A stretch of DNA of 64,000 nt from contig JAUHXS010000011.1 in NCBI GenBank assembly GCA_030426955.1, positions 1 to 64,000 on the forward strand, written 5' to 3'. Under the pieces are notes generated by a model that was not told the origin of the DNA, made no database searches, and was given only the letters and a program-made list of their open reading frames with translations. Source of the stretch: Bacteroidia bacterium. Lineage in GTDB: Bacteria > Bacteroidota > Bacteroidia > Chitinophagales > JAUHXS01. Shown in pieces: positions 1-64,000 of this stretch. How positions within the stretch are numbered: the stretch's first letter is position 1; each line of letters begins with the position of its first letter. Both the position numbers and the translations under genes were made by a program.

Positions 1-2208
1 CAAGAAGTTTCTACAGGTCTAAACTTCACAGATGGAATTATTACAACAGGAGCAAATCGCTTAGAAGTAACCGCTCCAACAGATGGGATGAATGGCTATG
101 GAGTAGGCAAGTATATCTTTGGTAACCTGAGGCGGTATGTATCAGCAGGATTAGAGTATAACTTTCCAATAGGAAGCGCCACACAATACGAACTAGCAAG
201 AATGTATATCAATAGCGTTGCAGGGTTGAGTTATATAGACATTAACTTTACAGTAAGCGATGAAAACCCTGTTCCGGGTGGCTTGCAAATAAACGGTGTG
301 GATGTCGATGAATTTTTAGACTATGGATATTGGACATTTACACCCGATGCTCTACCAGGTAATATAAATTATAATGTGGCCATACAATCAATGGGGCATA
401 CAGACAAAGGTGGGACGGTAGATAATTATGGTTTGATAACGGATATAGGTAGTGGATGGCAAGACCTGGGAACCCATTCCAATGCAACACAAGAATATAG
501 TGCAACAACAGTATTGGCACAACGCAATGCTTTAACGAGTTTACCATTAGTAGGAGCTAGCTATATCGTTGGTTACTTAATGAACTCAACATTTGTTCAA
601 GAACCTATAAATGATAGCTTAAGGATACAAGGAAATATTATAAAAATCCAAACGGGTTCAAGGTTTTTTGCAGAAGGAGCCAATACGCATTTAACTATTG
701 AGGATGGTGGAATACTTAAAATCTTAACTAATGGAGATGTTGAAATAGAAGGAGACATAATTAACGAAGTGACATCTTCTATTCAAATGGATGGGAAACT
801 TACGGTCAACGCTGATTTTATCAACAACGGCGTTTCTAGTTTGGCGTTAGCAGGTGGAACGTCTGGAGATTTATGGTTTGAAGGAACTGCCAATAATACA
901 ATTGGAGGGACCTCACCTTTGTTATTAGAAGACCTAACAATGAACAATAGTTCAGGGGACTTAATCTTGTCAGATAATTTAACTGTATCAGGTGTACTAA
1001 CTTTAACTAATGGTATAATCGTTACTGGGACAGATACCTTATTTTGTATAAGCACTTCAGCAGCTGATATAATTGGCCATTCAAATAGTAGTTTTGTCTT
1101 TGGAAGTTTAAGTAAGTCTGTTGCTTCTAATACAAGCACATATGCATTGCCCGTAGGTAAGGGAATTGCAAGTACAGACTACCACTTAGCCGAGTTTGTA
1201 AATAATAATTTAACAGGGGTAACTGCTCTAACGGTATCTGTTGCTTCTATCACGGAAGCAGGAGCCGAGGTTGATGATAGCTTAGATATGGCAGATAAAG
1301 CAGTTCAAGATGGTACTGAGCTAGGATATATAGAAGAAGTTGCTGAATGGACGATTAGCCCATCGGGAACACCTTCTGGAGGTGATTACGGAATTAATTT
1401 ATATGTAAAAAATATAACAGTTTTAAATGGTAGGGATAATGAGTTTTGTGTTGTAAAACGACCAACAGCGTCTACTAGATATTTCGATTGGGATACCCAT
1501 CAAGGAACAACTGTAATTCCCGCCCCCGATGATCCTGGTAGGATATATAATTCAGGAAATGGATATGCTCAGAGAACTGGCTTTACATCCTTTTCCAACT
1601 TTGCTATTGGAAGATCATATAGTACACCGTTACCTATAGAATTGCTTTATTTTGATGCTACTGCTATTCATGATTTTGTTAGACTAACTTGGGAGACATC
1701 TTTTGAGGTGAATAATGACTTCTTTACTGTTGAAAGAAGCATGGATGGGGTTAACTTTCAAGTACTCATTAGGGTAGATGGACAAGGTACTACGTATAGT
1801 AATGTTAATTACTCCACTATTGATGCAGAGCCAATTGTAGGTTTAAACTATTATAGACTCAAGCAAACGGACTATGATGGTACATACGTTTATTCTAAAA
1901 TACAAGTAGTAGATTTTAAGACTGGTATTGAAACACAAATGAATGGTAATATAGATGTTTTCCCTAATCCATCGGCAAGTAATGAAAATGTTACTATCCT
2001 TTTATCAGGTTTTAAGGGTGAAGGGGATATTCGATTCTTGATTAAAGATATCAACGATAAAATGGTGATGGAGAGAATCTTGAAAATGGACAAGAAAGGC
2101 GGTGCGTTTGTAGAATTAAACTTCCGAAAAGCTGTTGCAAAGGGAATCTATACTTTAGTCGCATACGATGGCATAAACTTTTATGATAAGAAACTTATTA
2201 TATATTAA
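1..2208 (+). CDS. T9SS type A sorting domain-containing surface protein (5' end outside window)
   Basis: The reading frame is open from base 1, so the first ATG at position 88 is probably internal and the gene starts upstream. About 735 residues are visible. Most is beta-rich, repetitive, low-charge sequence typical of large Bacteroidota surface proteins. The last 80 or so residues form a type IX secretion C-terminal domain, with the motif VFPNPS, a middle beta-strand block, and a GIYTLVAYDG...KKLIIY ending. T9SS carries such proteins across the outer membrane, and the C-terminal domain is normally removed and replaced by a glycolipid anchor. I cannot assign a substrate or binding role to the rest. 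Two genes for other secreted proteins follow on the same strand. The family call rests on the C-terminal domain and is confident. Confidence 0.85.
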   Translation, partial: QEVSTGLNFTDGIITTGANRLEVTAPTDGMNGYGVGKYIFGNLRRYVSAGLEYNFPIGSATQYELARMYINSVAGLSYIDINFTVSDENPVPGGLQINGVDVDEFLDYGYWTFTPDALPGNINYNVAIQSMGHTDKGGTVDNYGLITDIGSGWQDLGTHSNATQEYSATTVLAQRNALTSLPLVGASYIVGYLMNSTFVQEPINDSLRIQGNIIKIQTGSRFFAEGANTHLTIEDGGILKILTNGDVEIEGDIINEVTSSIQMDGKLTVNADFINNGVSSLALAGGTSGDLWFEGTANNTIGGTSPLLLEDLTMNNSSGDLILSDNLTVSGVLTLTNGIIVTGTDTLFCISTSAADIIGHSNSSFVFGSLSKSVASNTSTYALPVGKGIASTDYHLAEFVNNNLTGVTALTVSVASITEAGAEVDDSLDMADKAVQDGTELGYIEEVAEWTISPSGTPSGGDYGINLYVKNITVLNGRDNEFCVVKRPTASTRYFDWDTHQGTTVIPAPDDPGRIYNSGNGYAQRTGFTSFSNFAIGRSYSTPLPIELLYFDATAIHDFVRLTWETSFEVNNDFFTVERSMDGVNFQVLIRVDGQGTTYSNVNYSTIDAEPIVGLNYYRLKQTDYDGTYVYSKIQVVDFKTGIETQMNGNIDVFPNPSASNENVTILLSGFKGEGDIRFLIKDINDKMVMERILKMDKKGGAFVELNFRKAVAKGIYTLVAYDGINFYDKKLIIY

Positions 2209-2226
2209 TTAGTTGTGAGATACAAA

Positions 2227-2466
2227 ATGAAAAAGATAAATACGTATATTTCAAAAATACAGCAGTTGCTATGTATGGCTTTTATTGGAATTATCATTGC
2301 ACATACTTCAAGTGCACAGGTTACAATCAATGGGGACGACGCGCTTGGAGACGCATCAGCAGACTTTAGTCATGGAGGAGAAGGCTTTTATATATACCCC
2401 ATGCTGACTGTGCAGCTAATAATACGAAGTGTATGTGGTGTTTATATATATATTAAGCAGCCTTAG
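2227..2466 (+). pseudogene. Deletion relic of a secreted paralogue of the next gene
   Basis: This 79-codon frame has a clear signal peptide (MKKINTYISKI... to TSSAQ), then the mature start QVTINGDDALGDASAD. That matches the start of the following gene (QVTINEDDASGDASAE); bases 2335-2363 and 2615-2643 agree at 26 of 29 positions. The homologous middle is gone. The frame jumps to a short tail ending in KQP, like the next protein, and a shifted frame there (ADCAANNTKC...) resembles its cysteine-containing C-terminus. I read it as a paralogue that lost its interior by deletion and took a small frameshift. An upstream GTG at 2215 is in frame, but the ATG at 2227 gives a better signal peptide. It could still be expressed as a small secreted peptide. 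Confidence 0.6.
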
Positions 2467-2515
2467 GTTATAAAAAAATCATAATAATATTAACTAAAAT
2501 TGTAATAAAATAGAG

Positions 2516-3961
2516 ATGATAAGATTAAGTTTTTTTAATGCAAAAGTTTTTTGGATAATGTCCACAGGACTTATAACTTTACTCAATTCAAACGCACAAG
2601 TAACGATTAACGAGGACGATGCGTCTGGAGACGCATCAGCAGAGCTAGATATACAGTCAACAACAAAAGGGGTGATTTTCCCCATAATGACCTCAGCACA
2701 ACGAGATGCCTTAAAGTCTCCCGCAGCAGGATTATTAATATTTAATAGAACAGGAGGCTATCATAATGTTTATGATGGCAGCAATTGGCAGCAAATAAAT
2801 AGGACATTAATAACTGTAGCGTCCAATCCAGGTACTGCAGGAACAGATGTCGGAGTAGGAGTAGGTATTTCCGATCCAGATAACTCAGCAATTCTTCATG
2901 TAAATGATACATTAAAAGGATTTTTATTACCCCGATCTTCTTTGGGAGTGCCCAGTACACCAGCAGAAGGATTGATTTTATACAATTCAGCAGCAGATGA
3001 AATAATATATTACAATGGATCGGACTGGAATGAACTGTCATATACTGTTAGTAGTGCAGGAGCTGGAGGAGTAAATATAGCATCAGGTATTTTGATAGGT
3101 ACAGGGACAATAGAAGCATCAGCAAAAATGGAGATAAGGTCGAATTCTGCCAATGGATTGTTAATACCACGAATGACAGATGCAGAAAGAGATGATATAG
3201 AATCACCAGCAGAAGGATTAACTATTTATAATACAACAGATAGTGCTGTGCAATATTATGTAGCAGCAAGCTGGTACGAATGGAGTAGTAGTATTGTCAC
3301 ATATGGCACATTGGTAACGAACCCAGGTCAAAGTTGTAAAGATATATATGATAACAATCCAGCTTCTCAAGGAGTAGATGGAAACTATTTCATAGATCCA
3401 GACGGAGCAGGAGGGAATGTAGCGTATGAGTGCTACTGTGATATGACAAGAAATGGTGGAGGGTGGACTTTAGTCGTAAATACAGGACCTAAAGGATCAG
3501 CAACAAATACTACTACGGCCGTTGGAGCTAACCCCCTAGAAACTACAATCGGTACTGCTTTTGAAAAGTTAAGTGATGCGGATATCAATCTGATCAGAGG
3601 TGCTTATGCTACCTCAATTCTATGGTTGGAAAGACCCAATGGAAATGCTTCTGGAAGCCCAATTTTTTTCAAGGAAAATAAAGTATTTGATGCCGATGCA
3701 CCTAATGGTTCACAAATTAGGCATTATCATACAACCTATGTCGATGCGGTTGCTGGAACAAATCAATATGCCAATTCTAGTACTTATGCTTCTGGTCTAA
3801 GCACCTGGAACGCAACTGGATCTGCAGGAAATGATTATTTTATCATTTGGGACTATAATGCAGAGGGGCTAATCTCTAATGTAGGCAATTACCAATGCCA
3901 AGGAGCTGGAGCCAATAATCGTTCAGAATGTAATGCATTACTTTGGGTAAAACAACCATAA
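2516..3961 (+). CDS. Secreted protein with three tail-fibre-like repeats and a C-terminal fibrinogen-like domain
   Basis: The 481-residue protein begins with a hydrophobic signal peptide ending near SNAQ. The mature part has three repeats of a module common in Bacteroidota surface proteins: a short S/A-x-L/M-x-I/V start, then G-hydrophobic-P-hydrophobic-M, then SPAxGLxIYN and an aromatic xxW end (around residues 40-95, 120-180 and 200-255). From about residue 268 a fibrinogen-like domain begins, with CKDIYDNNP, then GNYFIDPDG, then CYCDMTRNGGGWTLV, and paired cysteines near the C-terminus (CQ...SEC). In animals this fold binds carbohydrate or acetyl groups; in bacteria its role is mostly inferred. 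No T9SS sorting domain is visible, so its export route past the periplasm is unclear. The domain assignment is firm; ligand and function are not known. Confidence 0.75.
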   Translation: MIRLSFFNAKVFWIMSTGLITLLNSNAQVTINEDDASGDASAELDIQSTTKGVIFPIMTSAQRDALKSPAAGLLIFNRTGGYHNVYDGSNWQQINRTLITVASNPGTAGTDVGVGVGISDPDNSAILHVNDTLKGFLLPRSSLGVPSTPAEGLILYNSAADEIIYYNGSDWNELSYTVSSAGAGGVNIASGILIGTGTIEASAKMEIRSNSANGLLIPRMTDAERDDIESPAEGLTIYNTTDSAVQYYVAASWYEWSSSIVTYGTLVTNPGQSCKDIYDNNPASQGVDGNYFIDPDGAGGNVAYECYCDMTRNGGGWTLVVNTGPKGSATNTTTAVGANPLETTIGTAFEKLSDADINLIRGAYATSILWLERPNGNASGSPIFFKENKVFDADAPNGSQIRHYHTTYVDAVAGTNQYANSSTYASGLSTWNATGSAGNDYFIIWDYNAEGLISNVGNYQCQGAGANNRSECNALLWVKQP

Positions 3962-3983
3962 AATAAACTAAAACGCTTTTTAT

Positions 3984-4001
3984 GCTTAAGCTTTCTTAAG
4001 C
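3984..4001. terminator. Possible bidirectional stem-loop between convergent genes
   Basis: A perfect 7-bp inverted repeat (GCTTAAG, 4-nt loop, CTTAAGC) lies where the fibrinogen-domain gene and the histidine kinase gene converge, overlapping the last codons of the kinase gene. An outer ACGCTT / AAGCGT pair can also form. There is no strong T tract on either side, so the terminator role is tentative. Confidence 0.3.
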
Positions 4002-5041
4002 GTAAACCCAAAAGTTGTCCCAATATCAACAGTGCTTCTGACATTAATGGATTGATCGTGTGCTTCAATAATATGTTTTACAATAGATAGGCCAAGACCT
4101 GTTCCTCCTTTTATTCGGGATCTACTTTTATCCACTCTAAAAAAGCGTTCAAATAATCTAGGTAGGTCTTTTTCTGCAATGCCGATGCCATTATCGGTTA
4201 CTTCAACAAGGATGTTATCTTCCATATCAAAAAACTTTACGGTTGTATTACCGCTTCCATCTTCTTTGCTGTACTTTATTGAGTTACTGATTAAGTTAGT
4301 TATTACTTGTCTAATCCTTTGCCTGTCTGCATTTACTATGATTGGCTTTTTGCTATCATCTTTTATAACTAATGAAATGTCATTGGCATCAGCAAATATT
4401 TCTTGCTCTTCAAAAACTTCTTGAGTTAGCTCTTTAATATCAAAATCTTGAGAATTCAAAGTTCTTTCACCAGATTCCAGTTGAGAGATAGTTTCTAGAT
4501 CTTCAATCATAGAGGATATACGATCTATGTTTCTAGAAGCCTTGATGAGATATTCTTTGTTAATTTTTGGATCATCAATCCCTCCGTCAATTAATGTATG
4601 TAGATAGCCTTCTATGCTGAATAAAGGCGTTTTTATTTCATGAGAAACATCTGCCAAAAATTCTCTTCTGTATTTGGCATTAAGATGCAGTTGATCAATT
4701 TCTTTTTTCTTACTTTTTGCCCAATTTATTACTTCTTGATTTACTGTTTCCAAAACATTACTTGATGGGTCAATTGAATTGGGTCTTTTATCTGAAGTAG
4801 AAGACTTGAAGCTTTTTATAGTTTTATAAATAATACGCACCTTATCTTGCACATGTTTCTCTAAAGCCTTCGTGAAAATGAGATACGTTATTAAAAAAAT
4901 ACTAATAAATAAAGTTGGAAATATTAAGAGTATTTGAATTTTAGAAAATAAGACAAATAATAAAGCCGCACAAATGATGGATAAGCATGCAGAGGCTAAA
5001 GCCGTATTAAGAGCAACTCTTTTAAGCGAATTTTTTTGCAT
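3986..5041 (-). CDS. Sensor histidine kinase, PhoR-like
   Basis: The 351-residue protein has two membrane segments close together at the N-terminus (about 9-33 and 36-58), so almost nothing is exposed outside. A linker follows, then a HisKA domain with the phosphoacceptor His134 in FLADVSHEIKTPL, and an HATPase domain with N box (NLISNSIKYSK), G1 box (DNGIGI), F box (LFERFFRVD) and G2 box (GGTGLGLS). All catalytic motifs are intact. It should autophosphorylate and phosphorylate the regulator encoded directly upstream. The start codon overlaps the regulator's stop by one base (TAATG), which implies translational coupling. The lack of a sensor domain and the pairing with an OmpR-family regulator fit the PhoR type. 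Phosphate sensing is inference, helped by the direct repeat upstream of the pair. Confidence 0.9.
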   Translation of the reverse strand: MQKNSLKRVALNTALASACLSIICAALLFVLFSKIQILLIFPTLFISIFLITYLIFTKALEKHVQDKVRIIYKTIKSFKSSTSDKRPNSIDPSSNVLETVNQEVINWAKSKKKEIDQLHLNAKYRREFLADVSHEIKTPLFSIEGYLHTLIDGGIDDPKINKEYLIKASRNIDRISSMIEDLETISQLESGERTLNSQDFDIKELTQEVFEEQEIFADANDISLVIKDDSKKPIIVNADRQRIRQVITNLISNSIKYSKEDGSGNTTVKFFDMEDNILVEVTDNGIGIAEKDLPRLFERFFRVDKSRSRIKGGTGLGLSIVKHIIEAHDQSINVRSTVDIGTTFGFTLKKA

Positions 5042-5727
5042 TACACATCAATCTTATAACCAATCCCCTTTATCGTTTTGATATAGTTATCCCCAAGCTT
5101 TTCCCTCAGTTTTCTAATGTGCACATCAATAGTTCTATCACCAACAATGACTTCCTCTCCCCAAACCCTGCTCATAATTTCCTCCCTTCTAAAAACCCTT
5201 CCAGGCTTTAATGCTAATAAATGAAGTAGCTCAAATTCCTTTTTTGCGAGGCTAACTTCATTATCGCCTCTCGATACAGTATATTCATCCTTATTGATAG
5301 TAATATCACCAATAGTTAATATATCAACTTGTGATGTATCGTCATTATTTTTTTGCCCCTTTCTTCTTAGTAATGCCTTTACCTTGCTAAGTAATACTCT
5401 GGGTTTGATTGGTTTATTGATATAGTCATCTGCACCTGCATCAAGGCCAGCAATTTGTGTGTAGTCTTCACTTCGTGCGGTTAAAAAAGCAATAATAACG
5501 CCTTTTAACTGGGCAATATCTCTGATTTCTTTGCAGGCCATAATGCCGTCCATTTCTGGCATCATGACATCCATTAATATCAGGTCTGGTGAGAACTTCT
5601 TTGCTATTTCTATGGCTTCTCTTCCATTTTCAGCAGTAGCCGTCTCATAACCTTCCTGATGAAGGTTATATTCCAGAAACTCTAATATGTCAGCTTCATC
5701 GTCAACTAAAAGTATTTTATGCTTCAT
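5041..5727 (-). CDS. OmpR/PhoB-family response regulator
   Basis: This 228-residue protein has a receiver domain with the acidic pair DD9-10, phosphoacceptor Asp53 (LILMDVMMPEMDG), the conserved Thr/Ala in FLTARSE and Lys in DDYINKP. It is followed by a winged-helix DNA-binding domain (about 130-228) with the usual end RTIDVHIRKLREKLGDNYIKTIKGIGYKI. It is the first gene of a two-gene unit with the histidine kinase. The gene order, the kinase architecture and a Pho-box-like repeat 64-82 bases upstream of the start suggest a PhoB role with autoregulation. That specific assignment is inference; the family is certain. Confidence 0.92.
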   Translation of the reverse strand: MKHKILLVDDEADILEFLEYNLHQEGYETATAENGREAIEIAKKFSPDLILMDVMMPEMDGIMACKEIRDIAQLKGVIIAFLTARSEDYTQIAGLDAGADDYINKPIKPRVLLSKVKALLRRKGQKNNDDTSQVDILTIGDITINKDEYTVSRGDNEVSLAKKEFELLHLLALKPGRVFRREEIMSRVWGEEVIVGDRTIDVHIRKLREKLGDNYIKTIKGIGYKIDV

Positions 5728-5790
5728 ATTGGGTAAAATTAAAGTTAAGAAACCTAAATAGCAATATGATATTAAGTTAACGTATAATAT

Positions 5791-5809
5791 TTAACATTCC
5801 CTTAACATT
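5791..5809 (-). promoter_or_regulatory. Pho-box-like direct repeat upstream of the phoB-like gene
   Basis: Two exact TTAACATT units start at 5791 and 5802, an 11-bp period. OmpR/PhoB-family regulators bind direct repeats of 11-bp spacing, and the unit resembles the TT(A/C/T)ACA repeats bound by Bacillus PhoP. A related TTAACG lies at 5777 but out of register. The element is 64-82 bases upstream of the regulator's ATG. A weak -7-like TAGGTTTC lies at 5756-5749 on the minus strand. Confidence 0.4.
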
Positions 5810-5839
5810 AAGAGGAGCAGGAGAGATGAAGGGATTAAA

Positions 5840-5916
5840 TGGGGTGACCGACGGGACTCGAACCCGCGACAACCAGAACCACAATCTGGCGCTCTACCAA
5901 CTGAACTACGGTCACC
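5840..5916 (-). tRNA. tRNA-His (GTG anticodon)
   Basis: The minus strand folds as a full cloverleaf with anticodon GTG in the loop ATTGTGGTT. The acceptor stem GTGACCG / CGGTCAC is flanked by an encoded G at -1 opposite C73, the identity pair of tRNA-His. The T arm carries GGTTCGAGTCC, and CCA is encoded at 5842-5840. Upstream on the minus strand, TTTTTG (5954-5949) lies 19 bases before a weak TAAAGTTC, a possible promoter. Confidence 0.97.
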
Positions 5917-6010
5917 ATTAAGAACTTTACCTGCTAAAAACAGGTTGGCAAAAATATAAATTTTACCCGATAGAAAAAAACAAAACGTTTATATGCAAAA
6001 CTAAATTTTA

Positions 6011-6955
6011 CTATGATTCTGCCGACTTAGCTTCTTCAAGTAAGATAGTTCTCTCAATTACGTTAAAATCACTATTGATGTTATTCCCCTCATTATCTAT
6101 TAGTTCGATTTTAAAAGTATGCTCTCCATAAGTTAGGCCTTCAACAAAGAAGGGAACCCACTTAGGTATTTCAAAAACAGTTTCATCAATCGTTAATTTT
6201 ACTTTATTGCCATCCTCTGACAAAGTGGTATTAGCTAGATAAAAGTCGAATAATAATTTTTTTGTATCTTCTCCTGTGTAAGTTCCTTTCGGTCTGCTAT
6301 AGAACAATAATGGATTTGATAGATCTTGCACAATTTGCCCCTTTTCTGTATTACTATGCTGTGCAACAACAACTAATGATTCTTCGTTTGTTTTTGGATT
6401 TGTAACGAAAATGGAATCAAATGCTACATCTCCAACTGTAAAGTTAAATACCACACTAGCATTGGTAGTCTTAATGCTTTCGTGATATGATCTAGATAAA
6501 AATGCTAAAGCTGTGTAAGCACCAGTTTCTAGAGGAACGTCAAATTTAGATTCATACTTAGCCATATAAGGCGCATTGTTTAAGATTAGGTGTATATGCT
6601 GTCCCTTCCCTGAATTTGCACAATGCTTATTGGCTACATCTGAAGTTTGTGTCATTAGCTCATAGTTTTTAACTTCAAAATCAAAATTGACCATACCTTC
6701 TTCTAAATTGCTTCCGTCTGCAGGAGTATTTAGCTTTAATTTTGCATCTGGAAATTCAGGTGAGGATGGAGTCAACGAACTTAGTGTTAATCCATCATTT
6801 TTCAGAATGATCTTTTCAACTGTTTTTTCTACCTCTATTTCTTTTTTTACAACTTCTTGTTCCGTGTTGTTTTCGTTCACATTAGAAGCGTTATCTCCAC
6901 AAGAGATGATGAATAAAATAAGGGTAGGTAGTAAAATTTTATATGCCAATTTCAT
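6011..6955 (-). CDS. Outer-membrane or periplasmic lipoprotein, FHA-unrelated 'phosphopeptide-binding' type of Bacteroidota
   Basis: A 314-residue protein with a lipoprotein signal peptide (lipobox IISC, Cys19) and a Ser/Asn/Glu-rich linker to about residue 50. Two beta-sandwich-like halves follow. The first contains GKGQHIHLILNN and AFLSRSYHESIK, which I associate with proteins called phosphopeptide-binding in related genomes; I know of no solid functional evidence for that name. The second half (about 195-310) repeats the theme with YSRPKGTYTGEDTKK and EGLTYGEHTFKIELID. It is divergent from the copper ATPase gene, 88 bases between start codons, so shared metal-responsive regulation is possible but unproven. 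His and Cys in NKHCANSGKGQHIH could bind a metal. Function unknown. Confidence 0.65.
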   Translation of the reverse strand: MKLAYKILLPTLILFIISCGDNASNVNENNTEQEVVKKEIEVEKTVEKIILKNDGLTLSSLTPSSPEFPDAKLKLNTPADGSNLEEGMVNFDFEVKNYELMTQTSDVANKHCANSGKGQHIHLILNNAPYMAKYESKFDVPLETGAYTALAFLSRSYHESIKTTNASVVFNFTVGDVAFDSIFVTNPKTNEESLVVVAQHSNTEKGQIVQDLSNPLLFYSRPKGTYTGEDTKKLLFDFYLANTTLSEDGNKVKLTIDETVFEIPKWVPFFVEGLTYGEHTFKIELIDNEGNNINSDFNVIERTILLEEAKSAES

Positions 6956-7026
6956 AATTATTTTATTGTTGATTAGTTATAATATAAAGGTATCATTTTT
7001 AGATCAAAAGAGGTAAAGATTTGTCT

Positions 7027-7034
7027 TACCTTTG
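7027..7034 (+). promoter_or_regulatory. -7 promoter element of the copper ATPase gene
   Basis: TACCTTTG is an exact match to the Bacteroidota -7 consensus TAnnTTTG. No clear TTTG -33 element sits at the right distance. A start site about six bases downstream would fall near 7040, leaving only about four bases before the ATG at 7044. Confidence 0.5.
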
Positions 7035-7043
7035 GTATTAAGC

Positions 7044-9146
7044 ATGAATAGAGAATCGATCACACTAAATGTAGAAGGAATGACTTGCAGCAATTGTGCT
7101 AGGAGTGTTTCAAAAGTACTAGAGAGAGATGGCAATGAAAACGTTGTGGTTGACTTTTCAACGGGGGAGGTCAGTTATAAAGGAGATAAAAGCCGAATGG
7201 ATAATGTTAAGCAATCCATTCAAAAGCTAGGTTTTAAAGTTAAGGATGAAGTGGATTCAAGTCAACACTTCTTATCCAATTTGGAGTATAAGCTCATTTT
7301 ATGTTCAGTTTTAACGATTCCATTGATGTTGCACATGGTAGTTTCATGGAAACCACTTCATAGTCAATATGTTCAACTAGCTCTTTCTTTACCTGTTTTT
7401 CTAATTGGACTGCACCATTTTGGTAAAAGTGCATGGGGTGCAGTAAGAAATGGAAGTTCAAATATGGATGTGCTCATTATTATTGGAGCTACAGCTGCAT
7501 TTATATACAGTCTAATTGGAACCATTTTAAACTTAGGAGAAGATTTCTTGTTTTATGAAACGGCTGCATCGATCATTACACTTGTTATGCTGGGGAACGT
7601 TATTGAACATAGAGCGGTTGCAAAAACAACTTCGGCTATTAAGTCTTTAGTACAATTGCAACCTAATAAAGCTAAGCTTATTCAGGAAAGTGAAGCAGGA
7701 AGTGAAAAACGAATTATAGAGGTTGATGTAAATTATTTGAAAGTAGGACAAACTTTACTTATTAATGAAGGAGATCAAATTCCTCTGGATGGTACAATAA
7801 TCTCTGGAGAAGCACTTGTAGATGAGTCTATGATTTCAGGAGAAAGTATTCCGGTAAATAAAAATATTGGAGATTATGTGGTTGGTGGCACAGTTTTACA
7901 ATCTGGAACCATCAGATTAGAACTAACTGCTACAGCTAAAGAATCCGTCTTGTCTAAAATAATAGACTTGGTAAAACGTGCTCAAACAAATAAACCTCAA
8001 ATTCAAAAGTTGGGAGATCGAATTAGTGAGTATTTCGTTCCTATTGTGCTTTTGATTTCTATGGTTACCTTTCTATTAGGGTATCTTGTATTTGATTTAG
8101 CTTTATCCCAAGCTATGTTACAAGCTGTTGCTGTCTTAGTGATCTCCTGCCCCTGTGCTATGGGATTGGCAACACCGACTGCAGTTATGGTAGGGGTTGG
8201 TAAAGCAGCAAAACAAGGAATTTTGTTCAAAGGTGGTGATGCCATTGAAAAGCTTGCTAAGGCAGATTGCTTTGTGTTTGATAAAACGGGAACATTGACG
8301 ACAGGTGAATTTAAAATTAAGACGCTCAATGTACTTAAAGGAAATCAGAAAGAAATCGAATCTATCATTTATTCTTTAGAATTGCATTCATCTCATCCCA
8401 TTGCAAAATCAATCGTAAGAGAACTTGGCGAGAAAGAGCAAATAGAGTTCAAAAATGTTGAGGAGATAAAGGGAGTTGGTGTGAAAGGGGGGGCTAAAGG
8501 TGGCGATGAATTTCAGATTGGCTCTTCAAAGCTATTACAGGGTGAAAATTCGGACCATGATATTTATGTTCTGAAAAATGGAAGCTTAGTAGCAACGATA
8601 GATATACAAGATGAAATTAAGAATAACGTTAGTGACTTGATGAAAAAGTTACATGATCAAGATATTGAAACAATTTTGCTAAGCGGAGATAAAGAAAGTA
8701 AATGCAACGCAATTGCCGAGAAATTGGGAATAAAAAGTTACTATGCTGAGCAAAGCCCAGAAGATAAGTTGAGAGTAATTAATCAATTAATGGAAAAAAA
8801 ATCGGTTGTAATGGTAGGTGATGGTATTAATGATGCTCCGGCACTTGCGCAAGCACATTTGGGTATTTCATTAAGTAAGGCGACGAAAATTGCCATAGAA
8901 TCTTCACAAGTAATCATACTAAATGAAAATATGCTAAATTTATATAAAGCATTAGTCATCGCAAAAGAAACTTTAAAAACGATAAAGCAGAACCTGTTTT
9001 GGGCATTCTTCTACAACGTATTAGCTATACCAATAGCTGCATTAGGTTTTTTAAGACCAATGGTAGCAGCTTTATCAATGGCATTTTCAGATGTGATTGT
9101 AGTGGGGAACTCATTATTATTAAAGGTTAAACGATTGGATAAATGA
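7044..9146 (+). CDS. copA: Cu+-translocating P1B-type ATPase
   Basis: About 700 residues. The N-terminal heavy-metal domain has GMTCSNCA, with cysteines near residues 15 and 18. Membrane helices follow, then the actuator motif SGES (about 266), the intramembrane metal site SCPCAMG (CPC near 369-371), the phosphorylation motif DKTGTLTTG (about 412), SSHP of the nucleotide domain, and GDGINDAPAL (about 591). The last helices carry YN and MAFSD, the pattern of the Cu+ subgroup, so cytoplasmic Cu+ (or Ag+) export is the likely role. A TTG 12 bases upstream is also in frame, but the -7 promoter element lies across it, so the ATG at 7044 is the better start. The next gene overlaps its stop by four bases. 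Confidence 0.93.
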   Translation: MNRESITLNVEGMTCSNCARSVSKVLERDGNENVVVDFSTGEVSYKGDKSRMDNVKQSIQKLGFKVKDEVDSSQHFLSNLEYKLILCSVLTIPLMLHMVVSWKPLHSQYVQLALSLPVFLIGLHHFGKSAWGAVRNGSSNMDVLIIIGATAAFIYSLIGTILNLGEDFLFYETAASIITLVMLGNVIEHRAVAKTTSAIKSLVQLQPNKAKLIQESEAGSEKRIIEVDVNYLKVGQTLLINEGDQIPLDGTIISGEALVDESMISGESIPVNKNIGDYVVGGTVLQSGTIRLELTATAKESVLSKIIDLVKRAQTNKPQIQKLGDRISEYFVPIVLLISMVTFLLGYLVFDLALSQAMLQAVAVLVISCPCAMGLATPTAVMVGVGKAAKQGILFKGGDAIEKLAKADCFVFDKTGTLTTGEFKIKTLNVLKGNQKEIESIIYSLELHSSHPIAKSIVRELGEKEQIEFKNVEEIKGVGVKGGAKGGDEFQIGSSKLLQGENSDHDIYVLKNGSLVATIDIQDEIKNNVSDLMKKLHDQDIETILLSGDKESKCNAIAEKLGIKSYYAEQSPEDKLRVINQLMEKKSVVMVGDGINDAPALAQAHLGISLSKATKIAIESSQVIILNENMLNLYKALVIAKETLKTIKQNLFWAFFYNVLAIPIAALGFLRPMVAALSMAFSDVIVVGNSLLLKVKRLDK

Positions 9147-9550
9147 GTCTGATTTACCCAATAGAACGTCCATCGATACCTTCAGGAGAGGTATATCACT
9201 TTGATACAGACAGTGGGTTTAAATATGAGATAAGATTTGGTAAAGTAGCAGATGATTTTCGTTGCAGGATTGTCAATTTCAATATAATTAATGAGGACTT
9301 TGAGGAATATAGCGTTGTAAATAGAGGAGAAATTTTTAAGGTATTAAAAACGGTAATAGAGATTATTAAAATATATAATAATCAGAATACACATGCTGCA
9401 AAGTATAGGTTTTCAGGAGAGTATAAAGAAAATGATAAGCACTTAAAAACGAGCAAGAGAACTGCAGTATTCTACAATTTTGCCAAGAAAAACCTAAGCC
9501 CTGAATGGAAAATTTCTCTTAGCGACAATACTATTGAGGTATTTAGTTGA
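9143..9550 (+). CDS. Small protein of unknown function coupled to the copper ATPase gene
   Basis: A 135-residue, probably cytoplasmic, mixed alpha/beta protein. No signal peptide, membrane segment or metal motif is visible: it has one cysteine and a few scattered histidines. The pattern is an N-terminal beta region (HFDTDSGFKYEIRFG), a central helix after NRGEIFKVLKTVIEIIKIY, then a strand-rich end with TSKRTAVFYNFAKKN. That layout resembles small phage-associated hypothetical proteins, but I cannot name the family. ATGA overlap with copA implies coupled translation. Link to copper handling rests only on position. Confidence 0.6.
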   Translation: MSLIYPIERPSIPSGEVYHFDTDSGFKYEIRFGKVADDFRCRIVNFNIINEDFEEYSVVNRGEIFKVLKTVIEIIKIYNNQNTHAAKYRFSGEYKENDKHLKTSKRTAVFYNFAKKNLSPEWKISLSDNTIEVFS

Positions 9551-9632
9551 GATTGGTTGAGGCTAAGTGATTGATTTAAAACCATTTTATTAAGAGCAGT
9601 GCTTGTTGCAACGAGAACTATGCCGTTATCTT

Positions 9633-9666
9633 TTTGACAAAAGAATCAATATATTTCATAGTTTTG
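9633..9666 (+). promoter_or_regulatory. Promoter of the glycan cluster
   Basis: TTTG at 9633-9636 and an exact -7 element TAGTTTTG at 9659-9666 are separated by 22 bases, a good match to the Bacteroidota consensus. It lies 36 bases before the first gene of the 41-kb co-directional cluster. No other promoter this complete was found inside the cluster. Confidence 0.65.
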
Positions 9667-9702
9667 CACCCGAAACTATAGTCTATCAATAACTACTACG
9701 CA

Positions 9703-11493
9703 TTGAAAAAATTGCTGAAAAAAAATATTATTTCTTCTTCAATACTTAATGTTTTACAATTACTACCCTTCTCTTTTAAAAGAAAAGGAATCCTGACTAC
9801 TTTTTTGCTGATATTAAACTCACTTATTGATTTGATAGGCTTAGGAAGCCTAATACCTTTGTTTTTATTAATAATGCATGACAATGCACTTCAAGAGTAT
9901 CCCCTACTCAACAAAATTTTTGTTCTATCAGGACTAGAGAATTACAATCATTTTGCACTTGCAATATGTTGTTTGATATTTCTCTTAACAATCATAAAAA
10001 ATATAGCCTCTATTAGCATATCTCATTATGTTGCCTCTTTCGCCTTTTCGCTATATAAGTATTTTGCTGCTAAGTCGTTAGATTTTTATTATAAGAAAGG
10101 GTTTTTATATTTTAAAAGTAATAACTCAACTCAAATAGTGCGTAATGTTAATGTTATCCCATCTAACTTTGCACATCATATGATACTTCCTTTAATGAAT
10201 CTCCTTAACGAGATATTAATTCTAATTTTGATTGCTAGTACTCTCATTGCGTATGACCCCAAAGCCATCATGATACTTGCATTAATTATTACTCCAGCTT
10301 TTCTTATTTTCTACCGCTATGCAAAACGTAAAATAAAAAAGTATGATGAGAGGCTTAACGAGTTGACACCAATTATTAATAATAATTTATTCCAATCAAT
10401 ATTTGGATACGTTGATGTCATTATATCAGATACAAAAAGATTCTTTTTGAAAAAATATCATCTAAACATTGATGAGGTAGCTACTGCAAACGTTAAGTCC
10501 TATACGTTAAAAGTTGCTCCAACAAAAGTTATTGAGACCTCGCTGATTGCCGGCATAGTGGCGCTTGTTATATATGGAATAATTTTTTTAGACGATAGAA
10601 GACAGTTGATAACAATGTTGGGACTTTGTGCATTGGCTGCATATAGAGTTCTTCCATCTATAAATAGAATCATGTTGGCGTTGTTGAGTATAAAGGGGTA
10701 TCAATATACTTTTGAATATCTAGCACCTATCAAAGATTATGAAATAGATTTAACAGATCAAATTAAACCTTTAAGGTTTGATCAGAAGATCAAAGTCAAA
10801 AATCTTTCGTTTGTTTATCCTAATTCCAATGACTATGTAATTAAAGATATTTCATTTGAAATATCTAAAGGAGAGGTTCTAGGCATTGTTGGAACCTCTG
10901 GAACTGGTAAGTCCACGTTGATGAATTTATTACTAGGCTTTTTGCCTAGTGTCAATCAAATTTTTGTAGATGACGTATCTCTTAATGTATCTAACTTACC
11001 TAATTGGCAGAAGTTAATTGGGTATGTTCAGCAGGACGTTTATTTAATAGATGGAACAATAGAGGAAAATATTGCTTTCGGAGTAGAACCTCATAAATTT
11101 GATAAAGAACTGATGAGCAAAGTTATTGATCGTTCAAGTTTAAGAGATTTTATAGGTTCATTACCAGATAAAGAGAAAACACTAGTCGGGGAGCGAGGAA
11201 GTCGATTGTCAGGGGGGCAAAGACAAAGAATAGGCATCGCAAGGGCATTGTATAAAGGTAGTGAGATTCTTTTCTTTGACGAAGCAACCTCATCCTTAGA
11301 TATGCAAACAGAAAAGGAGATTACCGAATCAATTCAAGCGCTTTCTGACAGCAATCTTACGATAATCGTAATATCTCATAGAATCACTTCTTTGAAGTAT
11401 TGCTCAAGAATTATGAAGATGGAAAGAGGAAACATAATAGGTACTTTTAGCTACGACACCCTTTTAAAACAAGAGGATCTTAAAAAGGTTTAA
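9703..11493 (+). CDS. ABC transporter with fused membrane and ATPase domains, lipid-linked glycan flippase candidate
   Basis: A 596-residue half-transporter. Residues 1-330 hold about six membrane helices; the ATPase domain has Walker A GTSGTGKST (about 395-402), Q loop YVQQD, signature LSGGQRQR (about 501), Walker B ILFFDEA (about 522) and the H-loop in ISHR. The layout matches MsbA/PglK-type exporters. At the head of a glycan cluster that lacks a recognisable Wzx, it is the best candidate for moving the lipid-linked unit across the inner membrane. The start is TTG; no ATG lies in the first 80 codons. The promoter lies 36 bases upstream. Confidence 0.85.
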   Translation: MKKLLKKNIISSSILNVLQLLPFSFKRKGILTTFLLILNSLIDLIGLGSLIPLFLLIMHDNALQEYPLLNKIFVLSGLENYNHFALAICCLIFLLTIIKNIASISISHYVASFAFSLYKYFAAKSLDFYYKKGFLYFKSNNSTQIVRNVNVIPSNFAHHMILPLMNLLNEILILILIASTLIAYDPKAIMILALIITPAFLIFYRYAKRKIKKYDERLNELTPIINNNLFQSIFGYVDVIISDTKRFFLKKYHLNIDEVATANVKSYTLKVAPTKVIETSLIAGIVALVIYGIIFLDDRRQLITMLGLCALAAYRVLPSINRIMLALLSIKGYQYTFEYLAPIKDYEIDLTDQIKPLRFDQKIKVKNLSFVYPNSNDYVIKDISFEISKGEVLGIVGTSGTGKSTLMNLLLGFLPSVNQIFVDDVSLNVSNLPNWQKLIGYVQQDVYLIDGTIEENIAFGVEPHKFDKELMSKVIDRSSLRDFIGSLPDKEKTLVGERGSRLSGGQRQRIGIARALYKGSEILFFDEATSSLDMQTEKEITESIQALSDSNLTIIVISHRITSLKYCSRIMKMERGNIIGTFSYDTLLKQEDLKKV

Positions 11494-11504
11494 TAATAAT
11501 AACT

Positions 11505-12566
11505 TTGTCTTTTAAGCAATTTCAAGGTAAACTTCGTGAGCAAATCGTTTCTTTATATAAAGAGAAAGACCGTATTCTTGATATCATAGGAGACCAGCGA
11601 TTTTTAACTCCAGAGGTATATGAAGAGAAATATGGTTACAAAGGAATTAGAAGATACATCTGGCGCTTTAGAATATGGAAAGGGAGCGTAAGGTTTAACT
11701 TACTATTATATTCTAGTTTGCTTTTTAAGAGGTGTTATTTTGGCTCTTTTAATGGGGAATTTGGAAACTTTCTTTCTTATGTCTTGCCATTTCTGTGTTA
11801 CTTGCATAAGAAAGGAGTAAAAGTCCATTATTGTGGGCTAGAGTTGTATAAGCCATTTATGATAGACGATCGGGGAGGGTCCATTATAGAGACAGGAGAA
11901 TATATTCCAGATTTTTACCACGAAGTTGAACCTGATTCAAATATTTCCAATAAATTGCCTCAATTGCAGCAAAAAGCCATTAAATCCTTTAATCGTAAAG
12001 CTAAAAAAAGCTGGTTGCCCTTTTGGAATATAAACGATGATTTCTTCTATTGGTTTGTCTATAAAAACTGGATAGTTAAGAAAAATTTAATGGAGACATA
12101 TGCTTTAAATAATTACTACGGTACAAAAAAAGAAAATTCAGTTGTTATTTTTCCAAGAAAAAAGAAAGGAAGCCCAAATGTTGGAGAAGGTTGGGATTAT
12201 CTTGAAATTATAAACTCTATTAAGGGCTTTTTCGATAAAGTTTATGTTTTAGGGCATCCAGCGCTTAGCTTAGATATCAAAGCTTTTGATAATGTAGAGG
12301 TGCTTATTACCAATAATAATAAACTGTTATTGGAAAAGTGCAGCAATTCAAAACTTATTATTAATCAACATTCTGGGACAAAATACTTAGGAGCATATAC
12401 TAATAGCAAGGTACTTGTAATTTATAAAGGTGATTTGCCAATGGTTGGTATCTACTTCAATCTAGTCTATAATTATTATCTTCGTGCCAGTAGCAAAATA
12501 GATTTTGCCTTTTCAAATGAGGAAATTATAGAATACTGTAAGAATATAAAAGAAATAGTAAAATGA
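11505..12566 (+). CDS. Glycan-cluster protein of unknown family, possible glycosyltransferase
   Basis: A 353-residue protein with no signal peptide. The C-terminal half reads like the nucleotide-sugar side of a GT-B enzyme: VVIFPRKKKG, VYVLGHPALS, then SNSKLIINQHSGTKYLGAY, and a hydrophobic strand VLVIYKGD. The N-terminal half has a hydrophobic patch around 65-95 that may sit on the membrane. I do not recognise a named family. It starts with TTG 11 bases after the ABC transporter stop; its last four bases overlap the next gene's start (ATGA). Transferase function is inference from context and the C-terminal pattern. Confidence 0.5.
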   Translation: MSFKQFQGKLREQIVSLYKEKDRILDIIGDQRFLTPEVYEEKYGYKGIRRYIWRFRIWKGSVRFNLLLYSSLLFKRCYFGSFNGEFGNFLSYVLPFLCYLHKKGVKVHYCGLELYKPFMIDDRGGSIIETGEYIPDFYHEVEPDSNISNKLPQLQQKAIKSFNRKAKKSWLPFWNINDDFFYWFVYKNWIVKKNLMETYALNNYYGTKKENSVVIFPRKKKGSPNVGEGWDYLEIINSIKGFFDKVYVLGHPALSLDIKAFDNVEVLITNNNKLLLEKCSNSKLIINQHSGTKYLGAYTNSKVLVIYKGDLPMVGIYFNLVYNYYLRASSKIDFAFSNEEIIEYCKNIKEIVK

Positions 12567-13549
12567 AGGCATTAGTAACGGGAGGGTGTGGTTTCATTGG
12601 AAGTCATATGGTTGACTTGTTATTGGAAAAAGGATATAGCGTAGTTGTTATAGATAATTTTTCTACTGGAAGACCGTCAAACTTAAGCCATCATAATGAT
12701 AATGAGCGTTTGTCGATTTATGAAAAAGACATTTGTGATAACAAAGGTATAATGCACCTATTTGAAGGAGTTGATAAAGTGTTTCACTTTGCTGCATTAG
12801 CTGATATTGTGCCTTCTATTGAAAACCCTATTGGGTATCATCAATCTAACGTTGATGGCACTATAAGCATCTTGGAGGCTGCCAAAAAAAATAATGTAAA
12901 ACGAATCATTTATGCTGCCTCATCATCTTGTTATGGAATTCCAGATGAGTATCCCACTAATGAAAAAGCTCCAATACAGCCTCAATATCCATATGCTTTG
13001 ACAAAAAATATAGGAGAGCAATATATGCTTCATTGGAATGAGATTTATAAGTTGCCAACCACTTGTATGAGGTTTTTTAATGTGTATGGGCCTCGGTCAA
13101 GAACTTCTGGAACATATGGTGCCGTATTTGGAGTGTTTTTGGCACAAAAGTTAAATGGAAGTCCGTACACAGTTGTTGGAGACGGCACACAAACAAGAGA
13201 CTTTACATTTGTTACTGATATAGCAGATGCATGCTTGGCAGCTTCAGATAGTGATGCGTGTATAGGAGAAGTTATGAATGTCGGAAGTGGAAACACTTAC
13301 AGTATAAATAGATTGGTAGAGTTATTAGGAGGTAAAGTTACCTATATTCCTAAAAGGCCAGGCGAACCAGATTGCACTTTTGCTGACATTACTAAAATTA
13401 GGAAGCTATTAGGATGGGAGCCAAAAGTTTCCTTGGAAGATGGAGTCAAAGCGATGCTTGATCAGATAGATTACTGGAAAGATGCTCCAGTTTGGAATCC
13501 TGAGAATATTTCTGAGGCTACAAAAGATTGGTTTAAATACTTATCTTAA
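12563..13549 (+). CDS. NAD-dependent sugar epimerase/dehydratase (extended SDR)
   Basis: A 328-residue extended SDR protein. It has the NAD motif GGCGFIGSH at the N-terminus, VDKVFHFAALADI, the catalytic serine region AASSSCYG and Tyr-Lys in YPYALTK. It then has the substrate-side motifs MRFFNVYGPRSR and GDGTQTRDFTFV. This is the UDP-glucose 4-epimerase / UDP-N-acetylglucosamine epimerase type. The exact NDP-sugar cannot be told from sequence alone. It overlaps the previous gene by four bases and likely supplies one nucleotide sugar for the glycan. Confidence 0.85.
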   Translation: MKALVTGGCGFIGSHMVDLLLEKGYSVVVIDNFSTGRPSNLSHHNDNERLSIYEKDICDNKGIMHLFEGVDKVFHFAALADIVPSIENPIGYHQSNVDGTISILEAAKKNNVKRIIYAASSSCYGIPDEYPTNEKAPIQPQYPYALTKNIGEQYMLHWNEIYKLPTTCMRFFNVYGPRSRTSGTYGAVFGVFLAQKLNGSPYTVVGDGTQTRDFTFVTDIADACLAASDSDACIGEVMNVGSGNTYSINRLVELLGGKVTYIPKRPGEPDCTFADITKIRKLLGWEPKVSLEDGVKAMLDQIDYWKDAPVWNPENISEATKDWFKYLS

Positions 13550-13555
13550 TTCTAA

Positions 13556-14611
13556 ATGAATTATTATATCAAGGGTTTTAATGGGCTAAGGGCAATTTCT
13601 ATTTCTTTTGTATTACTTGAGCATCTTGGTGTATATGACCTATGGTCACCTTTTTTTAGAGAGAAAGTATGGCCATTCGTGTGCGGTACTTCTGGAGTCA
13701 ATATTTTTTTTGCAATTAGTGGATATTTAATAACCACAATTTTACTGAGAGAAAAAGAGAAAAATGGCAATATTTCAATTAAGAACTTCTTTGCAAGGAG
13801 ATTTTTAAGGCTTATGCCTCCATTAATACTTTTTGTAATCACGGTCGGATTAATAATGTTTTGGGGCCCAGATGGGATTAAAGTATCTAAACTAGGGTTA
13901 ATATTTGCAAGTTTTTATTGTCTTAACTTTGCTCCTAGAATACTTTGGACTCATGAAATTACCCATACCTGGTCCTTGGCGATAGAGGAACAGTTTTATT
14001 TGATTTGGCCATGGGTTATAAAGTATGGTAACGTCGCAAAAAGAATAATTGGCTTTTGTATTGCTATGGTTTTCTTGTCGCTTGCCTTTATAGCTTATAA
14101 AGGTCAAATTGCTGATATATTTGTTGGCTTTAGAATAATGAAGTGGTTTATTCCTGCAAGTGCTCCCATATTTTTAGGAGCTTTAGCTGGATTCCTTAAT
14201 TTTAGGCACGAACTTCTTTTTAGTAAATATTTTTCTAAGAATTGGATGCTTGTAATAGGTATAGTTCTTAGTATTTCCAGTTTGATCTTGCCATCACAGT
14301 TATTAGATTATTTTATGATAGTTCATGCTTTAGGCACAACCATAGTTTTGTTATATGTTGTTCATCGGCAGCAATCTGTCTTAACAAATACTCTTGAATT
14401 TACCCCTATAAATTACATAGGAAAAATATCATATGGTATATATATATGGCAAGGTATCTTCTTAACTACAGGACCTGGGGGGAAGCTTTGGGTGCAGCAG
14501 TTTCCTCATAATGTAATCATTACGTTAGGAGTTGCTATTATATCTTTCCATACTCTTGAAAAATATGCATTAAGTTATAAAAAGTACTTTAGCTATAATC
14601 TTAAGCAATAA
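13556..14611 (+). CDS. Acyltransferase-3 family membrane O-acyltransferase
   Basis: A 351-residue integral membrane protein with about ten helices. The family marks are the N-terminal GFNGLRAISISFVLLEHLG (R-H region), GVNIFFAISGYLITTILL, the short helix with RRFLRLMPP, THTWSLAIEEQFYLIWP, and YGIYIWQG near the end. OafA-like enzymes transfer acetyl or longer acyl groups to surface sugars, usually O-acetyl. It lacks an extra SGNH domain. It is one of two such enzymes in the cluster. Confidence 0.88.
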   Translation: MNYYIKGFNGLRAISISFVLLEHLGVYDLWSPFFREKVWPFVCGTSGVNIFFAISGYLITTILLREKEKNGNISIKNFFARRFLRLMPPLILFVITVGLIMFWGPDGIKVSKLGLIFASFYCLNFAPRILWTHEITHTWSLAIEEQFYLIWPWVIKYGNVAKRIIGFCIAMVFLSLAFIAYKGQIADIFVGFRIMKWFIPASAPIFLGALAGFLNFRHELLFSKYFSKNWMLVIGIVLSISSLILPSQLLDYFMIVHALGTTIVLLYVVHRQQSVLTNTLEFTPINYIGKISYGIYIWQGIFLTTGPGGKLWVQQFPHNVIITLGVAIISFHTLEKYALSYKKYFSYNLKQ

Positions 14612-14620
14612 GTGAAATTT

Positions 14621-14628
14621 TATCTTTG
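14621..14628 (+). promoter_or_regulatory. Candidate internal -7 promoter element
   Basis: TATCTTTG is an exact TAnnTTTG match in one of the few gaps of the cluster (57 bases), 41 bases before the methyltransferase ATG. No TTTG is present at the -33 distance, so it may be weak. Confidence 0.35.
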
Positions 14629-14646
14629 AGTACTTATCTTAGTACT
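14629..14646 (+). promoter_or_regulatory. AGTACT inverted repeat just after the internal promoter element
   Basis: AGTACT, a six-base spacer and a second AGTACT form both a direct and an inverted repeat, since each unit is itself a palindrome. Its place at the expected transcript start would suit an operator or a 5' hairpin. No regulator can be named. Confidence 0.3.
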
Positions 14647-14668
14647 TTAAACAACACCACGTCTAAAG

Positions 14669-15487
14669 ATGAAAGAAAATCAAGCAACCAATTATAAGGA
14701 TCTTTGGGAACAGAAGATTGGTGGAAAGTATAATCTAGAAGGTGTTGGGGACAACTCTCTTGGGCAAGGTTTTAATTACTGGATGTACCAAGAACGAAAA
14801 AGTATTTTCAAAAAGAATGTCAAATCGCTTAAGATTCAACTTGCTGGAAGAAAAGTTTTAGATATTGGTCCAGGAACAGGATTCTACGTGAAAATTTGGA
14901 AAAAATTTGGCGTTAAAGATATTACAGGTCTAGACTTAACCGATTTTTCAGTCGGTTACCTAAAGTCTACTTTTCCTGAACATCGTTTTTTTCAACAAGA
15001 CATTGGTGCTGAATTGAAAATCCTAGATGGAGAACAATTTGATATCATTTCTGCCATGGACGTTTTGTTTCATATAGTTGATGATACTAAGTTTCTAAAG
15101 GCCTTGAAGAATGCTAGTGAATTATTACAGGACGATGGATATTTTATATTTTCTGATAATTTTCCTGCTGAAGAAAGAAGGCATAATGTCCATACTATAA
15201 GATCAAATAAGCAAATGATGGACTTTATTAATTCTGCTGGTTTTAGAGTGATAAAAAAAGTTCCGTATACAATTTTTTTAAATGAACCGTTGAATGATAA
15301 TAAAACGAATAAGCTCGTTTGGGAATTGATCTGTAAAGTTTTGTATCGGTATAAAAGTAAAACGTATAAAAATTGGGCTGGTTATATAATAGGGTTTATA
15401 CTGTTTTGTATTGATAAAGTAACTCTGAAAACTATGGCTCCACCAAGTAATCAATTGGTCATTTGTCAGAAATCTAAATCAAATTAA
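14669..15487 (+). CDS. SAM-dependent methyltransferase (class I)
   Basis: A 272-residue protein with a Rossmann-type methyltransferase core. Motif I is KVLDIGPGTGFYV (about 65-77), followed by ITGLDLTDFSV and FDIISAMDVLFHI (motif IV region), then a post-core strand DDGYFIFSDNF. A hydrophobic stretch near the C-terminus (NWAGYIIGFILFCIDKV) may touch the membrane. In this cluster it probably methylates a sugar hydroxyl or amine; the acceptor is unknown. An internal promoter element lies upstream. Confidence 0.8.
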   Translation: MKENQATNYKDLWEQKIGGKYNLEGVGDNSLGQGFNYWMYQERKSIFKKNVKSLKIQLAGRKVLDIGPGTGFYVKIWKKFGVKDITGLDLTDFSVGYLKSTFPEHRFFQQDIGAELKILDGEQFDIISAMDVLFHIVDDTKFLKALKNASELLQDDGYFIFSDNFPAEERRHNVHTIRSNKQMMDFINSAGFRVIKKVPYTIFLNEPLNDNKTNKLVWELICKVLYRYKSKTYKNWAGYIIGFILFCIDKVTLKTMAPPSNQLVICQKSKSN

Positions 15488-15506
15488 TACCTAATTAGCA
15501 ATTAGT

Positions 15507-16367
15507 TTGATTCATATAAAAAAAATATTAAAGCCCATCATTAGAGGTCTTGTGAAAAATAAGATTTCATGGTATGTTATTAGTTTTTTTATTAAGATTT
15601 CATATAGATTCAAGTTTGAAAAAGATTTAATTGCAATTGAAAAGAAACAAGAAGTATTTGAGAAAAAGCAACAGCGCTTAAAAGATCTTTTTAAAGATTT
15701 GACGGTAAAGCACGGTCCTTTTAAAGACATGAAATATCCTGATTTTCAGGCACACGGCAGTTCTATATATCCAAAGCTATTAGGAAGTTATGAATCAGAG
15801 CTGTTTGATATTATTAATCATATTTTGGAGCAGCCATATGAAAATATTGTAGACGTAGGTTGTGCAGAAGGGTATTATGCTGTCGGACTGGCCAGGAGTA
15901 TGCCCAATGTGAGAGTATATGCCTATGATATTAGTGATGATGCACTAAAAATATGTAAACGGATGGCAGAATTAAATAACGTGTCAGAGCAGATAGTCTT
16001 AAGAAATGAATGCACTCCACAAGAGTTAGCAACTTTTAATTTTGGGAAAAAGTCACTCATCGTATGTGACTGCGAAGGGTATGAAATAGAGCTTTTTACC
16101 AAGGAAAATATTAGCAATTTGATAAATACTGATGTGCTCATTGAATTACACGATGGAAAAAATGAGTTTATTTCTCCTTATATATCAGAATTGTTTGCCT
16201 CAACACATGATACAAATATTATAAGAAGTGTAAATTGTTTTTCCAAGGCAAAGGATTATGCTGAGACTAAAGACCTAAATGATTTTGAGTTGAAAACATG
16301 CCTAGAAGAGCGAGGTGGTATAATGGAATGGTTTTTTTTAACTCCAAAGAAAAAGACTAAGAATTAA
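15507..16367 (+). CDS. SAM-dependent methyltransferase with N-terminal coiled coil
   Basis: A 286-residue protein. Residues 1-30 are hydrophobic and basic, residues 30-60 are a charged helix (IEKKQEVFEKKQQRL), and the rest is a methyltransferase-like core with NIVDVGCAEGYYAVGLA (motif I), VYAYDISDDAL and SLIVCDCEGYEIELF. The DCEGYE motif resembles FkbM-type enzymes, which O-methylate sugars. The start codon is TTG. The next gene begins on its last base (TAATG). Confidence 0.7.
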   Translation: MIHIKKILKPIIRGLVKNKISWYVISFFIKISYRFKFEKDLIAIEKKQEVFEKKQQRLKDLFKDLTVKHGPFKDMKYPDFQAHGSSIYPKLLGSYESELFDIINHILEQPYENIVDVGCAEGYYAVGLARSMPNVRVYAYDISDDALKICKRMAELNNVSEQIVLRNECTPQELATFNFGKKSLIVCDCEGYEIELFTKENISNLINTDVLIELHDGKNEFISPYISELFASTHDTNIIRSVNCFSKAKDYAETKDLNDFELKTCLEERGGIMEWFFLTPKKKTKN

Positions 16368-17239
16368 TGAAAGAACAAATTTTAGACTTTATAGATAAAG
16401 TCAAAAATCTCAAAGTACTGGTGGCTGGAGAGACTATTATCGATGAATTTATTGAGGTAAGCTATGAAGGCCAGTCTATGAAGTCAATATGTCCAGTATA
16501 TAAGCTGACAGATTCAAAAACATGTCAAATTGGAGGAGCTGGAGCAATTGTTAATCACTTGAAAGAATTTGTAGGTGCAGTTGACTTTGTTACCAATGAA
16601 GATAGTGAAATTGTAAAGACAAGATACGTGGACTATGATGATAAGAAAAAGCATATAGAAGTAAATAAGTTTGACACAAAAAATTTTAAACCTTTAAATA
16701 TTGATAGTAAGAAATATGACGTAGTTATCATTGCAGATTTTGGACACGGCTTTTGTGATAATACGAATATTGATGAGGGGTTTCATTTAATGTGCCAAAC
16801 TAATTCCAACAATTTCGGCTTTAATAGAATGTCAAAATGGAAACACATTAGAAAAAGGAGCGTATGCTTAGATTTAAGGGAAGCAAGTTTGCAGATGAAC
16901 AAAAAAAATAAATATAATTCATCAGATGAAGTAAAAGAAATATATAATTATGAGATGAATGCAGAATATCTTTTTTTAACCAAAGGAAGAGCCGGAGCTA
17001 TTTTTACCGATGGGAATGAAGTTCATTCGCAAGAGGTTTTCCGAAGTGAGATCGTTGATACAATAGGAGCCGGAGATACCTTTTTTGCCTTTGCAGCTTT
17101 GGCCTCACAAATTGATATTGATAATAAAGAAAAACTACTAGTCCCATCGATAGCAGCAAGCCTATCAACCACTTGGCTTTGTAATGCCGAATCTGTAACA
17201 CCAGAAAAACTTATACAACATGCAGGTAGATATATATAA
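16367..17239 (+). CDS. PfkB-family sugar kinase, HldE kinase-domain-like
   Basis: A 290-residue ribokinase-fold protein. It has VLVAGETIIDEFI at the N-terminus, a GGAGAI motif in the sugar-binding region, VVIIADFGHGF, and the anion-hole motif DTIGAGDTFFAF with the catalytic Asp. It is close in plan to the first domain of HldE (heptose-7-phosphate kinase), but the middle is compact. The next two genes are a GmhA-like isomerase and a cytidylyltransferase, so it probably phosphorylates a heptose-like or pentose-like phosphate in the same route. Its 3' end overlaps the isomerase gene by 20 bases. Confidence 0.75.
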   Translation: MKEQILDFIDKVKNLKVLVAGETIIDEFIEVSYEGQSMKSICPVYKLTDSKTCQIGGAGAIVNHLKEFVGAVDFVTNEDSEIVKTRYVDYDDKKKHIEVNKFDTKNFKPLNIDSKKYDVVIIADFGHGFCDNTNIDEGFHLMCQTNSNNFGFNRMSKWKHIRKRSVCLDLREASLQMNKKNKYNSSDEVKEIYNYEMNAEYLFLTKGRAGAIFTDGNEVHSQEVFRSEIVDTIGAGDTFFAFAALASQIDIDNKEKLLVPSIAASLSTTWLCNAESVTPEKLIQHAGRYI

Positions 17240-17738
17240 AGAGGCTTTTAATTCTTATCTAGGATCAACAGAACTTTCTAATGGTGTTTCACAAATGATA
17301 AATCTCCTTAAAGGAAAAACAAGAGTTTTCTTTATTGGAAATGGTGGGTCAAATGCTATTTGCTCTCATATGATGGAAGATTATGCAAAAATAGCCCGTT
17401 TTGAGACCTTTAGTTTTTCAGATGCAGCGTTAATAACTTGTTTTTCAAATGACTATGGTTATGAGAAAGCAATTGAGGAATGGCTTAAAATCCATTTTAA
17501 AAAAGAAGATTTACTAGTATCCATCAGCAGTTCAGGAAGTTCCGAGAATATTTTAAATGCTACTAGGTACGCAAAAAGTGTGGGTGGGGAGGTAGTTACA
17601 TTATCTGGATTTAAAAAAGACAATAAATTGCGAACCTTGGGAAATGTGAATTTTTATGTCGAAGAAGAAAGCTACGGAATAGTAGAATGTATTCATCATA
17701 CCATTCTACACATTGTGCTAGATAAATATTCTTCGTAG
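17220..17738 (+). CDS. SIS-domain phosphosugar isomerase, GmhA-like
   Basis: A 172-residue single SIS domain. The motif FFIGNGGSNAICSHMMEDYAK matches sedoheptulose-7-phosphate isomerase, and LLVSISSSGSSENIL is the phosphate-binding Ser/Thr loop. C-terminal YGIVECIHHTILH holds the conserved Glu and His region. GmhA turns sedoheptulose-7-phosphate into heptose-7-phosphate. Gene order with a PfkB kinase and a nucleotidyltransferase supports that role, though the substrate may differ. Confidence 0.8.
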   Translation: MQVDIYKEAFNSYLGSTELSNGVSQMINLLKGKTRVFFIGNGGSNAICSHMMEDYAKIARFETFSFSDAALITCFSNDYGYEKAIEEWLKIHFKKEDLLVSISSSGSSENILNATRYAKSVGGEVVTLSGFKKDNKLRTLGNVNFYVEEESYGIVECIHHTILHIVLDKYSS

Positions 17739-17754
17739 GTTCTAATCAATATAA

Positions 17755-18174
17755 GTGAAGAATAATAGAATAGTTGGTTTCGCTTGCGGAGTATTTGATC
17801 TTTTTCATGCTGGGCATGTACTAATGTTGAAAGAATGCAAAGAACACTGTGACTATTTAATTATTGGACTAAATAAGGCGGAAAATATAGATCACACAAT
17901 TAACCCAAACAAAAAATCTCCAATCTTTACTTTTGAAGAAAGGAAATTGATTCTAGAAAATTGTTTGTTGGTAGATGAAGTTATTGGATACAACTCAGAA
18001 GCTGAACTTGTTAATATTCTTAAAGCTTTTAAAATAGATATTCGTTTTCTAGGGGATGACTATCGAGGAAGAGAAATAACGGGTGAAGGTCTAGTACCAA
18101 AAGTATATTATACTGACCGGTCACATGGGTTGAGTACTTCACTTTATAGAGATAGAATTCATTCTCAAAAATGA
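17755..18174 (+). CDS. Cytidylyltransferase-family nucleotidyltransferase, TagD / HldE C-domain-like
   Basis: A 139-residue single domain with the HxGH signature (GVFDLFHAGHVLML) and, near the end, YTDRSHGLSTSLYRDRI, which matches the (R/K)-x-x-G-(I/L)-S-(T/S) motif of this family. It is the size of glycerol-3-phosphate cytidylyltransferase (TagD) and of the second HldE domain. Placed after a kinase and an isomerase, it likely activates that sugar phosphate with CTP or ATP. Start is GTG, 16 bases after the isomerase stop; ATGA overlap with the next gene. Confidence 0.8.
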   Translation: MKNNRIVGFACGVFDLFHAGHVLMLKECKEHCDYLIIGLNKAENIDHTINPNKKSPIFTFEERKLILENCLLVDEVIGYNSEAELVNILKAFKIDIRFLGDDYRGREITGEGLVPKVYYTDRSHGLSTSLYRDRIHSQK

Positions 18175-19256
18175 TGAACTGTAAAATATACATTACAGAT
18201 GAAGGATTTGGCCCCATTGTACGTCAAAATGCTATTATTGAGGAGCTAAGAGCTATAAATCCAAAGATTGACTTTGTTTTACAACTACAAACTCATCAAG
18301 AGCAAGCATCACGAATTATTCGTAATGTTGAAATAATAGCAAAGCATAACCTTATAAAATGGCATAAAAAATCAAATGGTTCGCCAGATTTAGAATCAAT
18401 AACAAGTTATTATAAAGATTATGAAAAGAGATCAATTGATTATATTAAAACTGAGTTAAATAAATTTGGTAAACAAGACTTTTTAATCTCTGATTTTGTA
18501 TATGAAGCCTTTGAAATTGGACGTCTAAATAAAATTCCTACATTCGGAATAGCCCATTTTACCTGGGATTGGTTTTTAGGTTCGATGCAACCAAAGCCAA
18601 TAGAAAAAAAGCTAGAGAAATACTTCGTCGATTTAGTGGAAAACTCAGAAAGACTTTACTTTCCTCCTTTTACCCCTAAAGGAATTCTCAAAAAGTATAA
18701 ACACAAAATAAAAGAGGTGCCGTTGATTGTTCGTGAAAATGTCAACCATAAAGCACACTTTGGAATAGATCAATACAAAGTACTAATTATTGATAGTGGT
18801 GCAGGCGTTTTACATAAAACAATGCAACGATCGATTGAGCAATTATCAAAAATGAAAGATTTTCACTTTTTTGTATCAAATAAAATAAAAGGTGAGGCAG
18901 AAAATATAACAAAGATACCCGAAACTGATCTTTTTGTAGATTATATTCAAGATATGGATTTAGTGATTGGTAGGGCCGGTTTTAATACAATTTCTGAGTG
19001 TATTGCTTTAAGAACACCCATGCTTTTGCTTGGAGAAGCCATGAATCCAGAAATGACTGAAAATATTGATAATTTAAAAGAATCTGGATTGGGTGCTTTT
19101 ATACCTTTAGATAAATTTAGCAATGACTTAGCAAACTTTCTTCCTCACTTTATAGATACAGGTTATGAGCAATTACTTAAGAATATGAAAGAGCATTCTT
19201 TTGAATGTAATGGCGCTCAGGTAATTGCTAAAGATATACTAAATATAGTAGCATGA
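18171..19256 (+). CDS. GT-B-type glycosyltransferase (MurG/GT28-like C-terminal half)
   Basis: A 361-residue protein. It starts with IYITDEGFGPIVRQNAIIEEL, a glycine-bearing loop typical of GT-B N-domains, and carries the donor-binding signature DLVIGRAGFNTISECIALRTPMLLLGEAMNPEM near residues 260-295, as in MurG and related GT28 enzymes. No membrane helix is visible. It probably adds one sugar to the lipid-linked chain on the cytoplasmic side. It follows the cytidylyltransferase with coupled start and overlaps the NeuA-like gene by four bases, so it may use that activated sugar; that is inference. Confidence 0.65.
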   Translation: MMNCKIYITDEGFGPIVRQNAIIEELRAINPKIDFVLQLQTHQEQASRIIRNVEIIAKHNLIKWHKKSNGSPDLESITSYYKDYEKRSIDYIKTELNKFGKQDFLISDFVYEAFEIGRLNKIPTFGIAHFTWDWFLGSMQPKPIEKKLEKYFVDLVENSERLYFPPFTPKGILKKYKHKIKEVPLIVRENVNHKAHFGIDQYKVLIIDSGAGVLHKTMQRSIEQLSKMKDFHFFVSNKIKGEAENITKIPETDLFVDYIQDMDLVIGRAGFNTISECIALRTPMLLLGEAMNPEMTENIDNLKESGLGAFIPLDKFSNDLANFLPHFIDTGYEQLLKNMKEHSFECNGAQVIAKDILNIVA

Positions 19257-19804
19257 AAAAGATAGTGGCAATAATACCTGCAAGGGGAGGGTCGAAAAGA
19301 TTGGAGAATAAAAATATATATCCTTTGAATGGTAAGCCTTTGATTGCCTATACTATTGAGCAATGCAAGCTATCTAAATATGTTGAAGAGACTTATGTAA
19401 GCTCAGACTCTGATGAAATTCTAAATGTTGCAAAGGAGCTTGGAGTCATCCCGTTGAAGCGATCTTCAAAAAATTCAGATGATAAAACACCTAAAATCAT
19501 AGCAATAAGAGAAGCCTATGAGCAGTTGTCGTTTGAACCAGAAATTATTGTGATACCTCAAGCAAATTCACCTGAAATTCACGTTCAAGATATAGATGCT
19601 GGTTTTAAGTTATTATTAGAAAATAATTTATGGGAAGTAATGTCTGCAGATACTAATGGAATACAAAATGCTGCTTTTAGAATTGTTACGAAGCAAGCAC
19701 TATTTAATGACTTTCTTAGCGCACATTGCGGGTTTATTACTACAAGCTGTTTAGATGTACACACAATTGATGATATTAAGGAGTTGGAAAAAAGACTGAG
19801 ATAA
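19253..19804 (+). CDS. Short acylneuraminate cytidylyltransferase-like protein (NeuA family)
   Basis: A 183-residue protein with the CTP-binding motif AIIPARGGSKRLENKNI, then VYPLNGKPLIAYTIEQ-type helix, YVSSDSDEIL and the PQANSPE strand that replaces the usual LQPTSPLR. CMP-sialate synthases are about 220-230 residues, so some 40 residues are missing from the middle and end. The C-terminal DVHTIDDIKELEKRL still matches the family end. It may activate a nonulosonic acid to the CMP form. The only NeuB-like gene lies 11 kb downstream. Confidence 0.7.
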   Translation: MKKIVAIIPARGGSKRLENKNIYPLNGKPLIAYTIEQCKLSKYVEETYVSSDSDEILNVAKELGVIPLKRSSKNSDDKTPKIIAIREAYEQLSFEPEIIVIPQANSPEIHVQDIDAGFKLLLENNLWEVMSADTNGIQNAAFRIVTKQALFNDFLSAHCGFITTSCLDVHTIDDIKELEKRLR

Positions 19805-19806
19805 AT

Positions 19807-21624
19807 ATGTGTGGAATAGCTGGACATTTCGGACAAATTCCTCCTACTAGAGAAGAAATTATCAATACGATAAATGCAATGAAGAACAGGGGACCTGATT
19901 ATCAGGACTTTTGTTCGATGCAAAATGAGACAAGCTCTGTTACATTAATTCATTCCAGACTTTCAATTATAGATTTAGATCCGAGAGCAAATCAACCATT
20001 TGAAAGAGATGGATGTATTGTAGTATTTAATGGGGAGATATATAACTATATTGAACTTCGAGAAGAGTTGAAGAAAGAAGGAATTGTGTTCAAGACGGAC
20101 TCAGATACGGAGGTACTGATTGAATATTATTTAAAATATGGTGAGCGCTGCGTTGATTACTTTGAAGGAATGTGGAGTTTTGCCTTATATGATAAGAGGA
20201 AGCAAACTTTAATGCTATCTCGCGATCGTTTTGGAGAGAAACCTTTATATTATTTGAAGAACAGTAAAGGGTTTTACTTTGCCTCTGAGGTAAAGGCTAT
20301 ACAAAAACTTTTTGGAAAGAAGTTGACTATTAATGAAAAACATCTTTATAGATATATTGTAAATGGACATAAGTCCCTTTACAAAACAGATGAAACATTT
20401 TTCGATGAAATTAAGGAGGTACCATTTGCAACAAATATTATTCTTACCAATGATGATCAGCAAGAATATACTTACTGGACTCCTGAGTATACTCCAAAAA
20501 ATATTTCTGAAAAAGAAGCCATAGATGGCATTAGGCATTATTTATCAGAAAGTGTTAAACTAAGGCTAAGGTCAGATGTACCATTAGCATTTTGCTTGAG
20601 TGGCGGTGTAGATTCTGCAAGTTTAGTTTCTATAGCGACCAAAATATTGGGATATGATGTCACTGCATTCTCAATTATTGACAGCGACGAAAGGTATGAT
20701 GAATATGATAATATAGAGGCAACAGTGTTGGATACCCAGTGCAAAAATTATAAAATCAAACTAGACCCCAAGGCAAATAATATTGAAAGATTAGAGTCTT
20801 TGATAGAATATCACGATGCACCCGTAGCAACAATTAGCTATTTTGTGCATTCGATGCTTTCAGAGACAATTGCAAAGGAAGGCTTTAAGATATCTATATC
20901 AGGAACTGCCGCAGATGAAATTTTTACTGGGTATTATGATCATTTTAATCTACATTTATATGAGGTTAAAGGTCACCCTGATTACGAGAAGTTTCTTTCT
21001 GACTGGAAAAAGTATCCAGCTAAATTTGTCAGGCATCCTTATTTCAAAAAGCCAGACTTATACTTTAATGATCCCAATATTCGAGATCACATATACTTGA
21101 ATAACAATGAATTTTCTAGTTACTTGAAGACGGACTTCAAAGAAAGCTTTACTGAGACAAGGTATTCAGACTCCTTACTAAGAAATAGAATGCTTAATGA
21201 GCTTTTTCATGAGGTAGTTCGGGTTATCTTACATGAGGATGATTTGAATTCAATGAAGTATTCTTTGGAGAATCGGAGCCCTTTCTTAGATAGAAACTTG
21301 TTTGAGTTTGTATATTCTATTCCTTCTGAATATTTGGTAAAAGAAGGCTATGCAAAATATTTATTAAGAGCTTCTATGGAAGGAGTGTTAAATGATAAAG
21401 TTAGGCTGGCGAGAGAGAAGAAGGGTTTTAATGCATCAATAAACTCAATTATCGATTTTAACGATAAAAAACACATTGAATATATATTAGACGAATCAAG
21501 GATATTTGAATTCATAGATAAGGGAAAAATTGAAAATCTTCTGAGACAAAAACAGTATTCTAATAGCTTCAAGAAGTTTTTGTTTAACTTTATTTGTACC
21601 AAAATATTTCTCGAACAACAATAA
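19807..21624 (+). CDS. Asparagine synthase-like glutamine amidotransferase
   Basis: A 605-residue protein with N-terminal nucleophile MCGIAGHFG (Cys2), RLSIIDLD, VVFNGEIYN and SDTEVL of the glutaminase domain. The synthetase domain has the PPi loop CLSGGVDSASL (about 262-272) and SGTAADEIFTGYYDH. All key motifs are intact. In glycan clusters such proteins (for example WbpS) are thought to convert a uronic acid carboxyl to an amide, rather than make asparagine. Given its place, that role is likely here. The next gene's ATG overlaps its stop by one base. Confidence 0.88.
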   Translation: MCGIAGHFGQIPPTREEIINTINAMKNRGPDYQDFCSMQNETSSVTLIHSRLSIIDLDPRANQPFERDGCIVVFNGEIYNYIELREELKKEGIVFKTDSDTEVLIEYYLKYGERCVDYFEGMWSFALYDKRKQTLMLSRDRFGEKPLYYLKNSKGFYFASEVKAIQKLFGKKLTINEKHLYRYIVNGHKSLYKTDETFFDEIKEVPFATNIILTNDDQQEYTYWTPEYTPKNISEKEAIDGIRHYLSESVKLRLRSDVPLAFCLSGGVDSASLVSIATKILGYDVTAFSIIDSDERYDEYDNIEATVLDTQCKNYKIKLDPKANNIERLESLIEYHDAPVATISYFVHSMLSETIAKEGFKISISGTAADEIFTGYYDHFNLHLYEVKGHPDYEKFLSDWKKYPAKFVRHPYFKKPDLYFNDPNIRDHIYLNNNEFSSYLKTDFKESFTETRYSDSLLRNRMLNELFHEVVRVILHEDDLNSMKYSLENRSPFLDRNLFEFVYSIPSEYLVKEGYAKYLLRASMEGVLNDKVRLAREKKGFNASINSIIDFNDKKHIEYILDESRIFEFIDKGKIENLLRQKQYSNSFKKFLFNFICTKIFLEQQ

Positions 21625-23357
21625 TGAAGGGTTTCTCCTATACGTTTTATTTTATCTTAGGCATATTGCTAATTATGCGCTTTGTTTATCTCGATCAAGA
21701 CGCACCTTCTTATTTTATAAGTGGAGTTTGTCAAGAAGATGAGGCGTATTATTCAAATGGAGCATTGAGTTTTATATACAGCGATCACGATCCAGAAATC
21801 GAGATGGAACATGGGAACAAGTTATACTCTCTAGGAATATTTAGGAATGCAATCTCATTAATCTCTTTTAAACTTTTTGGCCTTAACTATTGGGGTTTAA
21901 GGTTACCAGCTGTTATGTTCTCTATTGTTATAATATTACTATTTCTGGATATTGGAAGAAAATTAAAAATTCCAACTTGGACTAACTGGCTATTAATGCT
22001 TGTGATTAGTACAGATTACTATTATCTATTGTTTAGTAGGTTTCAAACTCCTCAAATCTATTCCTTGTTTATACTCACCTTAATAATTTGGTTTTTTCTT
22101 ACCAAAGGGGTTGAAGACAAAGCAAAGCTCTTACTTCTCGGATGCCTTTCGCTATCATCAGTAATAATGATATATCTGTTTAACTTATTTGCATTTATCT
22201 CTATCTCTATATTTGTATTAATAATATCGGTAAGAAGAAGATCTTGGACACCTGTTATTTTTTATACATTAGGTTCGATGATTTCAGTATTTGTTTTTAT
22301 AATCCTTATTTATGCTTCTGGATCATCAATACAAGAAATGTATCATACTTTGGCTTTCAGTGGTAATATGGAAAAAATAGAATCAGGAATGACTGCTAGC
22401 TCCTTTCTCGCGTCATTACCTTCAAAATTTATAGGTTCGATTTCTCAAATATTAAATACAAATTTTTTTAGATTTAATTTATCCGAACTATGGCTATACT
22501 TGATGTGTTTGCCTCAGCTTCTTTATAGCTGTATTTATAAAAAAGATAATGTGGCGTTATTTTTATTACTGTTTATCCCATTTATTTTTCTTCAGAATAT
22601 TTTTATCAATAGCTATCCTTTTAAAAAGTTAATTGTCTTATATCCGATAATAATCGTGTCTATCTTATATTGCTTTTCGCAATTAAAGCATGATGTTTTC
22701 AGTTTTTTAAAGACAAAAATGCCATGGGTAGTAACTTGGGGACTTGTTTGTTTTGGTATTTGCTTATATAACTTTAAGGTAAATAAAAGCTATATGTATT
22801 GGTCTGGTTTTGATTATGGCTATTATTCAAACACTGATATAGTGTTTGATGTACTAAATATATGTATTAACATATTTATCGTGTTTTTCATGATTTATAT
22901 AATTAGAGGAGAAAATAAAGTTTACAAGTTTAGATATTTATTTTTTTTATTAATTGTGCCTCAAGTTTATTTATCAGTCAAAACTATAGGTTTTGAGAAG
23001 CGTTTTGATTTGAGAGATACCTTGATCAGTTTGAGGTCAGATTTTGAAAATGCCGTTATCGTATCTGGATGGGGGCATGCCTATCAATTTTATAACGAGG
23101 CTAAACCAATTTTAAATCATTATGCTTTTCGGAATAACGAAACTAAGTCTAAAGAACTTGAGCGAAAATTTTTTGATGAACTAGAATCGCATAAACGTTT
23201 TAAGATGGTTAAGTTTTTCCACCATGAGGAAAATTATAAAAATCTTAAAAAGGGAGATATCTTTGAAGAGACAGCAAATTATAAATTAGAGGTTTTTGAT
23301 ATAAAAGAACTAACATTTTATAACATACTTATTTTAAGTTGCGTTGATGTTAAATAA
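21624..23357 (+). CDS. GT-C membrane glycosyltransferase, GT39/ArnT-like
   Basis: A 577-residue polytopic protein with about ten to twelve helices and a soluble C-terminal part. The first periplasmic loop has GVCQEDEAYY, the acidic pair expected for the catalytic site of PMT/ArnT-type enzymes, and a following YWGLRLPAVMFS. These enzymes use a polyprenyl-phosphate sugar as donor on the periplasmic side. The next gene is a DPM1-like enzyme that could make that donor. The ATG at 21624 is preferred over a start 30 bases earlier because it couples to the asparagine synthase stop (TAATG). Confidence 0.75.
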   Translation: MKGFSYTFYFILGILLIMRFVYLDQDAPSYFISGVCQEDEAYYSNGALSFIYSDHDPEIEMEHGNKLYSLGIFRNAISLISFKLFGLNYWGLRLPAVMFSIVIILLFLDIGRKLKIPTWTNWLLMLVISTDYYYLLFSRFQTPQIYSLFILTLIIWFFLTKGVEDKAKLLLLGCLSLSSVIMIYLFNLFAFISISIFVLIISVRRRSWTPVIFYTLGSMISVFVFIILIYASGSSIQEMYHTLAFSGNMEKIESGMTASSFLASLPSKFIGSISQILNTNFFRFNLSELWLYLMCLPQLLYSCIYKKDNVALFLLLFIPFIFLQNIFINSYPFKKLIVLYPIIIVSILYCFSQLKHDVFSFLKTKMPWVVTWGLVCFGICLYNFKVNKSYMYWSGFDYGYYSNTDIVFDVLNICINIFIVFFMIYIIRGENKVYKFRYLFFLLIVPQVYLSVKTIGFEKRFDLRDTLISLRSDFENAVIVSGWGHAYQFYNEAKPILNHYAFRNNETKSKELERKFFDELESHKRFKMVKFFHHEENYKNLKKGDIFEETANYKLEVFDIKELTFYNILILSCVDVK

Positions 23358-23363
23358 TTATCT

Positions 23364-24287
23364 ATGGTTGAACTATCAATAATCAGTCCTGTCTATAGAG
23401 CGGAGCAAATGGTTGATTTATTGGTTGACAAAATACTTATTGCTGCGCAAAAAGTAACAGATGCATTTGAGATCATTTTAGTAGAAGATGGTAGCCCCGA
23501 CAATTCATGGGAGAAAATCGAGGAGAATTGCAAAAAAGATAAGCGTATAAAAGGAGTTAAGCTAAGTAGAAACTTTGGTCAACATTATGCCATTACGGCA
23601 GGTCTTAATATAGCATCTGGTAAATTAATTTCAATATTGGATTGTGATCTCCAGGACGATCCTGAAGATATAGCTCGGCTTATCAATAAACATAAAGAGG
23701 GATATGATATTATTTTTACTCGAAGAAAAAAAAGGAGACATTCTTTTTTAAAGCTATTGACGGCTAGAATTTATAATGCAGTTTTTTCGTTATTTGCAGA
23801 TTCAAAATATGATATCAATGCTGGGAGCCTAGTACTATTTACCCATAAGGTTAAAGAGGAATTTTTAAAAGTTACAGATCAGGATAGATTGTATATTCAA
23901 ATCCTAAAATGGGTTGGGTTCAAAAGTGCATATCTAGAGGTTGAACATAATGAAAGACACAGTGGGGAATCTTCATATACCATTTCACAATTATTTAAAA
24001 TAGCCGTTCAAGGGTGGACATTTCATTCAGATAAACTGTTAAGATTGTCAATTTATATAGGTTTTTCTTTTGCTATGATTGCTTTTTTCTATGGTGGATA
24101 TATTATACTGAGGTATTTTTTACATGCTTATAAGTCAGGATGGGCTAGCACAGTAGTTCTGATTTTATTTTCTAGCGGATTGCTTCAGATCAGCATTGGT
24201 ATTGCAGGAATTTACATAGGAAAAATTTTTAAGCAATCTAAAAACAGACCTCTTTTTATTATTGAAAAAAGAGTTAATGATGATTAA
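23364..24287 (+). CDS. GT2 polyprenyl-phosphate glycosyltransferase, DPM1/GtrB-like
   Basis: A 307-residue protein with GT2 motifs SIISPVYRAE, LVEDGSPDNSW, LSRNFGQHYAITAGL and the metal-binding LDCDLQDDPED. HSGESSYTISQLFKIA leads into two C-terminal membrane helices (about 225-250 and 265-290), the GtrB/ArnC layout. It probably transfers a sugar from a nucleotide donor to undecaprenyl phosphate, feeding the GT-C enzyme encoded just before it. The pairing is inference from adjacency. Confidence 0.85.
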   Translation: MVELSIISPVYRAEQMVDLLVDKILIAAQKVTDAFEIILVEDGSPDNSWEKIEENCKKDKRIKGVKLSRNFGQHYAITAGLNIASGKLISILDCDLQDDPEDIARLINKHKEGYDIIFTRRKKRRHSFLKLLTARIYNAVFSLFADSKYDINAGSLVLFTHKVKEEFLKVTDQDRLYIQILKWVGFKSAYLEVEHNERHSGESSYTISQLFKIAVQGWTFHSDKLLRLSIYIGFSFAMIAFFYGGYIILRYFLHAYKSGWASTVVLILFSSGLLQISIGIAGIYIGKIFKQSKNRPLFIIEKRVNDD

Positions 24288-24975
24288 AAATGTAATAATA
24301 ACGCAATCCAACTATATTCCGTGGAAAGGCTATTTTGATGCTATAAATATTGCCGATGAATTTATTGTATATGATGACATGCAGTATACAAGGCGAGATT
24401 GGCGTAATAGAAATAAAATAAAAACGGCAAATGGCCTGCAATGGCTAACTATTCCTGTTGAAGTAAAAGGTAAATACACACAAAAAATTAATGAAACTAG
24501 AGTTGCGGATGCCAATTGGGGAGAAAAACATTGGAAATCAATAGAAATGTCTTACTCGAAGGCTCCTTTCTTTAGTGAGACTGCAGAAAAACTTGAGCCA
24601 CTTTTTATGCATCCAGTATCTGATATGCTTACAGAAATTAATAAATCTCTCCTTGAAAGGATTTGCTCAATTTTAAGTATAAAGACTAGAATACGCGATT
24701 CAAGAGATTTTAAACTGACCGAGGGTAAAACTGAGCGATTGGTTGACCTATGTTTGCAAGTAGGTGCCAATAACTATTACTCAGGACCAGCAGCTAAAAG
24801 TTACATGGATGAATCTTTGTTTACTAAAAAGCAAATTGAAGTACATTACTTTGATTATTCAAACTATCCTGAATATAAGCAACTAAATGGGGACTTTACG
24901 CATGAAGTTTCTATATTAGATCTTCTATTTAATGAAGGTCCTAATGCTAATGGTTTTATGAAAAGCTTTCAATAA
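24280..24975 (+). CDS. WbqC family protein
   Basis: About 232 residues with the family hallmark ITQSNYIPWKGYFDAIN at the N-terminus, then FIVYDDMQYTRRDWRNRNKIKT and LTIPVEVKGKY. WbqC proteins occur in O-antigen and other glycan clusters; their reaction is not firmly known, though links to aminoacyl or acyl modification of amino sugars have been suggested. The start could be 24277 or 24280; both ATGs lie inside the 3' end of the previous gene. It sits next to a NeuD/PglD-like acyltransferase, which may act on the same sugar. Confidence 0.8.
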   Translation: MIKNVIITQSNYIPWKGYFDAINIADEFIVYDDMQYTRRDWRNRNKIKTANGLQWLTIPVEVKGKYTQKINETRVADANWGEKHWKSIEMSYSKAPFFSETAEKLEPLFMHPVSDMLTEINKSLLERICSILSIKTRIRDSRDFKLTEGKTERLVDLCLQVGANNYYSGPAAKSYMDESLFTKKQIEVHYFDYSNYPEYKQLNGDFTHEVSILDLLFNEGPNANGFMKSFQ

Positions 24976-24976
24976 T

Positions 24977-25645
24977 ATGTCAAATAAAAAGTTAATCATT
25001 ATAGGAAATACATCCAATGCGAAGCTTGCTCAATATTATTTTGAAAAAGATAGCGAGTATGATGTAGTAGCCTTTTCAGTTAATGAGGAATTTATTACTG
25101 ACAAAGAATTCATGGGACTTCCAGTAGTTGCATTTGAAAGGCTTGAGACAGACTTTCCTGCTGATCAGTTTGACGTCTTTGTAGCAGTGGGTTATAATAA
25201 GATGAATAAAATAAGAGAAAAGTTATATAATGAACTTAAAGAGAAAGGATATTGCTTACCTAACTATATTAGTTCAAAATGTAGTTTTTTAACAGAAGAA
25301 TCTATAGGTGATAATAATTTGATCCTGGAGGATAATACCATTCAACCATTTGTTAAGATTGGCAGTAATAATGTTTTTTGGAGTGGTAATCACATAGGAC
25401 ACGATGGAGTTATAAAAGATCACTGTTTTATCACATCTCACGTGGTTGTATCTGGATTTGTAACAATAGAGTCAAATTGTTTTATTGGTGTTAATGCAAC
25501 TATACGAGATGCTGTTACAATAGCAAGAGAAACGCTTATTGCTGCAGGGGCTATTATAATGAAAGACACAGAAGAAAAAGGAGTATATCTGCCAGCTAGA
25601 AGTACGCTGTTTAATAAAAAAAGTGATGAGATTACAATTTCATAA
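24977..25645 (+). CDS. NeuD/PglD-like sugar O- or N-acyltransferase
   Basis: A 222-residue protein. The N-terminal third is a Rossmann-like domain (KLIIIGNTSNAKLAQYYF), and the rest is a left-handed beta helix of hexapeptide repeats (for example IGDNNLILEDNTIQPFVKIGSNN and ESNCFIGVNATIRDAVTIA). GHDGVIKDHCFITSHVVVSG carries the histidines expected for catalysis. PglD acetylates 4-amino sugars and NeuD acetylates sialic acid. WecE, which makes a 4-amino sugar, is encoded 4 kb downstream, so either role fits. Confidence 0.8.
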   Translation: MSNKKLIIIGNTSNAKLAQYYFEKDSEYDVVAFSVNEEFITDKEFMGLPVVAFERLETDFPADQFDVFVAVGYNKMNKIREKLYNELKEKGYCLPNYISSKCSFLTEESIGDNNLILEDNTIQPFVKIGSNNVFWSGNHIGHDGVIKDHCFITSHVVVSGFVTIESNCFIGVNATIRDAVTIARETLIAAGAIIMKDTEEKGVYLPARSTLFNKKSDEITIS

Positions 25646-25654
25646 AGTTATATT

Positions 25655-26548
25655 ATGGCATGGAAAAAGTTAGGAAAAATTTTTGAGCCTAATAATAATG
25701 CGTATTGGCTTTTTTCTCATGCTTCCAATCCATTTGCGGAGCTTATAGAGGGAAGTAGGTACAAAATATATTTTAGTAGTCGAGATAATCAGAATAGAGC
25801 ATATATTGGATATCTCATAGTTGATATGAAAGACCCCTTTCAGATTATTGAAGTGGCATCTGATCCGCTTATTGATTTAGGAGAGATAGGTGCCTTTGAT
25901 GATAATGGAATGTCTATGGCATGCACTATGCAAGTAAAGGATAAGAAATATTTGTACTATTTAGGATGGAATCTGGCAAATAATGTTCCTTTTAAGAATA
26001 GTATTGGTGTTATTCAAGCATCGGATAAGGGTGGGTTTGAACGTTTCTCAAAAGGACCAATGATGGATAGAGATTTAATAGATCCTTTTTCACTTTCATA
26101 TCCATATGTAATCTTTGATGAAGGTGTATATAAAATGTGGTATGGTTCACATAAGAAATGGGGTAAAACAACTAGTGATATGATTCATTGTCTGAAATAT
26201 GCTGAATCAAATGATGGTATTCATTGGAATAGAACTGATAAGGTTTGTATAGATACGGATGAGAGAGATTATGCGTTCTCAAGACCATGTATCATAAAAC
26301 ATAATGACATATATAAAATGTGGTACTCTTTTAGAGGGGGAAAATACAGAATCGGGTATGCTGAATCAAAAGATGGCACAGAGTGGCATAGAAAGGATCA
26401 AGAGGTTGGAATTACGGTCTCACAAAATGGTTGGGATAGTGAGATGATCTGCTATCCTCATGTTTTTAAATTTGATGAAAAATATTACATGCTTTATAAT
26501 GGAAATAGTTACGGAAAGACCGGGTTTGGAATAGCTGTTTTGCAATAA
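25655..26548 (+). CDS. Five-bladed beta-propeller, glycoside hydrolase 43/32/130-like protein
   Basis: A 297-residue protein without a signal peptide. It shows repeated propeller-blade signatures: YKIYFSSRDNQNRAYIGY, YLYYLGW, YKMWYGSHK, CLKYAESNDGIHWNR, YKMWYSFRGGKYRIGYAESKDGTEWHR and YYMLYNGNSYGKTGFGIAV. These are typical of GH32/43/68 and GH130 folds. It should be cytoplasmic, so it is not a simple polysaccharide-degrading enzyme. Possible roles are a phosphorylase, a transglycosidase or a non-catalytic sugar-binding protein. Catalytic residues cannot be fixed by eye. Confidence 0.6.
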   Translation: MAWKKLGKIFEPNNNAYWLFSHASNPFAELIEGSRYKIYFSSRDNQNRAYIGYLIVDMKDPFQIIEVASDPLIDLGEIGAFDDNGMSMACTMQVKDKKYLYYLGWNLANNVPFKNSIGVIQASDKGGFERFSKGPMMDRDLIDPFSLSYPYVIFDEGVYKMWYGSHKKWGKTTSDMIHCLKYAESNDGIHWNRTDKVCIDTDERDYAFSRPCIIKHNDIYKMWYSFRGGKYRIGYAESKDGTEWHRKDQEVGITVSQNGWDSEMICYPHVFKFDEKYYMLYNGNSYGKTGFGIAVLQ

Positions 26549-26557
26549 TAACCTCTA

Positions 26558-27679
26558 GTGAAAAAAGTCTATTTTCCTAATATCAATGGGTTGCGATTTA
26601 TAGCAGCATTTTTAGTTATAGTCCACCATACAGAAAATATGAAATCTTTGCTGGGGATGTCCAACTATGCAGGTGTTCCGTTCATTCATATTATTGGAAA
26701 ACTTGGTGTAATACTTTTTTTTGTACTTAGTGGCTTTTTAATCACCTACTTGTTATTGATAGAAAAGAGAGACACACATGCTGTATCTATTAAAAATTTC
26801 TACATTAGGAGGATTCTTAGAATTTGGCCACTGTATTATCTGATAATCATATTGGGATTATTCGTTTATCCAAACTTTAGTTTTTTTGACTTGCCAATCC
26901 AAGGTGCACAAAGTGGTACCTTAAAGTACATTCTTTTTTTTCTGATATTTCCTAATCTGGCACTCGCTATGTCAATTAAAGTACCTTTCATTTCTCTTAC
27001 ATGGTCGATTGGAGTAGAGGAGCAATTTTATATCATTTGGCCTAATGTATTAAAAAGATTTAAACCAAAACTTCAACTCTTCTTTGTTGTCTTAGTTGTT
27101 TACTTAGCGATAAAAATGATGTTATACTTTTTTATGAGTTATAATAATGGTAATCTTCTTATTGAAATAGTGTACAATTTTTGGAATTCTTTTGTGATAA
27201 GTGCTATGGCAATTGGAGCAATATTTGCTTATTTAGGTTTTAAAGATAGGGATGCAATAACTGATTTTTTATTCAAAAAACATGTTCAGTTAGGAGCATA
27301 TATTATAGTACTTATGCTTTTTGCTACTGGTTACGAATTTCCTCTTTTACATTATGAATGCTACTCTATTCTTTTTGGTGTAATTATTCTTAATTTAGCT
27401 TGTAATCCGTCATCTATTTTAAAGTTGGAATTTAAAATCCTTAACTATTTAGGTAAAATTTCTTATGGTTTATATATGTTTCATCCCATTGCAATATTCT
27501 TAATTCTAAAGTTACTTGTTAAGAATAATTTAGTAGTTAACTATGTAGCCATTTTAATATTTATAATAGCCTTAACTTCCTTTTTAGCAGCACTTTCATA
27601 TCATATCTACGAAGAGCGGTTTATTAAGGCTAAAAAGAAATTTTCTCAAGTACTCAGTGGCGAAAATGTAAACAAATGA
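26558..27679 (+). CDS. Acyltransferase-3 family membrane O-acyltransferase (second copy)
   Basis: A 373-residue polytopic protein with GLRFIAAFLVIVHHTEN (conserved R and HH), LGVILFFVLSGFLITYLLL, FYIRRILRIWPLYYL, SLTWSIGVEEQFYIIWP and ISYGLYMFHPIAIF. It is the same family as the gene at 13556 but clearly divergent, so it probably acts on a different sugar. Start codon GTG. It overlaps the sulfotransferase gene by four bases (ATGA). Confidence 0.88.
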   Translation: MKKVYFPNINGLRFIAAFLVIVHHTENMKSLLGMSNYAGVPFIHIIGKLGVILFFVLSGFLITYLLLIEKRDTHAVSIKNFYIRRILRIWPLYYLIIILGLFVYPNFSFFDLPIQGAQSGTLKYILFFLIFPNLALAMSIKVPFISLTWSIGVEEQFYIIWPNVLKRFKPKLQLFFVVLVVYLAIKMMLYFFMSYNNGNLLIEIVYNFWNSFVISAMAIGAIFAYLGFKDRDAITDFLFKKHVQLGAYIIVLMLFATGYEFPLLHYECYSILFGVIILNLACNPSSILKLEFKILNYLGKISYGLYMFHPIAIFLILKLLVKNNLVVNYVAILIFIIALTSFLAALSYHIYEERFIKAKKKFSQVLSGENVNK

Positions 27680-28563
27680 AAGATCAGGGACAAAACATAC
27701 ATGTTTTATTAGGAATGCCCCGTGCAGGTACAACCTTTTTATATCATAACTTACAATTACATCCGCAAATTTTTGTCCCTTTTAGAAGAAAAACAAATTA
27801 TTTTGCAATTCACTATGAGAAACCTTCTCAGTGGTATTATGAACATTTTAAAGACTTAAAGAGCAATCAGGTTGGACTTGATACTGATACCCTTAGTTTT
27901 CTTAACAATGATAGTCTAGAACGTTTCAAGAATAACTATAATGGACAATCCAAGGTGATTTTAGTAGTAAGGGATCCAGCATTTTGGAGTATGTCTTTAT
28001 ATAAACAAATAAAATCTTTTACCTTCAATATGCCTTCTTTTGAGAGTTATGTAAAAGAAGGGTACACATTAATTGAAGACGATTCCAAAATTCCGTATCA
28101 TTTTGAGCCAGGCGATATAAAAAATAGGATTGAAGATGTTATGAATTTTTTTGGAGATAATATATTGATTTTAAATTTCGACTTAATAAAAAAAGATCCT
28201 ACAAAGTTTTTAAATGCAATAGAGAACTTTTTAGGTATTGATTGTTTTTTTAAATCAGATAATTTTAAAAATGAACGTATTAATGCAGGAAATAGAAAAA
28301 GTTATAAGTTGATAAATAGTTTACTTCGAAAAAAATGGCTTATTGAGCTTTTACAAAACTATGTTCCTCGCAATTTTGTGCTTAAGCTTAGGAATACTTA
28401 TGATAAAAAAAGTATTAATAACAATTCTAAATCAGTAACACATTACTCTCAAGAGGATAGGCAGTTAGCAGAAGAATATTATAAATCTGATATTGAATAT
28501 GTGAAACAGCTATTTGTTAAGTCTGACATTATAGTTAAAGACGAAAAGTCATTTATTAAATGA
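27676..28563 (+). CDS. Sulfotransferase domain protein
   Basis: A 295-residue protein with the PAPS 5'-phosphosulfate loop HVLLGMPRAGTTFLYHNL (residues about 10-25) and the 3'-phosphate site KVILVVRDPAFWSMSLYKQI (about 93-112). FDLIKKDPTKFLNAIENFLGID matches the usual C-terminal region. It likely moves sulfate from PAPS to a sugar hydroxyl of the glycan. It overlaps genes on both sides by four bases, so it belongs to the cluster transcript. Confidence 0.8.
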   Translation: MKDQGQNIHVLLGMPRAGTTFLYHNLQLHPQIFVPFRRKTNYFAIHYEKPSQWYYEHFKDLKSNQVGLDTDTLSFLNNDSLERFKNNYNGQSKVILVVRDPAFWSMSLYKQIKSFTFNMPSFESYVKEGYTLIEDDSKIPYHFEPGDIKNRIEDVMNFFGDNILILNFDLIKKDPTKFLNAIENFLGIDCFFKSDNFKNERINAGNRKSYKLINSLLRKKWLIELLQNYVPRNFVLKLRNTYDKKSINNNSKSVTHYSQEDRQLAEEYYKSDIEYVKQLFVKSDIIVKDEKSFIK

Positions 28564-29558
28564 CTTTTCCGAAAGTTACTTTAAGAAAGGTATTCTTTAA
28601 CATATTTAAGATACTCCTATTTATTGTATTGATTTATTGGGTTGTTCGCGATATTGATGTTGAATTATTTCTAAATAAGCTTGGATCTTCCCATCTTGGA
28701 ATTCTTGTATTAGCTTTTGCCTTAAATATTTCAAGAAATTTTATAGGAGCTTTTAGAATCAAAATATTAATAGAAAGTGAAACAATATCAACTTGGCAAT
28801 TAACAAAAGATTATCTAGGAGGGGCTTTTTTTAATAATCTTCTGCCCAGTGCAATAGGAGGAGATTTCTACAGAGGTTATAAGTTAAAAAAGTATGGTCT
28901 TAAGAATAAGGAGCTGCTAAGTGCATTAATAACAGAGCGTTTCTTAGGAGTAGTAAGCCTATGTATTTTATCTTTGTCTTATTTGATCTTTTTTAAACAA
29001 TTATGGGATATTTCAATCATTAGAATGTTTACCGTATTAAGTTTTGGATTGCTCCTTATTACTCTATTTTTGTTTTATCCTAAGATTAGACATATTATTG
29101 TCAATATACTTAATGCTCTTAAGTTGAGCTTTTTGCTGAAATTAAGAGACTTACTTTTAGCTATCTTTGACTTCTTTTCAAAGAAACGTCTTTTTTTATC
29201 GGGATTATTGCTATCCATCTTATATCAGATTGTTGGAGTTATTTCTATCTTATTTATAGGGCTATCTATTGAGGCTGATATCTCACTTGTTTATTACTTA
29301 ACCTTTATGCCCATTATATGGCTTGTTACTATGGTTCCAATATCTATTAATGGAATGGGGATAAGAGAGCAAATGCATATTATTCTTTTTAGTAAAATAG
29401 GGATTTCCGATGAAACTGCAGTAGCCATTTCCTTTTTGTTCTTTGTACAAATACTTTTACAGGGTATTCTTGGAGCAGTTATTGTTTTTATTTTTAATAA
29501 AAATGATTTTAACTTTATGAAGTTGAAGCATGAAAATAAGCTAAATAAAACTATTTAA
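28560..29558 (+). CDS. Lysylphosphatidylglycerol synthetase-type (UPF0104) transmembrane protein
   Basis: A 332-residue membrane protein with about eight helices. GGAFFNNLLPSAIGGDFYRGYKLKKYG and ALITERFLGVVSL match the flippase-like domain of MprF and the UPF0104/AglD family. C-terminal MVPISINGMGIREQMHI is another conserved block. There is no aminoacyl-transfer domain. Members in glycan clusters may flip lipid-linked intermediates or aid glycosyl transfer; the exact role here is unknown. Confidence 0.75.
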   Translation: MTFPKVTLRKVFFNIFKILLFIVLIYWVVRDIDVELFLNKLGSSHLGILVLAFALNISRNFIGAFRIKILIESETISTWQLTKDYLGGAFFNNLLPSAIGGDFYRGYKLKKYGLKNKELLSALITERFLGVVSLCILSLSYLIFFKQLWDISIIRMFTVLSFGLLLITLFLFYPKIRHIIVNILNALKLSFLLKLRDLLLAIFDFFSKKRLFLSGLLLSILYQIVGVISILFIGLSIEADISLVYYLTFMPIIWLVTMVPISINGMGIREQMHIILFSKIGISDETAVAISFLFFVQILLQGILGAVIVFIFNKNDFNFMKLKHENKLNKTI

Positions 29559-29560
29559 AC

Positions 29561-30694
29561 TTGTATATCTCATTTAATCGACCGTATTTATGTGGCAAGG
29601 AATTTACCTATATACAAGATGCAATTGAGAGAGGAAAAATTTCTGGTAATGGACATTATACAAAACTCTGCCATCAATATTTTACTAATCACTACAATTT
29701 AAAAAAATGTTTGCTGACCTCAAGTTGCACGGACGCGCTTGAGATGTCTGCAATCCTATTGAATATTCAACCTGGTGATGAGGTCATTATGCCCTCATAT
29801 ACCTTTGTGAGTACGGCAAATGCATTTATATTGCGTGGGGCAAAGATCATATTTGCAGATAGTATGCAGAGCATGCCTAACATGGATCTTAATTCTTTAG
29901 AAGATTTAATTACTCCTAAAACAAAAGCTATTGTGGTTGTGCATTATGCAGGTATTGCTAATGACATGGATAGAATTATGAAAATTGCCTTAGATAACAA
30001 TATATATGTTATAGAAGATGCTGCTCAATGCGTTGATTCGTTCTATAAAAACAAGGCGCTTGGGTCAATTGGTCATTTGGGAGCATTTTCCTTTCATGAA
30101 ACTAAAAATATTATTTGTGGAGAGGGCGGGTTATTATCGATCAATGATGACCAATTTACAGATAGGTCTGAAGTTATTTGGGAGAAGGGAACAAATAGAG
30201 CAGCATTTTTCAGAGGAGAAGTTGATAAATATGGTTGGGTGGATCTAGGCTCTTCATTCTTACCTTCTGAAGTAGTATCAGCTTTTTTATATGCTCAATT
30301 AGAAAATTTAAAAGCTATTCAGAAGAAAAGAATTGAATTGTGGGACAAGTATTATGAAGTTCTTGAAAGATTAGAAGCGAGAGAATTAGCCGTTCTTCCG
30401 AGAATCCCTGAATATGCTACAAACAATGCACATATGTTTTATCTTATAACCCCAACTGGAGCGGTTAGAGATAGCCTTATTGAGCATTTGAAAAAAAATA
30501 ATGTTAACGCTGTTTTCCATTACCAAAGTTTACATAAAAGCCCTTACTTTAATGATAAGCATGATGGTCGAGTTTTATCCAGTGCCGATCACTTTTCAGA
30601 TTGCTTGATAAGGTTGCCATTATATTTTGACTTAACGTTAGAACAAACAACTTATATTGCTAATTCCATACTAGATTTTTATAAATTAAAATAA
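29561..30694 (+). CDS. wecE: dTDP-4-amino-4,6-dideoxygalactose transaminase
   Basis: A 377-residue PLP enzyme of the DegT/DnrJ/EryC1/StrS family. Its match to E. coli WecE (RffA) is strong from memory: FNRPYLCGKEFTYIQDAI, LTSSCTDALEMSAILLNIQ, VHYAGIANDMD, EDAAQCV, FSFHETKN with the PLP lysine Lys182, and WEKGTNRAAFFRGEVDKYGW. It makes dTDP-Fuc4N from dTDP-4-keto-6-deoxyglucose with glutamate. The RmlA and RmlB steps needed before it are not in the window. Start is TTG, two bases after the previous stop. Confidence 0.9.
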   Translation: MYISFNRPYLCGKEFTYIQDAIERGKISGNGHYTKLCHQYFTNHYNLKKCLLTSSCTDALEMSAILLNIQPGDEVIMPSYTFVSTANAFILRGAKIIFADSMQSMPNMDLNSLEDLITPKTKAIVVVHYAGIANDMDRIMKIALDNNIYVIEDAAQCVDSFYKNKALGSIGHLGAFSFHETKNIICGEGGLLSINDDQFTDRSEVIWEKGTNRAAFFRGEVDKYGWVDLGSSFLPSEVVSAFLYAQLENLKAIQKKRIELWDKYYEVLERLEARELAVLPRIPEYATNNAHMFYLITPTGAVRDSLIEHLKKNNVNAVFHYQSLHKSPYFNDKHDGRVLSSADHFSDCLIRLPLYFDLTLEQTTYIANSILDFYKLK

Positions 30695-30699
30695 ATATT

Positions 30700-31389
30700 A
30701 TGTTCGTAATATCAGAAATATCACCACAATTCGGCGGAAAAGTCGAAGTCGCAGAGCAAATGATTTTGCAATCTAAAATGGCTGGTGCAGACGCGATTAA
30801 AGTACAACTATATACCGAAACCCAGTTTGGTGAAGAAAGGGCATATCTCTCCATGCCTTTTGAGCAATTAGAAAGATTAAAGAAGTTTGCAGATAACCTT
30901 AATATTCCTTTGTTTGCTACACCATTTACAATGGATCGATTGGATTGGTGTTTGAAATTAAAATTGCCATATCTAAAAGTTGCAGCAAGAATGCATAGAG
31001 AAATGCCAGATTTAGTGCAAGCTATAATGGACCAAAACATCCCCACCTTTGTGTCAATTCCTTCAGATCAGGATCCTAATGAAGTTGAAAAATTTGATCA
31101 TGCTACCTACCTGTATTGTGTAGTAAAATATCCAACCAGGGTAGATGAGTTCAGTATGCCAGATTTTAACAATTCGTGTTTTGAAGGTATCTCCGATCAT
31201 ACACTTGGAAATTCAGGTGCATTATATGCTTCAGCACATGGAGCAAAATATTTAGAAAAGCATTTTACACTGCGTCATTCACATCAGTTTGTAACAGAAC
31301 AAGCACATCTTGGTTCTATGGATACAAGAGATTTGGCATTAATAAAAAATACAGCTAAAGAATTTGAAACGATAAGGAGCGTGCTTTAA
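30700..31389 (+). CDS. NeuB-like nonulosonic acid synthase lacking the SAF domain
   Basis: A 229-residue TIM-barrel protein of the N-acetylneuraminate synthase family: FVISEISPQFGGKVEVAEQMI, AGADAIKVQLYTETQF, IPLFATPFTMDRLDW, YLKVAARMH, ISDHTLGN and AKYLEKHFTLRH. The family condenses PEP with a hexosamine. Usual members have about 340 residues with a C-terminal antifreeze-like SAF domain that helps bind the sugar. Here the protein stops right after the barrel, and the next gene starts two bases later and is unrelated. No NeuC/LegG-type epimerase was found. Function may therefore differ from classical sialic acid synthesis. Confidence 0.75.
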   Translation: MFVISEISPQFGGKVEVAEQMILQSKMAGADAIKVQLYTETQFGEERAYLSMPFEQLERLKKFADNLNIPLFATPFTMDRLDWCLKLKLPYLKVAARMHREMPDLVQAIMDQNIPTFVSIPSDQDPNEVEKFDHATYLYCVVKYPTRVDEFSMPDFNNSCFEGISDHTLGNSGALYASAHGAKYLEKHFTLRHSHQFVTEQAHLGSMDTRDLALIKNTAKEFETIRSVL

Positions 31390-31390
31390 G

Positions 31391-32722
31391 TTGGCAACTA
31401 CAAATTTCTTTGATTCTTACTTTTTCTTCCATAAGCTATTGAATGGTAGAGATCTTACACTACAAGAAAGGCTTGCTAGGGAGTCTTTATTGAACTTTCC
31501 TACCTATAGACTTCCAGAATCGTCCAAACATGACAAGCTGATTGGCTTTAAAGTGCTTTATAGAACTACGAAAAGAATATTGAAAAGTTCTAATGCTTGT
31601 CGAAAGTTCGGGAAAAACAGTTGCTGTATATTGGATGGGGGTTTTAGGTTTTATGAAGTTGATACAGAGTATATATCAAAAGTTGCCCCTCAATATTCAG
31701 GGTGGTTTATTGCTAAGGAAGATATTTTAGGAAATGGATCCATGATGGTAAGAATAACTAATATGCTTCTCACCATAGCTTTTTATTCTCCATTAGCATT
31801 GAAGTGTTTTTTTAACTCAAAAAGGAAAAATATAGCTTTAATTATATCTGAAGCTCTGGAGGCTAACCTGCTATTAAGGGTATTGAAAAAGCTGGAAATA
31901 AACTTAGTTGTGGATTATTTAAACTATGAGAAAGACAGTAATGCACTATATCTGTATCTCCAAAAAAATGAAATTAAAGTCATTAAGTTTCCTTCACCTG
32001 GGCCTTTAATGACACACAATCGTATTTTACTTTCGGATGAACTTTCTTTAAGTGCTCACTATCAATTTGAAGAATATGAAAAGCTCAAAAATCAGTCAAT
32101 ACTCGTTGAAAAAGTGAATAAATGGCCACCGGAAAATGCAATGACCTACATTAATAAATACATAAATGAAGAGAAAAAAGCACCCCTTAATACATTAGGT
32201 TATTATTCTCACGGAAGTTGGCTTAGAAAAGAGGAAGGTCATTCAGATGACGGCCTAGACTTGTACAGTCAGGAAAAAAGATTACTATTAGACTTAAGTC
32301 AATTTTTACAAAAAAATAAGGAATATCAGTTGACTATATATTTACACCCAAAAGAAAAGAGAAAAGAACTTCAGCAAGAGATGGAATCATTTTATAAAAT
32401 ACAGTTGAAAGGAGTAAACTTTTCTTTGTTTAAAGACAATATAAAAACATCTGATGTTTTTAGTCAAGTAGATGTTGCTTTAGCTGCATTTTCAACAGTT
32501 ATCTATGAGCGGCTATTTTGCGGGTACAAAACTCTCATCGGTAATTATGGGAAAAGTGAGTTCCCAATTCCAGAAAGCACACTAAACAATATTTGTTTTG
32601 GTAACTTTACTGAATTGAGCGAGCAAGTAGAAAAAATCTCAAAGCTTGACAATGATGGCTTTTTTAAGAAGAATAAATTAGAAGGCTATAAATACGATAC
32701 ATATCCATTTTTTAAGAATTAA
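31391..32722 (+). CDS. Unknown glycan-cluster protein, candidate nonulosonate transferase
   Basis: A 443-residue protein, soluble apart from a hydrophobic patch around 118-140. The C-terminal half looks like a GT-B donor domain: LGYYSHGSWLRKEEGH, a DDG triplet at about 286-288, YLHPKE with HP at about 319, then VDVALAAFSTVIYERLFCGYK with Ser-Thr near 366, and a Gly-rich end. Acidic-acidic-Gly, HP and Ser/Thr motifs in that order are known from bacterial sialyl- and polysialyltransferases, but the DDG-HP spacing here is short. It sits two bases after the NeuB-like gene. I do not recognise the family with certainty. Start is TTG. Confidence 0.45.
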   Translation: MATTNFFDSYFFFHKLLNGRDLTLQERLARESLLNFPTYRLPESSKHDKLIGFKVLYRTTKRILKSSNACRKFGKNSCCILDGGFRFYEVDTEYISKVAPQYSGWFIAKEDILGNGSMMVRITNMLLTIAFYSPLALKCFFNSKRKNIALIISEALEANLLLRVLKKLEINLVVDYLNYEKDSNALYLYLQKNEIKVIKFPSPGPLMTHNRILLSDELSLSAHYQFEEYEKLKNQSILVEKVNKWPPENAMTYINKYINEEKKAPLNTLGYYSHGSWLRKEEGHSDDGLDLYSQEKRLLLDLSQFLQKNKEYQLTIYLHPKEKRKELQQEMESFYKIQLKGVNFSLFKDNIKTSDVFSQVDVALAAFSTVIYERLFCGYKTLIGNYGKSEFPIPESTLNNICFGNFTELSEQVEKISKLDNDGFFKKNKLEGYKYDTYPFFKN

Positions 32723-33337
32723 ATGATAACAATAGTTGATTATGGTCTGGGTAATCTAGCTTCGATCAAAAACATGATTAAGAAGGTAGGAGGAGAAGCT
32801 ACGATATCTTCAAACTTAGAAGAAATAGGTAATGCATCAAAGTTAATCTTACCTGGTGTTGGTGCTTTTAATAAAGGCATGGAGAATATAAGTAACATGG
32901 GGTTGCAGTCGATTTTGAATAAAAAAGTTCTAGAGGATCGGGTGCCAATACTGGGGATTTGTTTAGGAATGCAGCTCTTAACCAATTATAGCGAAGAGGG
33001 AGATGTTAAAGGTTTGGGTTGGATTGATGCAAAGACTGCAAGGTTTCGTCTGAGCTCCAAAATATTAAAGGTTCCGCATATGGGTTGGGCAGATATTTCT
33101 ATCAATCAAAAGCAGCACCCTATATTTTCCGGTCTTGAGGATACTATTAGATACTATTTTGTGCATTCGTACTATGTTAGGTGTAAATCAGAAAAAAATG
33201 TATTGTGTACTGCAAAGCATGAAATAGACTTTGCTTGTGGAATTGTAAAAGATAATATTATTGGTTTTCAGTTCCATCCGGAAAAAAGCCATAAGTTTGG
33301 AATGACTCTTTTAAAAAATTATATTGATTATTGTTAA
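32723..33337 (+). CDS. hisH: HisH-type glutamine amidotransferase, glycan-cluster paralogue
   Basis: A 204-residue class I glutaminase: VDYGLGNLASIKNMI, LPGVGAF, nucleophile Cys80 in LGICLGMQLL, HMGW, YFVHSYYV and the His/Glu pair in FQFHPEKS. It directly precedes a HisF-like gene, but no other histidine gene is near. In Pseudomonas, Campylobacter and Legionella such HisH2/HisF2 pairs give ammonia to an N-acetyl sugar amidotransferase, which converts an N-acetyl to an acetamidino group. That partner is encoded at 45750. A role in histidine synthesis is less likely. Confidence 0.88.
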   Translation: MITIVDYGLGNLASIKNMIKKVGGEATISSNLEEIGNASKLILPGVGAFNKGMENISNMGLQSILNKKVLEDRVPILGICLGMQLLTNYSEEGDVKGLGWIDAKTARFRLSSKILKVPHMGWADISINQKQHPIFSGLEDTIRYYFVHSYYVRCKSEKNVLCTAKHEIDFACGIVKDNIIGFQFHPEKSHKFGMTLLKNYIDYC

Positions 33338-34114
33338 ATGAGAAGAGTTAGGATTATTCCAGTATTAACAGTTGACGGAAGCAAACTAGTCAAAACTGTA
33401 AAGTTCAAAAAACCTAACTATTTAGGAGACCCAATCAATGCTATAAAGATATTTAATGATAAGGAAGTTGATGAGGTTGTTGTGCTAGATATTACAGCTT
33501 CAAAAAATAATAAGGATATTAATTTTCAATTAGTTGAGGAGATGGCTGGAGAGTGCTTTATGCCATTAGCTTATGGTGGCGGAGTAAAGACTTTTGATCA
33601 TATTCAAAAACTTTTCTCCATTGGCGTTGAAAAGGTAATACTTAATTCTGTTTTAGAGACAAACATAGATTTAATTACTAAAGTAGCCAATCACTATGGA
33701 GCTCAAAGCACCGTAGTTGCTTTAGATATTAAAAAAAATATTTGGGGTACTCCCAAAGTGCATTTTAGAAGTGGTAAAAAATCTAGTAATATAAAGCCCA
33801 TTGATTTTGCTCAAAAGGTTGAATCAGCAGGAGCAGGTGAAATATTAATTAATAATATAGATCGAGATGGGACTTTTAAAGGACTAGATATGGAGTTGAT
33901 TAACTCAATTGCTACTTCAGTCAATATTCCTGTGATAGCCTGCGGTGGTGCCCACTCTATTGAAAATATAAAAGATGGGATTGTTTGTGGAGGTGCTTCA
34001 GCGGTGGCAGCAGGAAGTTTATTTGCTTACAAAGCAAATAATACTGCATCTATTCTCATCAACTATCCAAGTCAGGAGGAGCTGCACAAAGAAGTATTTA
34101 AACATCTTAGTTAA
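33338..34114 (+). CDS. hisF: HisF2/AglZ-type acetamidino modification protein
   Basis: A 258-residue HisF-like TIM barrel. FKKPNYLGDPINAIKIFNDKEVDEVVVLDITAS and GECFMPLAYGGGVKT match the Pseudomonas HisF2 branch. The catalytic Asp11 of true HisF (CLDV) is replaced: the residue here is Thr11 in IPVLTVDG, one residue shorter in the loop. The second catalytic Asp (VVALDIKK) and NIDRDGT are kept. Loss of Asp11 argues against imidazole glycerol phosphate synthesis and for a role as ammonia channel for sugar amidination with HisH. It begins on the base after the HisH stop. Confidence 0.85.
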   Translation: MRRVRIIPVLTVDGSKLVKTVKFKKPNYLGDPINAIKIFNDKEVDEVVVLDITASKNNKDINFQLVEEMAGECFMPLAYGGGVKTFDHIQKLFSIGVEKVILNSVLETNIDLITKVANHYGAQSTVVALDIKKNIWGTPKVHFRSGKKSSNIKPIDFAQKVESAGAGEILINNIDRDGTFKGLDMELINSIATSVNIPVIACGGAHSIENIKDGIVCGGASAVAAGSLFAYKANNTASILINYPSQEELHKEVFKHLS

Positions 34115-34123
34115 TATAAATTA

Positions 34124-35545
34124 ATGGAGTTTCATTCGCTTCAGTTTCTTGTTTTTTTCCTACTGGTATTTATTTCCTTTTGGTATTTGAATAATAAGGG
34201 GAAAAGAAACCTTACCAACCTTTTAATAGTAATTGCAAGCTATACATTCTACGGTTTTTGGGATTGGCGATTTTTATCTTTAATTCTACTTTCAAGTGTA
34301 GTTGATTTTACTTTAGGAGCTTATATTGCTGGTGCCAGATCTTCATTATCCAGAAAAATTGGCTTATGGACGAGCGTTATAGTTAACTTAAGTATTCTGG
34401 GATATTTTAAGTATTGTGATTTTTTTATTGAATCATTTAATGATTTATATGTGCTGTTTACGGGAAAGCCTTCTAATATTTATTTACTTAATATTATTCT
34501 CCCTCCTGGTATTAGCTTTTATACTTTTCAAACATTAAGTTATACCATTGATATTTACAGAAACAAAACAAAGCCTACAAAGGATATCCTGGCCTTTTTC
34601 TCGTTTGTAAGCTTTTTTCCTCAATTGGTTGCAGGCCCTATAGAGAGAGCAGAAAAACTATTGCCTCAATTCTTAGTGATAAAAAAGACTAATATAGATG
34701 ATATAAAAGATGGCTTGAGAAGAGTTCTTTGGGGAATTTTTAAAAAGGTGGTTATTGCAGATAACTGTGCTTTTCATGCAAATATTATTTTTGAGGATTA
34801 TACTAATCAACCAGCTTCAACGCTGATATTAGGAGCTGTTCTTTTTTCATTTCAAATTTATTGTGATTTTTCGGCATATTCAGATATTGCTATAGGCTCT
34901 GCTAAAATGTTAGGCTTTCATTTAATGGAAAATTTTAAAATGCCTTATTTTTCGAGAAGTATTACAGAGTTTTGGAAGCGTTGGCATATTTCATTAACCA
35001 GTTGGTTTAGAGACTACGTATATATACCGCTAGGCGGTAATAGGGTTAGCAGGGTAAGAAATGTTTTAAATATTGGCATTGTCTTTTTAATTAGTGGATT
35101 TTGGCATGGAGCTAATTGGACTTTTATATTCTGGGGGCTAATACACTTTATGATATACTTGCCATACGTTTTAAGAAAGAAAAATAAAAGCAATGAAAAA
35201 ACAAAGATACAAATCAAGCAATTTCCACAAATTTTGATGACATTTTCCATTGTTACTTTTGCGTGGATATTTTTTAGAAGTGCATCAATTACTTCGGCTT
35301 TCGAATATATTCATGGCATTTTGGATTACAATACAATTTTTTCATTGCCTACTTTGGGTAAAAGTGGAGTTATTTATGTCTTAATCATTTTGTTAGTTGA
35401 ATGGATTAGTAAAAATATGATTCATCCCCTTGAAGCATTAAAAGGTAAACCTTTTGTCATTAGATGGGGAGTTTACTATTTGTTAGCTGCATTTATATTC
35501 TACTTTAGCGGACAGGAACAACAATTTATTTATTTTCAATTCTAG
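34124..35545 (+). CDS. MBOAT-family O-acyltransferase, AlgI-like
   Basis: A 473-residue membrane protein with about ten helices. Family marks are YTFYGFWDWRFLSLILLSS, LPPGISFYTFQTLSYTIDIYR, FFPQLVAGPIERAEKLLPQ, MPYFSRSITEFWKRWHISLTSW (split here over two conserved blocks) and LISGFWHGANW with the invariant histidine near residue 328. AlgI-like proteins pass acyl groups, usually acetyl, across the membrane to an exopolysaccharide with help from a periplasmic partner. The next gene, three bases on, is a candidate for that partner. Confidence 0.88.
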   Translation: MEFHSLQFLVFFLLVFISFWYLNNKGKRNLTNLLIVIASYTFYGFWDWRFLSLILLSSVVDFTLGAYIAGARSSLSRKIGLWTSVIVNLSILGYFKYCDFFIESFNDLYVLFTGKPSNIYLLNIILPPGISFYTFQTLSYTIDIYRNKTKPTKDILAFFSFVSFFPQLVAGPIERAEKLLPQFLVIKKTNIDDIKDGLRRVLWGIFKKVVIADNCAFHANIIFEDYTNQPASTLILGAVLFSFQIYCDFSAYSDIAIGSAKMLGFHLMENFKMPYFSRSITEFWKRWHISLTSWFRDYVYIPLGGNRVSRVRNVLNIGIVFLISGFWHGANWTFIFWGLIHFMIYLPYVLRKKNKSNEKTKIQIKQFPQILMTFSIVTFAWIFFRSASITSAFEYIHGILDYNTIFSLPTLGKSGVIYVLIILLVEWISKNMIHPLEALKGKPFVIRWGVYYLLAAFIFYFSGQEQQFIYFQF

Positions 35546-35547
35546 AG

Positions 35548-36567
35548 ATGCACAATAAAATTGCACTTCGCTTTTTATTATTTATTTCACCGGTAATAAT
35601 ACCATTGTCACTATTTCTGTATCTAGATCCGTTTAATCTGTTTTCGTTGCCCAGCACAGAAACTCCTATTGGTGGCAGAAGCATCGACTTTTATGCTACC
35701 TGTAATTTAATTCGAAACAATGAATCAATTAAATATAATTCTTTTGTTTTTGGTAGTTCAAGGACATTGGCATATAGAATGAGTGATTGGCAAAAATACT
35801 TAAGTAATGAAGATATTCCTTTTCGATTTAGTGCTAGCAGCGAAAACCTTTTTGGAATTTATAAAAAGTTTAAATTTTTAAAACGCAAACAAATTCCAAT
35901 TAAAAATGCACTTATAACTTTATCCCCAACTATTTTTAATAAAAAAGAAATATATCAAAAGGAAATAATAACATGTATTCGGCACCCTGAAATATCGGGT
36001 GATTCATGGATTAGTTTTTACTTAAAGTACTTTAAGGCATTTCTGAATCCTAAGTTTTTTATAGCATTAATAGATTTTAAGATTTCGGGTCAGCAAAAAA
36101 ATTATATGAACAAGTATCTGCAGTTTAGACCAATTAGGCATGACAATTTAACCAACGATATTTTTTTAAACGACTATGACAGTCTGATAAAATCCGACTC
36201 AGTTAAATATTATTATGAAACAAGAAAAGCTTTATTTGATGAATTTAGCGATACGACATTGCGAACGTATCCTCCGTATATCAGTAATGAGGATTCTTTA
36301 ATGCTAACAGAAATAAAAAATATTTTATCTGAAAATAATACGAGCTATAAGGTTTTAATTCATCCACTATTCAATAAACGAGTAATGTATTTTAAAGATT
36401 TGAAAATATTAGAGAATATTTTTGGAAGAAATAATCTTTATGATTTTTCGGGTGTAAATCAATTTACATTAAATAGAGGCTATTATTATGAGCAATCACA
36501 TTATAGACCTTTGCTTGGGAAAATAATCTTAGATACGCTTTACATAGACGGTGGTCTAGTGGACTAA
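35548..36567 (+). CDS. Membrane-anchored SGNH-like protein, probable MBOAT partner
   Basis: A 339-residue protein with one N-terminal membrane helix (about 5-25), followed by a long periplasmic part. FGSSRTLAYR at about 68-77 could be the nucleophile block of an SGNH/GDSL-like fold (GSSR), and YYYEQSHYRPLLGKIIL near the end resembles the Asp/His block, although the Asp is replaced by Glu or lies elsewhere (LYDFSGVN). Such anchored proteins (AlgJ, AlgX, DltD type) work with MBOAT acyltransferases. Direct coupling to the MBOAT gene supports this. The family is inferred, not recognised outright. Confidence 0.55.
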   Translation: MHNKIALRFLLFISPVIIPLSLFLYLDPFNLFSLPSTETPIGGRSIDFYATCNLIRNNESIKYNSFVFGSSRTLAYRMSDWQKYLSNEDIPFRFSASSENLFGIYKKFKFLKRKQIPIKNALITLSPTIFNKKEIYQKEIITCIRHPEISGDSWISFYLKYFKAFLNPKFFIALIDFKISGQQKNYMNKYLQFRPIRHDNLTNDIFLNDYDSLIKSDSVKYYYETRKALFDEFSDTTLRTYPPYISNEDSLMLTEIKNILSENNTSYKVLIHPLFNKRVMYFKDLKILENIFGRNNLYDFSGVNQFTLNRGYYYEQSHYRPLLGKIILDTLYIDGGLVD

Positions 36568-36617
36568 TGCTTAACAGTACAACTTTATTATTATTAAAAA
36601 ATGTAACTTTACAAATC

Positions 36618-37631
36618 ATGAATAAATTAAGCATTGGTATAATTGGTTATGGGTATTGGGGACCCAATTTAGTGAGGAATTTTTCATCTTTATCAAATTG
36701 TAAAGTACACACCGTAGCAGATTTTAGATCAGAGAGGACTGATTTAATCAAAAAAAATAACCCTACAATAAATACAACAAATAATCCTGAAGATTTAATC
36801 AATAATAATGAAATAGATGCAATAGTGATTGCAACTCCTGTTTTTACACATTTTGAATTAGCCAAGAAGGCACTATTGGCAAATAAACATGTTTTGCTAG
36901 AAAAACCAATGACTTCGACTGTTGCGGAAGCAGAAGAGTTGATCAACTTAGCTGAACAGAAAAGTAAGGTGCTAATGGTGGATCATACCTTTTTATACAC
37001 TGGTGCAGTGCAAAAGCTCAAAAGTTTAATCAACGGTGGAACGATCGGAAAAGTTAAATATTTTGATTCAACGAGAATAAACCTTGGTCTTTTTCAACCT
37101 GATGTTAACGTACTTTGGGACTTGGCTCCACATGATATTTCAATTCTTAACTATTTAATTGATGATAAGCCATATAGTATTAACGCTACAGGAGTTTCAC
37201 ATACTAATAATGAAATTGAGAATATTGCTTATTTAACGGTTAATTATGAGTCTGGTTTTATTGCTCACTTTAATTGTTCGTGGACATCTCCTGTGAAAAT
37301 AAGAATGTTGTTGCTTGGTGGAGATGAGAAGATGGTCGTATTTAATGATTTAGAGCCAACCGAAAAAATAAAGATTTACGATACTGGATATAGTCACAAG
37401 ACAGATGAGGAAAAACAAAAAATACTGGTAGATTATAGAGCTGGAGATGTTTATATCCCTAAGCTTGAAAGTAAAGAAGCGCTTTTTGGAATGGCTAGTG
37501 ATTTTACTAATGCAATAATAAACGGTGATAAACCAATAGCTGATATGCAGTCTGGGCTAGAAGTGATTAAAATACTGGAAGCGTCTAATAAATCTATTAA
37601 AAATCAAGGGAAAGAAATACTACTAAGCTAA
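36618..37631 (+). CDS. Gfo/Idh/MocA-family sugar oxidoreductase, WbpB/WlbA-like
   Basis: About 337 residues with the NAD(P) motif [47 protein letters not shown] with the conserved lysine, and [28 protein letters not shown] is the substrate-binding region of this branch. It is the first of three contiguous genes (oxidoreductase, N-acetyltransferase, aminotransferase) that, in Wbp/Wlb pathways, place an acetamido group on C3 of a UDP-sugar. The ATG at 36618 gives the normal N-terminus; an in-frame ATG 51 bases upstream adds an unusual leader and is less likely. Its last base is the first base of the acetyltransferase start. Confidence 0.82.
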
Positions 37632-38122
37632 TGTCACAGGTTTTAAATGTAGATTCACCGAAACAAGCTCTTGTAAATGTTGAAGTAGGGGAAAATGTGA
37701 AAATCTTCAACTTTGTCAATGCATATGGATGTACTATTGATGACGGAAGTAAAGTTGGATCCTTTGTTGAGATTCAAAAAGGCGCATCAATAGGAAAGAA
37801 CTGCAAGATATCTAGTCATAGTTTTATTTGCGAAGGAGTACACATTGAAGATAATGTATTTATTGGGCATAATGTTACATTTATAAATGACCGTTTCCCT
37901 CGTGCCACAAACGAAGATGGAAGTATTCAAAATGATGATGATTGGGAATTAGAAAAGACATACATAAAAAAAGGAGCTTCTTTAGGCTCTAGTGTCACAG
38001 TCTTATGCGGCGTAACTATTGGAGAAGGAGCGATTGTAGGCGCTGGTTCTGTTGTTACTAAGGATGTAGCTCCAAGAACAATAGTTGCTGGGAATCCAGC
38101 AAAATTTCTTAAAAACGTATAA
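37631..38122 (+). CDS. Left-handed beta-helix N-acetyltransferase, WbpD/WlbB-like
   Basis: A 163-residue hexapeptide-repeat protein. It has [17 protein letters not shown], the signature region of UDP-3-amino-glucuronate N-acetyltransferases, then [45 protein letters not shown] split across the last coils. It probably acetylates the 3-amino group made by the next gene's product using acetyl-CoA. Start overlaps the oxidoreductase stop by one base (TAATG). Confidence 0.85.
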
Positions 38123-38125
38123 ATA

Positions 38126-39217
38126 ATGATTAACTGTCTAGATCTTAAAGGTCAACACCAAGCTATTAAAGAAGAAGTTTTTGAGGCTTTTGAAAGAGTA
38201 TATGCTAATACAGCTTTTTCTGGAGGCCCTTTTGTCGCTGAGTTTGAAGAAAGTTTTGCAAGGTTTTGTAAAACAGATTATGCAGTAGGGGTAAACAGTG
38301 GCACTTCAGCGCTTCATTTGGCAATGTTAGCACTTGGAATAGGACAAGGAGATGAAGTAATTTTGCCAGCAAATACCTTTATAGCTACAGCTTGGGGGAT
38401 ATCATACACAGGGGCAACTCCAGTTTTTGTTGATTGTTTAGCAGATACTTGGGAGATAGATCCTACCGAAGTAGAAAAGAAAATCACAGATAAGACTAAA
38501 GCCGTTGTAGGAGTTCACTTATATGGACAACCTTGTGATATTGATACCTTAAAAGGAATTTGTGAAAAGAACAGTATTTACTTTTTAGAAGATGCAGCTC
38601 AGGCACATGGTGCCACATATAATAACATTCCTGTAGGTAGCTTCGGTGAGATGGCTTGCTTTAGTTTTTATCCTGGTAAAAACCTAGGAGCATGTGGAGA
38701 AGGTGGAGGTATCACAACAAATAATAAAAGTTATTATGAGCATCTCCAGAGTCTTAGAAATCATGGTTGTAAAGAGCGTTATTATCATGACGAGGTCGGC
38801 TTCAATATGCGTATGGGAGGATTAGAAGGTGCATCATTGAATATTAAGCTTAAATATCTTTCAGATTGGAATAATAGGAGGAAAGAAATTGCTAAAAGGT
38901 ACCTTTCTGAGGTTAAAAACGATAAGATAAAAATGCAATTTCAGCCTGAGAATACAGACTCAGTATTTCATTTATTTGTCGTAACAACTGAAGATAAAGA
39001 CGGTTTTTGTGACTATTTAAAATCAAATGGAGTTAATCCTGCATTTCATTACCCAGTTCCGTGTCATTTGCAGAATGCTTATGCTGATCTTGGATATAAG
39101 AAGGGCGATTTTCCGAACTCGGAATATTTAGCAAGTCACTGTGTTTCAATGCCTATGTATGCAGAGTTGACCGATGAACAAGTGTCAACGGTTATTGATG
39201 TGCTCAACCGTTATTAG
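38126..39217 (+). CDS. DegT/DnrJ/EryC1/StrS aminotransferase, probably sugar C3
   Basis: A 363-residue PLP enzyme: CLDLKGQHQAIKEEVFEAF, VGVNSGTSALHLAMLALG, HLYGQPCDID, LEDAAQAHGA, and the PLP lysine Lys185 in FSFYPGKNLGACGEGG. The N-terminal block and FYPGKNLGA resemble 3-aminotransferases such as QdtB/FdtB and WbpE/WlbC. With the two genes before it, it would complete a 3-acetamido-3-deoxy sugar. In Porphyromonas the WbpE homologue PorR is needed for the glycolipid that anchors T9SS cargo. Confidence 0.85.
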   Translation: MINCLDLKGQHQAIKEEVFEAFERVYANTAFSGGPFVAEFEESFARFCKTDYAVGVNSGTSALHLAMLALGIGQGDEVILPANTFIATAWGISYTGATPVFVDCLADTWEIDPTEVEKKITDKTKAVVGVHLYGQPCDIDTLKGICEKNSIYFLEDAAQAHGATYNNIPVGSFGEMACFSFYPGKNLGACGEGGGITTNNKSYYEHLQSLRNHGCKERYYHDEVGFNMRMGGLEGASLNIKLKYLSDWNNRRKEIAKRYLSEVKNDKIKMQFQPENTDSVFHLFVVTTEDKDGFCDYLKSNGVNPAFHYPVPCHLQNAYADLGYKKGDFPNSEYLASHCVSMPMYAELTDEQVSTVIDVLNRY

Positions 39218-39220
39218 CTT

Positions 39221-40255
39221 ATGCTTAAAAGTGCAGTCCAAAAGTTGATTTGCCCATCCTGTCGTTCGGCAAAATCACTAAAAGAAACTGTTTTTAGCGA
39301 AGGGTTGAATGCCCATATAGAGAATGGAGTATTGTCATGTACTAAATGCGAGGTATGGTATCCTATCGAGGGCGAATTGCTTGAGTTGACCGTAGGCGAC
39401 TTAGTGTATAAAGAAGATCGCCAAAAATTTCATAGCCGATTTAGTAAAGAATTTGATAAATATGAAATCCCCAATAAGTCTGAGACTGATCAGGGCAATT
39501 CCCCTGATCAATTAAAACAAAGGGATCATTATGATGATTTTGCGAATAATGAGAAGCTATCTTATGATGACTTTGAAAATTTACCCTTTTGGAAAGCAAG
39601 TGATAAAATTGTAATGAGTAGCTGGAGTAAGCAGGATATAACTTCTGATAAATGGGTATTGGATGTTGGATGCGGAAATGGCAGAAGTAGTGTACGCTTT
39701 TTTGATTCTGATATGAATTTACTAGGGTTAGATGTATCCAAAAATATGTTGAGAAAAGCCATTAAGAGGGTTCGTGATACACCATTTCATAAGACGAGGA
39801 CTTTTATCGTTGCAGATGCAAATGGTATTCCAGTTATTGATAGCTCATTTGATTATGCCGTGACTTCAGGTGTTTTAAGTAATCTTCCTGATGTATCTCA
39901 AACCTGTGCACATATCAATAGGACTCTAAGTAAAAAAGGAATTTATTTTGGACTGGAAAATAACCGGTCTATGTTTAGGGGTATTTTTGATGCTCTGGCT
40001 GGTATATTTGCTCCATGGAAAAATGAAAAAGGAAATACTCCTGAGGTAAACCAAAACATGTTGGAGGGGTTTCATAATGGGCTTAATGTCAATGTTAGTT
40101 CGATATCATCTGTTTTTCTGCCGCCAATAATATTTAATATGTTAGGTGATAAATTGGCTTTTTCTTTTTTAAAGTTGACCAATAATATTTTTTATACCTT
40201 AGGTCTAAAGAATCATGGTGGATTAATTATTTTTGAAATACAGAAAAATGATTGA
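39221..40255 (+). CDS. Methyltransferase with N-terminal Trm112-like zinc ribbon
   Basis: A 344-residue protein. The first 60 residues form a Trm112-like treble with CPSC (about 12-15) and CTKCEVWYPI (about 40-43), four cysteines that could hold zinc. A class I methyltransferase core follows with WVLDVGCGNGRSSV, LLGLDVSKNML, IVADANGIPVIDSSFDYAV and GVLSNLPD. A hydrophobic C-terminus may dock on the membrane. Its 3' end overlaps the next methyltransferase gene by eight bases. It likely modifies a sugar or lipid carrier; the acceptor is unknown. Confidence 0.78.
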   Translation: MLKSAVQKLICPSCRSAKSLKETVFSEGLNAHIENGVLSCTKCEVWYPIEGELLELTVGDLVYKEDRQKFHSRFSKEFDKYEIPNKSETDQGNSPDQLKQRDHYDDFANNEKLSYDDFENLPFWKASDKIVMSSWSKQDITSDKWVLDVGCGNGRSSVRFFDSDMNLLGLDVSKNMLRKAIKRVRDTPFHKTRTFIVADANGIPVIDSSFDYAVTSGVLSNLPDVSQTCAHINRTLSKKGIYFGLENNRSMFRGIFDALAGIFAPWKNEKGNTPEVNQNMLEGFHNGLNVNVSSISSVFLPPIIFNMLGDKLAFSFLKLTNNIFYTLGLKNHGGLIIFEIQKND

Positions 40256-41261
40256 GAATAATATCGTTCTCTTACTAAGAGATCCTAGGAGTAATTCAAA
40301 GCTAAAGTCAGATGGTAATGCCTTAGTTGCTGAAAATAACGCTACTTATAAAACAGACGGAAACTTAATTAATTTCTTGCATGATGAAAAAAACAAAGCT
40401 ACAGAAGAGGCGGCATCATTCAGATGGGATAAGTCAAAACGCCTAGAAACTGATAGTGGTTTTATTAAGCACCAGCTTAATGATTTTTTGCTTCGATATG
40501 GATTTGATAATATTGAATCTTTCAAAATATTCCTAAAAGATGTCAAAACCATTGCAGAAATAGGAGCAGGAGAAGGGAGGATGGTAGACTGGTTTTTAGA
40601 ATATAGCAATGCAACTATTTTTGCGTTAGAGTTAAGTGACTCAGTTTATTACCTTAAAGAAAAATACAAGAATAATGAAAGGGTGGTAGTAGTGAAAGCT
40701 GATGCATTATATCACCCCTTTGCAGATGGGTCAATCGATTTACTCTCCTGTGAACAAGCTATCCACCATACAGACAATCCTGGCAAGATATTTTCGTCAT
40801 TGTGTAAATCACTTTCAAGAAATGGGAAGGTAATTCTCGCCGTTTATGCAAAAAAATCAGCGATTAGAGAAAAATTTGATACGATAATTAGAGATACTAT
40901 AGCGAAAGAATCCTCAGAGCGTAAATTTGACTTAGCAAAAAAGATTACGGAGATCGGGCAAATACTTTCTGATATGAAAGTAGACGTAGAAGTGCCAAAA
41001 AGTTTTAGTGAATTTGGTAATCTTGCTGGTGAAAAGATGAGTTTGCAAAGGTTCTTATACTTTTCGGTTTTTAAATGTTTTTGGAATGATGATTTTTCAT
41101 TTGAAAAGTCTGTAGAGTTTAATCACGATTGGTACAGTTATCCAATTTGTAACAAAACTTCATTGGAAGAAGGTAGTTTGTGGTTTATTAAGAATGGTTT
41201 AGGTATTGATTATATTGATTCTAATGCTTCAAATATTAATATTCGAGGTTCAAAAAAATAA
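40248..41261 (+). CDS. SAM-dependent methyltransferase (pairs with the preceding one)
   Basis: About 337 residues. The N-terminal 55 residues keep the Trm112-like strand pattern (LLRDPRSNSKLKSDG...YKTDGNLINFL) but lack the cysteines, so this copy has no zinc site. The core has TIAEIGAGEGRMVDWF (motif I), IFALELSDSV, VVKADALYHPFADGSIDLLSCEQAIHH in two conserved blocks, and GKVILAVYA. The ATG at 40248 suits the family better than a start 15 bases earlier. The tandem arrangement suggests an old duplication with divergent acceptor. Confidence 0.75.
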   Translation: MIENNIVLLLRDPRSNSKLKSDGNALVAENNATYKTDGNLINFLHDEKNKATEEAASFRWDKSKRLETDSGFIKHQLNDFLLRYGFDNIESFKIFLKDVKTIAEIGAGEGRMVDWFLEYSNATIFALELSDSVYYLKEKYKNNERVVVVKADALYHPFADGSIDLLSCEQAIHHTDNPGKIFSSLCKSLSRNGKVILAVYAKKSAIREKFDTIIRDTIAKESSERKFDLAKKITEIGQILSDMKVDVEVPKSFSEFGNLAGEKMSLQRFLYFSVFKCFWNDDFSFEKSVEFNHDWYSYPICNKTSLEEGSLWFIKNGLGIDYIDSNASNINIRGSKK

Positions 41262-41263
41262 CT

Positions 41264-42199
41264 TTGATTTCGAAACCAGACATATCCATAGTTATTCCGT
41301 TTTTAAATGAAGAAGAAAGTATTCCTCTTTTGGTTAATTCTTTAAATGAATACTTAAAAACATTAGAGCAATCCTTTGAAGTTGTATTTGTTGACGATGG
41401 GTCAACGGACGACTCCATTCAAGTTTTAAAAAGATCAGGGCACAACTCCTATCGTGCCAAAATCGTGAAGCTTTCTAAAAACTATGGATCTATTTTAGCA
41501 TTAAGCGCTGGTATTCAAAATACCTCTGCAGATTTAGTAACATTTCAGTTTGCAGACTTACAAGACCCTTTAGAGTTACTTCCCCAATTGTATAGCAAAT
41601 ACAAAGAAGGAAATGATATTGTTTGGGCATGTAGAAATAAGGCAAATGAACAAAATCCATTCTTCTCTAGGATGTATGGAAACTTGATGCGGAAATATGC
41701 AGTCAGTAATTTCCCTAATAATGGCTTCGATATTGCTTTTTTTAACAAAAAAGTAAAAGATGAGCTAATTCAAAATGTAGAAAAAAACTCTTCTATATTT
41801 CTGCAAATATTAGATTTAGGATTTAAGCAAGATTATATTTATTATGATAAAAAAGACCGGAAAGCGGGCAAGTCAAAATGGTCTTTTGCTAAAAAGTTTA
41901 AACTAGTAGTTGATTCTTTTGTTGCATATTCCTATGCTCCAATAAGATTAGTCACGGTTGCCGGTGTGTTATTTGCTTTAGCTGGATTCTTATGGATGGC
42001 GTATATTATATTTTACGATCAGTTTATAGAAGACTTGCCACTAGGGCTACCCGCCTTATTATGTGTATTGCTAGTTGGCTTTGGAGTGACAAATATTTCT
42101 TTAGGAATAATCGCTGAATACCTTTGGAGAACATTAGATGTCTCCAGACAAAGAAAAGCATTCGTGATTGATGAAGTGATTCAAATAGATAAGCTATGA
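41264..42199 (+). CDS. GT2 polyprenyl-phosphate glycosyltransferase, DPM1/GtrB-like (second copy)
   Basis: A 311-residue protein with SIVIPFLNEEESIP, VFVDDGSTDDSI and LSKNYGSILALSAGI. The metal-site motif reads QFADLQDPLELL, where the first Asp of the usual DADLQDP is Phe. RKAGKSKWSFAKKFKLVVDSF precedes two C-terminal membrane helices. It should load a sugar onto undecaprenyl phosphate; the altered motif could change metal use or donor. A GT-C enzyme that could use the product is encoded at 43173. Start codon is TTG. Confidence 0.82.
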   Translation: MISKPDISIVIPFLNEEESIPLLVNSLNEYLKTLEQSFEVVFVDDGSTDDSIQVLKRSGHNSYRAKIVKLSKNYGSILALSAGIQNTSADLVTFQFADLQDPLELLPQLYSKYKEGNDIVWACRNKANEQNPFFSRMYGNLMRKYAVSNFPNNGFDIAFFNKKVKDELIQNVEKNSSIFLQILDLGFKQDYIYYDKKDRKAGKSKWSFAKKFKLVVDSFVAYSYAPIRLVTVAGVLFALAGFLWMAYIIFYDQFIEDLPLGLPALLCVLLVGFGVTNISLGIIAEYLWRTLDVSRQRKAFVIDEVIQIDKL

Positions 42200-43185
42200 A
42201 TATTTTAGTTACTGGAGGTGCAGGATTTATAGGTTCGCATTTAGTGGATCAATTATTGATGGAAGGGCATAGCGTATATGCATTAGATAACTTAAGAAAT
42301 GGGAAATTAGAAAATATACAAAAGGCAACGGAAAGCAACAATTTTTTCTTTATTCAGGGAGATATCTTGGAAAATAGTGATTTGGAAAAAGCTTTCGTTA
42401 ATGATATTGATATTGTTTATCACTTAGCTTGCTTAGGGGTTAGGCATAGTATTCATTCTCCGTTTGAAAACCATCAGGTAAATGCCGAGGGTTCTCTAAA
42501 AGTTTTAGAGCAAGCACTTAAAAATAAAGTAAAACACTTTTATTACATCTCAACAAGTGAAATTTATGGCAGAACGACTGAGTTTCCTATTACAGAAAAC
42601 AATCCTACCATACCATTAACCGTTTATGGATCAAGTAAATTGGCGGGAGAGCATTACACAAATTCTTACTTTGAATGCTATGGTTTAAATACAACAGTAT
42701 TGAGAATCTTTAATAACTATGGTCCTAGAGCACATTATGAAGGCGATAGTGGTGAGATCATACCACGTTCAATTGTAAAAATGTTGTATGATGAGCAACC
42801 GATTATTTTTGGTGATGGTCAAATTACAAGAGATTTTTACTTTGTAAAAGATACCGCAAAGCTACTGTGTTCTTTGATGCAATATGAAAATATCTCGGGA
42901 CAAACTTTTAACGTAGGCACTGGTGTTGAGATTACTATGAAAAATTTGATAGAGCGGTTAATTGATCTAATTCCTGAATATACATCAGGTATTAAATTTT
43001 TACCTGATAGACCAGCAGATGTTCCAAGATTATGGGTGGATGCATCAAAGCTAAAAAGTAATATTAGAGTGGAAGATGGAATTTCATTTGATGAGGGTCT
43101 GCAAGAAACGATTACTTATTATAAGACCCTGTCAAAAGGAAGAACATTAATAAATGAATTACAAGAGATAAATTGGAAAAAATAA
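42196..43185 (+). CDS. NAD-dependent sugar epimerase/dehydratase (extended SDR)
   Basis: A 329-residue protein with NILVTGGAGFIGSHLVD, VYHLACLGVRHSI, the catalytic Ser region YISTSEIYG, Tyr-Lys in YGSSKLAGEHY, LRIFNNYGPRAHYEGDSGEI and FGDGQITRDFYFV. The sequence is closest in style to UDP-glucuronate decarboxylase / 4-epimerase and LegB-type branches, but I cannot set the substrate. It overlaps the previous gene by four bases and the next by 13. Confidence 0.82.
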   Translation: MNILVTGGAGFIGSHLVDQLLMEGHSVYALDNLRNGKLENIQKATESNNFFFIQGDILENSDLEKAFVNDIDIVYHLACLGVRHSIHSPFENHQVNAEGSLKVLEQALKNKVKHFYYISTSEIYGRTTEFPITENNPTIPLTVYGSSKLAGEHYTNSYFECYGLNTTVLRIFNNYGPRAHYEGDSGEIIPRSIVKMLYDEQPIIFGDGQITRDFYFVKDTAKLLCSLMQYENISGQTFNVGTGVEITMKNLIERLIDLIPEYTSGIKFLPDRPADVPRLWVDASKLKSNIRVEDGISFDEGLQETITYYKTLSKGRTLINELQEINWKK

Positions 43186-44615
43186 AATTTGACAGAAAAA
43201 TCATTAATTGGTTTTTGTTTGTTCTCACAATTAAAATTCTTTATTTCTTATACTTTTCATTTATCTATCACCTATATCAACCAAGTATAGAATATATTAA
43301 CTATTTCTATGTTCCAATGAAAGATGTTACATCTTTTATTAGACCAATAGAGAATTTAATTGATGTGGGTATATATGGGTACGAAAATGGAGAAGAAGGA
43401 CTTGTAACGGATGCCAGAATGCCTGGTTTTTTACCGATATATGCGCCATTATATTGGTTGTTAGGTAGCAATTGGGCTCATACTTTTATTTGTTTTTTGA
43501 ATATTGTTTTAGATGCATTAACAATAATTATGACCGCAAAGCTGGCTCAACAAATTATTAAACTGGATAAGATTTTCCAGATTACATGTTTAATACTATC
43601 CTTCAATAGCTTCTTATCATTTTATAATCATAGTGCCAGGTCAGAAACTATCAGTACTTTCTTCTTGGTGGGGTCAATCTTTTTTTTCTTTCAATATGTT
43701 TTTTATAAAAATAGACGAAATATAATCATTGCAGGTATCGGTATTGCTTGGTCTTTGCTATTTAGACCAGCACATATAATCTATATTGGATTAATTCCTT
43801 TTCTGTACTTTTTGTGGTTGATTGTAAATAAAGATTTCTCATTGCCAAGGTTTTTGAAATTGGCTATATTACTTGTACTGCCTTCATTTATTGTTATTTC
43901 TGCATGGACTTATAGAAACTACACGTTAAGACAAAAGTTTATTCCTTTAAGTAATACATGGGAATATTGGGCTGATCCGCCTACAAAAGCACTCACTTCT
44001 TTAATTATGACTTTTAGAGGGGACATCGTTTTAGAACCCTACAGTATGAGAGCTTGGTTTCAAAAGCCTACCAACTTAGAGGGGTTTGATAAAAAGTTTA
44101 GTGATTCAAATCCATTTGATAATGATATGTTTACTTCAGCTTATAATTTTGATTCATTAGTATCACTAAGGCAACAATTTTGGAAAGGAGGTAATGATGC
44201 TATCTTTATTAATAAATGCAAAACTTATATAAAAAGCTTTCAAGATGAAGTAGGTTTTTGGTATCATGTAAAAGCTAGTTTTAAGTTAACCTTTGATTTT
44301 ATCTTATTAAAACAAGTGTATGGAAGCCCATTTATAAAAGCTAATTTATTTTGCAAACTAAATAAAGCGTTCTTTCTTGCAATATATTATTTCATCTTAT
44401 CATTTTCTATTGTAGGTATTATAATAGCTTTTCAAAAGCGTCAGCTTTGGTTACTTCTAATTGCAATTTTACCATTAGCACATATATTGACTCATAGTGT
44501 ATTATTGGTGATGATTGAAAAAAGGTATTTTTTTAGTGCACTTCCCATCTTAACTATTCTTTCTAGTTATGGTTTTTGTAGTATCTTTGGTCGTATTCTG
44601 AGTAAATATTTTTAG
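43173..44615 (+). CDS. GT-C membrane glycosyltransferase
   Basis: A 480-residue polytopic protein with about ten helices. A first periplasmic loop contains ENGEEGLVTDARMPGFLPIYAPLYWLLG, whose DAR-x-PG pattern is common in GT39-like enzymes that use polyprenyl-phosphate sugars. A loop of about 130 residues lies between later helices. It starts with TTG within the epimerase gene and probably adds a sugar on the periplasmic face, using the lipid-linked donor from the GT2 enzyme encoded just upstream. Confidence 0.7.
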   Translation: MEKIKFDRKIINWFLFVLTIKILYFLYFSFIYHLYQPSIEYINYFYVPMKDVTSFIRPIENLIDVGIYGYENGEEGLVTDARMPGFLPIYAPLYWLLGSNWAHTFICFLNIVLDALTIIMTAKLAQQIIKLDKIFQITCLILSFNSFLSFYNHSARSETISTFFLVGSIFFFFQYVFYKNRRNIIIAGIGIAWSLLFRPAHIIYIGLIPFLYFLWLIVNKDFSLPRFLKLAILLVLPSFIVISAWTYRNYTLRQKFIPLSNTWEYWADPPTKALTSLIMTFRGDIVLEPYSMRAWFQKPTNLEGFDKKFSDSNPFDNDMFTSAYNFDSLVSLRQQFWKGGNDAIFINKCKTYIKSFQDEVGFWYHVKASFKLTFDFILLKQVYGSPFIKANLFCKLNKAFFLAIYYFILSFSIVGIIIAFQKRQLWLLLIAILPLAHILTHSVLLVMIEKRYFFSALPILTILSSYGFCSIFGRILSKYF

Positions 44616-45742
44616 TGAAAATACCTATTGCCAAGCCATTTTTAGGATTAGAAGAAGCTAATGCAGCACAAAATGTTATTTTATCAGGTTGGGTTACACA
44701 AGGCCCAAAAGTAGAAGAGTTTGAGTTGCAGTTTGCATCATATGTAGGCAGTAGGTATGCAGTTGCCGTCTCAAATTGTACAACTGCGTTACATTTATCA
44801 TTATTGGTGAATGAAATAGGTCCAGGAGATGAAGTAATCTGTCCCTCCATGTCATTTATTGCAACAGCAAATGCTATAAAATACACAGGTGCAAAAGTGG
44901 TTTTCGCAGAAGTAAATTCATCTTTTAACCTTGATATAGAACATGTTGAGCAGTTGATTACCCCCCAAACAAAAGGAATTATATTAGTACATCAAGTTGG
45001 CATGCCAGCTGATATAGATGCGTTTATAAAACTTTGTCAAGATAATAATATTGCTTTGATAGAAGATGCTGCATGCGCTATTGGATCAAGTTATAAAGGA
45101 AAAAAAATTGGAGCACATTCAGATTTAGTTTGCTTCTCATTTCATCCTAGAAAAGTAGTTACGACTGGTGATGGTGGTATGATTACGACCTCTAATGAAG
45201 CATTTGCAAAACGACTTCGACTTTTAAGGCAACATGGTATGTCGATCAATGACAGAGAAAGACACAATGCAAAAATTATAATACAAGAAGAGTATTTGGA
45301 GTTAGGATATAACTATAGAATGACAGATATTCAGGCTAGTATTGGTATTGAGCAATTAAAAAGATTGGATCATATAGTTTTTGAGCGACGAAAAATAGCC
45401 TCAAAATATTATGATGCTTTGAGTGATTTTAAGTATTTATCGCTACCAAAAGATAATGAGCAAATATTTTCCAATTATCAATCTTATTGTATTCTCTTGA
45501 AGGACGATGCCCCAATTTCTAGGAATGACCTGATGCAAAAGCTTTTAGAGAAGGGAGTTTCGACTCGAAGAGGTGTGATGACTGCGCATAGGGAAAAAAC
45601 ATATAGTAGTAGTAGTAACTTACCAAAGACCGAATTTTATTCTGATCATAGTCTTGTTATACCATTATTTGTGCCAATGAATGAAAGGGAAGTAAATTAT
45701 GTCATTAGTTCAATTCGTTCGATCTTAACAGAGAATATTTGA
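44615..45742 (+). CDS. DegT/DnrJ/EryC1/StrS aminotransferase (third in cluster)
   Basis: A 375-residue PLP enzyme: IPIAKPFLGLEEANAAQNVI, VSNCTTALHLSLLV, CPSMSFIATANAIKYTG, EDAACAIG, and PLP lysine Lys180 in FSFHPRKVVTTGDGG. It resembles 4-amino sugar aminotransferases such as PerA, PglE and LegC-like enzymes. It is followed eight bases later by the N-acetyl sugar amidotransferase gene, so its amino sugar may be the one that gains the acetamidino group. Start is GTG, overlapping the TAG of the GT-C gene. Confidence 0.85.
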   Translation: MKIPIAKPFLGLEEANAAQNVILSGWVTQGPKVEEFELQFASYVGSRYAVAVSNCTTALHLSLLVNEIGPGDEVICPSMSFIATANAIKYTGAKVVFAEVNSSFNLDIEHVEQLITPQTKGIILVHQVGMPADIDAFIKLCQDNNIALIEDAACAIGSSYKGKKIGAHSDLVCFSFHPRKVVTTGDGGMITTSNEAFAKRLRLLRQHGMSINDRERHNAKIIIQEEYLELGYNYRMTDIQASIGIEQLKRLDHIVFERRKIASKYYDALSDFKYLSLPKDNEQIFSNYQSYCILLKDDAPISRNDLMQKLLEKGVSTRRGVMTAHREKTYSSSSNLPKTEFYSDHSLVIPLFVPMNEREVNYVISSIRSILTENI

Positions 45743-45749
45743 TTTTTTT

Positions 45750-46898
45750 ATGTCTGAAGAGTTAAAAGTAAAAGAGTGCACTAGATGTGTTTTGGACACA
45801 AATGATTCAGCTCAAATAACCTTTGATTCAGAAGGAGTTTGTTCTTATTGCAGAAATTATGAAAAACTAGTCGACTCTTTACCAAAAGACTTAGATTCAA
45901 AAAAGACCTTTTTAGATAAGAAGATAAGCGAAATTAAAAATGCAGGTAAAGGAAGAAAGTATGATTGTATTATGGGGCTTAGTGGCGGGATTGATAGTTC
46001 CTACCTTGCATATAATGCGAAATTATGGGGACTTAATCCTTTAATTGTACATTTTGATAATGGTTGGAACTCTGAATTAGCAGTCAAAAATATTGAAAAC
46101 ATAATTAATAAACTTGGCTTTGACTTATATACTTATGTAGTAGACTGGGAGGAGTTTAAAAATTTACAGCTATCTTATATTAAGGCTTCTGTTCTAGACT
46201 GGGAAATTCCAACAGATCATGGCTTTTTTGCGATGATGTATGACCAAGCTTATAAACATAATATTAAATACATTTTAAGTGGTCATAACATAGTTACAGA
46301 GGGAATACTGCCCAAAGATATGAGATGGTCTAAATTGGATGTAGCTAATATAAAAGATATACATAAAAAATATGGCTCAATTCCATTGAAAACTTTTCCT
46401 CTTTTAGGTTTTTTTAAGAACATTTATTATCAAAAAGTAAGAGGTTTTGAAATTGTTAATCCTTTAAACTTCGTACAATATGATAAGGATGTGGCGAAAA
46501 AAATAATAGCACAAGAAATGGGTTGGAGAGATTATGGGGGAAAACATTACGAATCAATATTTACAAGGTTTTATCAAGGATATGTTTTACTTGAAAAATT
46601 TGGGTATGATAAGAGGAAGGCTCATTTGTCAACTTTAATTAACTCTGGGCAAATAAGTAGAGATAAGGCCAAGCGAGAGCTAAGTAAATCTCCTTACAAT
46701 ACAGAACAGTTCAAAGAGGATCGAGAGTATGTTATTAAAAAATTAGGTTTAACAGAAAAAGAGTTTGAGGAAATTATGAAGCAACCCGTAAGGAGTCACT
46801 TAGACTTTAAATCTTATGAAACAGGTTTGTACCTTAAACATGAACGTCTTATGAAAGCTATCAAGCCTATTACAAGACTAGTCAAGAAGGTTATTTAG
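45750..46898 (+). CDS. N-acetyl sugar amidotransferase (WbpG/PseA-type)
   Basis: A 382-residue protein with two cysteine pairs, C10-x2-C13 (ECTRCVLDTND) and C31-x2-C34 (VCSYCRNYE), and an ATP-pyrophosphatase loop GLSGGIDSSYL (about 77-86). TDHGFFAMMYDQAYKHNIKYILSGHN, PLKTFPLLG and FTRFYQGYVL are family blocks. The enzyme adenylates an N-acetyl group and uses ammonia from HisH2/HisF2 to make an acetamidino sugar. Its two partners are encoded 12 kb upstream instead of next to it, which is unusual. Confidence 0.9.
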   Translation: MSEELKVKECTRCVLDTNDSAQITFDSEGVCSYCRNYEKLVDSLPKDLDSKKTFLDKKISEIKNAGKGRKYDCIMGLSGGIDSSYLAYNAKLWGLNPLIVHFDNGWNSELAVKNIENIINKLGFDLYTYVVDWEEFKNLQLSYIKASVLDWEIPTDHGFFAMMYDQAYKHNIKYILSGHNIVTEGILPKDMRWSKLDVANIKDIHKKYGSIPLKTFPLLGFFKNIYYQKVRGFEIVNPLNFVQYDKDVAKKIIAQEMGWRDYGGKHYESIFTRFYQGYVLLEKFGYDKRKAHLSTLINSGQISRDKAKRELSKSPYNTEQFKEDREYVIKKLGLTEKEFEEIMKQPVRSHLDFKSYETGLYLKHERLMKAIKPITRLVKKVI

Positions 46899-46928
46899 TA
46901 GTATAAGGGATTAATCTCAATTACAACG

Positions 46929-48188
46929 GTGAGAAAAGTTTTAATTATTTCTTATACATTCCCGCCCAGCCCAGGTATAGGGGGCAGACGTTGGGCTAAG
47001 TTTGCTAAATATTTATCAGATAATAATGAAGTTTTTGTTTTAACTACAAAAGACAATAGCGAAAAGGTTTCTCCCTGGAATAAGGACATATTAGAGCTTG
47101 AAAATGAGAATAAGGTTGTTAGAATTAAGAGAGGAGCGGTAAAATATATTGAAACTACTCCAAGGACAATAATTAGAAAAATATTTTATAGAGCAACATT
47201 ACTCTGGATAAAAACTTTTAATAAAGGAAATCCATATGATCGAGGAACCCTTATTAAAAGTGCCATTCTACAAGAGGCAATTTCTTTGGTTAAAAAGCAT
47301 AAAATAAAAAATATTATAATTAGTGCTCCGCCTTTTGGCTACTTGGTCGAGCTACTTAATATAAAAAAACAATTCCCTGAAGTCAATATGATAGCTGATT
47401 TTAGAGATCCATGGACAAATAATAAAACTGCTTTTGGTTTTGATGTTTTGGCCTCTAAAAGGTTTTTATTTGAAAAAGAACAAGAGAAGAAGGTTATTGA
47501 TGGCTATGATTATATTATCAGTGTATCGGAGCAGATGACTAATCATTTTAGAGCATTATTAGATGATGATAATCAAAGCAAATGTTTAACTGTGGCAAAT
47601 GGATTTGATCCTGAAGATAATGGGATCAATAATATTACAGATAATTATTCTGATAAGTTAAAATTTATTTTTACTGGAACACTTTATAATAAGACAGCAT
47701 ACGTTTATAACAATCTTCTAGACTATTTAATACATCTAAAAAAGAACGATGAAAACTTATACAAACAACTAATATTTGAGTTTTATGGCGACGTGCCTAA
47801 AGATTTTGAGCAGAAAGCCAATAGAGTAGAAACTGTTAAGATTGGCGGTAAGATAGATATGTCGGAAGTGTACAAGAAAATAAGCGAATCACATATATGT
47901 ATGCTTTTCTTAACTCGAGACTTGAATTATTCCAGAAGCACTAAGTTTTATGAGTATCTAAATTTAGGCAAACCTATTGCAGTATTTGGGGAAAAGGGGG
48001 AAACTGCTACTTATATAGAACAAAACAAGGTGGGTTACGCTATGGATGAGCGTGGCATAGCAGAATCTTTTGCTAAAATTGTTAAAGATTGGAAACTAGA
48101 TATGTTGCCTGATGTTGGTAAAATAAGCATTACAGACTTTAGTATTAAAGTAATATCTTCGCAATTAGACCAGATTCTAGTTGATTGA
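46929..48188 (+). CDS. GT4-type glycosyltransferase
   Basis: A 419-residue GT-B protein. VLIISYTFPPSPGIGGRRWAKFAKYL is the glycine-rich N-terminal loop of WbuB-like GT4 enzymes; MIADFRDPWTNN is also typical. The donor domain has FIFTGTLYNKTAYV, KIGGKIDMSEVYKKISESHIC and YSRSTKFYEYLNLGKPIAVFGE with the E-x7-E-like end. It is cytoplasmic. Start GTG, 30 bases after the amidotransferase; its stop overlaps the next TTG start (TTGA). Confidence 0.82.
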   Translation: MRKVLIISYTFPPSPGIGGRRWAKFAKYLSDNNEVFVLTTKDNSEKVSPWNKDILELENENKVVRIKRGAVKYIETTPRTIIRKIFYRATLLWIKTFNKGNPYDRGTLIKSAILQEAISLVKKHKIKNIIISAPPFGYLVELLNIKKQFPEVNMIADFRDPWTNNKTAFGFDVLASKRFLFEKEQEKKVIDGYDYIISVSEQMTNHFRALLDDDNQSKCLTVANGFDPEDNGINNITDNYSDKLKFIFTGTLYNKTAYVYNNLLDYLIHLKKNDENLYKQLIFEFYGDVPKDFEQKANRVETVKIGGKIDMSEVYKKISESHICMLFLTRDLNYSRSTKFYEYLNLGKPIAVFGEKGETATYIEQNKVGYAMDERGIAESFAKIVKDWKLDMLPDVGKISITDFSIKVISSQLDQILVD

Positions 48189-49384
48189 AAATACTTTACT
48201 ACTCGTCTCATCCCAATCTTAACTTAAGCAGCCCTTCGGGTTACGGTACACATATGAGAGAGGTGATAGAGGGCTTTAAGTGTTACGGACATGAGGTTAA
48301 AACCTTAATTAGAGGTGGAGAATATAATAATGGTAAACTTGAAATCAAAGTTTCCAGCAGTCCGATAAAGAAGCTAGTTAAGCGGTTGGTACCTCCAATA
48401 CTTTGGCATAGTATAAAGGACTATAAGTTAATGTTGTTTGATAAAAAATCTAACAAATTGCTTCAGGGCTTAGTTGAAAAATTTCAGCCTGACTTGATTT
48501 ATGAACGTGGATTTTATCTGATGAAGTCAGGAACAGAAGTAGCAAAAAAAAATAATATTGTTCATTTTGTAGAAATCAATGCACCCTATTTAGAAGAAAA
48601 GCTTGACATGGAAGGGCCAACTTTCTTTAAAGAAAAATGCGAAAAAAATGAAGAGGAGGTAATTTCCAGTGCGGAAAGGATAGTAGTGGTATCCTCTCCA
48701 CTTAAATTTTATTTTGAAAAAAAATATCCCAATTGTGCCACAAAAATTATAGTTACTCCTAATGCAGTTAATCCTACTAAGATAAAAGAGCTTTTTAACA
48801 GTGAGGAAGTAAAAGGTCTTGAAAGTAAAATATTAAGAGGAAAAAAAGCTGGAGACATTGTAATTGGATTTGTCGGATCAATACTTCCTTATCATGGAGT
48901 TGATTCTTTAATAAATGTATTTGATGAGTTATTAGGAGAATTTGAAAATTTGTGGTTGCTAATAGTTGGAAGTGGCGAAACTATGACAGAGCTTGAAAAC
49001 AAGACAAAACTATTGAAGGGAGTTGATAAGATAATTTTTACCGGTAATATAACACCAAAGCATGTTTATAATCACATTGGGTTGATGGATATTACAGTAT
49101 TGCCAAAGATAGGTTGGTATAATTCACCTGTAAAGATTTTTGAGTACGGAATAATGGGAAAAGCAATTATTGCTCCAAATACAAATGCGGTCAAAGATGT
49201 AATGGTTGACGAGGAAGATGGTATTTTGATAAATGATAATGTTGATGAATTGAAAACGGCACTAGGAAAATTGATTCAAGATAGAACGCTTAGAGAAAAG
49301 TTGGGAAATAGTTTTAAGAACAAGGTAGAAAATTACTATACTTGGAGGAAGGTTGCTAAGAAAATTTTAGATGCGGTAGAATGA
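48185..49384 (+). CDS. GT4-type glycosyltransferase
   Basis: A 399-residue GT-B protein with SGYGTHMREVIEGFKCYGH in the N-domain, and a GT4 C-domain: IVIGFVGSILPYHGVDSLINVF, LLIVGSGE, KIIFTGNITPKHVYNHIGLMDI (in two strands) and FEYGIMGKAIIAPNT, the E-x7-E-type donor site. No membrane anchor is visible. It forms a tight run of three GT4 genes with four-base overlaps at the end of the cluster, so it probably adds consecutive residues to the same repeat unit. Start codon TTG. Confidence 0.85.
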   Translation: MKILYYSSHPNLNLSSPSGYGTHMREVIEGFKCYGHEVKTLIRGGEYNNGKLEIKVSSSPIKKLVKRLVPPILWHSIKDYKLMLFDKKSNKLLQGLVEKFQPDLIYERGFYLMKSGTEVAKKNNIVHFVEINAPYLEEKLDMEGPTFFKEKCEKNEEEVISSAERIVVVSSPLKFYFEKKYPNCATKIIVTPNAVNPTKIKELFNSEEVKGLESKILRGKKAGDIVIGFVGSILPYHGVDSLINVFDELLGEFENLWLLIVGSGETMTELENKTKLLKGVDKIIFTGNITPKHVYNHIGLMDITVLPKIGWYNSPVKIFEYGIMGKAIIAPNTNAVKDVMVDEEDGILINDNVDELKTALGKLIQDRTLREKLGNSFKNKVENYYTWRKVAKKILDAVE

Positions 49385-50592
49385 AAATTCTTTTATTGAC
49401 AGACGGAATCAGCCCATATGTTTTGGGAGGTATGCAACGGCATTCATACTTTTTGTCAAGATATTTAGTTCTGGAAGGCCACTCTGTGCATCTTTATCAT
49501 TGTGTAAATAATGATGAAAAACTACTATCTAACGAGGAAGTTTTTAATGTCGTTTTTGATCAAGTTCCTTCTAAAGTTAAGACAAGTGCTAGAGAAAAGT
49601 TTACTAGTAATTGCATTCATTTTCCCCAATTAGACAAATGGCCAGGGCATTATTTAAGAGAATCATTCCAGTATAGCCAACTTATTTTTGAAGATAGTAA
49701 GAACAAGCTTAATGATTTTGACTTTATCTATGCAAAAGGATTCTCAGCATGGAAGTTGTTATCCGAAAAAGAAAAAGGATTGAAATGTCCACCAATAGGA
49801 GTTAAATTTCATGGAATGAATATGTTTCAGCACACGCCAAGCATTAAGGGAAGGTTAGAAAACTATATGTTTAGAAGTCCAGCAAAGTACAATATGCGAA
49901 TGGCTGATTATGTCTTTTCCTATGGAGGAAAGATTACAGGGATTATAGTTAATCAAGGCATTAATAAAGAAAAGATTATTGATATGCCAACTGGTATTTC
50001 AAAAAACTGGGTGAGAGGTAATATTGGTGAAAAAGGATCTTCTGAAAAAATTAAGTTTTTATTTGTTGGTCGATATGATAAAGTAAAAGGGATTAAAGAA
50101 ATATATGAAGCAATAAGTACTTTGTCAACAGATGATAAAGAATTTCATTTTGTCGGTCCGTTTGAAAGTGAAAACCAACTAAAAACTGAACATATTATTT
50201 ATCATGGTAAGATTACTGATGAAGAGCAATTGAAAAAAATATACGACTCTTGTGATATATTACTTTGTCCAAGCCACTCAGAAGGAATGCCCAATGCAGT
50301 GGTTGAAGCAATGGCAAGAGGATTAGGCATCATTGCTACAGATACTGGTGCGATGTCAATGTTAGTCAAAAATGGTAAAAATGGATACTTGATTGATAAG
50401 TCAACACCCAAAAATATTAAGTTAACAATTAATGAGATGCTGAACCTAAGTAGTGATCAAATAAATGCTATGAAACAGAAATCTTTGCAAATAGCTCAAA
50501 AAGAGTTATCGTGGGACAACATTGCTAAAAGGTTAACACATCAACTTGAACGTATCGTTGCTAAGCGTTCTGCTTCAAATTCTTCAGTATAA
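49381..50592 (+). CDS. GT4-type glycosyltransferase, last gene of the plus-strand cluster
   Basis: A 403-residue GT-B protein. YVLGGMQRHSYFLSRYLVLEGH is the N-terminal GT4 loop; IKFLFVGRYDKVKGIKEIYEAI, VGPFESEN, YHGKITDEEQLKKIYDSCDILLCPSHSEGMPNAVVEAM (conserved blocks with the E-x7-E donor site) and GLGIIATDTGAM follow. Its 3' end overlaps the convergent epimerase gene by 32 bases, which marks the end of the co-directional run. Confidence 0.87.
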   Translation: MKILLLTDGISPYVLGGMQRHSYFLSRYLVLEGHSVHLYHCVNNDEKLLSNEEVFNVVFDQVPSKVKTSAREKFTSNCIHFPQLDKWPGHYLRESFQYSQLIFEDSKNKLNDFDFIYAKGFSAWKLLSEKEKGLKCPPIGVKFHGMNMFQHTPSIKGRLENYMFRSPAKYNMRMADYVFSYGGKITGIIVNQGINKEKIIDMPTGISKNWVRGNIGEKGSSEKIKFLFVGRYDKVKGIKEIYEAISTLSTDDKEFHFVGPFESENQLKTEHIIYHGKITDEEQLKKIYDSCDILLCPSHSEGMPNAVVEAMARGLGIIATDTGAMSMLVKNGKNGYLIDKSTPKNIKLTINEMLNLSSDQINAMKQKSLQIAQKELSWDNIAKRLTHQLERIVAKRSASNSSV

Positions 50593-51493
50593 CGTTTAAG
50601 CCGGTGTTTAAGTCCGTATTAGGTTTGTATCCAATAGCATTAAAAAGCTTGTCAGAGCTGCCAAACCTTCGTTCAACTTCATAGTCATATCTTTTCTTGG
50701 GAGCCTGAACGTATTCTATTTTTGATTTTGAGTTAGTCACTTTTTTTATCTCTTGAGCCAATTGATCAATGGTCATCTCATTTTCATTAGCAATATTGAA
50801 TATCTCAGATCCACTTACTTTATCTGCCAGCATCAGGCATGCTTTAATAGTATCATCAATATAGGTAAAGTCTCTTGTTTGTTTTCCATTGCCAAATACT
50901 GTAATATCGTCGTCTGCTAAGGCTTGTTCAAAAAATCTTGGAATAACCATTCTGCTGTCTTGGCTAGGGCCATATACATTGAAGAATCGCAGTGAAATTG
51001 AATTTAATCCTTTTTCCTCATTTTGAGCAGCCAAGTATATTTCGTTATATCTTTTAGCTATTGCATAGCTTGTTCTAGGGTCAACTTGAATGGTTTCCGT
51101 AACAGATTGTTGCATTGCAGAATGACCATATATTCCGCTAGTTGAGGCATAAATTACTTTTTCCACATCGTGACTTAGAGCCGATTCCGTAATGTTTTGC
51201 ATACCGATTACTTCAGTGTCCATTGTTTCGACTGGATTGTCTGCCACAACATCAACTCCCAAAACAGCAGCAAAGTGGTACACTTGGTCACACCCCTTGA
51301 CTAGCTTGTTAACAAGGTCTCTATTTTTTACATCGCCTTTTACGAATTCAATTGATTTAAAGACATCTCGTTCTATCTTGTTGCCCCTTAATAGTATATC
51401 TAAGACAATAACTTCATTCCCCTCTTCAACTAATCTTTTTACTAAGTGGCTACCAATAAAACCTGCTCCACCTGTTACCAGTATTTTTTTCAT
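50561..51493 (-). CDS. NAD-dependent sugar epimerase/dehydratase (extended SDR), minus strand
   Basis: A 310-residue protein with ILVTGGAGFIGSHLVKRL, VYHFAAVLGVD, the Ser region YASTSGIYG, Tyr-Lys in YAIAKRYNE, LRFFNVYGPSQ and GNGKQTRDFTYIDDT. The style is close to UDP-glucuronate decarboxylase and UDP-glucose 4-epimerase relatives. It faces the cluster and overlaps its last gene tail to tail. It probably serves the same glycan, but it must have its own promoter in the gap after 51493. Confidence 0.82.
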   Translation of the reverse strand: MKKILVTGGAGFIGSHLVKRLVEEGNEVIVLDILLRGNKIERDVFKSIEFVKGDVKNRDLVNKLVKGCDQVYHFAAVLGVDVVADNPVETMDTEVIGMQNITESALSHDVEKVIYASTSGIYGHSAMQQSVTETIQVDPRTSYAIAKRYNEIYLAAQNEEKGLNSISLRFFNVYGPSQDSRMVIPRFFEQALADDDITVFGNGKQTRDFTYIDDTIKACLMLADKVSGSEIFNIANENEMTIDQLAQEIKKVTNSKSKIEYVQAPKKRYDYEVERRFGSSDKLFNAIGYKPNTDLNTGLNVILKNLKQNA

Positions 51494-51808
51494 TTGCTTG
51501 ATTTCGTTGTGCCATCGAAGTTATCCAACTTTGACTGAATATCATAATTGTTTTTATGTTATTATCCTACTGCACCCTAGGTTTTGTATATTTTCTTTTA
51601 GAGTTAAAAGTTAGATAGAATAGTCAATAGCCTCTAGGCAGTAGACAAAGATTGCATTAAACACAATTTATGATTTTACCCCTGTCCCTTGTTTCTAGTT
51701 TCTTATTTCTCATTTCCAGTTTCATTGTACATTAATCACTAAGAACTATTAACCATTTATCTTTCCAACTACCAATTAAAGTTTTAAATTTACAGCAAAT
51801 TAAGTTTT
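51494..51808. other. Divergent intergenic region between epimerase and aldolase genes
   Basis: This 315-base gap must hold promoters for both flanking genes. I see only near matches to the -7 consensus: TATCTTTC at 51758-51765 for the aldolase gene, and TAACTTCG on the minus strand close to the epimerase start. Bases 51688-51727 are a pyrimidine-rich low-complexity block. No open frame of note or RNA structure was found. Confidence 0.5.
51688..51727. repeat. Low-complexity intergenic block (TTTCT/AGTTTC units)
   Basis: Short degenerate units such as GTTTCTAGTTTC, TTATTTCTC and ATTTCCAGTTTC follow one another for about 40 bases. Similar stretches occur at 60905-60940 and 62330-62385, each between genes. 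They may be remnants of one intergenic repeat family. Confidence 0.45.
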
Positions 51809-52867
51809 ATGTCATTAGAGAAAATAACTGGACTGCTAGGAGATTCTGCTCAATCTTTACTAGAGCATAAATGCACAACAATTGCAAAAGAGCAGATATA
51901 CCAACCTAGTGCCGATTTTATTGATAATGTTTGGTCTCAATCCAATAGAAGTATAAATGTTTTAAGAAACTTACAAGCGATTCATAGTAATGGACGTTTG
52001 GGTAATTCAGGTTATTTATCCATTCTTCCAGTAGATCAAGGAATTGAGCATTCCGCAGGTGCATCCTTTGCTCCCAATCCTATTTACTTTGATCCGGAAA
52101 ATATTGTAAAACTGGCAATAGAAGGTGGTTGCAATGCTATAGCATCAACTTATGGGGTATTGGCATCGGTTGCAAGAAAATATGCGCACAGAATTCCGTT
52201 TGTCGTAAAAGTCAATCATAATGAACTACTTAGCTATCCTAATAACTTCGATCAAATTCTTTTCGGTACAATCAGAGATGCATGGAATATGGGAGCAGCA
52301 GCAATCGGCGCAACCATTTACTTTGGTTCAGAGGAGTCTAATAGACAGATAACGGAAATTGCAGAAGCATTTGAGTACGCTCATGAATTAGGAATGGCAA
52401 CGATTCTTTGGTGTTATTTAAGAAATAGCGATTTTAAAAAAGATGGTAAAGATTATCATACCGCTACGGACATAACAGCTCAAGCTAATCATATAGGAGT
52501 TACTATTCAGGCAGACATTATTAAGCAAAAGCTACCAACAACAAATGGTGGTTATAATGCTATAAATTTTGGTAAGACAAGTCCGATTGTTTACGACCAG
52601 CTAACATCTGATCACCCGATAGATTTGTGTCGATATCAAGTAGCCAATTGTTATATGGGAAGAGTTGGGTTGATTAATTCAGGTGGAGAATCAAAAGGAG
52701 CATCAGATTTAGCAGATGCTGTTACAACAGCTGTTATTAATAAAAGAGCTGGAGGAACCGGATTGATTTCAGGAAGAAAGGCTTTTCAAAAGCCAATGAA
52801 CGAAGGAGTTGCCCTGCTCAATGCTATTCAGGATGTTTATCTGGAAAAACAAATTGATTTAGCATAA
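51809..52867 (+). CDS. fbaB: Class I fructose-bisphosphate aldolase, DhnA/FbaB type
   Basis: A 352-residue protein of the DhnA aldolase family: [73 protein letters not shown] and [12 protein letters not shown] near the phosphate site. Length equals E. coli FbaB (350). It splits or forms fructose-1,6-bisphosphate through a Schiff-base lysine. Which lysine acts cannot be set by eye. The accD gene starts 10 bases after its stop, probably as one operon. Confidence 0.9.
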
Positions 52868-52877
52868 AACACATTCT

Positions 52878-53726
52878 ATGAGTTGGTTTAAGAGAATAAA
52901 AGAAGGAGTAACAACAACAACTAAGGAGAAAAAAGAAGCTCCTGATGGGCTTTGGAATAAAAATCCTATCAATAATAAGGTTATCCCCACCAAAGATTTA
53001 GAGGAAAATTGTTTTGTAGCCCCTGATGAGACAAACTATCATTTTAGAATAGGTTCTGAAGAATATTTTCATATCATATTTGACAAAGGTAAATATGAAG
53101 AGCTATTTGCAAACCTGATTGCCAAAGATCATCTCAACTTTAAAGACCTGAAGCCGTATTTTGAAAGATTGGAACAAACAAGAAAAAAGACCAATCTTAA
53201 TGATGCTATGAGAGTCGCTCATGGTAAAGTTAATAAGGAAGATTTAGTTGTAGCTTGCATGGACTTTGCTTTTATTGGCGGTTCGATGGGTTCGGTGGTA
53301 GGAGAGAAAATATCTAGAGCTATTGACTTTGCTATAAAAAATAAAATGCCTTTTCTGTTAATTTCTAAATCAGGTGGTGCTAGAATGATGGAGTCTGCAT
53401 TCTCTCTAATGCAAATGGCAAAAACATCAGCAAAGTTGACACAATTAGCAGATGCTAAACTGCCATACTTTTCATTAATGACGGACCCAACAACAGGTGG
53501 TGTGACTGCTTCTTATGCTATGTTGGGTGATATTAATATGGCAGAGCCTAAAGCATTGATTGGATTCGCTGGTCCAAGAGTGATCAAAGAGACAATCAAA
53601 AAAGATTTACCAGAAGGATTTCAAAGCTCTGAGTTTCTTCTAGAGAAAGGGTTTTTAGACTTTATCGTAGATCGAAAAGATTTAAAAAATAAGTTGCATC
53701 AGTTAATAGTATTGTTTAAAAACTAA
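52878..53726 (+). CDS. accD: Acetyl-CoA carboxylase carboxyltransferase beta subunit without zinc-ribbon cysteines
   Basis: A 282-residue protein that aligns with AccD from [11 protein letters not shown] to the C-terminus: [68 protein letters not shown] and [12 protein letters not shown]. It transfers the carboxyl group from biotin to acetyl-CoA in fatty acid synthesis. The N-terminal zinc ribbon is degenerate: positions that are normally CxxC (29 and 32) are Asn, and those normally CxxC (48 and 51) are Ala and Glu. The catalytic crotonase-like domain looks intact. Confidence 0.92.
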
Positions 53727-53735
53727 TAACTCTCC

Positions 53736-54251
53736 TTACCCTTCTGCAAACGACTTAAATCGATCTAGCAATTCCTGATCTACAGCACTAAAAGCGCCTT
53801 GCATAAAGGCAAATAAGCATTGATAAGTGTAGCTATTTCCTTTGAGGTAAGTGCAATGTCTAATAGCACTTTTTTGATTGTCAATCGGTACAAAATAAAC
53901 GGTATCTATTTTTTGCATCATGTCAATGTCAAACCCTAAAGTTACCTTTTGGTTGAACTCATATTCCAGAAGAGTTTCAGTAACCTTTATCTCCTGTCCT
54001 CCTTCATTGAATGTAAATGCTATCTCAGTTCCTACCATATTCGGATTTATTGTAACGATCTCATAACGTACAAAACCTGGCATCCATTCTTTAGCTTTGG
54101 TTAAGTCGTTGTATTTTTCAAAGGCTTTGTGGGCAGGAATATCAAGTTGTACTTGCGTTACATAGTGCAGGTCTGGCTTGATTAACCCTGCTGTGAAAAA
54201 GGCAATTGCCAATATTAGTAATACAGCTCCTAAGATTTTTAATACTTTCAT
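53736..54251 (-). CDS. SRPBCC (START-like) domain protein with N-terminal membrane anchor
   Basis: A 171-residue protein with one membrane helix or uncleaved signal (about 4-25). A helix-grip domain follows: VQLDIPAHKAFEKYNDLTKAKEWMPGFVRYE, then GTEIAFTFNEGGQEIKVTETLLEYE, and a long C-terminal helix. This SRPBCC fold usually binds hydrophobic ligands. It follows ffh by eight bases on the same strand, so the two are likely cotranscribed. No enzyme activity can be named. Confidence 0.75.
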   Translation of the reverse strand: MKVLKILGAVLLILAIAFFTAGLIKPDLHYVTQVQLDIPAHKAFEKYNDLTKAKEWMPGFVRYEIVTINPNMVGTEIAFTFNEGGQEIKVTETLLEYEFNQKVTLGFDIDMMQKIDTVYFVPIDNQKSAIRHCTYLKGNSYTYQCLFAFMQGAFSAVDQELLDRFKSFAEG

Positions 54252-54259
54252 TCGCTAAT

Positions 54260-55600
54260 TTATCTCGGCATTTTCATGCCCTTGAACATATCCATACCTC
54301 TTCCAGACATATTCATTTTAGAGAATGTCTTCATCATTTTTCTCATGTCTTCAAACTGCTTAACAAATTGATTCACTTCTTGTATCGTATTGCCACTTCC
54401 CTCAGCTATTCTCTTTCTTCTTGTGCCATTAAAAAGTTGAGGATTCGTTCTTTCCTCCTGAGTCATGGATAAGATCATTGCCTCTATTTTCTTGAAAGAG
54501 TTTTCATCAATGTCCACATCCTTAATTGCTTTTCCCATACCCGGAACCATTCCCAGCAAATCCTTGAAATTACCCATTTTCTTAATCTGATTCAACTGAG
54601 TAAGAAAATCGTTAAAGTCAAATTGATTCTTACGAATTTTCTTTTGAATCTTCTTTGCTTCTTCCTCATCATATTGTTCTTGTGCACGCTCAACAAGGGA
54701 GACAATGTCACCCATGCCTAAGATTCTCTGAGCCATCCTGTCTGGATGAAACACATCAATGTCTTCAAGCTTCTCTCCAGTTCCAACCATTTTGAGTGGC
54801 TTCCCAACCACATGGCTGATGGATAAAGCCGCACCACCTCTGGTATCACCATCTAACTTGGTCATGATGACACCATCAAAATTCAATACATCGTTGAAGG
54901 CTTTAGCGGTATTGACAGCATCTTGCCCAGTCATTGCATCAACGACAAACAAAATCTCGTCAGGGTTAATTGCTTTTTTTACATCAGCAATTTCTGTCAT
55001 CATTTGTTCATCTATAGCTAAACGTCCCGCCGTATCTACGATGACAATGTCATTGCCGTTAGACTTTGCTTGCTGAATCGCATTAGAAGCAATCTTTACT
55101 GGGTTTTTGTTCTCAACTTCTTTGTATACTTCAACATCTATCTGCTCTCCTAAGACAGAGATTTGGTCAATCGCTGCCGGTCGATATACATCACAAGCAA
55201 CCAATAATGGTTTTTTATTCTTTTTTTCTTTTAAATATTTAGCAAGCTTTCCTGAAAAAGTTGTTTTTCCAGATCCTTGTAAACCAGACATTAATATGAT
55301 AGCTGGGTTGCTTTTGGTGTTGATTTCAGAGCTATTACGACCCATGAGCTCAGTCAGCTCATCTTGAACAATCTTGGTTAATAATTGTCCAGGAGATACT
55401 GCTGTTAAAACTTTCTCCCCTAACGCTTTTTCTTTTACCGTATCTGTAAAATCCTTTGCTATTTTGTAGTTTACATCTGCATCAACAAGAGCACGTCTTA
55501 TTTCTTTGATAGTTGAAGCAACGTTTATTTCTGTGATGTTGCCCTGTCCTTTTAAGGTCTTAAACGCCCTATCTAACCGATCTGATAAATTTTCAAACAT
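54260..55600 (-). CDS. ffh: Signal recognition particle protein Ffh
   Basis: A 446-residue SRP GTPase. N domain MFENLSDRLDRAFKTLKGQG; G domain with GLQGSGKTTFSGKLA (P-loop), DVYRPAA, DTAGRLAID, TKLDGDTRGGAAL; and a methionine-rich M domain ending MMKTFSKMNMSGRGMDMFKGMK (given here in part) that binds SRP RNA and signal sequences. Length and all motifs are normal. On the minus strand TTG (near 55671) lies about 20 bases before TATCTTCA, a weak promoter candidate. Confidence 0.97.
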   Translation of the reverse strand: MFENLSDRLDRAFKTLKGQGNITEINVASTIKEIRRALVDADVNYKIAKDFTDTVKEKALGEKVLTAVSPGQLLTKIVQDELTELMGRNSSEINTKSNPAIILMSGLQGSGKTTFSGKLAKYLKEKKNKKPLLVACDVYRPAAIDQISVLGEQIDVEVYKEVENKNPVKIASNAIQQAKSNGNDIVIVDTAGRLAIDEQMMTEIADVKKAINPDEILFVVDAMTGQDAVNTAKAFNDVLNFDGVIMTKLDGDTRGGAALSISHVVGKPLKMVGTGEKLEDIDVFHPDRMAQRILGMGDIVSLVERAQEQYDEEEAKKIQKKIRKNQFDFNDFLTQLNQIKKMGNFKDLLGMVPGMGKAIKDVDIDENSFKKIEAMILSMTQEERTNPQLFNGTRRKRIAEGSGNTIQEVNQFVKQFEDMRKMMKTFSKMNMSGRGMDMFKGMKMPR

Positions 55601-55737
55601 AATCTTAGCCTATCTAGAATTATCTGAAACGTGAAGATACTTTTATTGAGCTAAGTTTACAAGTTTTCCTAATACTCTGATATAGATATTTGTAAGTTTA
55701 TGTTTAATTTTAACATACACATTTAAACCAACTAGAA

Positions 55738-56088
55738 ATGAAATATATTTTACTTATTGTTGTTGTCGTAAACTTAATCTCATTTGTGTCTTGCAATCCG
55801 AATTCAGAAACTTCAGAAAAGATCGTGAATGCAGAAAATGTAAACCCAGCCAATGTGCAAATGGTAAAGATTGAAATTGAAGGTATGGTTTGCACTGGAT
55901 GTGAAAATCATATTAATGGGGATATCCTCAAGATGGAAGGTGTTTTATCATCAAAAACTTCACACGAGGAAGGGAGTAGTGTTGTTGAGTTTGATAAAAC
56001 AAAACTCAAGGTAGATGATATCATTACTACTGTAAATGCAACAGGGTATGAGGCAACGGGGCATCAGTTAGTTGAAAAGGAGATTTAA
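55738..56088 (+). CDS. Heavy-metal-associated (HMA) domain lipoprotein
   Basis: A 116-residue protein with a lipoprotein signal (SFVSC, Cys19) and a short linker, followed by one HMA domain: VKIEIEGMVCTGCENHINGDI with the MxCxxC metal site, then a typical EFDKTKLKVDDIITTVNATGYEA end. It should sit in the periplasm or outer membrane and bind Cu+ or another soft metal. The copper ATPase gene is 47 kb away, so no direct operon link exists. The next gene starts two bases after its stop. Confidence 0.88.
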   Translation: MKYILLIVVVVNLISFVSCNPNSETSEKIVNAENVNPANVQMVKIEIEGMVCTGCENHINGDILKMEGVLSSKTSHEEGSSVVEFDKTKLKVDDIITTVNATGYEATGHQLVEKEI

Positions 56089-56089
56089 G

Positions 56090-56677
56090 TTGTCAAATTC
56101 ATTTGACAAGTCGTATTGGGAAAAGAGGTATAGTAATAGTGAAACTGGCTGGGATATTGGTCACGTTTCAACTCCTATCAAGGTATATATAGATCAGCTA
56201 CAGAATAAATCGCTAAAAATACTTATTCCTGGTTGTGGGAATGCTTACGAAGCAGAATACTTGTTTGATCAAGGTTTTAGGAATGTATTTCTTTTAGATT
56301 TAGCGAGGCAACCCTTACAATCATTTAAAGAAAAAAATCCAAATTTTCCTGATGAGCAGTTAGTCTGTGAAGACTTTTTTAGTCACGACAATACTTATGA
56401 CCTAATTATTGAACAAACTTTCTTTTGTGCATTAGATCCTTCCTTACGAACAAATTATGCTAAGAAAATGTCAAGTCTATTAAAACAAGGTGGGAAATTG
56501 GTTGGTCTATTATTTAACGAAGACTTTGGTTTTGAACATCCTCCATTTGGTGGTACTAAGGATGAGTATTTAAACTATTTCAAACCACATTTTAATATCA
56601 AAACTTTTGAAATAGCGTACAACTCTATACAACCAAGGGAAAGAAGAGAATTTTTTGTAATTTTTGAAAAAAAGTAA
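56090..56677 (+). CDS. TPMT-like SAM-dependent methyltransferase
   Basis: About 195 residues: SFDKSYWEKRYSNSETGWDIG at the start, LKILIPGCGNAYEAEYLFDQG as motif I, VFLLDLARQPL, and YDLIIEQTFFCALDP, followed by GGTKDEYLNYF. This is the thiopurine methyltransferase branch common in Bacteroidota; natural acceptors there are often unknown thiols or metalloids. The TTG at 56090 is chosen because AAGGAG lies at a fitting distance before it; a TTG at 56072 would overlap the HMA gene by 17 bases. Confidence 0.85.
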   Translation: MSNSFDKSYWEKRYSNSETGWDIGHVSTPIKVYIDQLQNKSLKILIPGCGNAYEAEYLFDQGFRNVFLLDLARQPLQSFKEKNPNFPDEQLVCEDFFSHDNTYDLIIEQTFFCALDPSLRTNYAKKMSSLLKQGGKLVGLLFNEDFGFEHPPFGGTKDEYLNYFKPHFNIKTFEIAYNSIQPRERREFFVIFEKK

Positions 56678-56691
56678 GCTGAGGGAAGTAC

Positions 56692-57069
56692 TTATGCTTC
56701 AGCATCCATATCTCTCTCAACTTCTTCCATTAAAACGAAGTCAATCGCTTCCTGAACAGTAGGAACAATATTAAGAATATTTTCTAATTGAGAGATTTTA
56801 ATCAATTTTTGAACATTTTCTTGAAGACCAGATAAAACTAGCGTGCCATTAGAGTTTTTGCATAAGCGGTTAGCTGTCAAAATGGCACTTAAGCCAGAAG
56901 AATCGACAAAAGTGACATTTTCAAGATCTAGTATGAAATTTCTGATGCCATCTGTATTTAGTCGTACAAACTCAGACTTCAGATCAGGAGCATTTAGCGT
57001 GTTTAGTTTCTCATCTTCAATGGTTAATAAACTATACTTATCCTTTTTGTCAATTGAAAGATTCATCAT
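56692..57069 (-). CDS. STAS-domain anti-sigma factor antagonist
   Basis: A 125-residue single STAS domain. LDLENVTFVDSSGLSAILTANRL holds the DSSGL motif, with the likely phosphoserine at 57 or 58 as in SpoIIAA. The acidic C-terminal tail (MEEVERDMDAEA) is beyond the core fold. No kinase or anti-sigma gene is adjacent, so its partner is elsewhere. Downstream on the minus strand a 5-bp GCTGA/TCAGC stem is followed by a T-rich run, a weak terminator. Confidence 0.88.
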   Translation of the reverse strand: MMNLSIDKKDKYSLLTIEDEKLNTLNAPDLKSEFVRLNTDGIRNFILDLENVTFVDSSGLSAILTANRLCKNSNGTLVLSGLQENVQKLIKISQLENILNIVPTVQEAIDFVLMEEVERDMDAEA

Positions 57070-57438
57070 CTACTGTTTTAATGTTAATCTAAATTATTAA
57101 AAACTGGGATAAAATTAACCTTTTATTATTTCTTTTTGGTACTGCTATCTTCTAAGTTTTATTTTAATGGTTGATTATCAGCAGGAAAGTTTTGTTTTTT
57201 GTCAAATCTAATTTCAAAACTTTAACGTATAATTATTTAATAGGTGAATCTTTTTGAGTGATCAGGTGTTAGACAAAGTAGCAAGATTATAGCTAAAGTT
57301 ATTGCTAACTCAAAGTTGTCAACAGTTTATATGTTGGTTAAAAGCTTTTTTATCTAGAAATACTTTGCTATTTTTCGCTTAAATGTCAGAAACCGCCTCA
57401 TTAAATACTTTGGCACGGTTTTTGACCAAATTATTACT
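57070..57438. other. Intergenic region upstream of clpC and the STAS gene
   Basis: This 369-base gap separates divergent genes. The ten-base word AAATACTTTG occurs twice, at 57358 and 57403; its TACTTTG is one base short of the -7 consensus, and no good -33 partner exists. TTG at 57334-57336 lies 24 bases before the first copy. No convincing coding frame or structured RNA is seen. Confidence 0.4.
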
Positions 57439-59982
57439 ATGGAAGGACAATTTTCACCAAAGGTTAAAGACGTAATTTCTTTCAGTAGAGAAGAAGCGTT
57501 GAGGTTAGGGCACGATTATATAGGCACCGAACATTTATTATTAGGACTTATTCGTGAGGGGGAGGGCTTGGCTGTTAAATCTTTACAATCTCTTGATGTT
57601 GATATTGCTTTATTAAGAAAGTCTCTAGAAGATGCAGTAAAGGATAAAGTAGGGGCTTCTATTGAGAGTGTTTCAAATGTTACACTGACAAAACAAGCAG
57701 AAAAAGTATTGAAAATAGCACTATTGGAGGCAAAGCTGACAGATAGTGATGTTATTAGAACGGAACATTTACTACTTTCCATTTTAAAGAATGGAGATAA
57801 TATAGCTACTAGAATATTAAATCAATTCAATGTTGATTATGATGTCTTCAAGGCAGAAATAGATTACTTACAACATGATGTCAGAGGCGATTTATCTTCA
57901 GAAGAAGACACTTTTGACGATGATGATGATGAGAAAGAAATGCCGGAACGAACTCCTAGGAGAGGGGCCAAATCTAAAACGCCTGTTTTAGATAGTTTTG
58001 GACGAGATATTACAAGATTAGCAGAAGATGGAAATTTAGACCCCATCGTTGGTCGTGAAGTTGAGATAGAGCGAGTATCACAAATCTTAAGCAGGAGAAA
58101 AAAGAATAATCCTATTCTAATTGGAGAACCTGGTGTAGGTAAGACAGCAATTGTAGAAGGGCTTGCATTGCGTATCATTCAAAGGAGAGTTTCTAGAGTA
58201 TTATTTGATAAGAGGCTGGTCATGCTTGATCTAGCCGCATTAGTCGCAGGAACTAAGTATCGAGGTCAATTTGAAGAGCGTATCAAAGCGATCATGAATG
58301 AGCTAGAAGCCAATCGTGATATTATCTTATTTATAGATGAGATACATACTATTGTAGGAGCAGGTGGAGCAACGGGTTCATTAGATGCATCTAATATATT
58401 CAAACCAGCATTAGCAAGGGGAGAGTTACAATGTATCGGTGCTTCTACCTTGGATGAATATAGACAATTCATTGAAAAAGATGGTGCACTAGACAGAAGG
58501 TTTCAAAAAGTAATCATTGATCCACCAAGTGCCGAGGAGACAATGACTATCTTGAATAACATCAAGCCTAAGTACGAGGAGTATCATAATGTAAACTATT
58601 CTGATGAGGCACTTAAATCCTGTGTGAGCTTAAGTACGCGATATATTACAGATCGATTTTTACCGGATAAGGCAATCGATGTTTTAGATGAAGTTGGAGC
58701 ACGTGTTCATTTAAAGAATATTCATGTCTCAAAAGCAATTTTAGATTTAGAAAAGAAGATTGAGGATATCAAGCTAGAGAAAAACCAAGTTGTAAAAAGT
58801 CAACGATATGAAGAGGCTGCAAAGCTTAGAGACAGCGAAAAGAAACTTCTAGAGCAACTGGAAGAGGCTAAAGAAGAGTGGGAAGAGGAAGTGAAAACTA
58901 AAAAGTATCCAGTTGATGAAGAGGATGTAGCTGAGGTTGTGGCTATGATGACAGGTGTTCCTGTGAACAGAATTGCACAGAAAGAAAGTGCTAAACTATT
59001 AAATATGGCTGAAGATATGAAGGGTCGTATCATTGGTCAAGACGAGGCACTGGCTAAAATTGTGAAAGCAATTCAAAGAAACAGAGTAGGGTTAAAAGAT
59101 CCGGATAAGCCAATTGGATCATTTGTATTCTTAGGACCAACAGGAGTTGGTAAAACTGAATTGGCAAAAGCACTTGCCGAATATATGTTTGATTCAGAAG
59201 ATTCCTTGATTAGAATGGATATGAGTGAATACATGGAGAAATTCTCTGTAAGTAGATTAATTGGTGCACCTCCAGGATACGTCGGATATGAAGAAGGTGG
59301 ACAATTAACTGAAAAAGTAAGGAGAAAGCCTTATTCTGTGATCCTATTAGATGAAATTGAGAAAGCACACCCAGATATTTATAACATTTTGCTACAGGTA
59401 TTGGATGATGGTCAATTGACAGATGGCTTAGGTCGAAAAGTTGATTTCAAGAACACCTTGATTATTATGACATCCAATATTGGTGTTAGGCAGTTGAAAG
59501 ATTTTGGAACAGGAGTTGGCTTTTCAACTAGTGCTAAGAAAGATGGTGAAGATGACACCGCTAAAAGTATTATTCAGAAAGCATTGAAGAGGACATTCTC
59601 GCCTGAATTCCTAAACAGAATTGATGACGTAATCATCTTTAATTCACTAGTGAGAGAGGATATACACAAGATTATTGATATTACTTTGAAAGATGTTTTC
59701 AAAAGAGTGGAGGAGCTTGGGTATACGTTATCGTTGTCTACTGCGGCAAAAGATTTTCTTGCAGATAAAGGCTTTGATCCTCAGTATGGTGCGAGACCAT
59801 TGCAAAGGGCAATCCAAAAATATATGGAAGATCCTTTAGCGGAAGAAATATTGAAAGGCGAGGCTAAAGAAGGCGATACCTTAAAAGTTGACTTAGATAC
59901 TAAGCAGAAAAAATTGAAGGTTGCCTTGAAAAAAAGTTCAGGCAAAACCAAAAAGTCAGAGGAGAAGACAGACGTGAATTAA
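57439..59982 (+). CDS. clpC: ATP-dependent Clp protease ATPase subunit ClpC
   Basis: An 847-residue AAA+ unfoldase. Two Clp_N repeats (about 1-145), an acidic linker EEDTFDDDDDEKE, first AAA+ domain with GEPGVGKTAI (about 229-237), middle domain with a UVR motif (YEEAAKLRDSEKKLLEQLEE, about 455-475), second AAA+ domain with GPTGVGKTEL (about 567-576) and the sensor-arginine C-domain. GTGVGFST near 690 has the VGF tripeptide expected in the ClpP-binding loop. It should feed unfolded proteins to ClpP. The UVR motif and length mark it as ClpC rather than ClpA or ClpB. Confidence 0.95.
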   Translation: MEGQFSPKVKDVISFSREEALRLGHDYIGTEHLLLGLIREGEGLAVKSLQSLDVDIALLRKSLEDAVKDKVGASIESVSNVTLTKQAEKVLKIALLEAKLTDSDVIRTEHLLLSILKNGDNIATRILNQFNVDYDVFKAEIDYLQHDVRGDLSSEEDTFDDDDDEKEMPERTPRRGAKSKTPVLDSFGRDITRLAEDGNLDPIVGREVEIERVSQILSRRKKNNPILIGEPGVGKTAIVEGLALRIIQRRVSRVLFDKRLVMLDLAALVAGTKYRGQFEERIKAIMNELEANRDIILFIDEIHTIVGAGGATGSLDASNIFKPALARGELQCIGASTLDEYRQFIEKDGALDRRFQKVIIDPPSAEETMTILNNIKPKYEEYHNVNYSDEALKSCVSLSTRYITDRFLPDKAIDVLDEVGARVHLKNIHVSKAILDLEKKIEDIKLEKNQVVKSQRYEEAAKLRDSEKKLLEQLEEAKEEWEEEVKTKKYPVDEEDVAEVVAMMTGVPVNRIAQKESAKLLNMAEDMKGRIIGQDEALAKIVKAIQRNRVGLKDPDKPIGSFVFLGPTGVGKTELAKALAEYMFDSEDSLIRMDMSEYMEKFSVSRLIGAPPGYVGYEEGGQLTEKVRRKPYSVILLDEIEKAHPDIYNILLQVLDDGQLTDGLGRKVDFKNTLIIMTSNIGVRQLKDFGTGVGFSTSAKKDGEDDTAKSIIQKALKRTFSPEFLNRIDDVIIFNSLVREDIHKIIDITLKDVFKRVEELGYTLSLSTAAKDFLADKGFDPQYGARPLQRAIQKYMEDPLAEEILKGEAKEGDTLKVDLDTKQKKLKVALKKSSGKTKKSEEKTDVN

Positions 59983-60030
59983 TTGGGAATAGTTTCCGTT
60001 CTCTGAAATAAATTTCCTATATTCTAAGTT

Positions 60031-60900
60031 ATGCTGGTGTTACTTGGATTCATTTTGATGTCTGCTTTTTCGTATGCGCAAGCCTCTGCGGAACACCATC
60101 CTTATTTTAATACGGCTGAAGTTTACAAGATTACTTTCCCTGAAAAATGGAAGATTGAGCCACATGGTGGTCAGACTGTAGCGGCATTGGACAAGCTACA
60201 TGATAAGGAAGATCCTTTTCACGAAAATATCAACATAGTTGCTGAGGAGTTTTATGAAGGAGAGATGAGCTTAAAGGATTATTATAAGTATGTTTTAAAG
60301 GAGATGCATGATTATATTCAGGATATAGATGTTTTAGATAAGGGTAAAACTAATATTAATGGTGTTCCCATGAGGTGGATTAGTTATTCCTTTTTTAGCA
60401 ACATTGCTGAAGTGCAATTAACAGATCGAGTTTACCTTGCTGTTCATAACCACAAGGCTTACATCATTACCTGTTCTGCTGAGAGTACGAAGTATGCTAG
60501 TTACTTGAGTGCATTTGAGTCGGCCGTAAATACTTTTTCATTTGACACCATTGGGTATGGCGCATATAAAAGCGACTTAAATACTCAGACAATTTATGAG
60601 CCTAACGTATCCCAATACGAGGTCTCATCAAAGCACGCGCGTGAAATAATTCGGGAGATTCCACAGGTAAAAGAAAAAATAGATTTACTGGCTGAATTAA
60701 GACACGATCAAATATATCTGAAAACTTTAATTATTTCTGAGCCTACTGAAGATAATCCAGTATATATAGTAGAGACTGGCGAGAATAACCCATTCAATTA
60801 TAGACAAATGTGGCAGTTTCAGGTAGATGCACATACGGGCTTTGTTAAGTATTTTAGTCCACGTTTAGGGAAGTACATATCTCTTGATCAATGGAAGTAA
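60031..60900 (+). CDS. Secreted protein with PsbP/DcrB-like domain
   Basis: A 289-residue protein with a signal peptide (MLVLLGFILMSAFSYAQA). The mature part begins like PsbP/DcrB proteins: YKITFPEKWKIEPHGGQTVAALDK, then INIVAEEF and SLKDYYKYVLKEM, and after that VYLAVHNHKAYIITCSAES with a helix YASYLSAFESAVNTFSF. The C-terminal 100 residues hold no motif I know, but show a strand-rich block with YIVETGENNPF and HTGFVKYFSPRLGKYI. Role unknown; periplasmic or surface location is likely. Confidence 0.7.
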   Translation: MLVLLGFILMSAFSYAQASAEHHPYFNTAEVYKITFPEKWKIEPHGGQTVAALDKLHDKEDPFHENINIVAEEFYEGEMSLKDYYKYVLKEMHDYIQDIDVLDKGKTNINGVPMRWISYSFFSNIAEVQLTDRVYLAVHNHKAYIITCSAESTKYASYLSAFESAVNTFSFDTIGYGAYKSDLNTQTIYEPNVSQYEVSSKHAREIIREIPQVKEKIDLLAELRHDQIYLKTLIISEPTEDNPVYIVETGENNPFNYRQMWQFQVDAHTGFVKYFSPRLGKYISLDQWK

Positions 60901-60906
60901 CAAGTC

Positions 60907-60938
60907 TTTGATTTTTGAATTTCCAATTTGTAATTTTG
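60907..60938 (+). promoter_or_regulatory. Promoter of the cobalamin adenosyltransferase gene
   Basis: TTTG at 60907-60910 and TAATTTTG at 60931-60938, 20 bases apart, match both parts of the Bacteroidota promoter consensus. It ends 20 bases before the GTG start. The block is also low-complexity, so a chance match is possible. Confidence 0.5.
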
Positions 60939-60958
60939 TTTAAACCAATTAAATAATA

Positions 60959-61504
60959 GTGAAAATATACACTAAAAAAGGCGATGCCGGCAAAACATCA
61001 TTGATAGGAGGAACAAGAGTCTATAAGTTTCATGATAGAATCGAAGCCTATGGTTCTGTTGATGAGCTAAATTCTTATGTAGGGCTGATTGCTGATCAGG
61101 ATATTGATGAATCTTACAAGAAAATATTGATTGATATACAAAACAATCTTTTTACGATAGGCTCTTTGTTAGCTGCTGATCCTGAAAAGTCCAAGATGAA
61201 ATTACCTGAGATTCATGAAAAAGATGTTGCTGAATTGGAAACTTATATGGATGATATGAATACGTCGTTACCGGAGTTAAAGAATTTTATCCTGCCTGGC
61301 GGAGCAACTGTGGCATCTTTTTGTCATATTGCCAGATGTGTTTGTAGGAGGGCAGAAAGACATTCCGTAAAAATATTGCAAGATGAGGAAAGCATCATTA
61401 CCAAATATCTTAACAGGTTGTCCGATTATTTATTTGTTTTAGCACGAGCCTTGACAAAAGAAATGGGCGGTAATGAAGTATATTGGGCTCCAAGATCCAA
61501 TTAG
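60959..61504 (+). CDS. PduO-type cob(I)alamin adenosyltransferase
   Basis: A 181-residue helical-bundle enzyme: MKIYTKKGDAGKTSLIGG (ATP-binding N-terminus), DRIEAYGSVDELNSYVG, FILPGGATVASFCHIARCVCRRAER with the conserved catalytic Arg block, and LNRLSDYLFVLAR. It adds the adenosyl group of ATP to cob(I)alamin, making coenzyme B12. Start codon is GTG. No B12 riboswitch fits in the 58-base leader. The SDR gene follows after five bases. Confidence 0.93.
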   Translation: MKIYTKKGDAGKTSLIGGTRVYKFHDRIEAYGSVDELNSYVGLIADQDIDESYKKILIDIQNNLFTIGSLLAADPEKSKMKLPEIHEKDVAELETYMDDMNTSLPELKNFILPGGATVASFCHIARCVCRRAERHSVKILQDEESIITKYLNRLSDYLFVLARALTKEMGGNEVYWAPRSN

Positions 61505-61509
61505 TTAAG

Positions 61510-62325
61510 ATGACTAAGAAGTTAAAAGATAAAGTCGTTGTTATAACGGGAGCTTCTTCAGGCATTGGAAAAGCTTGTGCCTTTGCTTTCGGACAATGTG
61601 GTGCCCATTTGGTTTTAGCAGCGAGAAGTTTAGAGAAGCTAGAAAATATTGCCAGTGAACTTAAATCTAAAGGAATAAATGTTGTCGTTGTTAAAGCTGA
61701 CGTTTCAGATGAACAAAGCTGCAAAAGCGTCATTAGTGCTGCTGTAAATCATTTTAAAAAGGTAGATATCTTAATTAATAATGCTGGAATATCTATGCGG
61801 GCAGCATTTGTAAATGCGGATCTTGATGTGTTAAGAAAGTTGATGGATGTAAATTTCTGGGGGGCGGTGTATTGCACAAAATACGCGCTTCCTTATATTT
61901 TAGAATCTAAAGGTACGGTTGCAAATATCTCATCTGTAGCTGGGTATAGAGGGTTACCAGGCAGAACAGGCTACTCTGCATCTAAGTTTGCTTTGCAAGG
62001 CTTTATGGAGGCATTAAGAACAGAGATGTATAAAAAAGGAGTAAACGTAATGACAATAGCTCCGGGTTTTACCAACTCTAACATTCGAAATACAGCATTA
62101 AATGATAAAGGTAAGGCGCAGGCAGAGTCACCGTTAGATGAAAACGAACTGATGAGCGCAGAGGAAGTTGCAGAACACATACTAAAGGCTATTGTTAAAA
62201 GAAAAAGATCATTGATTTTGACACCTCTTGGAAAAGCTTCTGTCTTAGTCAATAAGCTCTGGCCATCTTTCATGGACTTTATGGTTTATCGGAAAATGAG
62301 CCGTGAAAAAGATGCACCCTTTTAA
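61510..62325 (+). CDS. Short-chain dehydrogenase/reductase
   Basis: About 271 residues of classical SDR: VVVITGASSGIGKACAFAFG (cofactor loop), VVVKADVSDEQS, ILINNAGISMRA, and the catalytic ISSVAGYRGLPGRTGYSASKFAL with Ser, Tyr and Lys. The Arg in VLAARSLEKLE hints at NADP. A basic, hydrophobic C-terminus (KLWPSFMDFMVYRKM) suggests membrane contact, as in DltE-like SDRs. The ATG at 61510 is chosen over a TTG inside the previous gene. Confidence 0.88.
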   Translation: MTKKLKDKVVVITGASSGIGKACAFAFGQCGAHLVLAARSLEKLENIASELKSKGINVVVVKADVSDEQSCKSVISAAVNHFKKVDILINNAGISMRAAFVNADLDVLRKLMDVNFWGAVYCTKYALPYILESKGTVANISSVAGYRGLPGRTGYSASKFALQGFMEALRTEMYKKGVNVMTIAPGFTNSNIRNTALNDKGKAQAESPLDENELMSAEEVAEHILKAIVKRKRSLILTPLGKASVLVNKLWPSFMDFMVYRKMSREKDAPF

Positions 62326-62402
62326 GTTGCTAGTTCATAGTTTTTAATTTGTGATTTTATTCTAAAACTAGAAACTCAAAATTATAAACTAACTAACTTA
62401 GA

Positions 62403-62981
62403 CTATTTACAATCAATCGTAATCAAAGGCGTGTGAACAATATTGCTAAAGTTGTCAGCTTTATCCAAGATTTGAATTGCTAGTGATAATGTATCAATCT
62501 CCAGCGGTGTGGGATCTGGTGGAATAAAAGGTCTGCAGCTTAGCGTTTTAAATACAATATAAATTTCACCTGATATCCCTGTTTCTTCATTCCTTACCTT
62601 TATATAAGGGAGTGTGTAATTATAGATAAAACCAGTTCTACTATCTGTCAAAAGCACATTAGTATTAATGAGTGTTTGTAATGTATCAAGCTCTCCAGTA
62701 TAAGGACCTATAACTCTGTGAGGGTTATTGCTTGTATCAAGCACGAAAATATTAGTTTCCGTATATCCATCTTCAAAACTTAAGTTCCCATCACCATCTG
62801 TAAAACTTAATGTAATGGTTACCGAATCAGCGTTGCTCTTGACAAGATTTTTATCCATTGAAACAAACTGTATTACAGGCTCAAGTGGATATTCTGGGGG
62901 CTTGACACAACTATTGTTTATAAGCAATAAAGCCAATACCATGAAGGAGAAAATAACTTTTTTACTTAAACTAGTTGACAT
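62403..62981 (-). CDS. Lipoprotein of unknown function
   Basis: A 192-residue protein with lipobox INNSC near residue 25 and CVKPPEYPLEPVI after it. The mature part is a beta-sandwich-like domain with VTITLSFTDGDGNLSFEDG, an acidic loop that resembles calcium-binding or Ig-like segments of Bacteroidota lipoproteins. A cysteine pair (TLSCRPF and the C-terminal DCK) may form a disulfide. No partner gene is evident. Confidence 0.75.
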   Translation of the reverse strand: MSTSLSKKVIFSFMVLALLLINNSCVKPPEYPLEPVIQFVSMDKNLVKSNADSVTITLSFTDGDGNLSFEDGYTETNIFVLDTSNNPHRVIGPYTGELDTLQTLINTNVLLTDSRTGFIYNYTLPYIKVRNEETGISGEIYIVFKTLSCRPFIPPDPTPLEIDTLSLAIQILDKADNFSNIVHTPLITIDCK

Positions 62982-63047
62982 TATTTATCTATGTATATAT
63001 AACAACCCTTATTTTTATAACAGCTATAATACGAATAATATTGTATT

Positions 63048-64000
63048 TTGAATAGTAAAAATACTGCAGCGTACTTTAAATATAATGTATTTCAAGTTAC
63101 AGATGATAACTTTAATGACTTTGCTATTGAGTTGTTTCGATACCAAGCTAGAGAGAATAAAATATATAAAGATTATCTAGAAGCACTGAAAATCAATGTT
63201 CAATCGATAGATCATTATGAGCATATTCCCTTTTTACCTATCTCATTTTTTAAAACACATAGAGTCGTATGTGGTAAAGACGAAGATGAACAAAAGGTTT
63301 TCAAAAGTAGTGGGACAACAAAATCCATACGAAGCAATCATTATGTATTAGATGAACATTTCTATAAGAAAAGCACGATTGAAATCTTTGAAAAATTTTA
63401 TGGACACCCATCGGAGTTTGATTTTTTAGCTTTGCTACCCTCTTATTTGGAGCAAAGAGATTCTTCGTTGGTATATATGGTGGATGGTTTTATTTCTGAA
63501 AGCAATTCAGAAAATAGTAGTTTCTATAAAGATGATTTAAACTCTTTATTCGAATTAGTTATAAAGTTAAACCGATTGAATAAACCTGTTTTGTTAATAG
63601 GAGTGGCTTATGCATTACTTGACTTTTGTTCGAAATTTGATTTCCCACCTTTAAATAACTTTATTATCATGGAAACTGGAGGAATGAAAGGAAGAAGAAG
63701 AGAGTTGACAAGGGAAGAGTTGCATGATAAGTTAGAAAAAGGGTTTAAGGTTGATAACATACATTCAGAGTATGGAATGACAGAACTTTTTTCACAGGCT
63801 TATGCCTCATCTCAAGGGCGCTTTGAAGTCCCATCTTGGATGAAGGTTATAACTCGAGAGATCAATGACCCTTTTAAGCTTATCAAGGAGGAGACAGGTT
63901 GTCTAAATATTCTTGACTTGGCTAACATTGATTCGTGTGCATTTATCGCTACAGATGATTTAGGAAAGGTTTATCCAGATGGAAGCTTTACAGTTTTAGG
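63048..64000 (+). CDS. LuxE-type acyl-protein synthetase/acyl-activating protein (3' end outside window)
   Basis: The frame from a TTG at 63048 stays open to the window end, giving 317 residues. Visible motifs include HIPFLPISFFKTHRV, the phosphate-loop-like VFKSSGTTKS, LALLPSYLEQRDSSLVYMVDGFI, FIIMETGGMKGRRRELTREEL and HSEYGMTELFSQAY, all typical of the LuxE domain (an ANL-type adenylating fold). In luminous bacteria LuxE activates fatty acids; in Bacteroidota the homologues' substrate is unknown. A TAA lies four codons upstream, so the start must be near this TTG. Confidence 0.8.
   Translation, partial: MNSKNTAAYFKYNVFQVTDDNFNDFAIELFRYQARENKIYKDYLEALKINVQSIDHYEHIPFLPISFFKTHRVVCGKDEDEQKVFKSSGTTKSIRSNHYVLDEHFYKKSTIEIFEKFYGHPSEFDFLALLPSYLEQRDSSLVYMVDGFISESNSENSSFYKDDLNSLFELVIKLNRLNKPVLLIGVAYALLDFCSKFDFPPLNNFIIMETGGMKGRRRELTREELHDKLEKGFKVDNIHSEYGMTELFSQAYASSQGRFEVPSWMKVITREINDPFKLIKEETGCLNILDLANIDSCAFIATDDLGKVYPDGSFTVL

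Follow-up and report, generated by a model that had tools for sequence, protein, structure and literature searches.

Two short genes in the window, the whole 64,000-nucleotide stretch of DNA that was analysed, are rather likely to encode the pair of committed enzymes in a distinct branch of ulosonic-acid (sialic-acid-like) biosynthesis, acting on an aldose that differs from the known ones. This reading comes from sequence comparison of a NeuB-like protein, here called sNeuB, and a NeuA-like protein, sNeuA. Sialic-acid-like sugars mark cell surfaces and play a part in biofilms, phage attachment and contact with hosts. Profiles now in use label the pair simply as NeuB and NeuA, so that many environmental genomes would be wrongly predicted to make sialic, legionaminic or pseudaminic acid. 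No account of such a pair, a short NeuB lacking SAF together with a short NeuA, was found in the literature, most subscription journals lying outside the coverage.

The locus and its operon

The features of the locus are:

9703..11493, + strand: ABC transporter near the module (Pfam ABC_tran, 100.9 bits)
18171..19256, + strand: GT28-like protein, a GT-B of the MJ1255/VC2487 type (Glyco_tran_28_C, 31.9 bits; TIGR00661, 57 bits, below cut-off)
19253..19804, + strand: sNeuA, putative armless cytidylyltransferase (N-terminal half of CTP_transf_3; alignment)
19807..21624, + strand: AsnB-type glutamine amidotransferase (TIGR01536, 388.8 bits, above cut-off; synteny)
30700..31389, + strand: sNeuB, predicted barrel-only NeuB-type PEP-condensing synthase (PF03102; AF2 model)
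31391..32722, + strand: GT-B protein with an invariant H-P motif, H319-P320 (NF046086 BFO_1060 glycosyltransferase, E 1.4e-7, below cut-off)
32723..34114, + strand: acetamidino-module pair of HisH and HisF2/AglZ type (TIGR01855, 229.8 bits; NF038364, 335 bits, above cut-off)
36567..39217, + strand: GFO/IDH oxidoreductase, hexapeptide acetyltransferase and DegT aminotransferase of diacetamido-uronate type (Pfam GFO_IDH_MocA, Hexapep)
45750..46898, + strand: WbuX-type N-acetyl sugar amidotransferase, the third acetamidino-module component (TIGR03573, with 299.6 bits above its cut-off)
46929..50592, + strand: three glycosyltransferase-like genes closing the conserved operon (order kept across loci)

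Both short genes are intact open reading frames, of 229 residues for sNeuB and 183 for sNeuA. The PF03102 match in sNeuB scores 81.7 bits (curated cut-off 22.1); there is no SAF domain and nothing after PF03102, and the next gene follows after 2 bp, too close for any SAF remnant to fit between. The passed cut-off and the PEP and metal residues described below assign sNeuB to the NeuB superfamily. The C-terminal SAF domain with Arg314, by which classical NeuB/PseI proteins are recognised, is absent from it, and its scores lie below the equivalog cut-offs: 73.9 of 399.65 bits (TIGR03569) and 89 of 340.25 bits (TIGR03586). sNeuA matches CTP_transf_3 with 87.9 bits over profile positions 1-118 of 217 only, and scores 97 bits against 205.7 required for PseF. 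The initial annotation had described a NeuB-like protein of 229 residues stopping after the TIM barrel without a SAF domain, and a shortened NeuA-like protein of 183 residues. The reading frames and domain matches, with the barrel model for sNeuB, confirmed both descriptions.

Gene order is conserved across genera. The compact operon (L046 and L081-L086, with small differences) runs GT28-sNeuA-AsnB-sNeuB-GT-B-HisH-HisF-WbuX-GFO-acetyltransferase-DegT-three GTs; a second form (L023, L024, L076-L079) runs GT28-sNeuA...sNeuB-GT-B-GT-GT-GT. The window carries the compact form plus about nine genes between AsnB and sNeuB that are absent from the compact operons. The common core of the two forms is therefore GT28, cytidylyltransferase, sNeuB and GT-B protein, and the recurrent GT28-sNeuA-(AsnB)-sNeuB-GT-B operon defines the predicted module. 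The start of sNeuA overlaps the end of the GT28 gene (19253 against 19256), and GT28 lies beside sNeuA or SpsF-like/dehydrogenase genes in almost all loci whose upstream sequence is long enough; it was not seen in L030 or L080. AsnB directly follows sNeuA in the window, L020, L046 and L081-L086. The GT-B gene comes directly after sNeuB in most loci, its place being taken in L028 and L029 by a TIGR04396 protein that scores above cut-off. In the compact operon the GT-B gene is followed by the HisH/HisF pair, the GFO, acetyltransferase and DegT genes share that operon in L046 and L081-L086, and the three closing glycosyltransferase genes keep their order in L023-L025, L046, L075-L079, L081 and L084-L086. 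An ABC gene is also found upstream in L020, L028 and L030.

AsnB, HisH/HisF/WbuX and GFO/acetyltransferase/DegT have established family roles in making amidated and acetamidino amino-uronates, and these neighbours point to such sugars in the same glycan. As the amidation genes are missing from the second operon form, they need not act on the product of sNeuB. The GT-B protein was modelled as a GT-B fold (AF2 pLDDT 90.6). The model resembles a wide range of GT-B enzymes (Z 13-15), among them the polysialyltransferase 5WC6, and points to no specific function; comparison of the GT-B and GT28 family profiles with PDB sequences gave no useful match. On the basis of its fold and sub-cut-off profile match, the GT-B protein is proposed as a candidate CMP-sugar transferase.

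A search of the rest of the genome, which is 97% complete, revealed no SAF domain (PF08666) anywhere. Neither of the findings named beforehand as arguing against a distinct pair was made: there is no stand-alone SAF gene, and the only other set is a NeuB of 289 residues on contig C11 (NeuB289), itself SAF-less, which adjoins a HAD phosphatase-like protein and a 235-residue NeuA. The remaining PF03102 match is a DAHP-synthase-like protein. The short lengths alone would favour decay, with sNeuB and sNeuA as remnants of a full-length NeuB/NeuA set; this is extremely improbable, as orthologue lengths are near-constant, dN/dS is about 0.02, catalytic residues are invariant, the genes are packed 2 bp apart and the genome has no SAF-bearing set. 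Decay or truncation was ruled out on the lengths, the dN/dS and the lack of SAF.

The window's contig has no Epimerase_2 gene; elsewhere in the genome there is a single full-length copy, on contig C5, and a weak match below cut-off on C11. There was no match to the PseG family (TIGR03590) at 1e-20 in the source genome. The lack of a NeuC/LegG partner says little, because PseI and SpsE pathways use a different (PseG/SpsG) hydrolase. The idea that GT28 fills the NeuC gap by acting like PseG found no support: it has no TIGR03590 match, the hhalign result was weak (17%), and in five of the eight GT28 proteins that span the G-x-G-H motif its His is replaced by Pro. GT28 could release the aldose from a nucleotide sugar by a non-PseG mechanism.

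Residues and folds of the short enzymes

Residue equivalences for sNeuB were taken from an alignment to N. meningitidis NeuB. The PEP and metal residues are invariant in all sNeuB rows (E6=E25, K34=K53, Q36=Q55, F76=F112, K93=K129, S165=S213, H167=H215, E186=E234, H188=H236); T74 (=T110) is replaced in a single row, by Ser in L030. Absent are the N-terminal pre-barrel stretch, the insert bearing Asn74 and the SAF domain with Arg314. The Asn184 position is occupied by V, L, M or A, and S132 and E134 have become Ala (A96) and Met (M98) in almost all members. A published list names 13 residues around the NmNeuB site (PMC6795526), and the ones lost from sNeuB are Asn74, Asn184, Phe288 and Arg314. 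The invariant residues new to sNeuB include Q10, K143 and H203. With the PEP and metal residues kept and most sugar-reading residues lost, sNeuB probably condenses PEP with a different aldose.

An AlphaFold (AF2) model of sNeuB (pLDDT 88, pTM 0.87) has eight strands in a complete (beta/alpha)8 barrel. The best structural match is the Leptospira borgpetersenii NeuB 6NCS (Z 28.0 over 225 aligned residues), also a SAF-less barrel; at 290 residues it is about 60 longer, shares 25% identity and has an N-terminal pre-barrel stretch that sNeuB lacks. NeuB (Z 26.7) and PseI (25.8) follow; these enzymes (8H2C, 1XUU) have the barrel and the PEP and metal residues in common with sNeuB, but also a SAF domain with Arg314, Asn74, Asn184 and S132/E134, none of which it possesses. 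Next are DAHP synthase and KDO8P synthase (Z 19-21), PEP-condensing enzymes that are likewise barrel-only, at 8-14% identity; in contrast to these, the shared sNeuB module has no phosphatase gene. The absence of SAF alone is therefore not new, being known from 6NCS and KDO8PS/DAHPS and seen in NeuB289.

In sNeuA, the CTP loop IPARGGSKRL..KNI, the QANSP motif with Gln103 (=Gln104) and Asp168 (=Asp209) are invariant. The CTP loop, Gln104, Asp209 and the globular core are common to NeuA and PseF, but sNeuA has no dimerisation domain and has His in place of Asp211. About 40 residues are missing relative to NeuA; the alignment shows an internal deletion and a retained C-terminal D-V-H-T motif. The V. 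cholerae CMAS has a globular part of 196 residues and a dimerisation domain at residues 137-176 (PMC6580227); the alignment indicates that the domain-swapped dimerisation arm is what sNeuA is missing. The second metal aspartate, Asp211, is His170 in all 17 of 17 rows. In the N. meningitidis enzyme the D211A change lowers kcat 15,000-fold, and the active site is completed by Lys142 from the other subunit (PMC2901514). The chemistry of sNeuA may therefore differ. The view that both proteins keep their core motifs is correct for most residues, but not for H170 in sNeuA nor for A96 and M98 in sNeuB. That both are reduced in the same way has a structural counterpart: by analogy with the known dimers, each short enzyme appears to have lost the part that reaches into its partner's active site.

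It is unlikely that the pair makes an ordinary acid of the Neu, Leg, Pse, KDN or Kdo type with minimised enzymes whose oligomer contacts replace the missing parts. The existence of other SAF-less NeuBs (6NCS, 290 residues; NeuB289) and the rich amino-sugar chemistry implied by the diacetamido-uronate and acetamidino neighbours would fit this explanation. It is opposed by the scores of sNeuB, far under the NeuB/PseI curated cut-offs, and of sNeuA, under that of PseF; by the deleted Asn74 loop and replaced Asn184; and by the lack of a NeuC-type gene on the window's contig and of PseG in the genome.

Distribution and selection

A scan of genome contigs found sNeuB orthologues in nine MAGs with the labels Flavobacteriales, Chitinophaga, Bacteroidota or Balneolaceae (66-82% identity), and more distant ones in an alphaproteobacterial MAG (46%) and a Chloroflexi MAG (44%). 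The carriers thus comprise Bacteroidota, one Balneolaceae MAG, one alphaproteobacterium and one Chloroflexota bacterium. In a sample of 395 Bacteroidota genomes, sNeuB occurs in two (G000, the source genome, and G339). Members of the family score 350-456 bits with the sNeuB profile, whereas ordinary NeuBs of this sample do not exceed 107. The same two genomes hold the only full-length sNeuA matches (>300 bits), other NeuAs matching the sNeuA profile only up to position ~140. Among 120 relatives of G339 there are 15 carriers of sNeuB; the same-family sample for the source consisted of that genome alone. In a phylogenetic tree sNeuB splits off with full support, on long branches, indicating a separate clade.

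With apparent duplicates, recognised by contigs of equal length, counted once (L023/L076, L025/L075, L026/L074), sNeuA is present in 21 of 24 distinct sNeuB genomes, sometimes on another contig, and in none of five relatives without sNeuB. The short pair, for which a search of other genomes had been suggested, thus recurs in distant bacteria. The distance matrices of the two proteins are correlated (r 0.86), which could come from mere operon co-inheritance. For close pairs dN/dS is 0.014-0.025 for sNeuB and 0.02-0.04 for sNeuA, and orthologue lengths are near-constant. Both genes are conserved, co-inherited and under purifying selection.

Proposed pathway and dehydrogenase loci

In the preferred reading, a distinct branch with a different aldose, sNeuB would condense the aldose with PEP to a 3-deoxy-2-ulosonic acid by NeuB-like, metal-dependent chemistry. 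sNeuA, or an SpsF-like protein, would convert this acid and CTP to the CMP-sugar, which the GT-B protein beside sNeuB, judging by its position and fold, may add to the growing surface glycan. The lost sugar-recognition parts (SAF with Arg314, Phe288 and the Asn74 loop; the NeuA arm) suggest that the aldose is neither ManNAc nor 6-deoxy-AltdiNAc; a candidate would be, for example, a simpler sugar that lacks the glycerol-like tail or the N-acyl group. The loci have no gene for a hydrolase, epimerase or phosphatase in common, so a free, generally available aldose would be the simplest substrate. The original suggestion of a distinct PEP-condensation product and CMP-sugar is strengthened by the conservation and co-inheritance of the pair and by the loss of sugar-reading parts, while two of its arguments, the loss of SAF and the absence of NeuC/LegG, carry less weight than was assumed. 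If the pair does make a new acid, it offers a testable route to an undescribed CMP-sugar, and the compact two-enzyme route could be a simple tool for making CMP-sugars.

The three of the 24 sNeuB genomes that lack sNeuA (L021, L027, L028) carry an SpsF-like cytidylyltransferase and a D-2-hydroxyacid dehydrogenase (D2HDH) beside sNeuB. The B. subtilis SpsG-SpsE-SpsF legionaminic pathway (PMC7439481) likewise combines a NeuB-type synthase, a cytidylyltransferase and a further sugar enzyme, and it is an SpsF-like gene that replaces sNeuA in these three loci. Unlike sNeuB, however, B. subtilis SpsE is full length, and GT28 here does not match the PseG/SpsG family.

Four further NeuBs of 228-231 residues are found in the phylum of the L029 genome; the family profile gives them 131-134 bits. 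Three of these loci (L104, L106, L107) encode, near the short NeuB (228 residues), a fusion protein of ~600 residues, CTP_transf_3 plus D-2-hydroxyacid dehydrogenase. Together with the D2HDH genes of L021, L027 and L028, this ties a dehydrogenase to short NeuBs in two phyla, and no other observation speaks as strongly against an ordinary nonulosonic acid as end product. It is possible, if tentative, that these enzymes make a new class of 3-deoxy-2-ulosonic acid with its own CMP-sugar, and that activation in the sister group is coupled, even fused, to a dehydrogenase, implying a redox-modified acid. We know of no described glycan containing such an acid.

A redox step on a 2-keto/2-hydroxy acid, by D2HDH and cytidylyltransferase in some members, might alternatively mean that the end compound is no classical CMP-ulosonate. 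The D2HDH beside the SpsF-like gene and sNeuB, and the fusions near the 228-residue NeuBs, are consistent with this. It is nonetheless quite improbable, as neither the window nor the sNeuA loci showed a D2HDH, and L021, L027 and L028 otherwise keep the GT28/sNeuB core, so their product could be the same. The dehydrogenase of the fusion is ~40% identical to the L021 D2HDH, and the CTP_transf_3 match of the L106 fusion lies just below cut-off. The short NeuBs of this second group retain the NHNG motif and Ser132.

Dehydrogenases and a putative cyclase beside short NeuBs

D-2-Hydroxyacid dehydrogenases lie near short NeuB-like proteins, either as a separate gene linked to a cytidylyltransferase (relatives with the barrel-only NeuB) or fused to it (second short-NeuB group):
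L021 7156-8631; L027 8265-9302; L028 7700-9244: separate dehydrogenase
L104 12191-13966; L106 1899-3725; L107 4473-6365: dehydrogenase-cytidylyltransferase fusion
L021 8624-9298; L022 7521-8252: putative cyclase (PF04199, arylformamidase-like)

Within this dehydrogenase family identity is about 40% across phyla, and the stretch PSTG[TS]NHI is conserved in most members. The putative cyclase is flanked by the barrel-only NeuB and the dehydrogenase or cytidylyltransferase gene.

Neighbouring genes in the window

29561-30694: gene immediately preceding that of the barrel-only NeuB, for a WecE-type aminotransferase (541 bits, which exceeds the cut-off)
16367-18174: PfkB-like kinase, SIS isomerase and RfaE2/GCT-like nucleotidyltransferase, upstream of the GT28-like protein

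Among the barrel-only NeuB loci, only L027 has a copy of this aminotransferase (60% identical) near NeuB. All three members of the trio missed the heptose-pathway cut-offs, and no such trio was seen at the other barrel-only NeuB loci.

A second SAF-less NeuB in the same genome

C11:66950-70677 (L047 6950-10677): set with a 289-residue SAF-less NeuB

Its partners are a KdsC-like HAD phosphatase, a methyltransferase-like protein, a 235-residue NeuA and a DapA/NAL-like protein; the set may represent a KDN-9-phosphate-type route. Another HisH/HisF pair lies close by.
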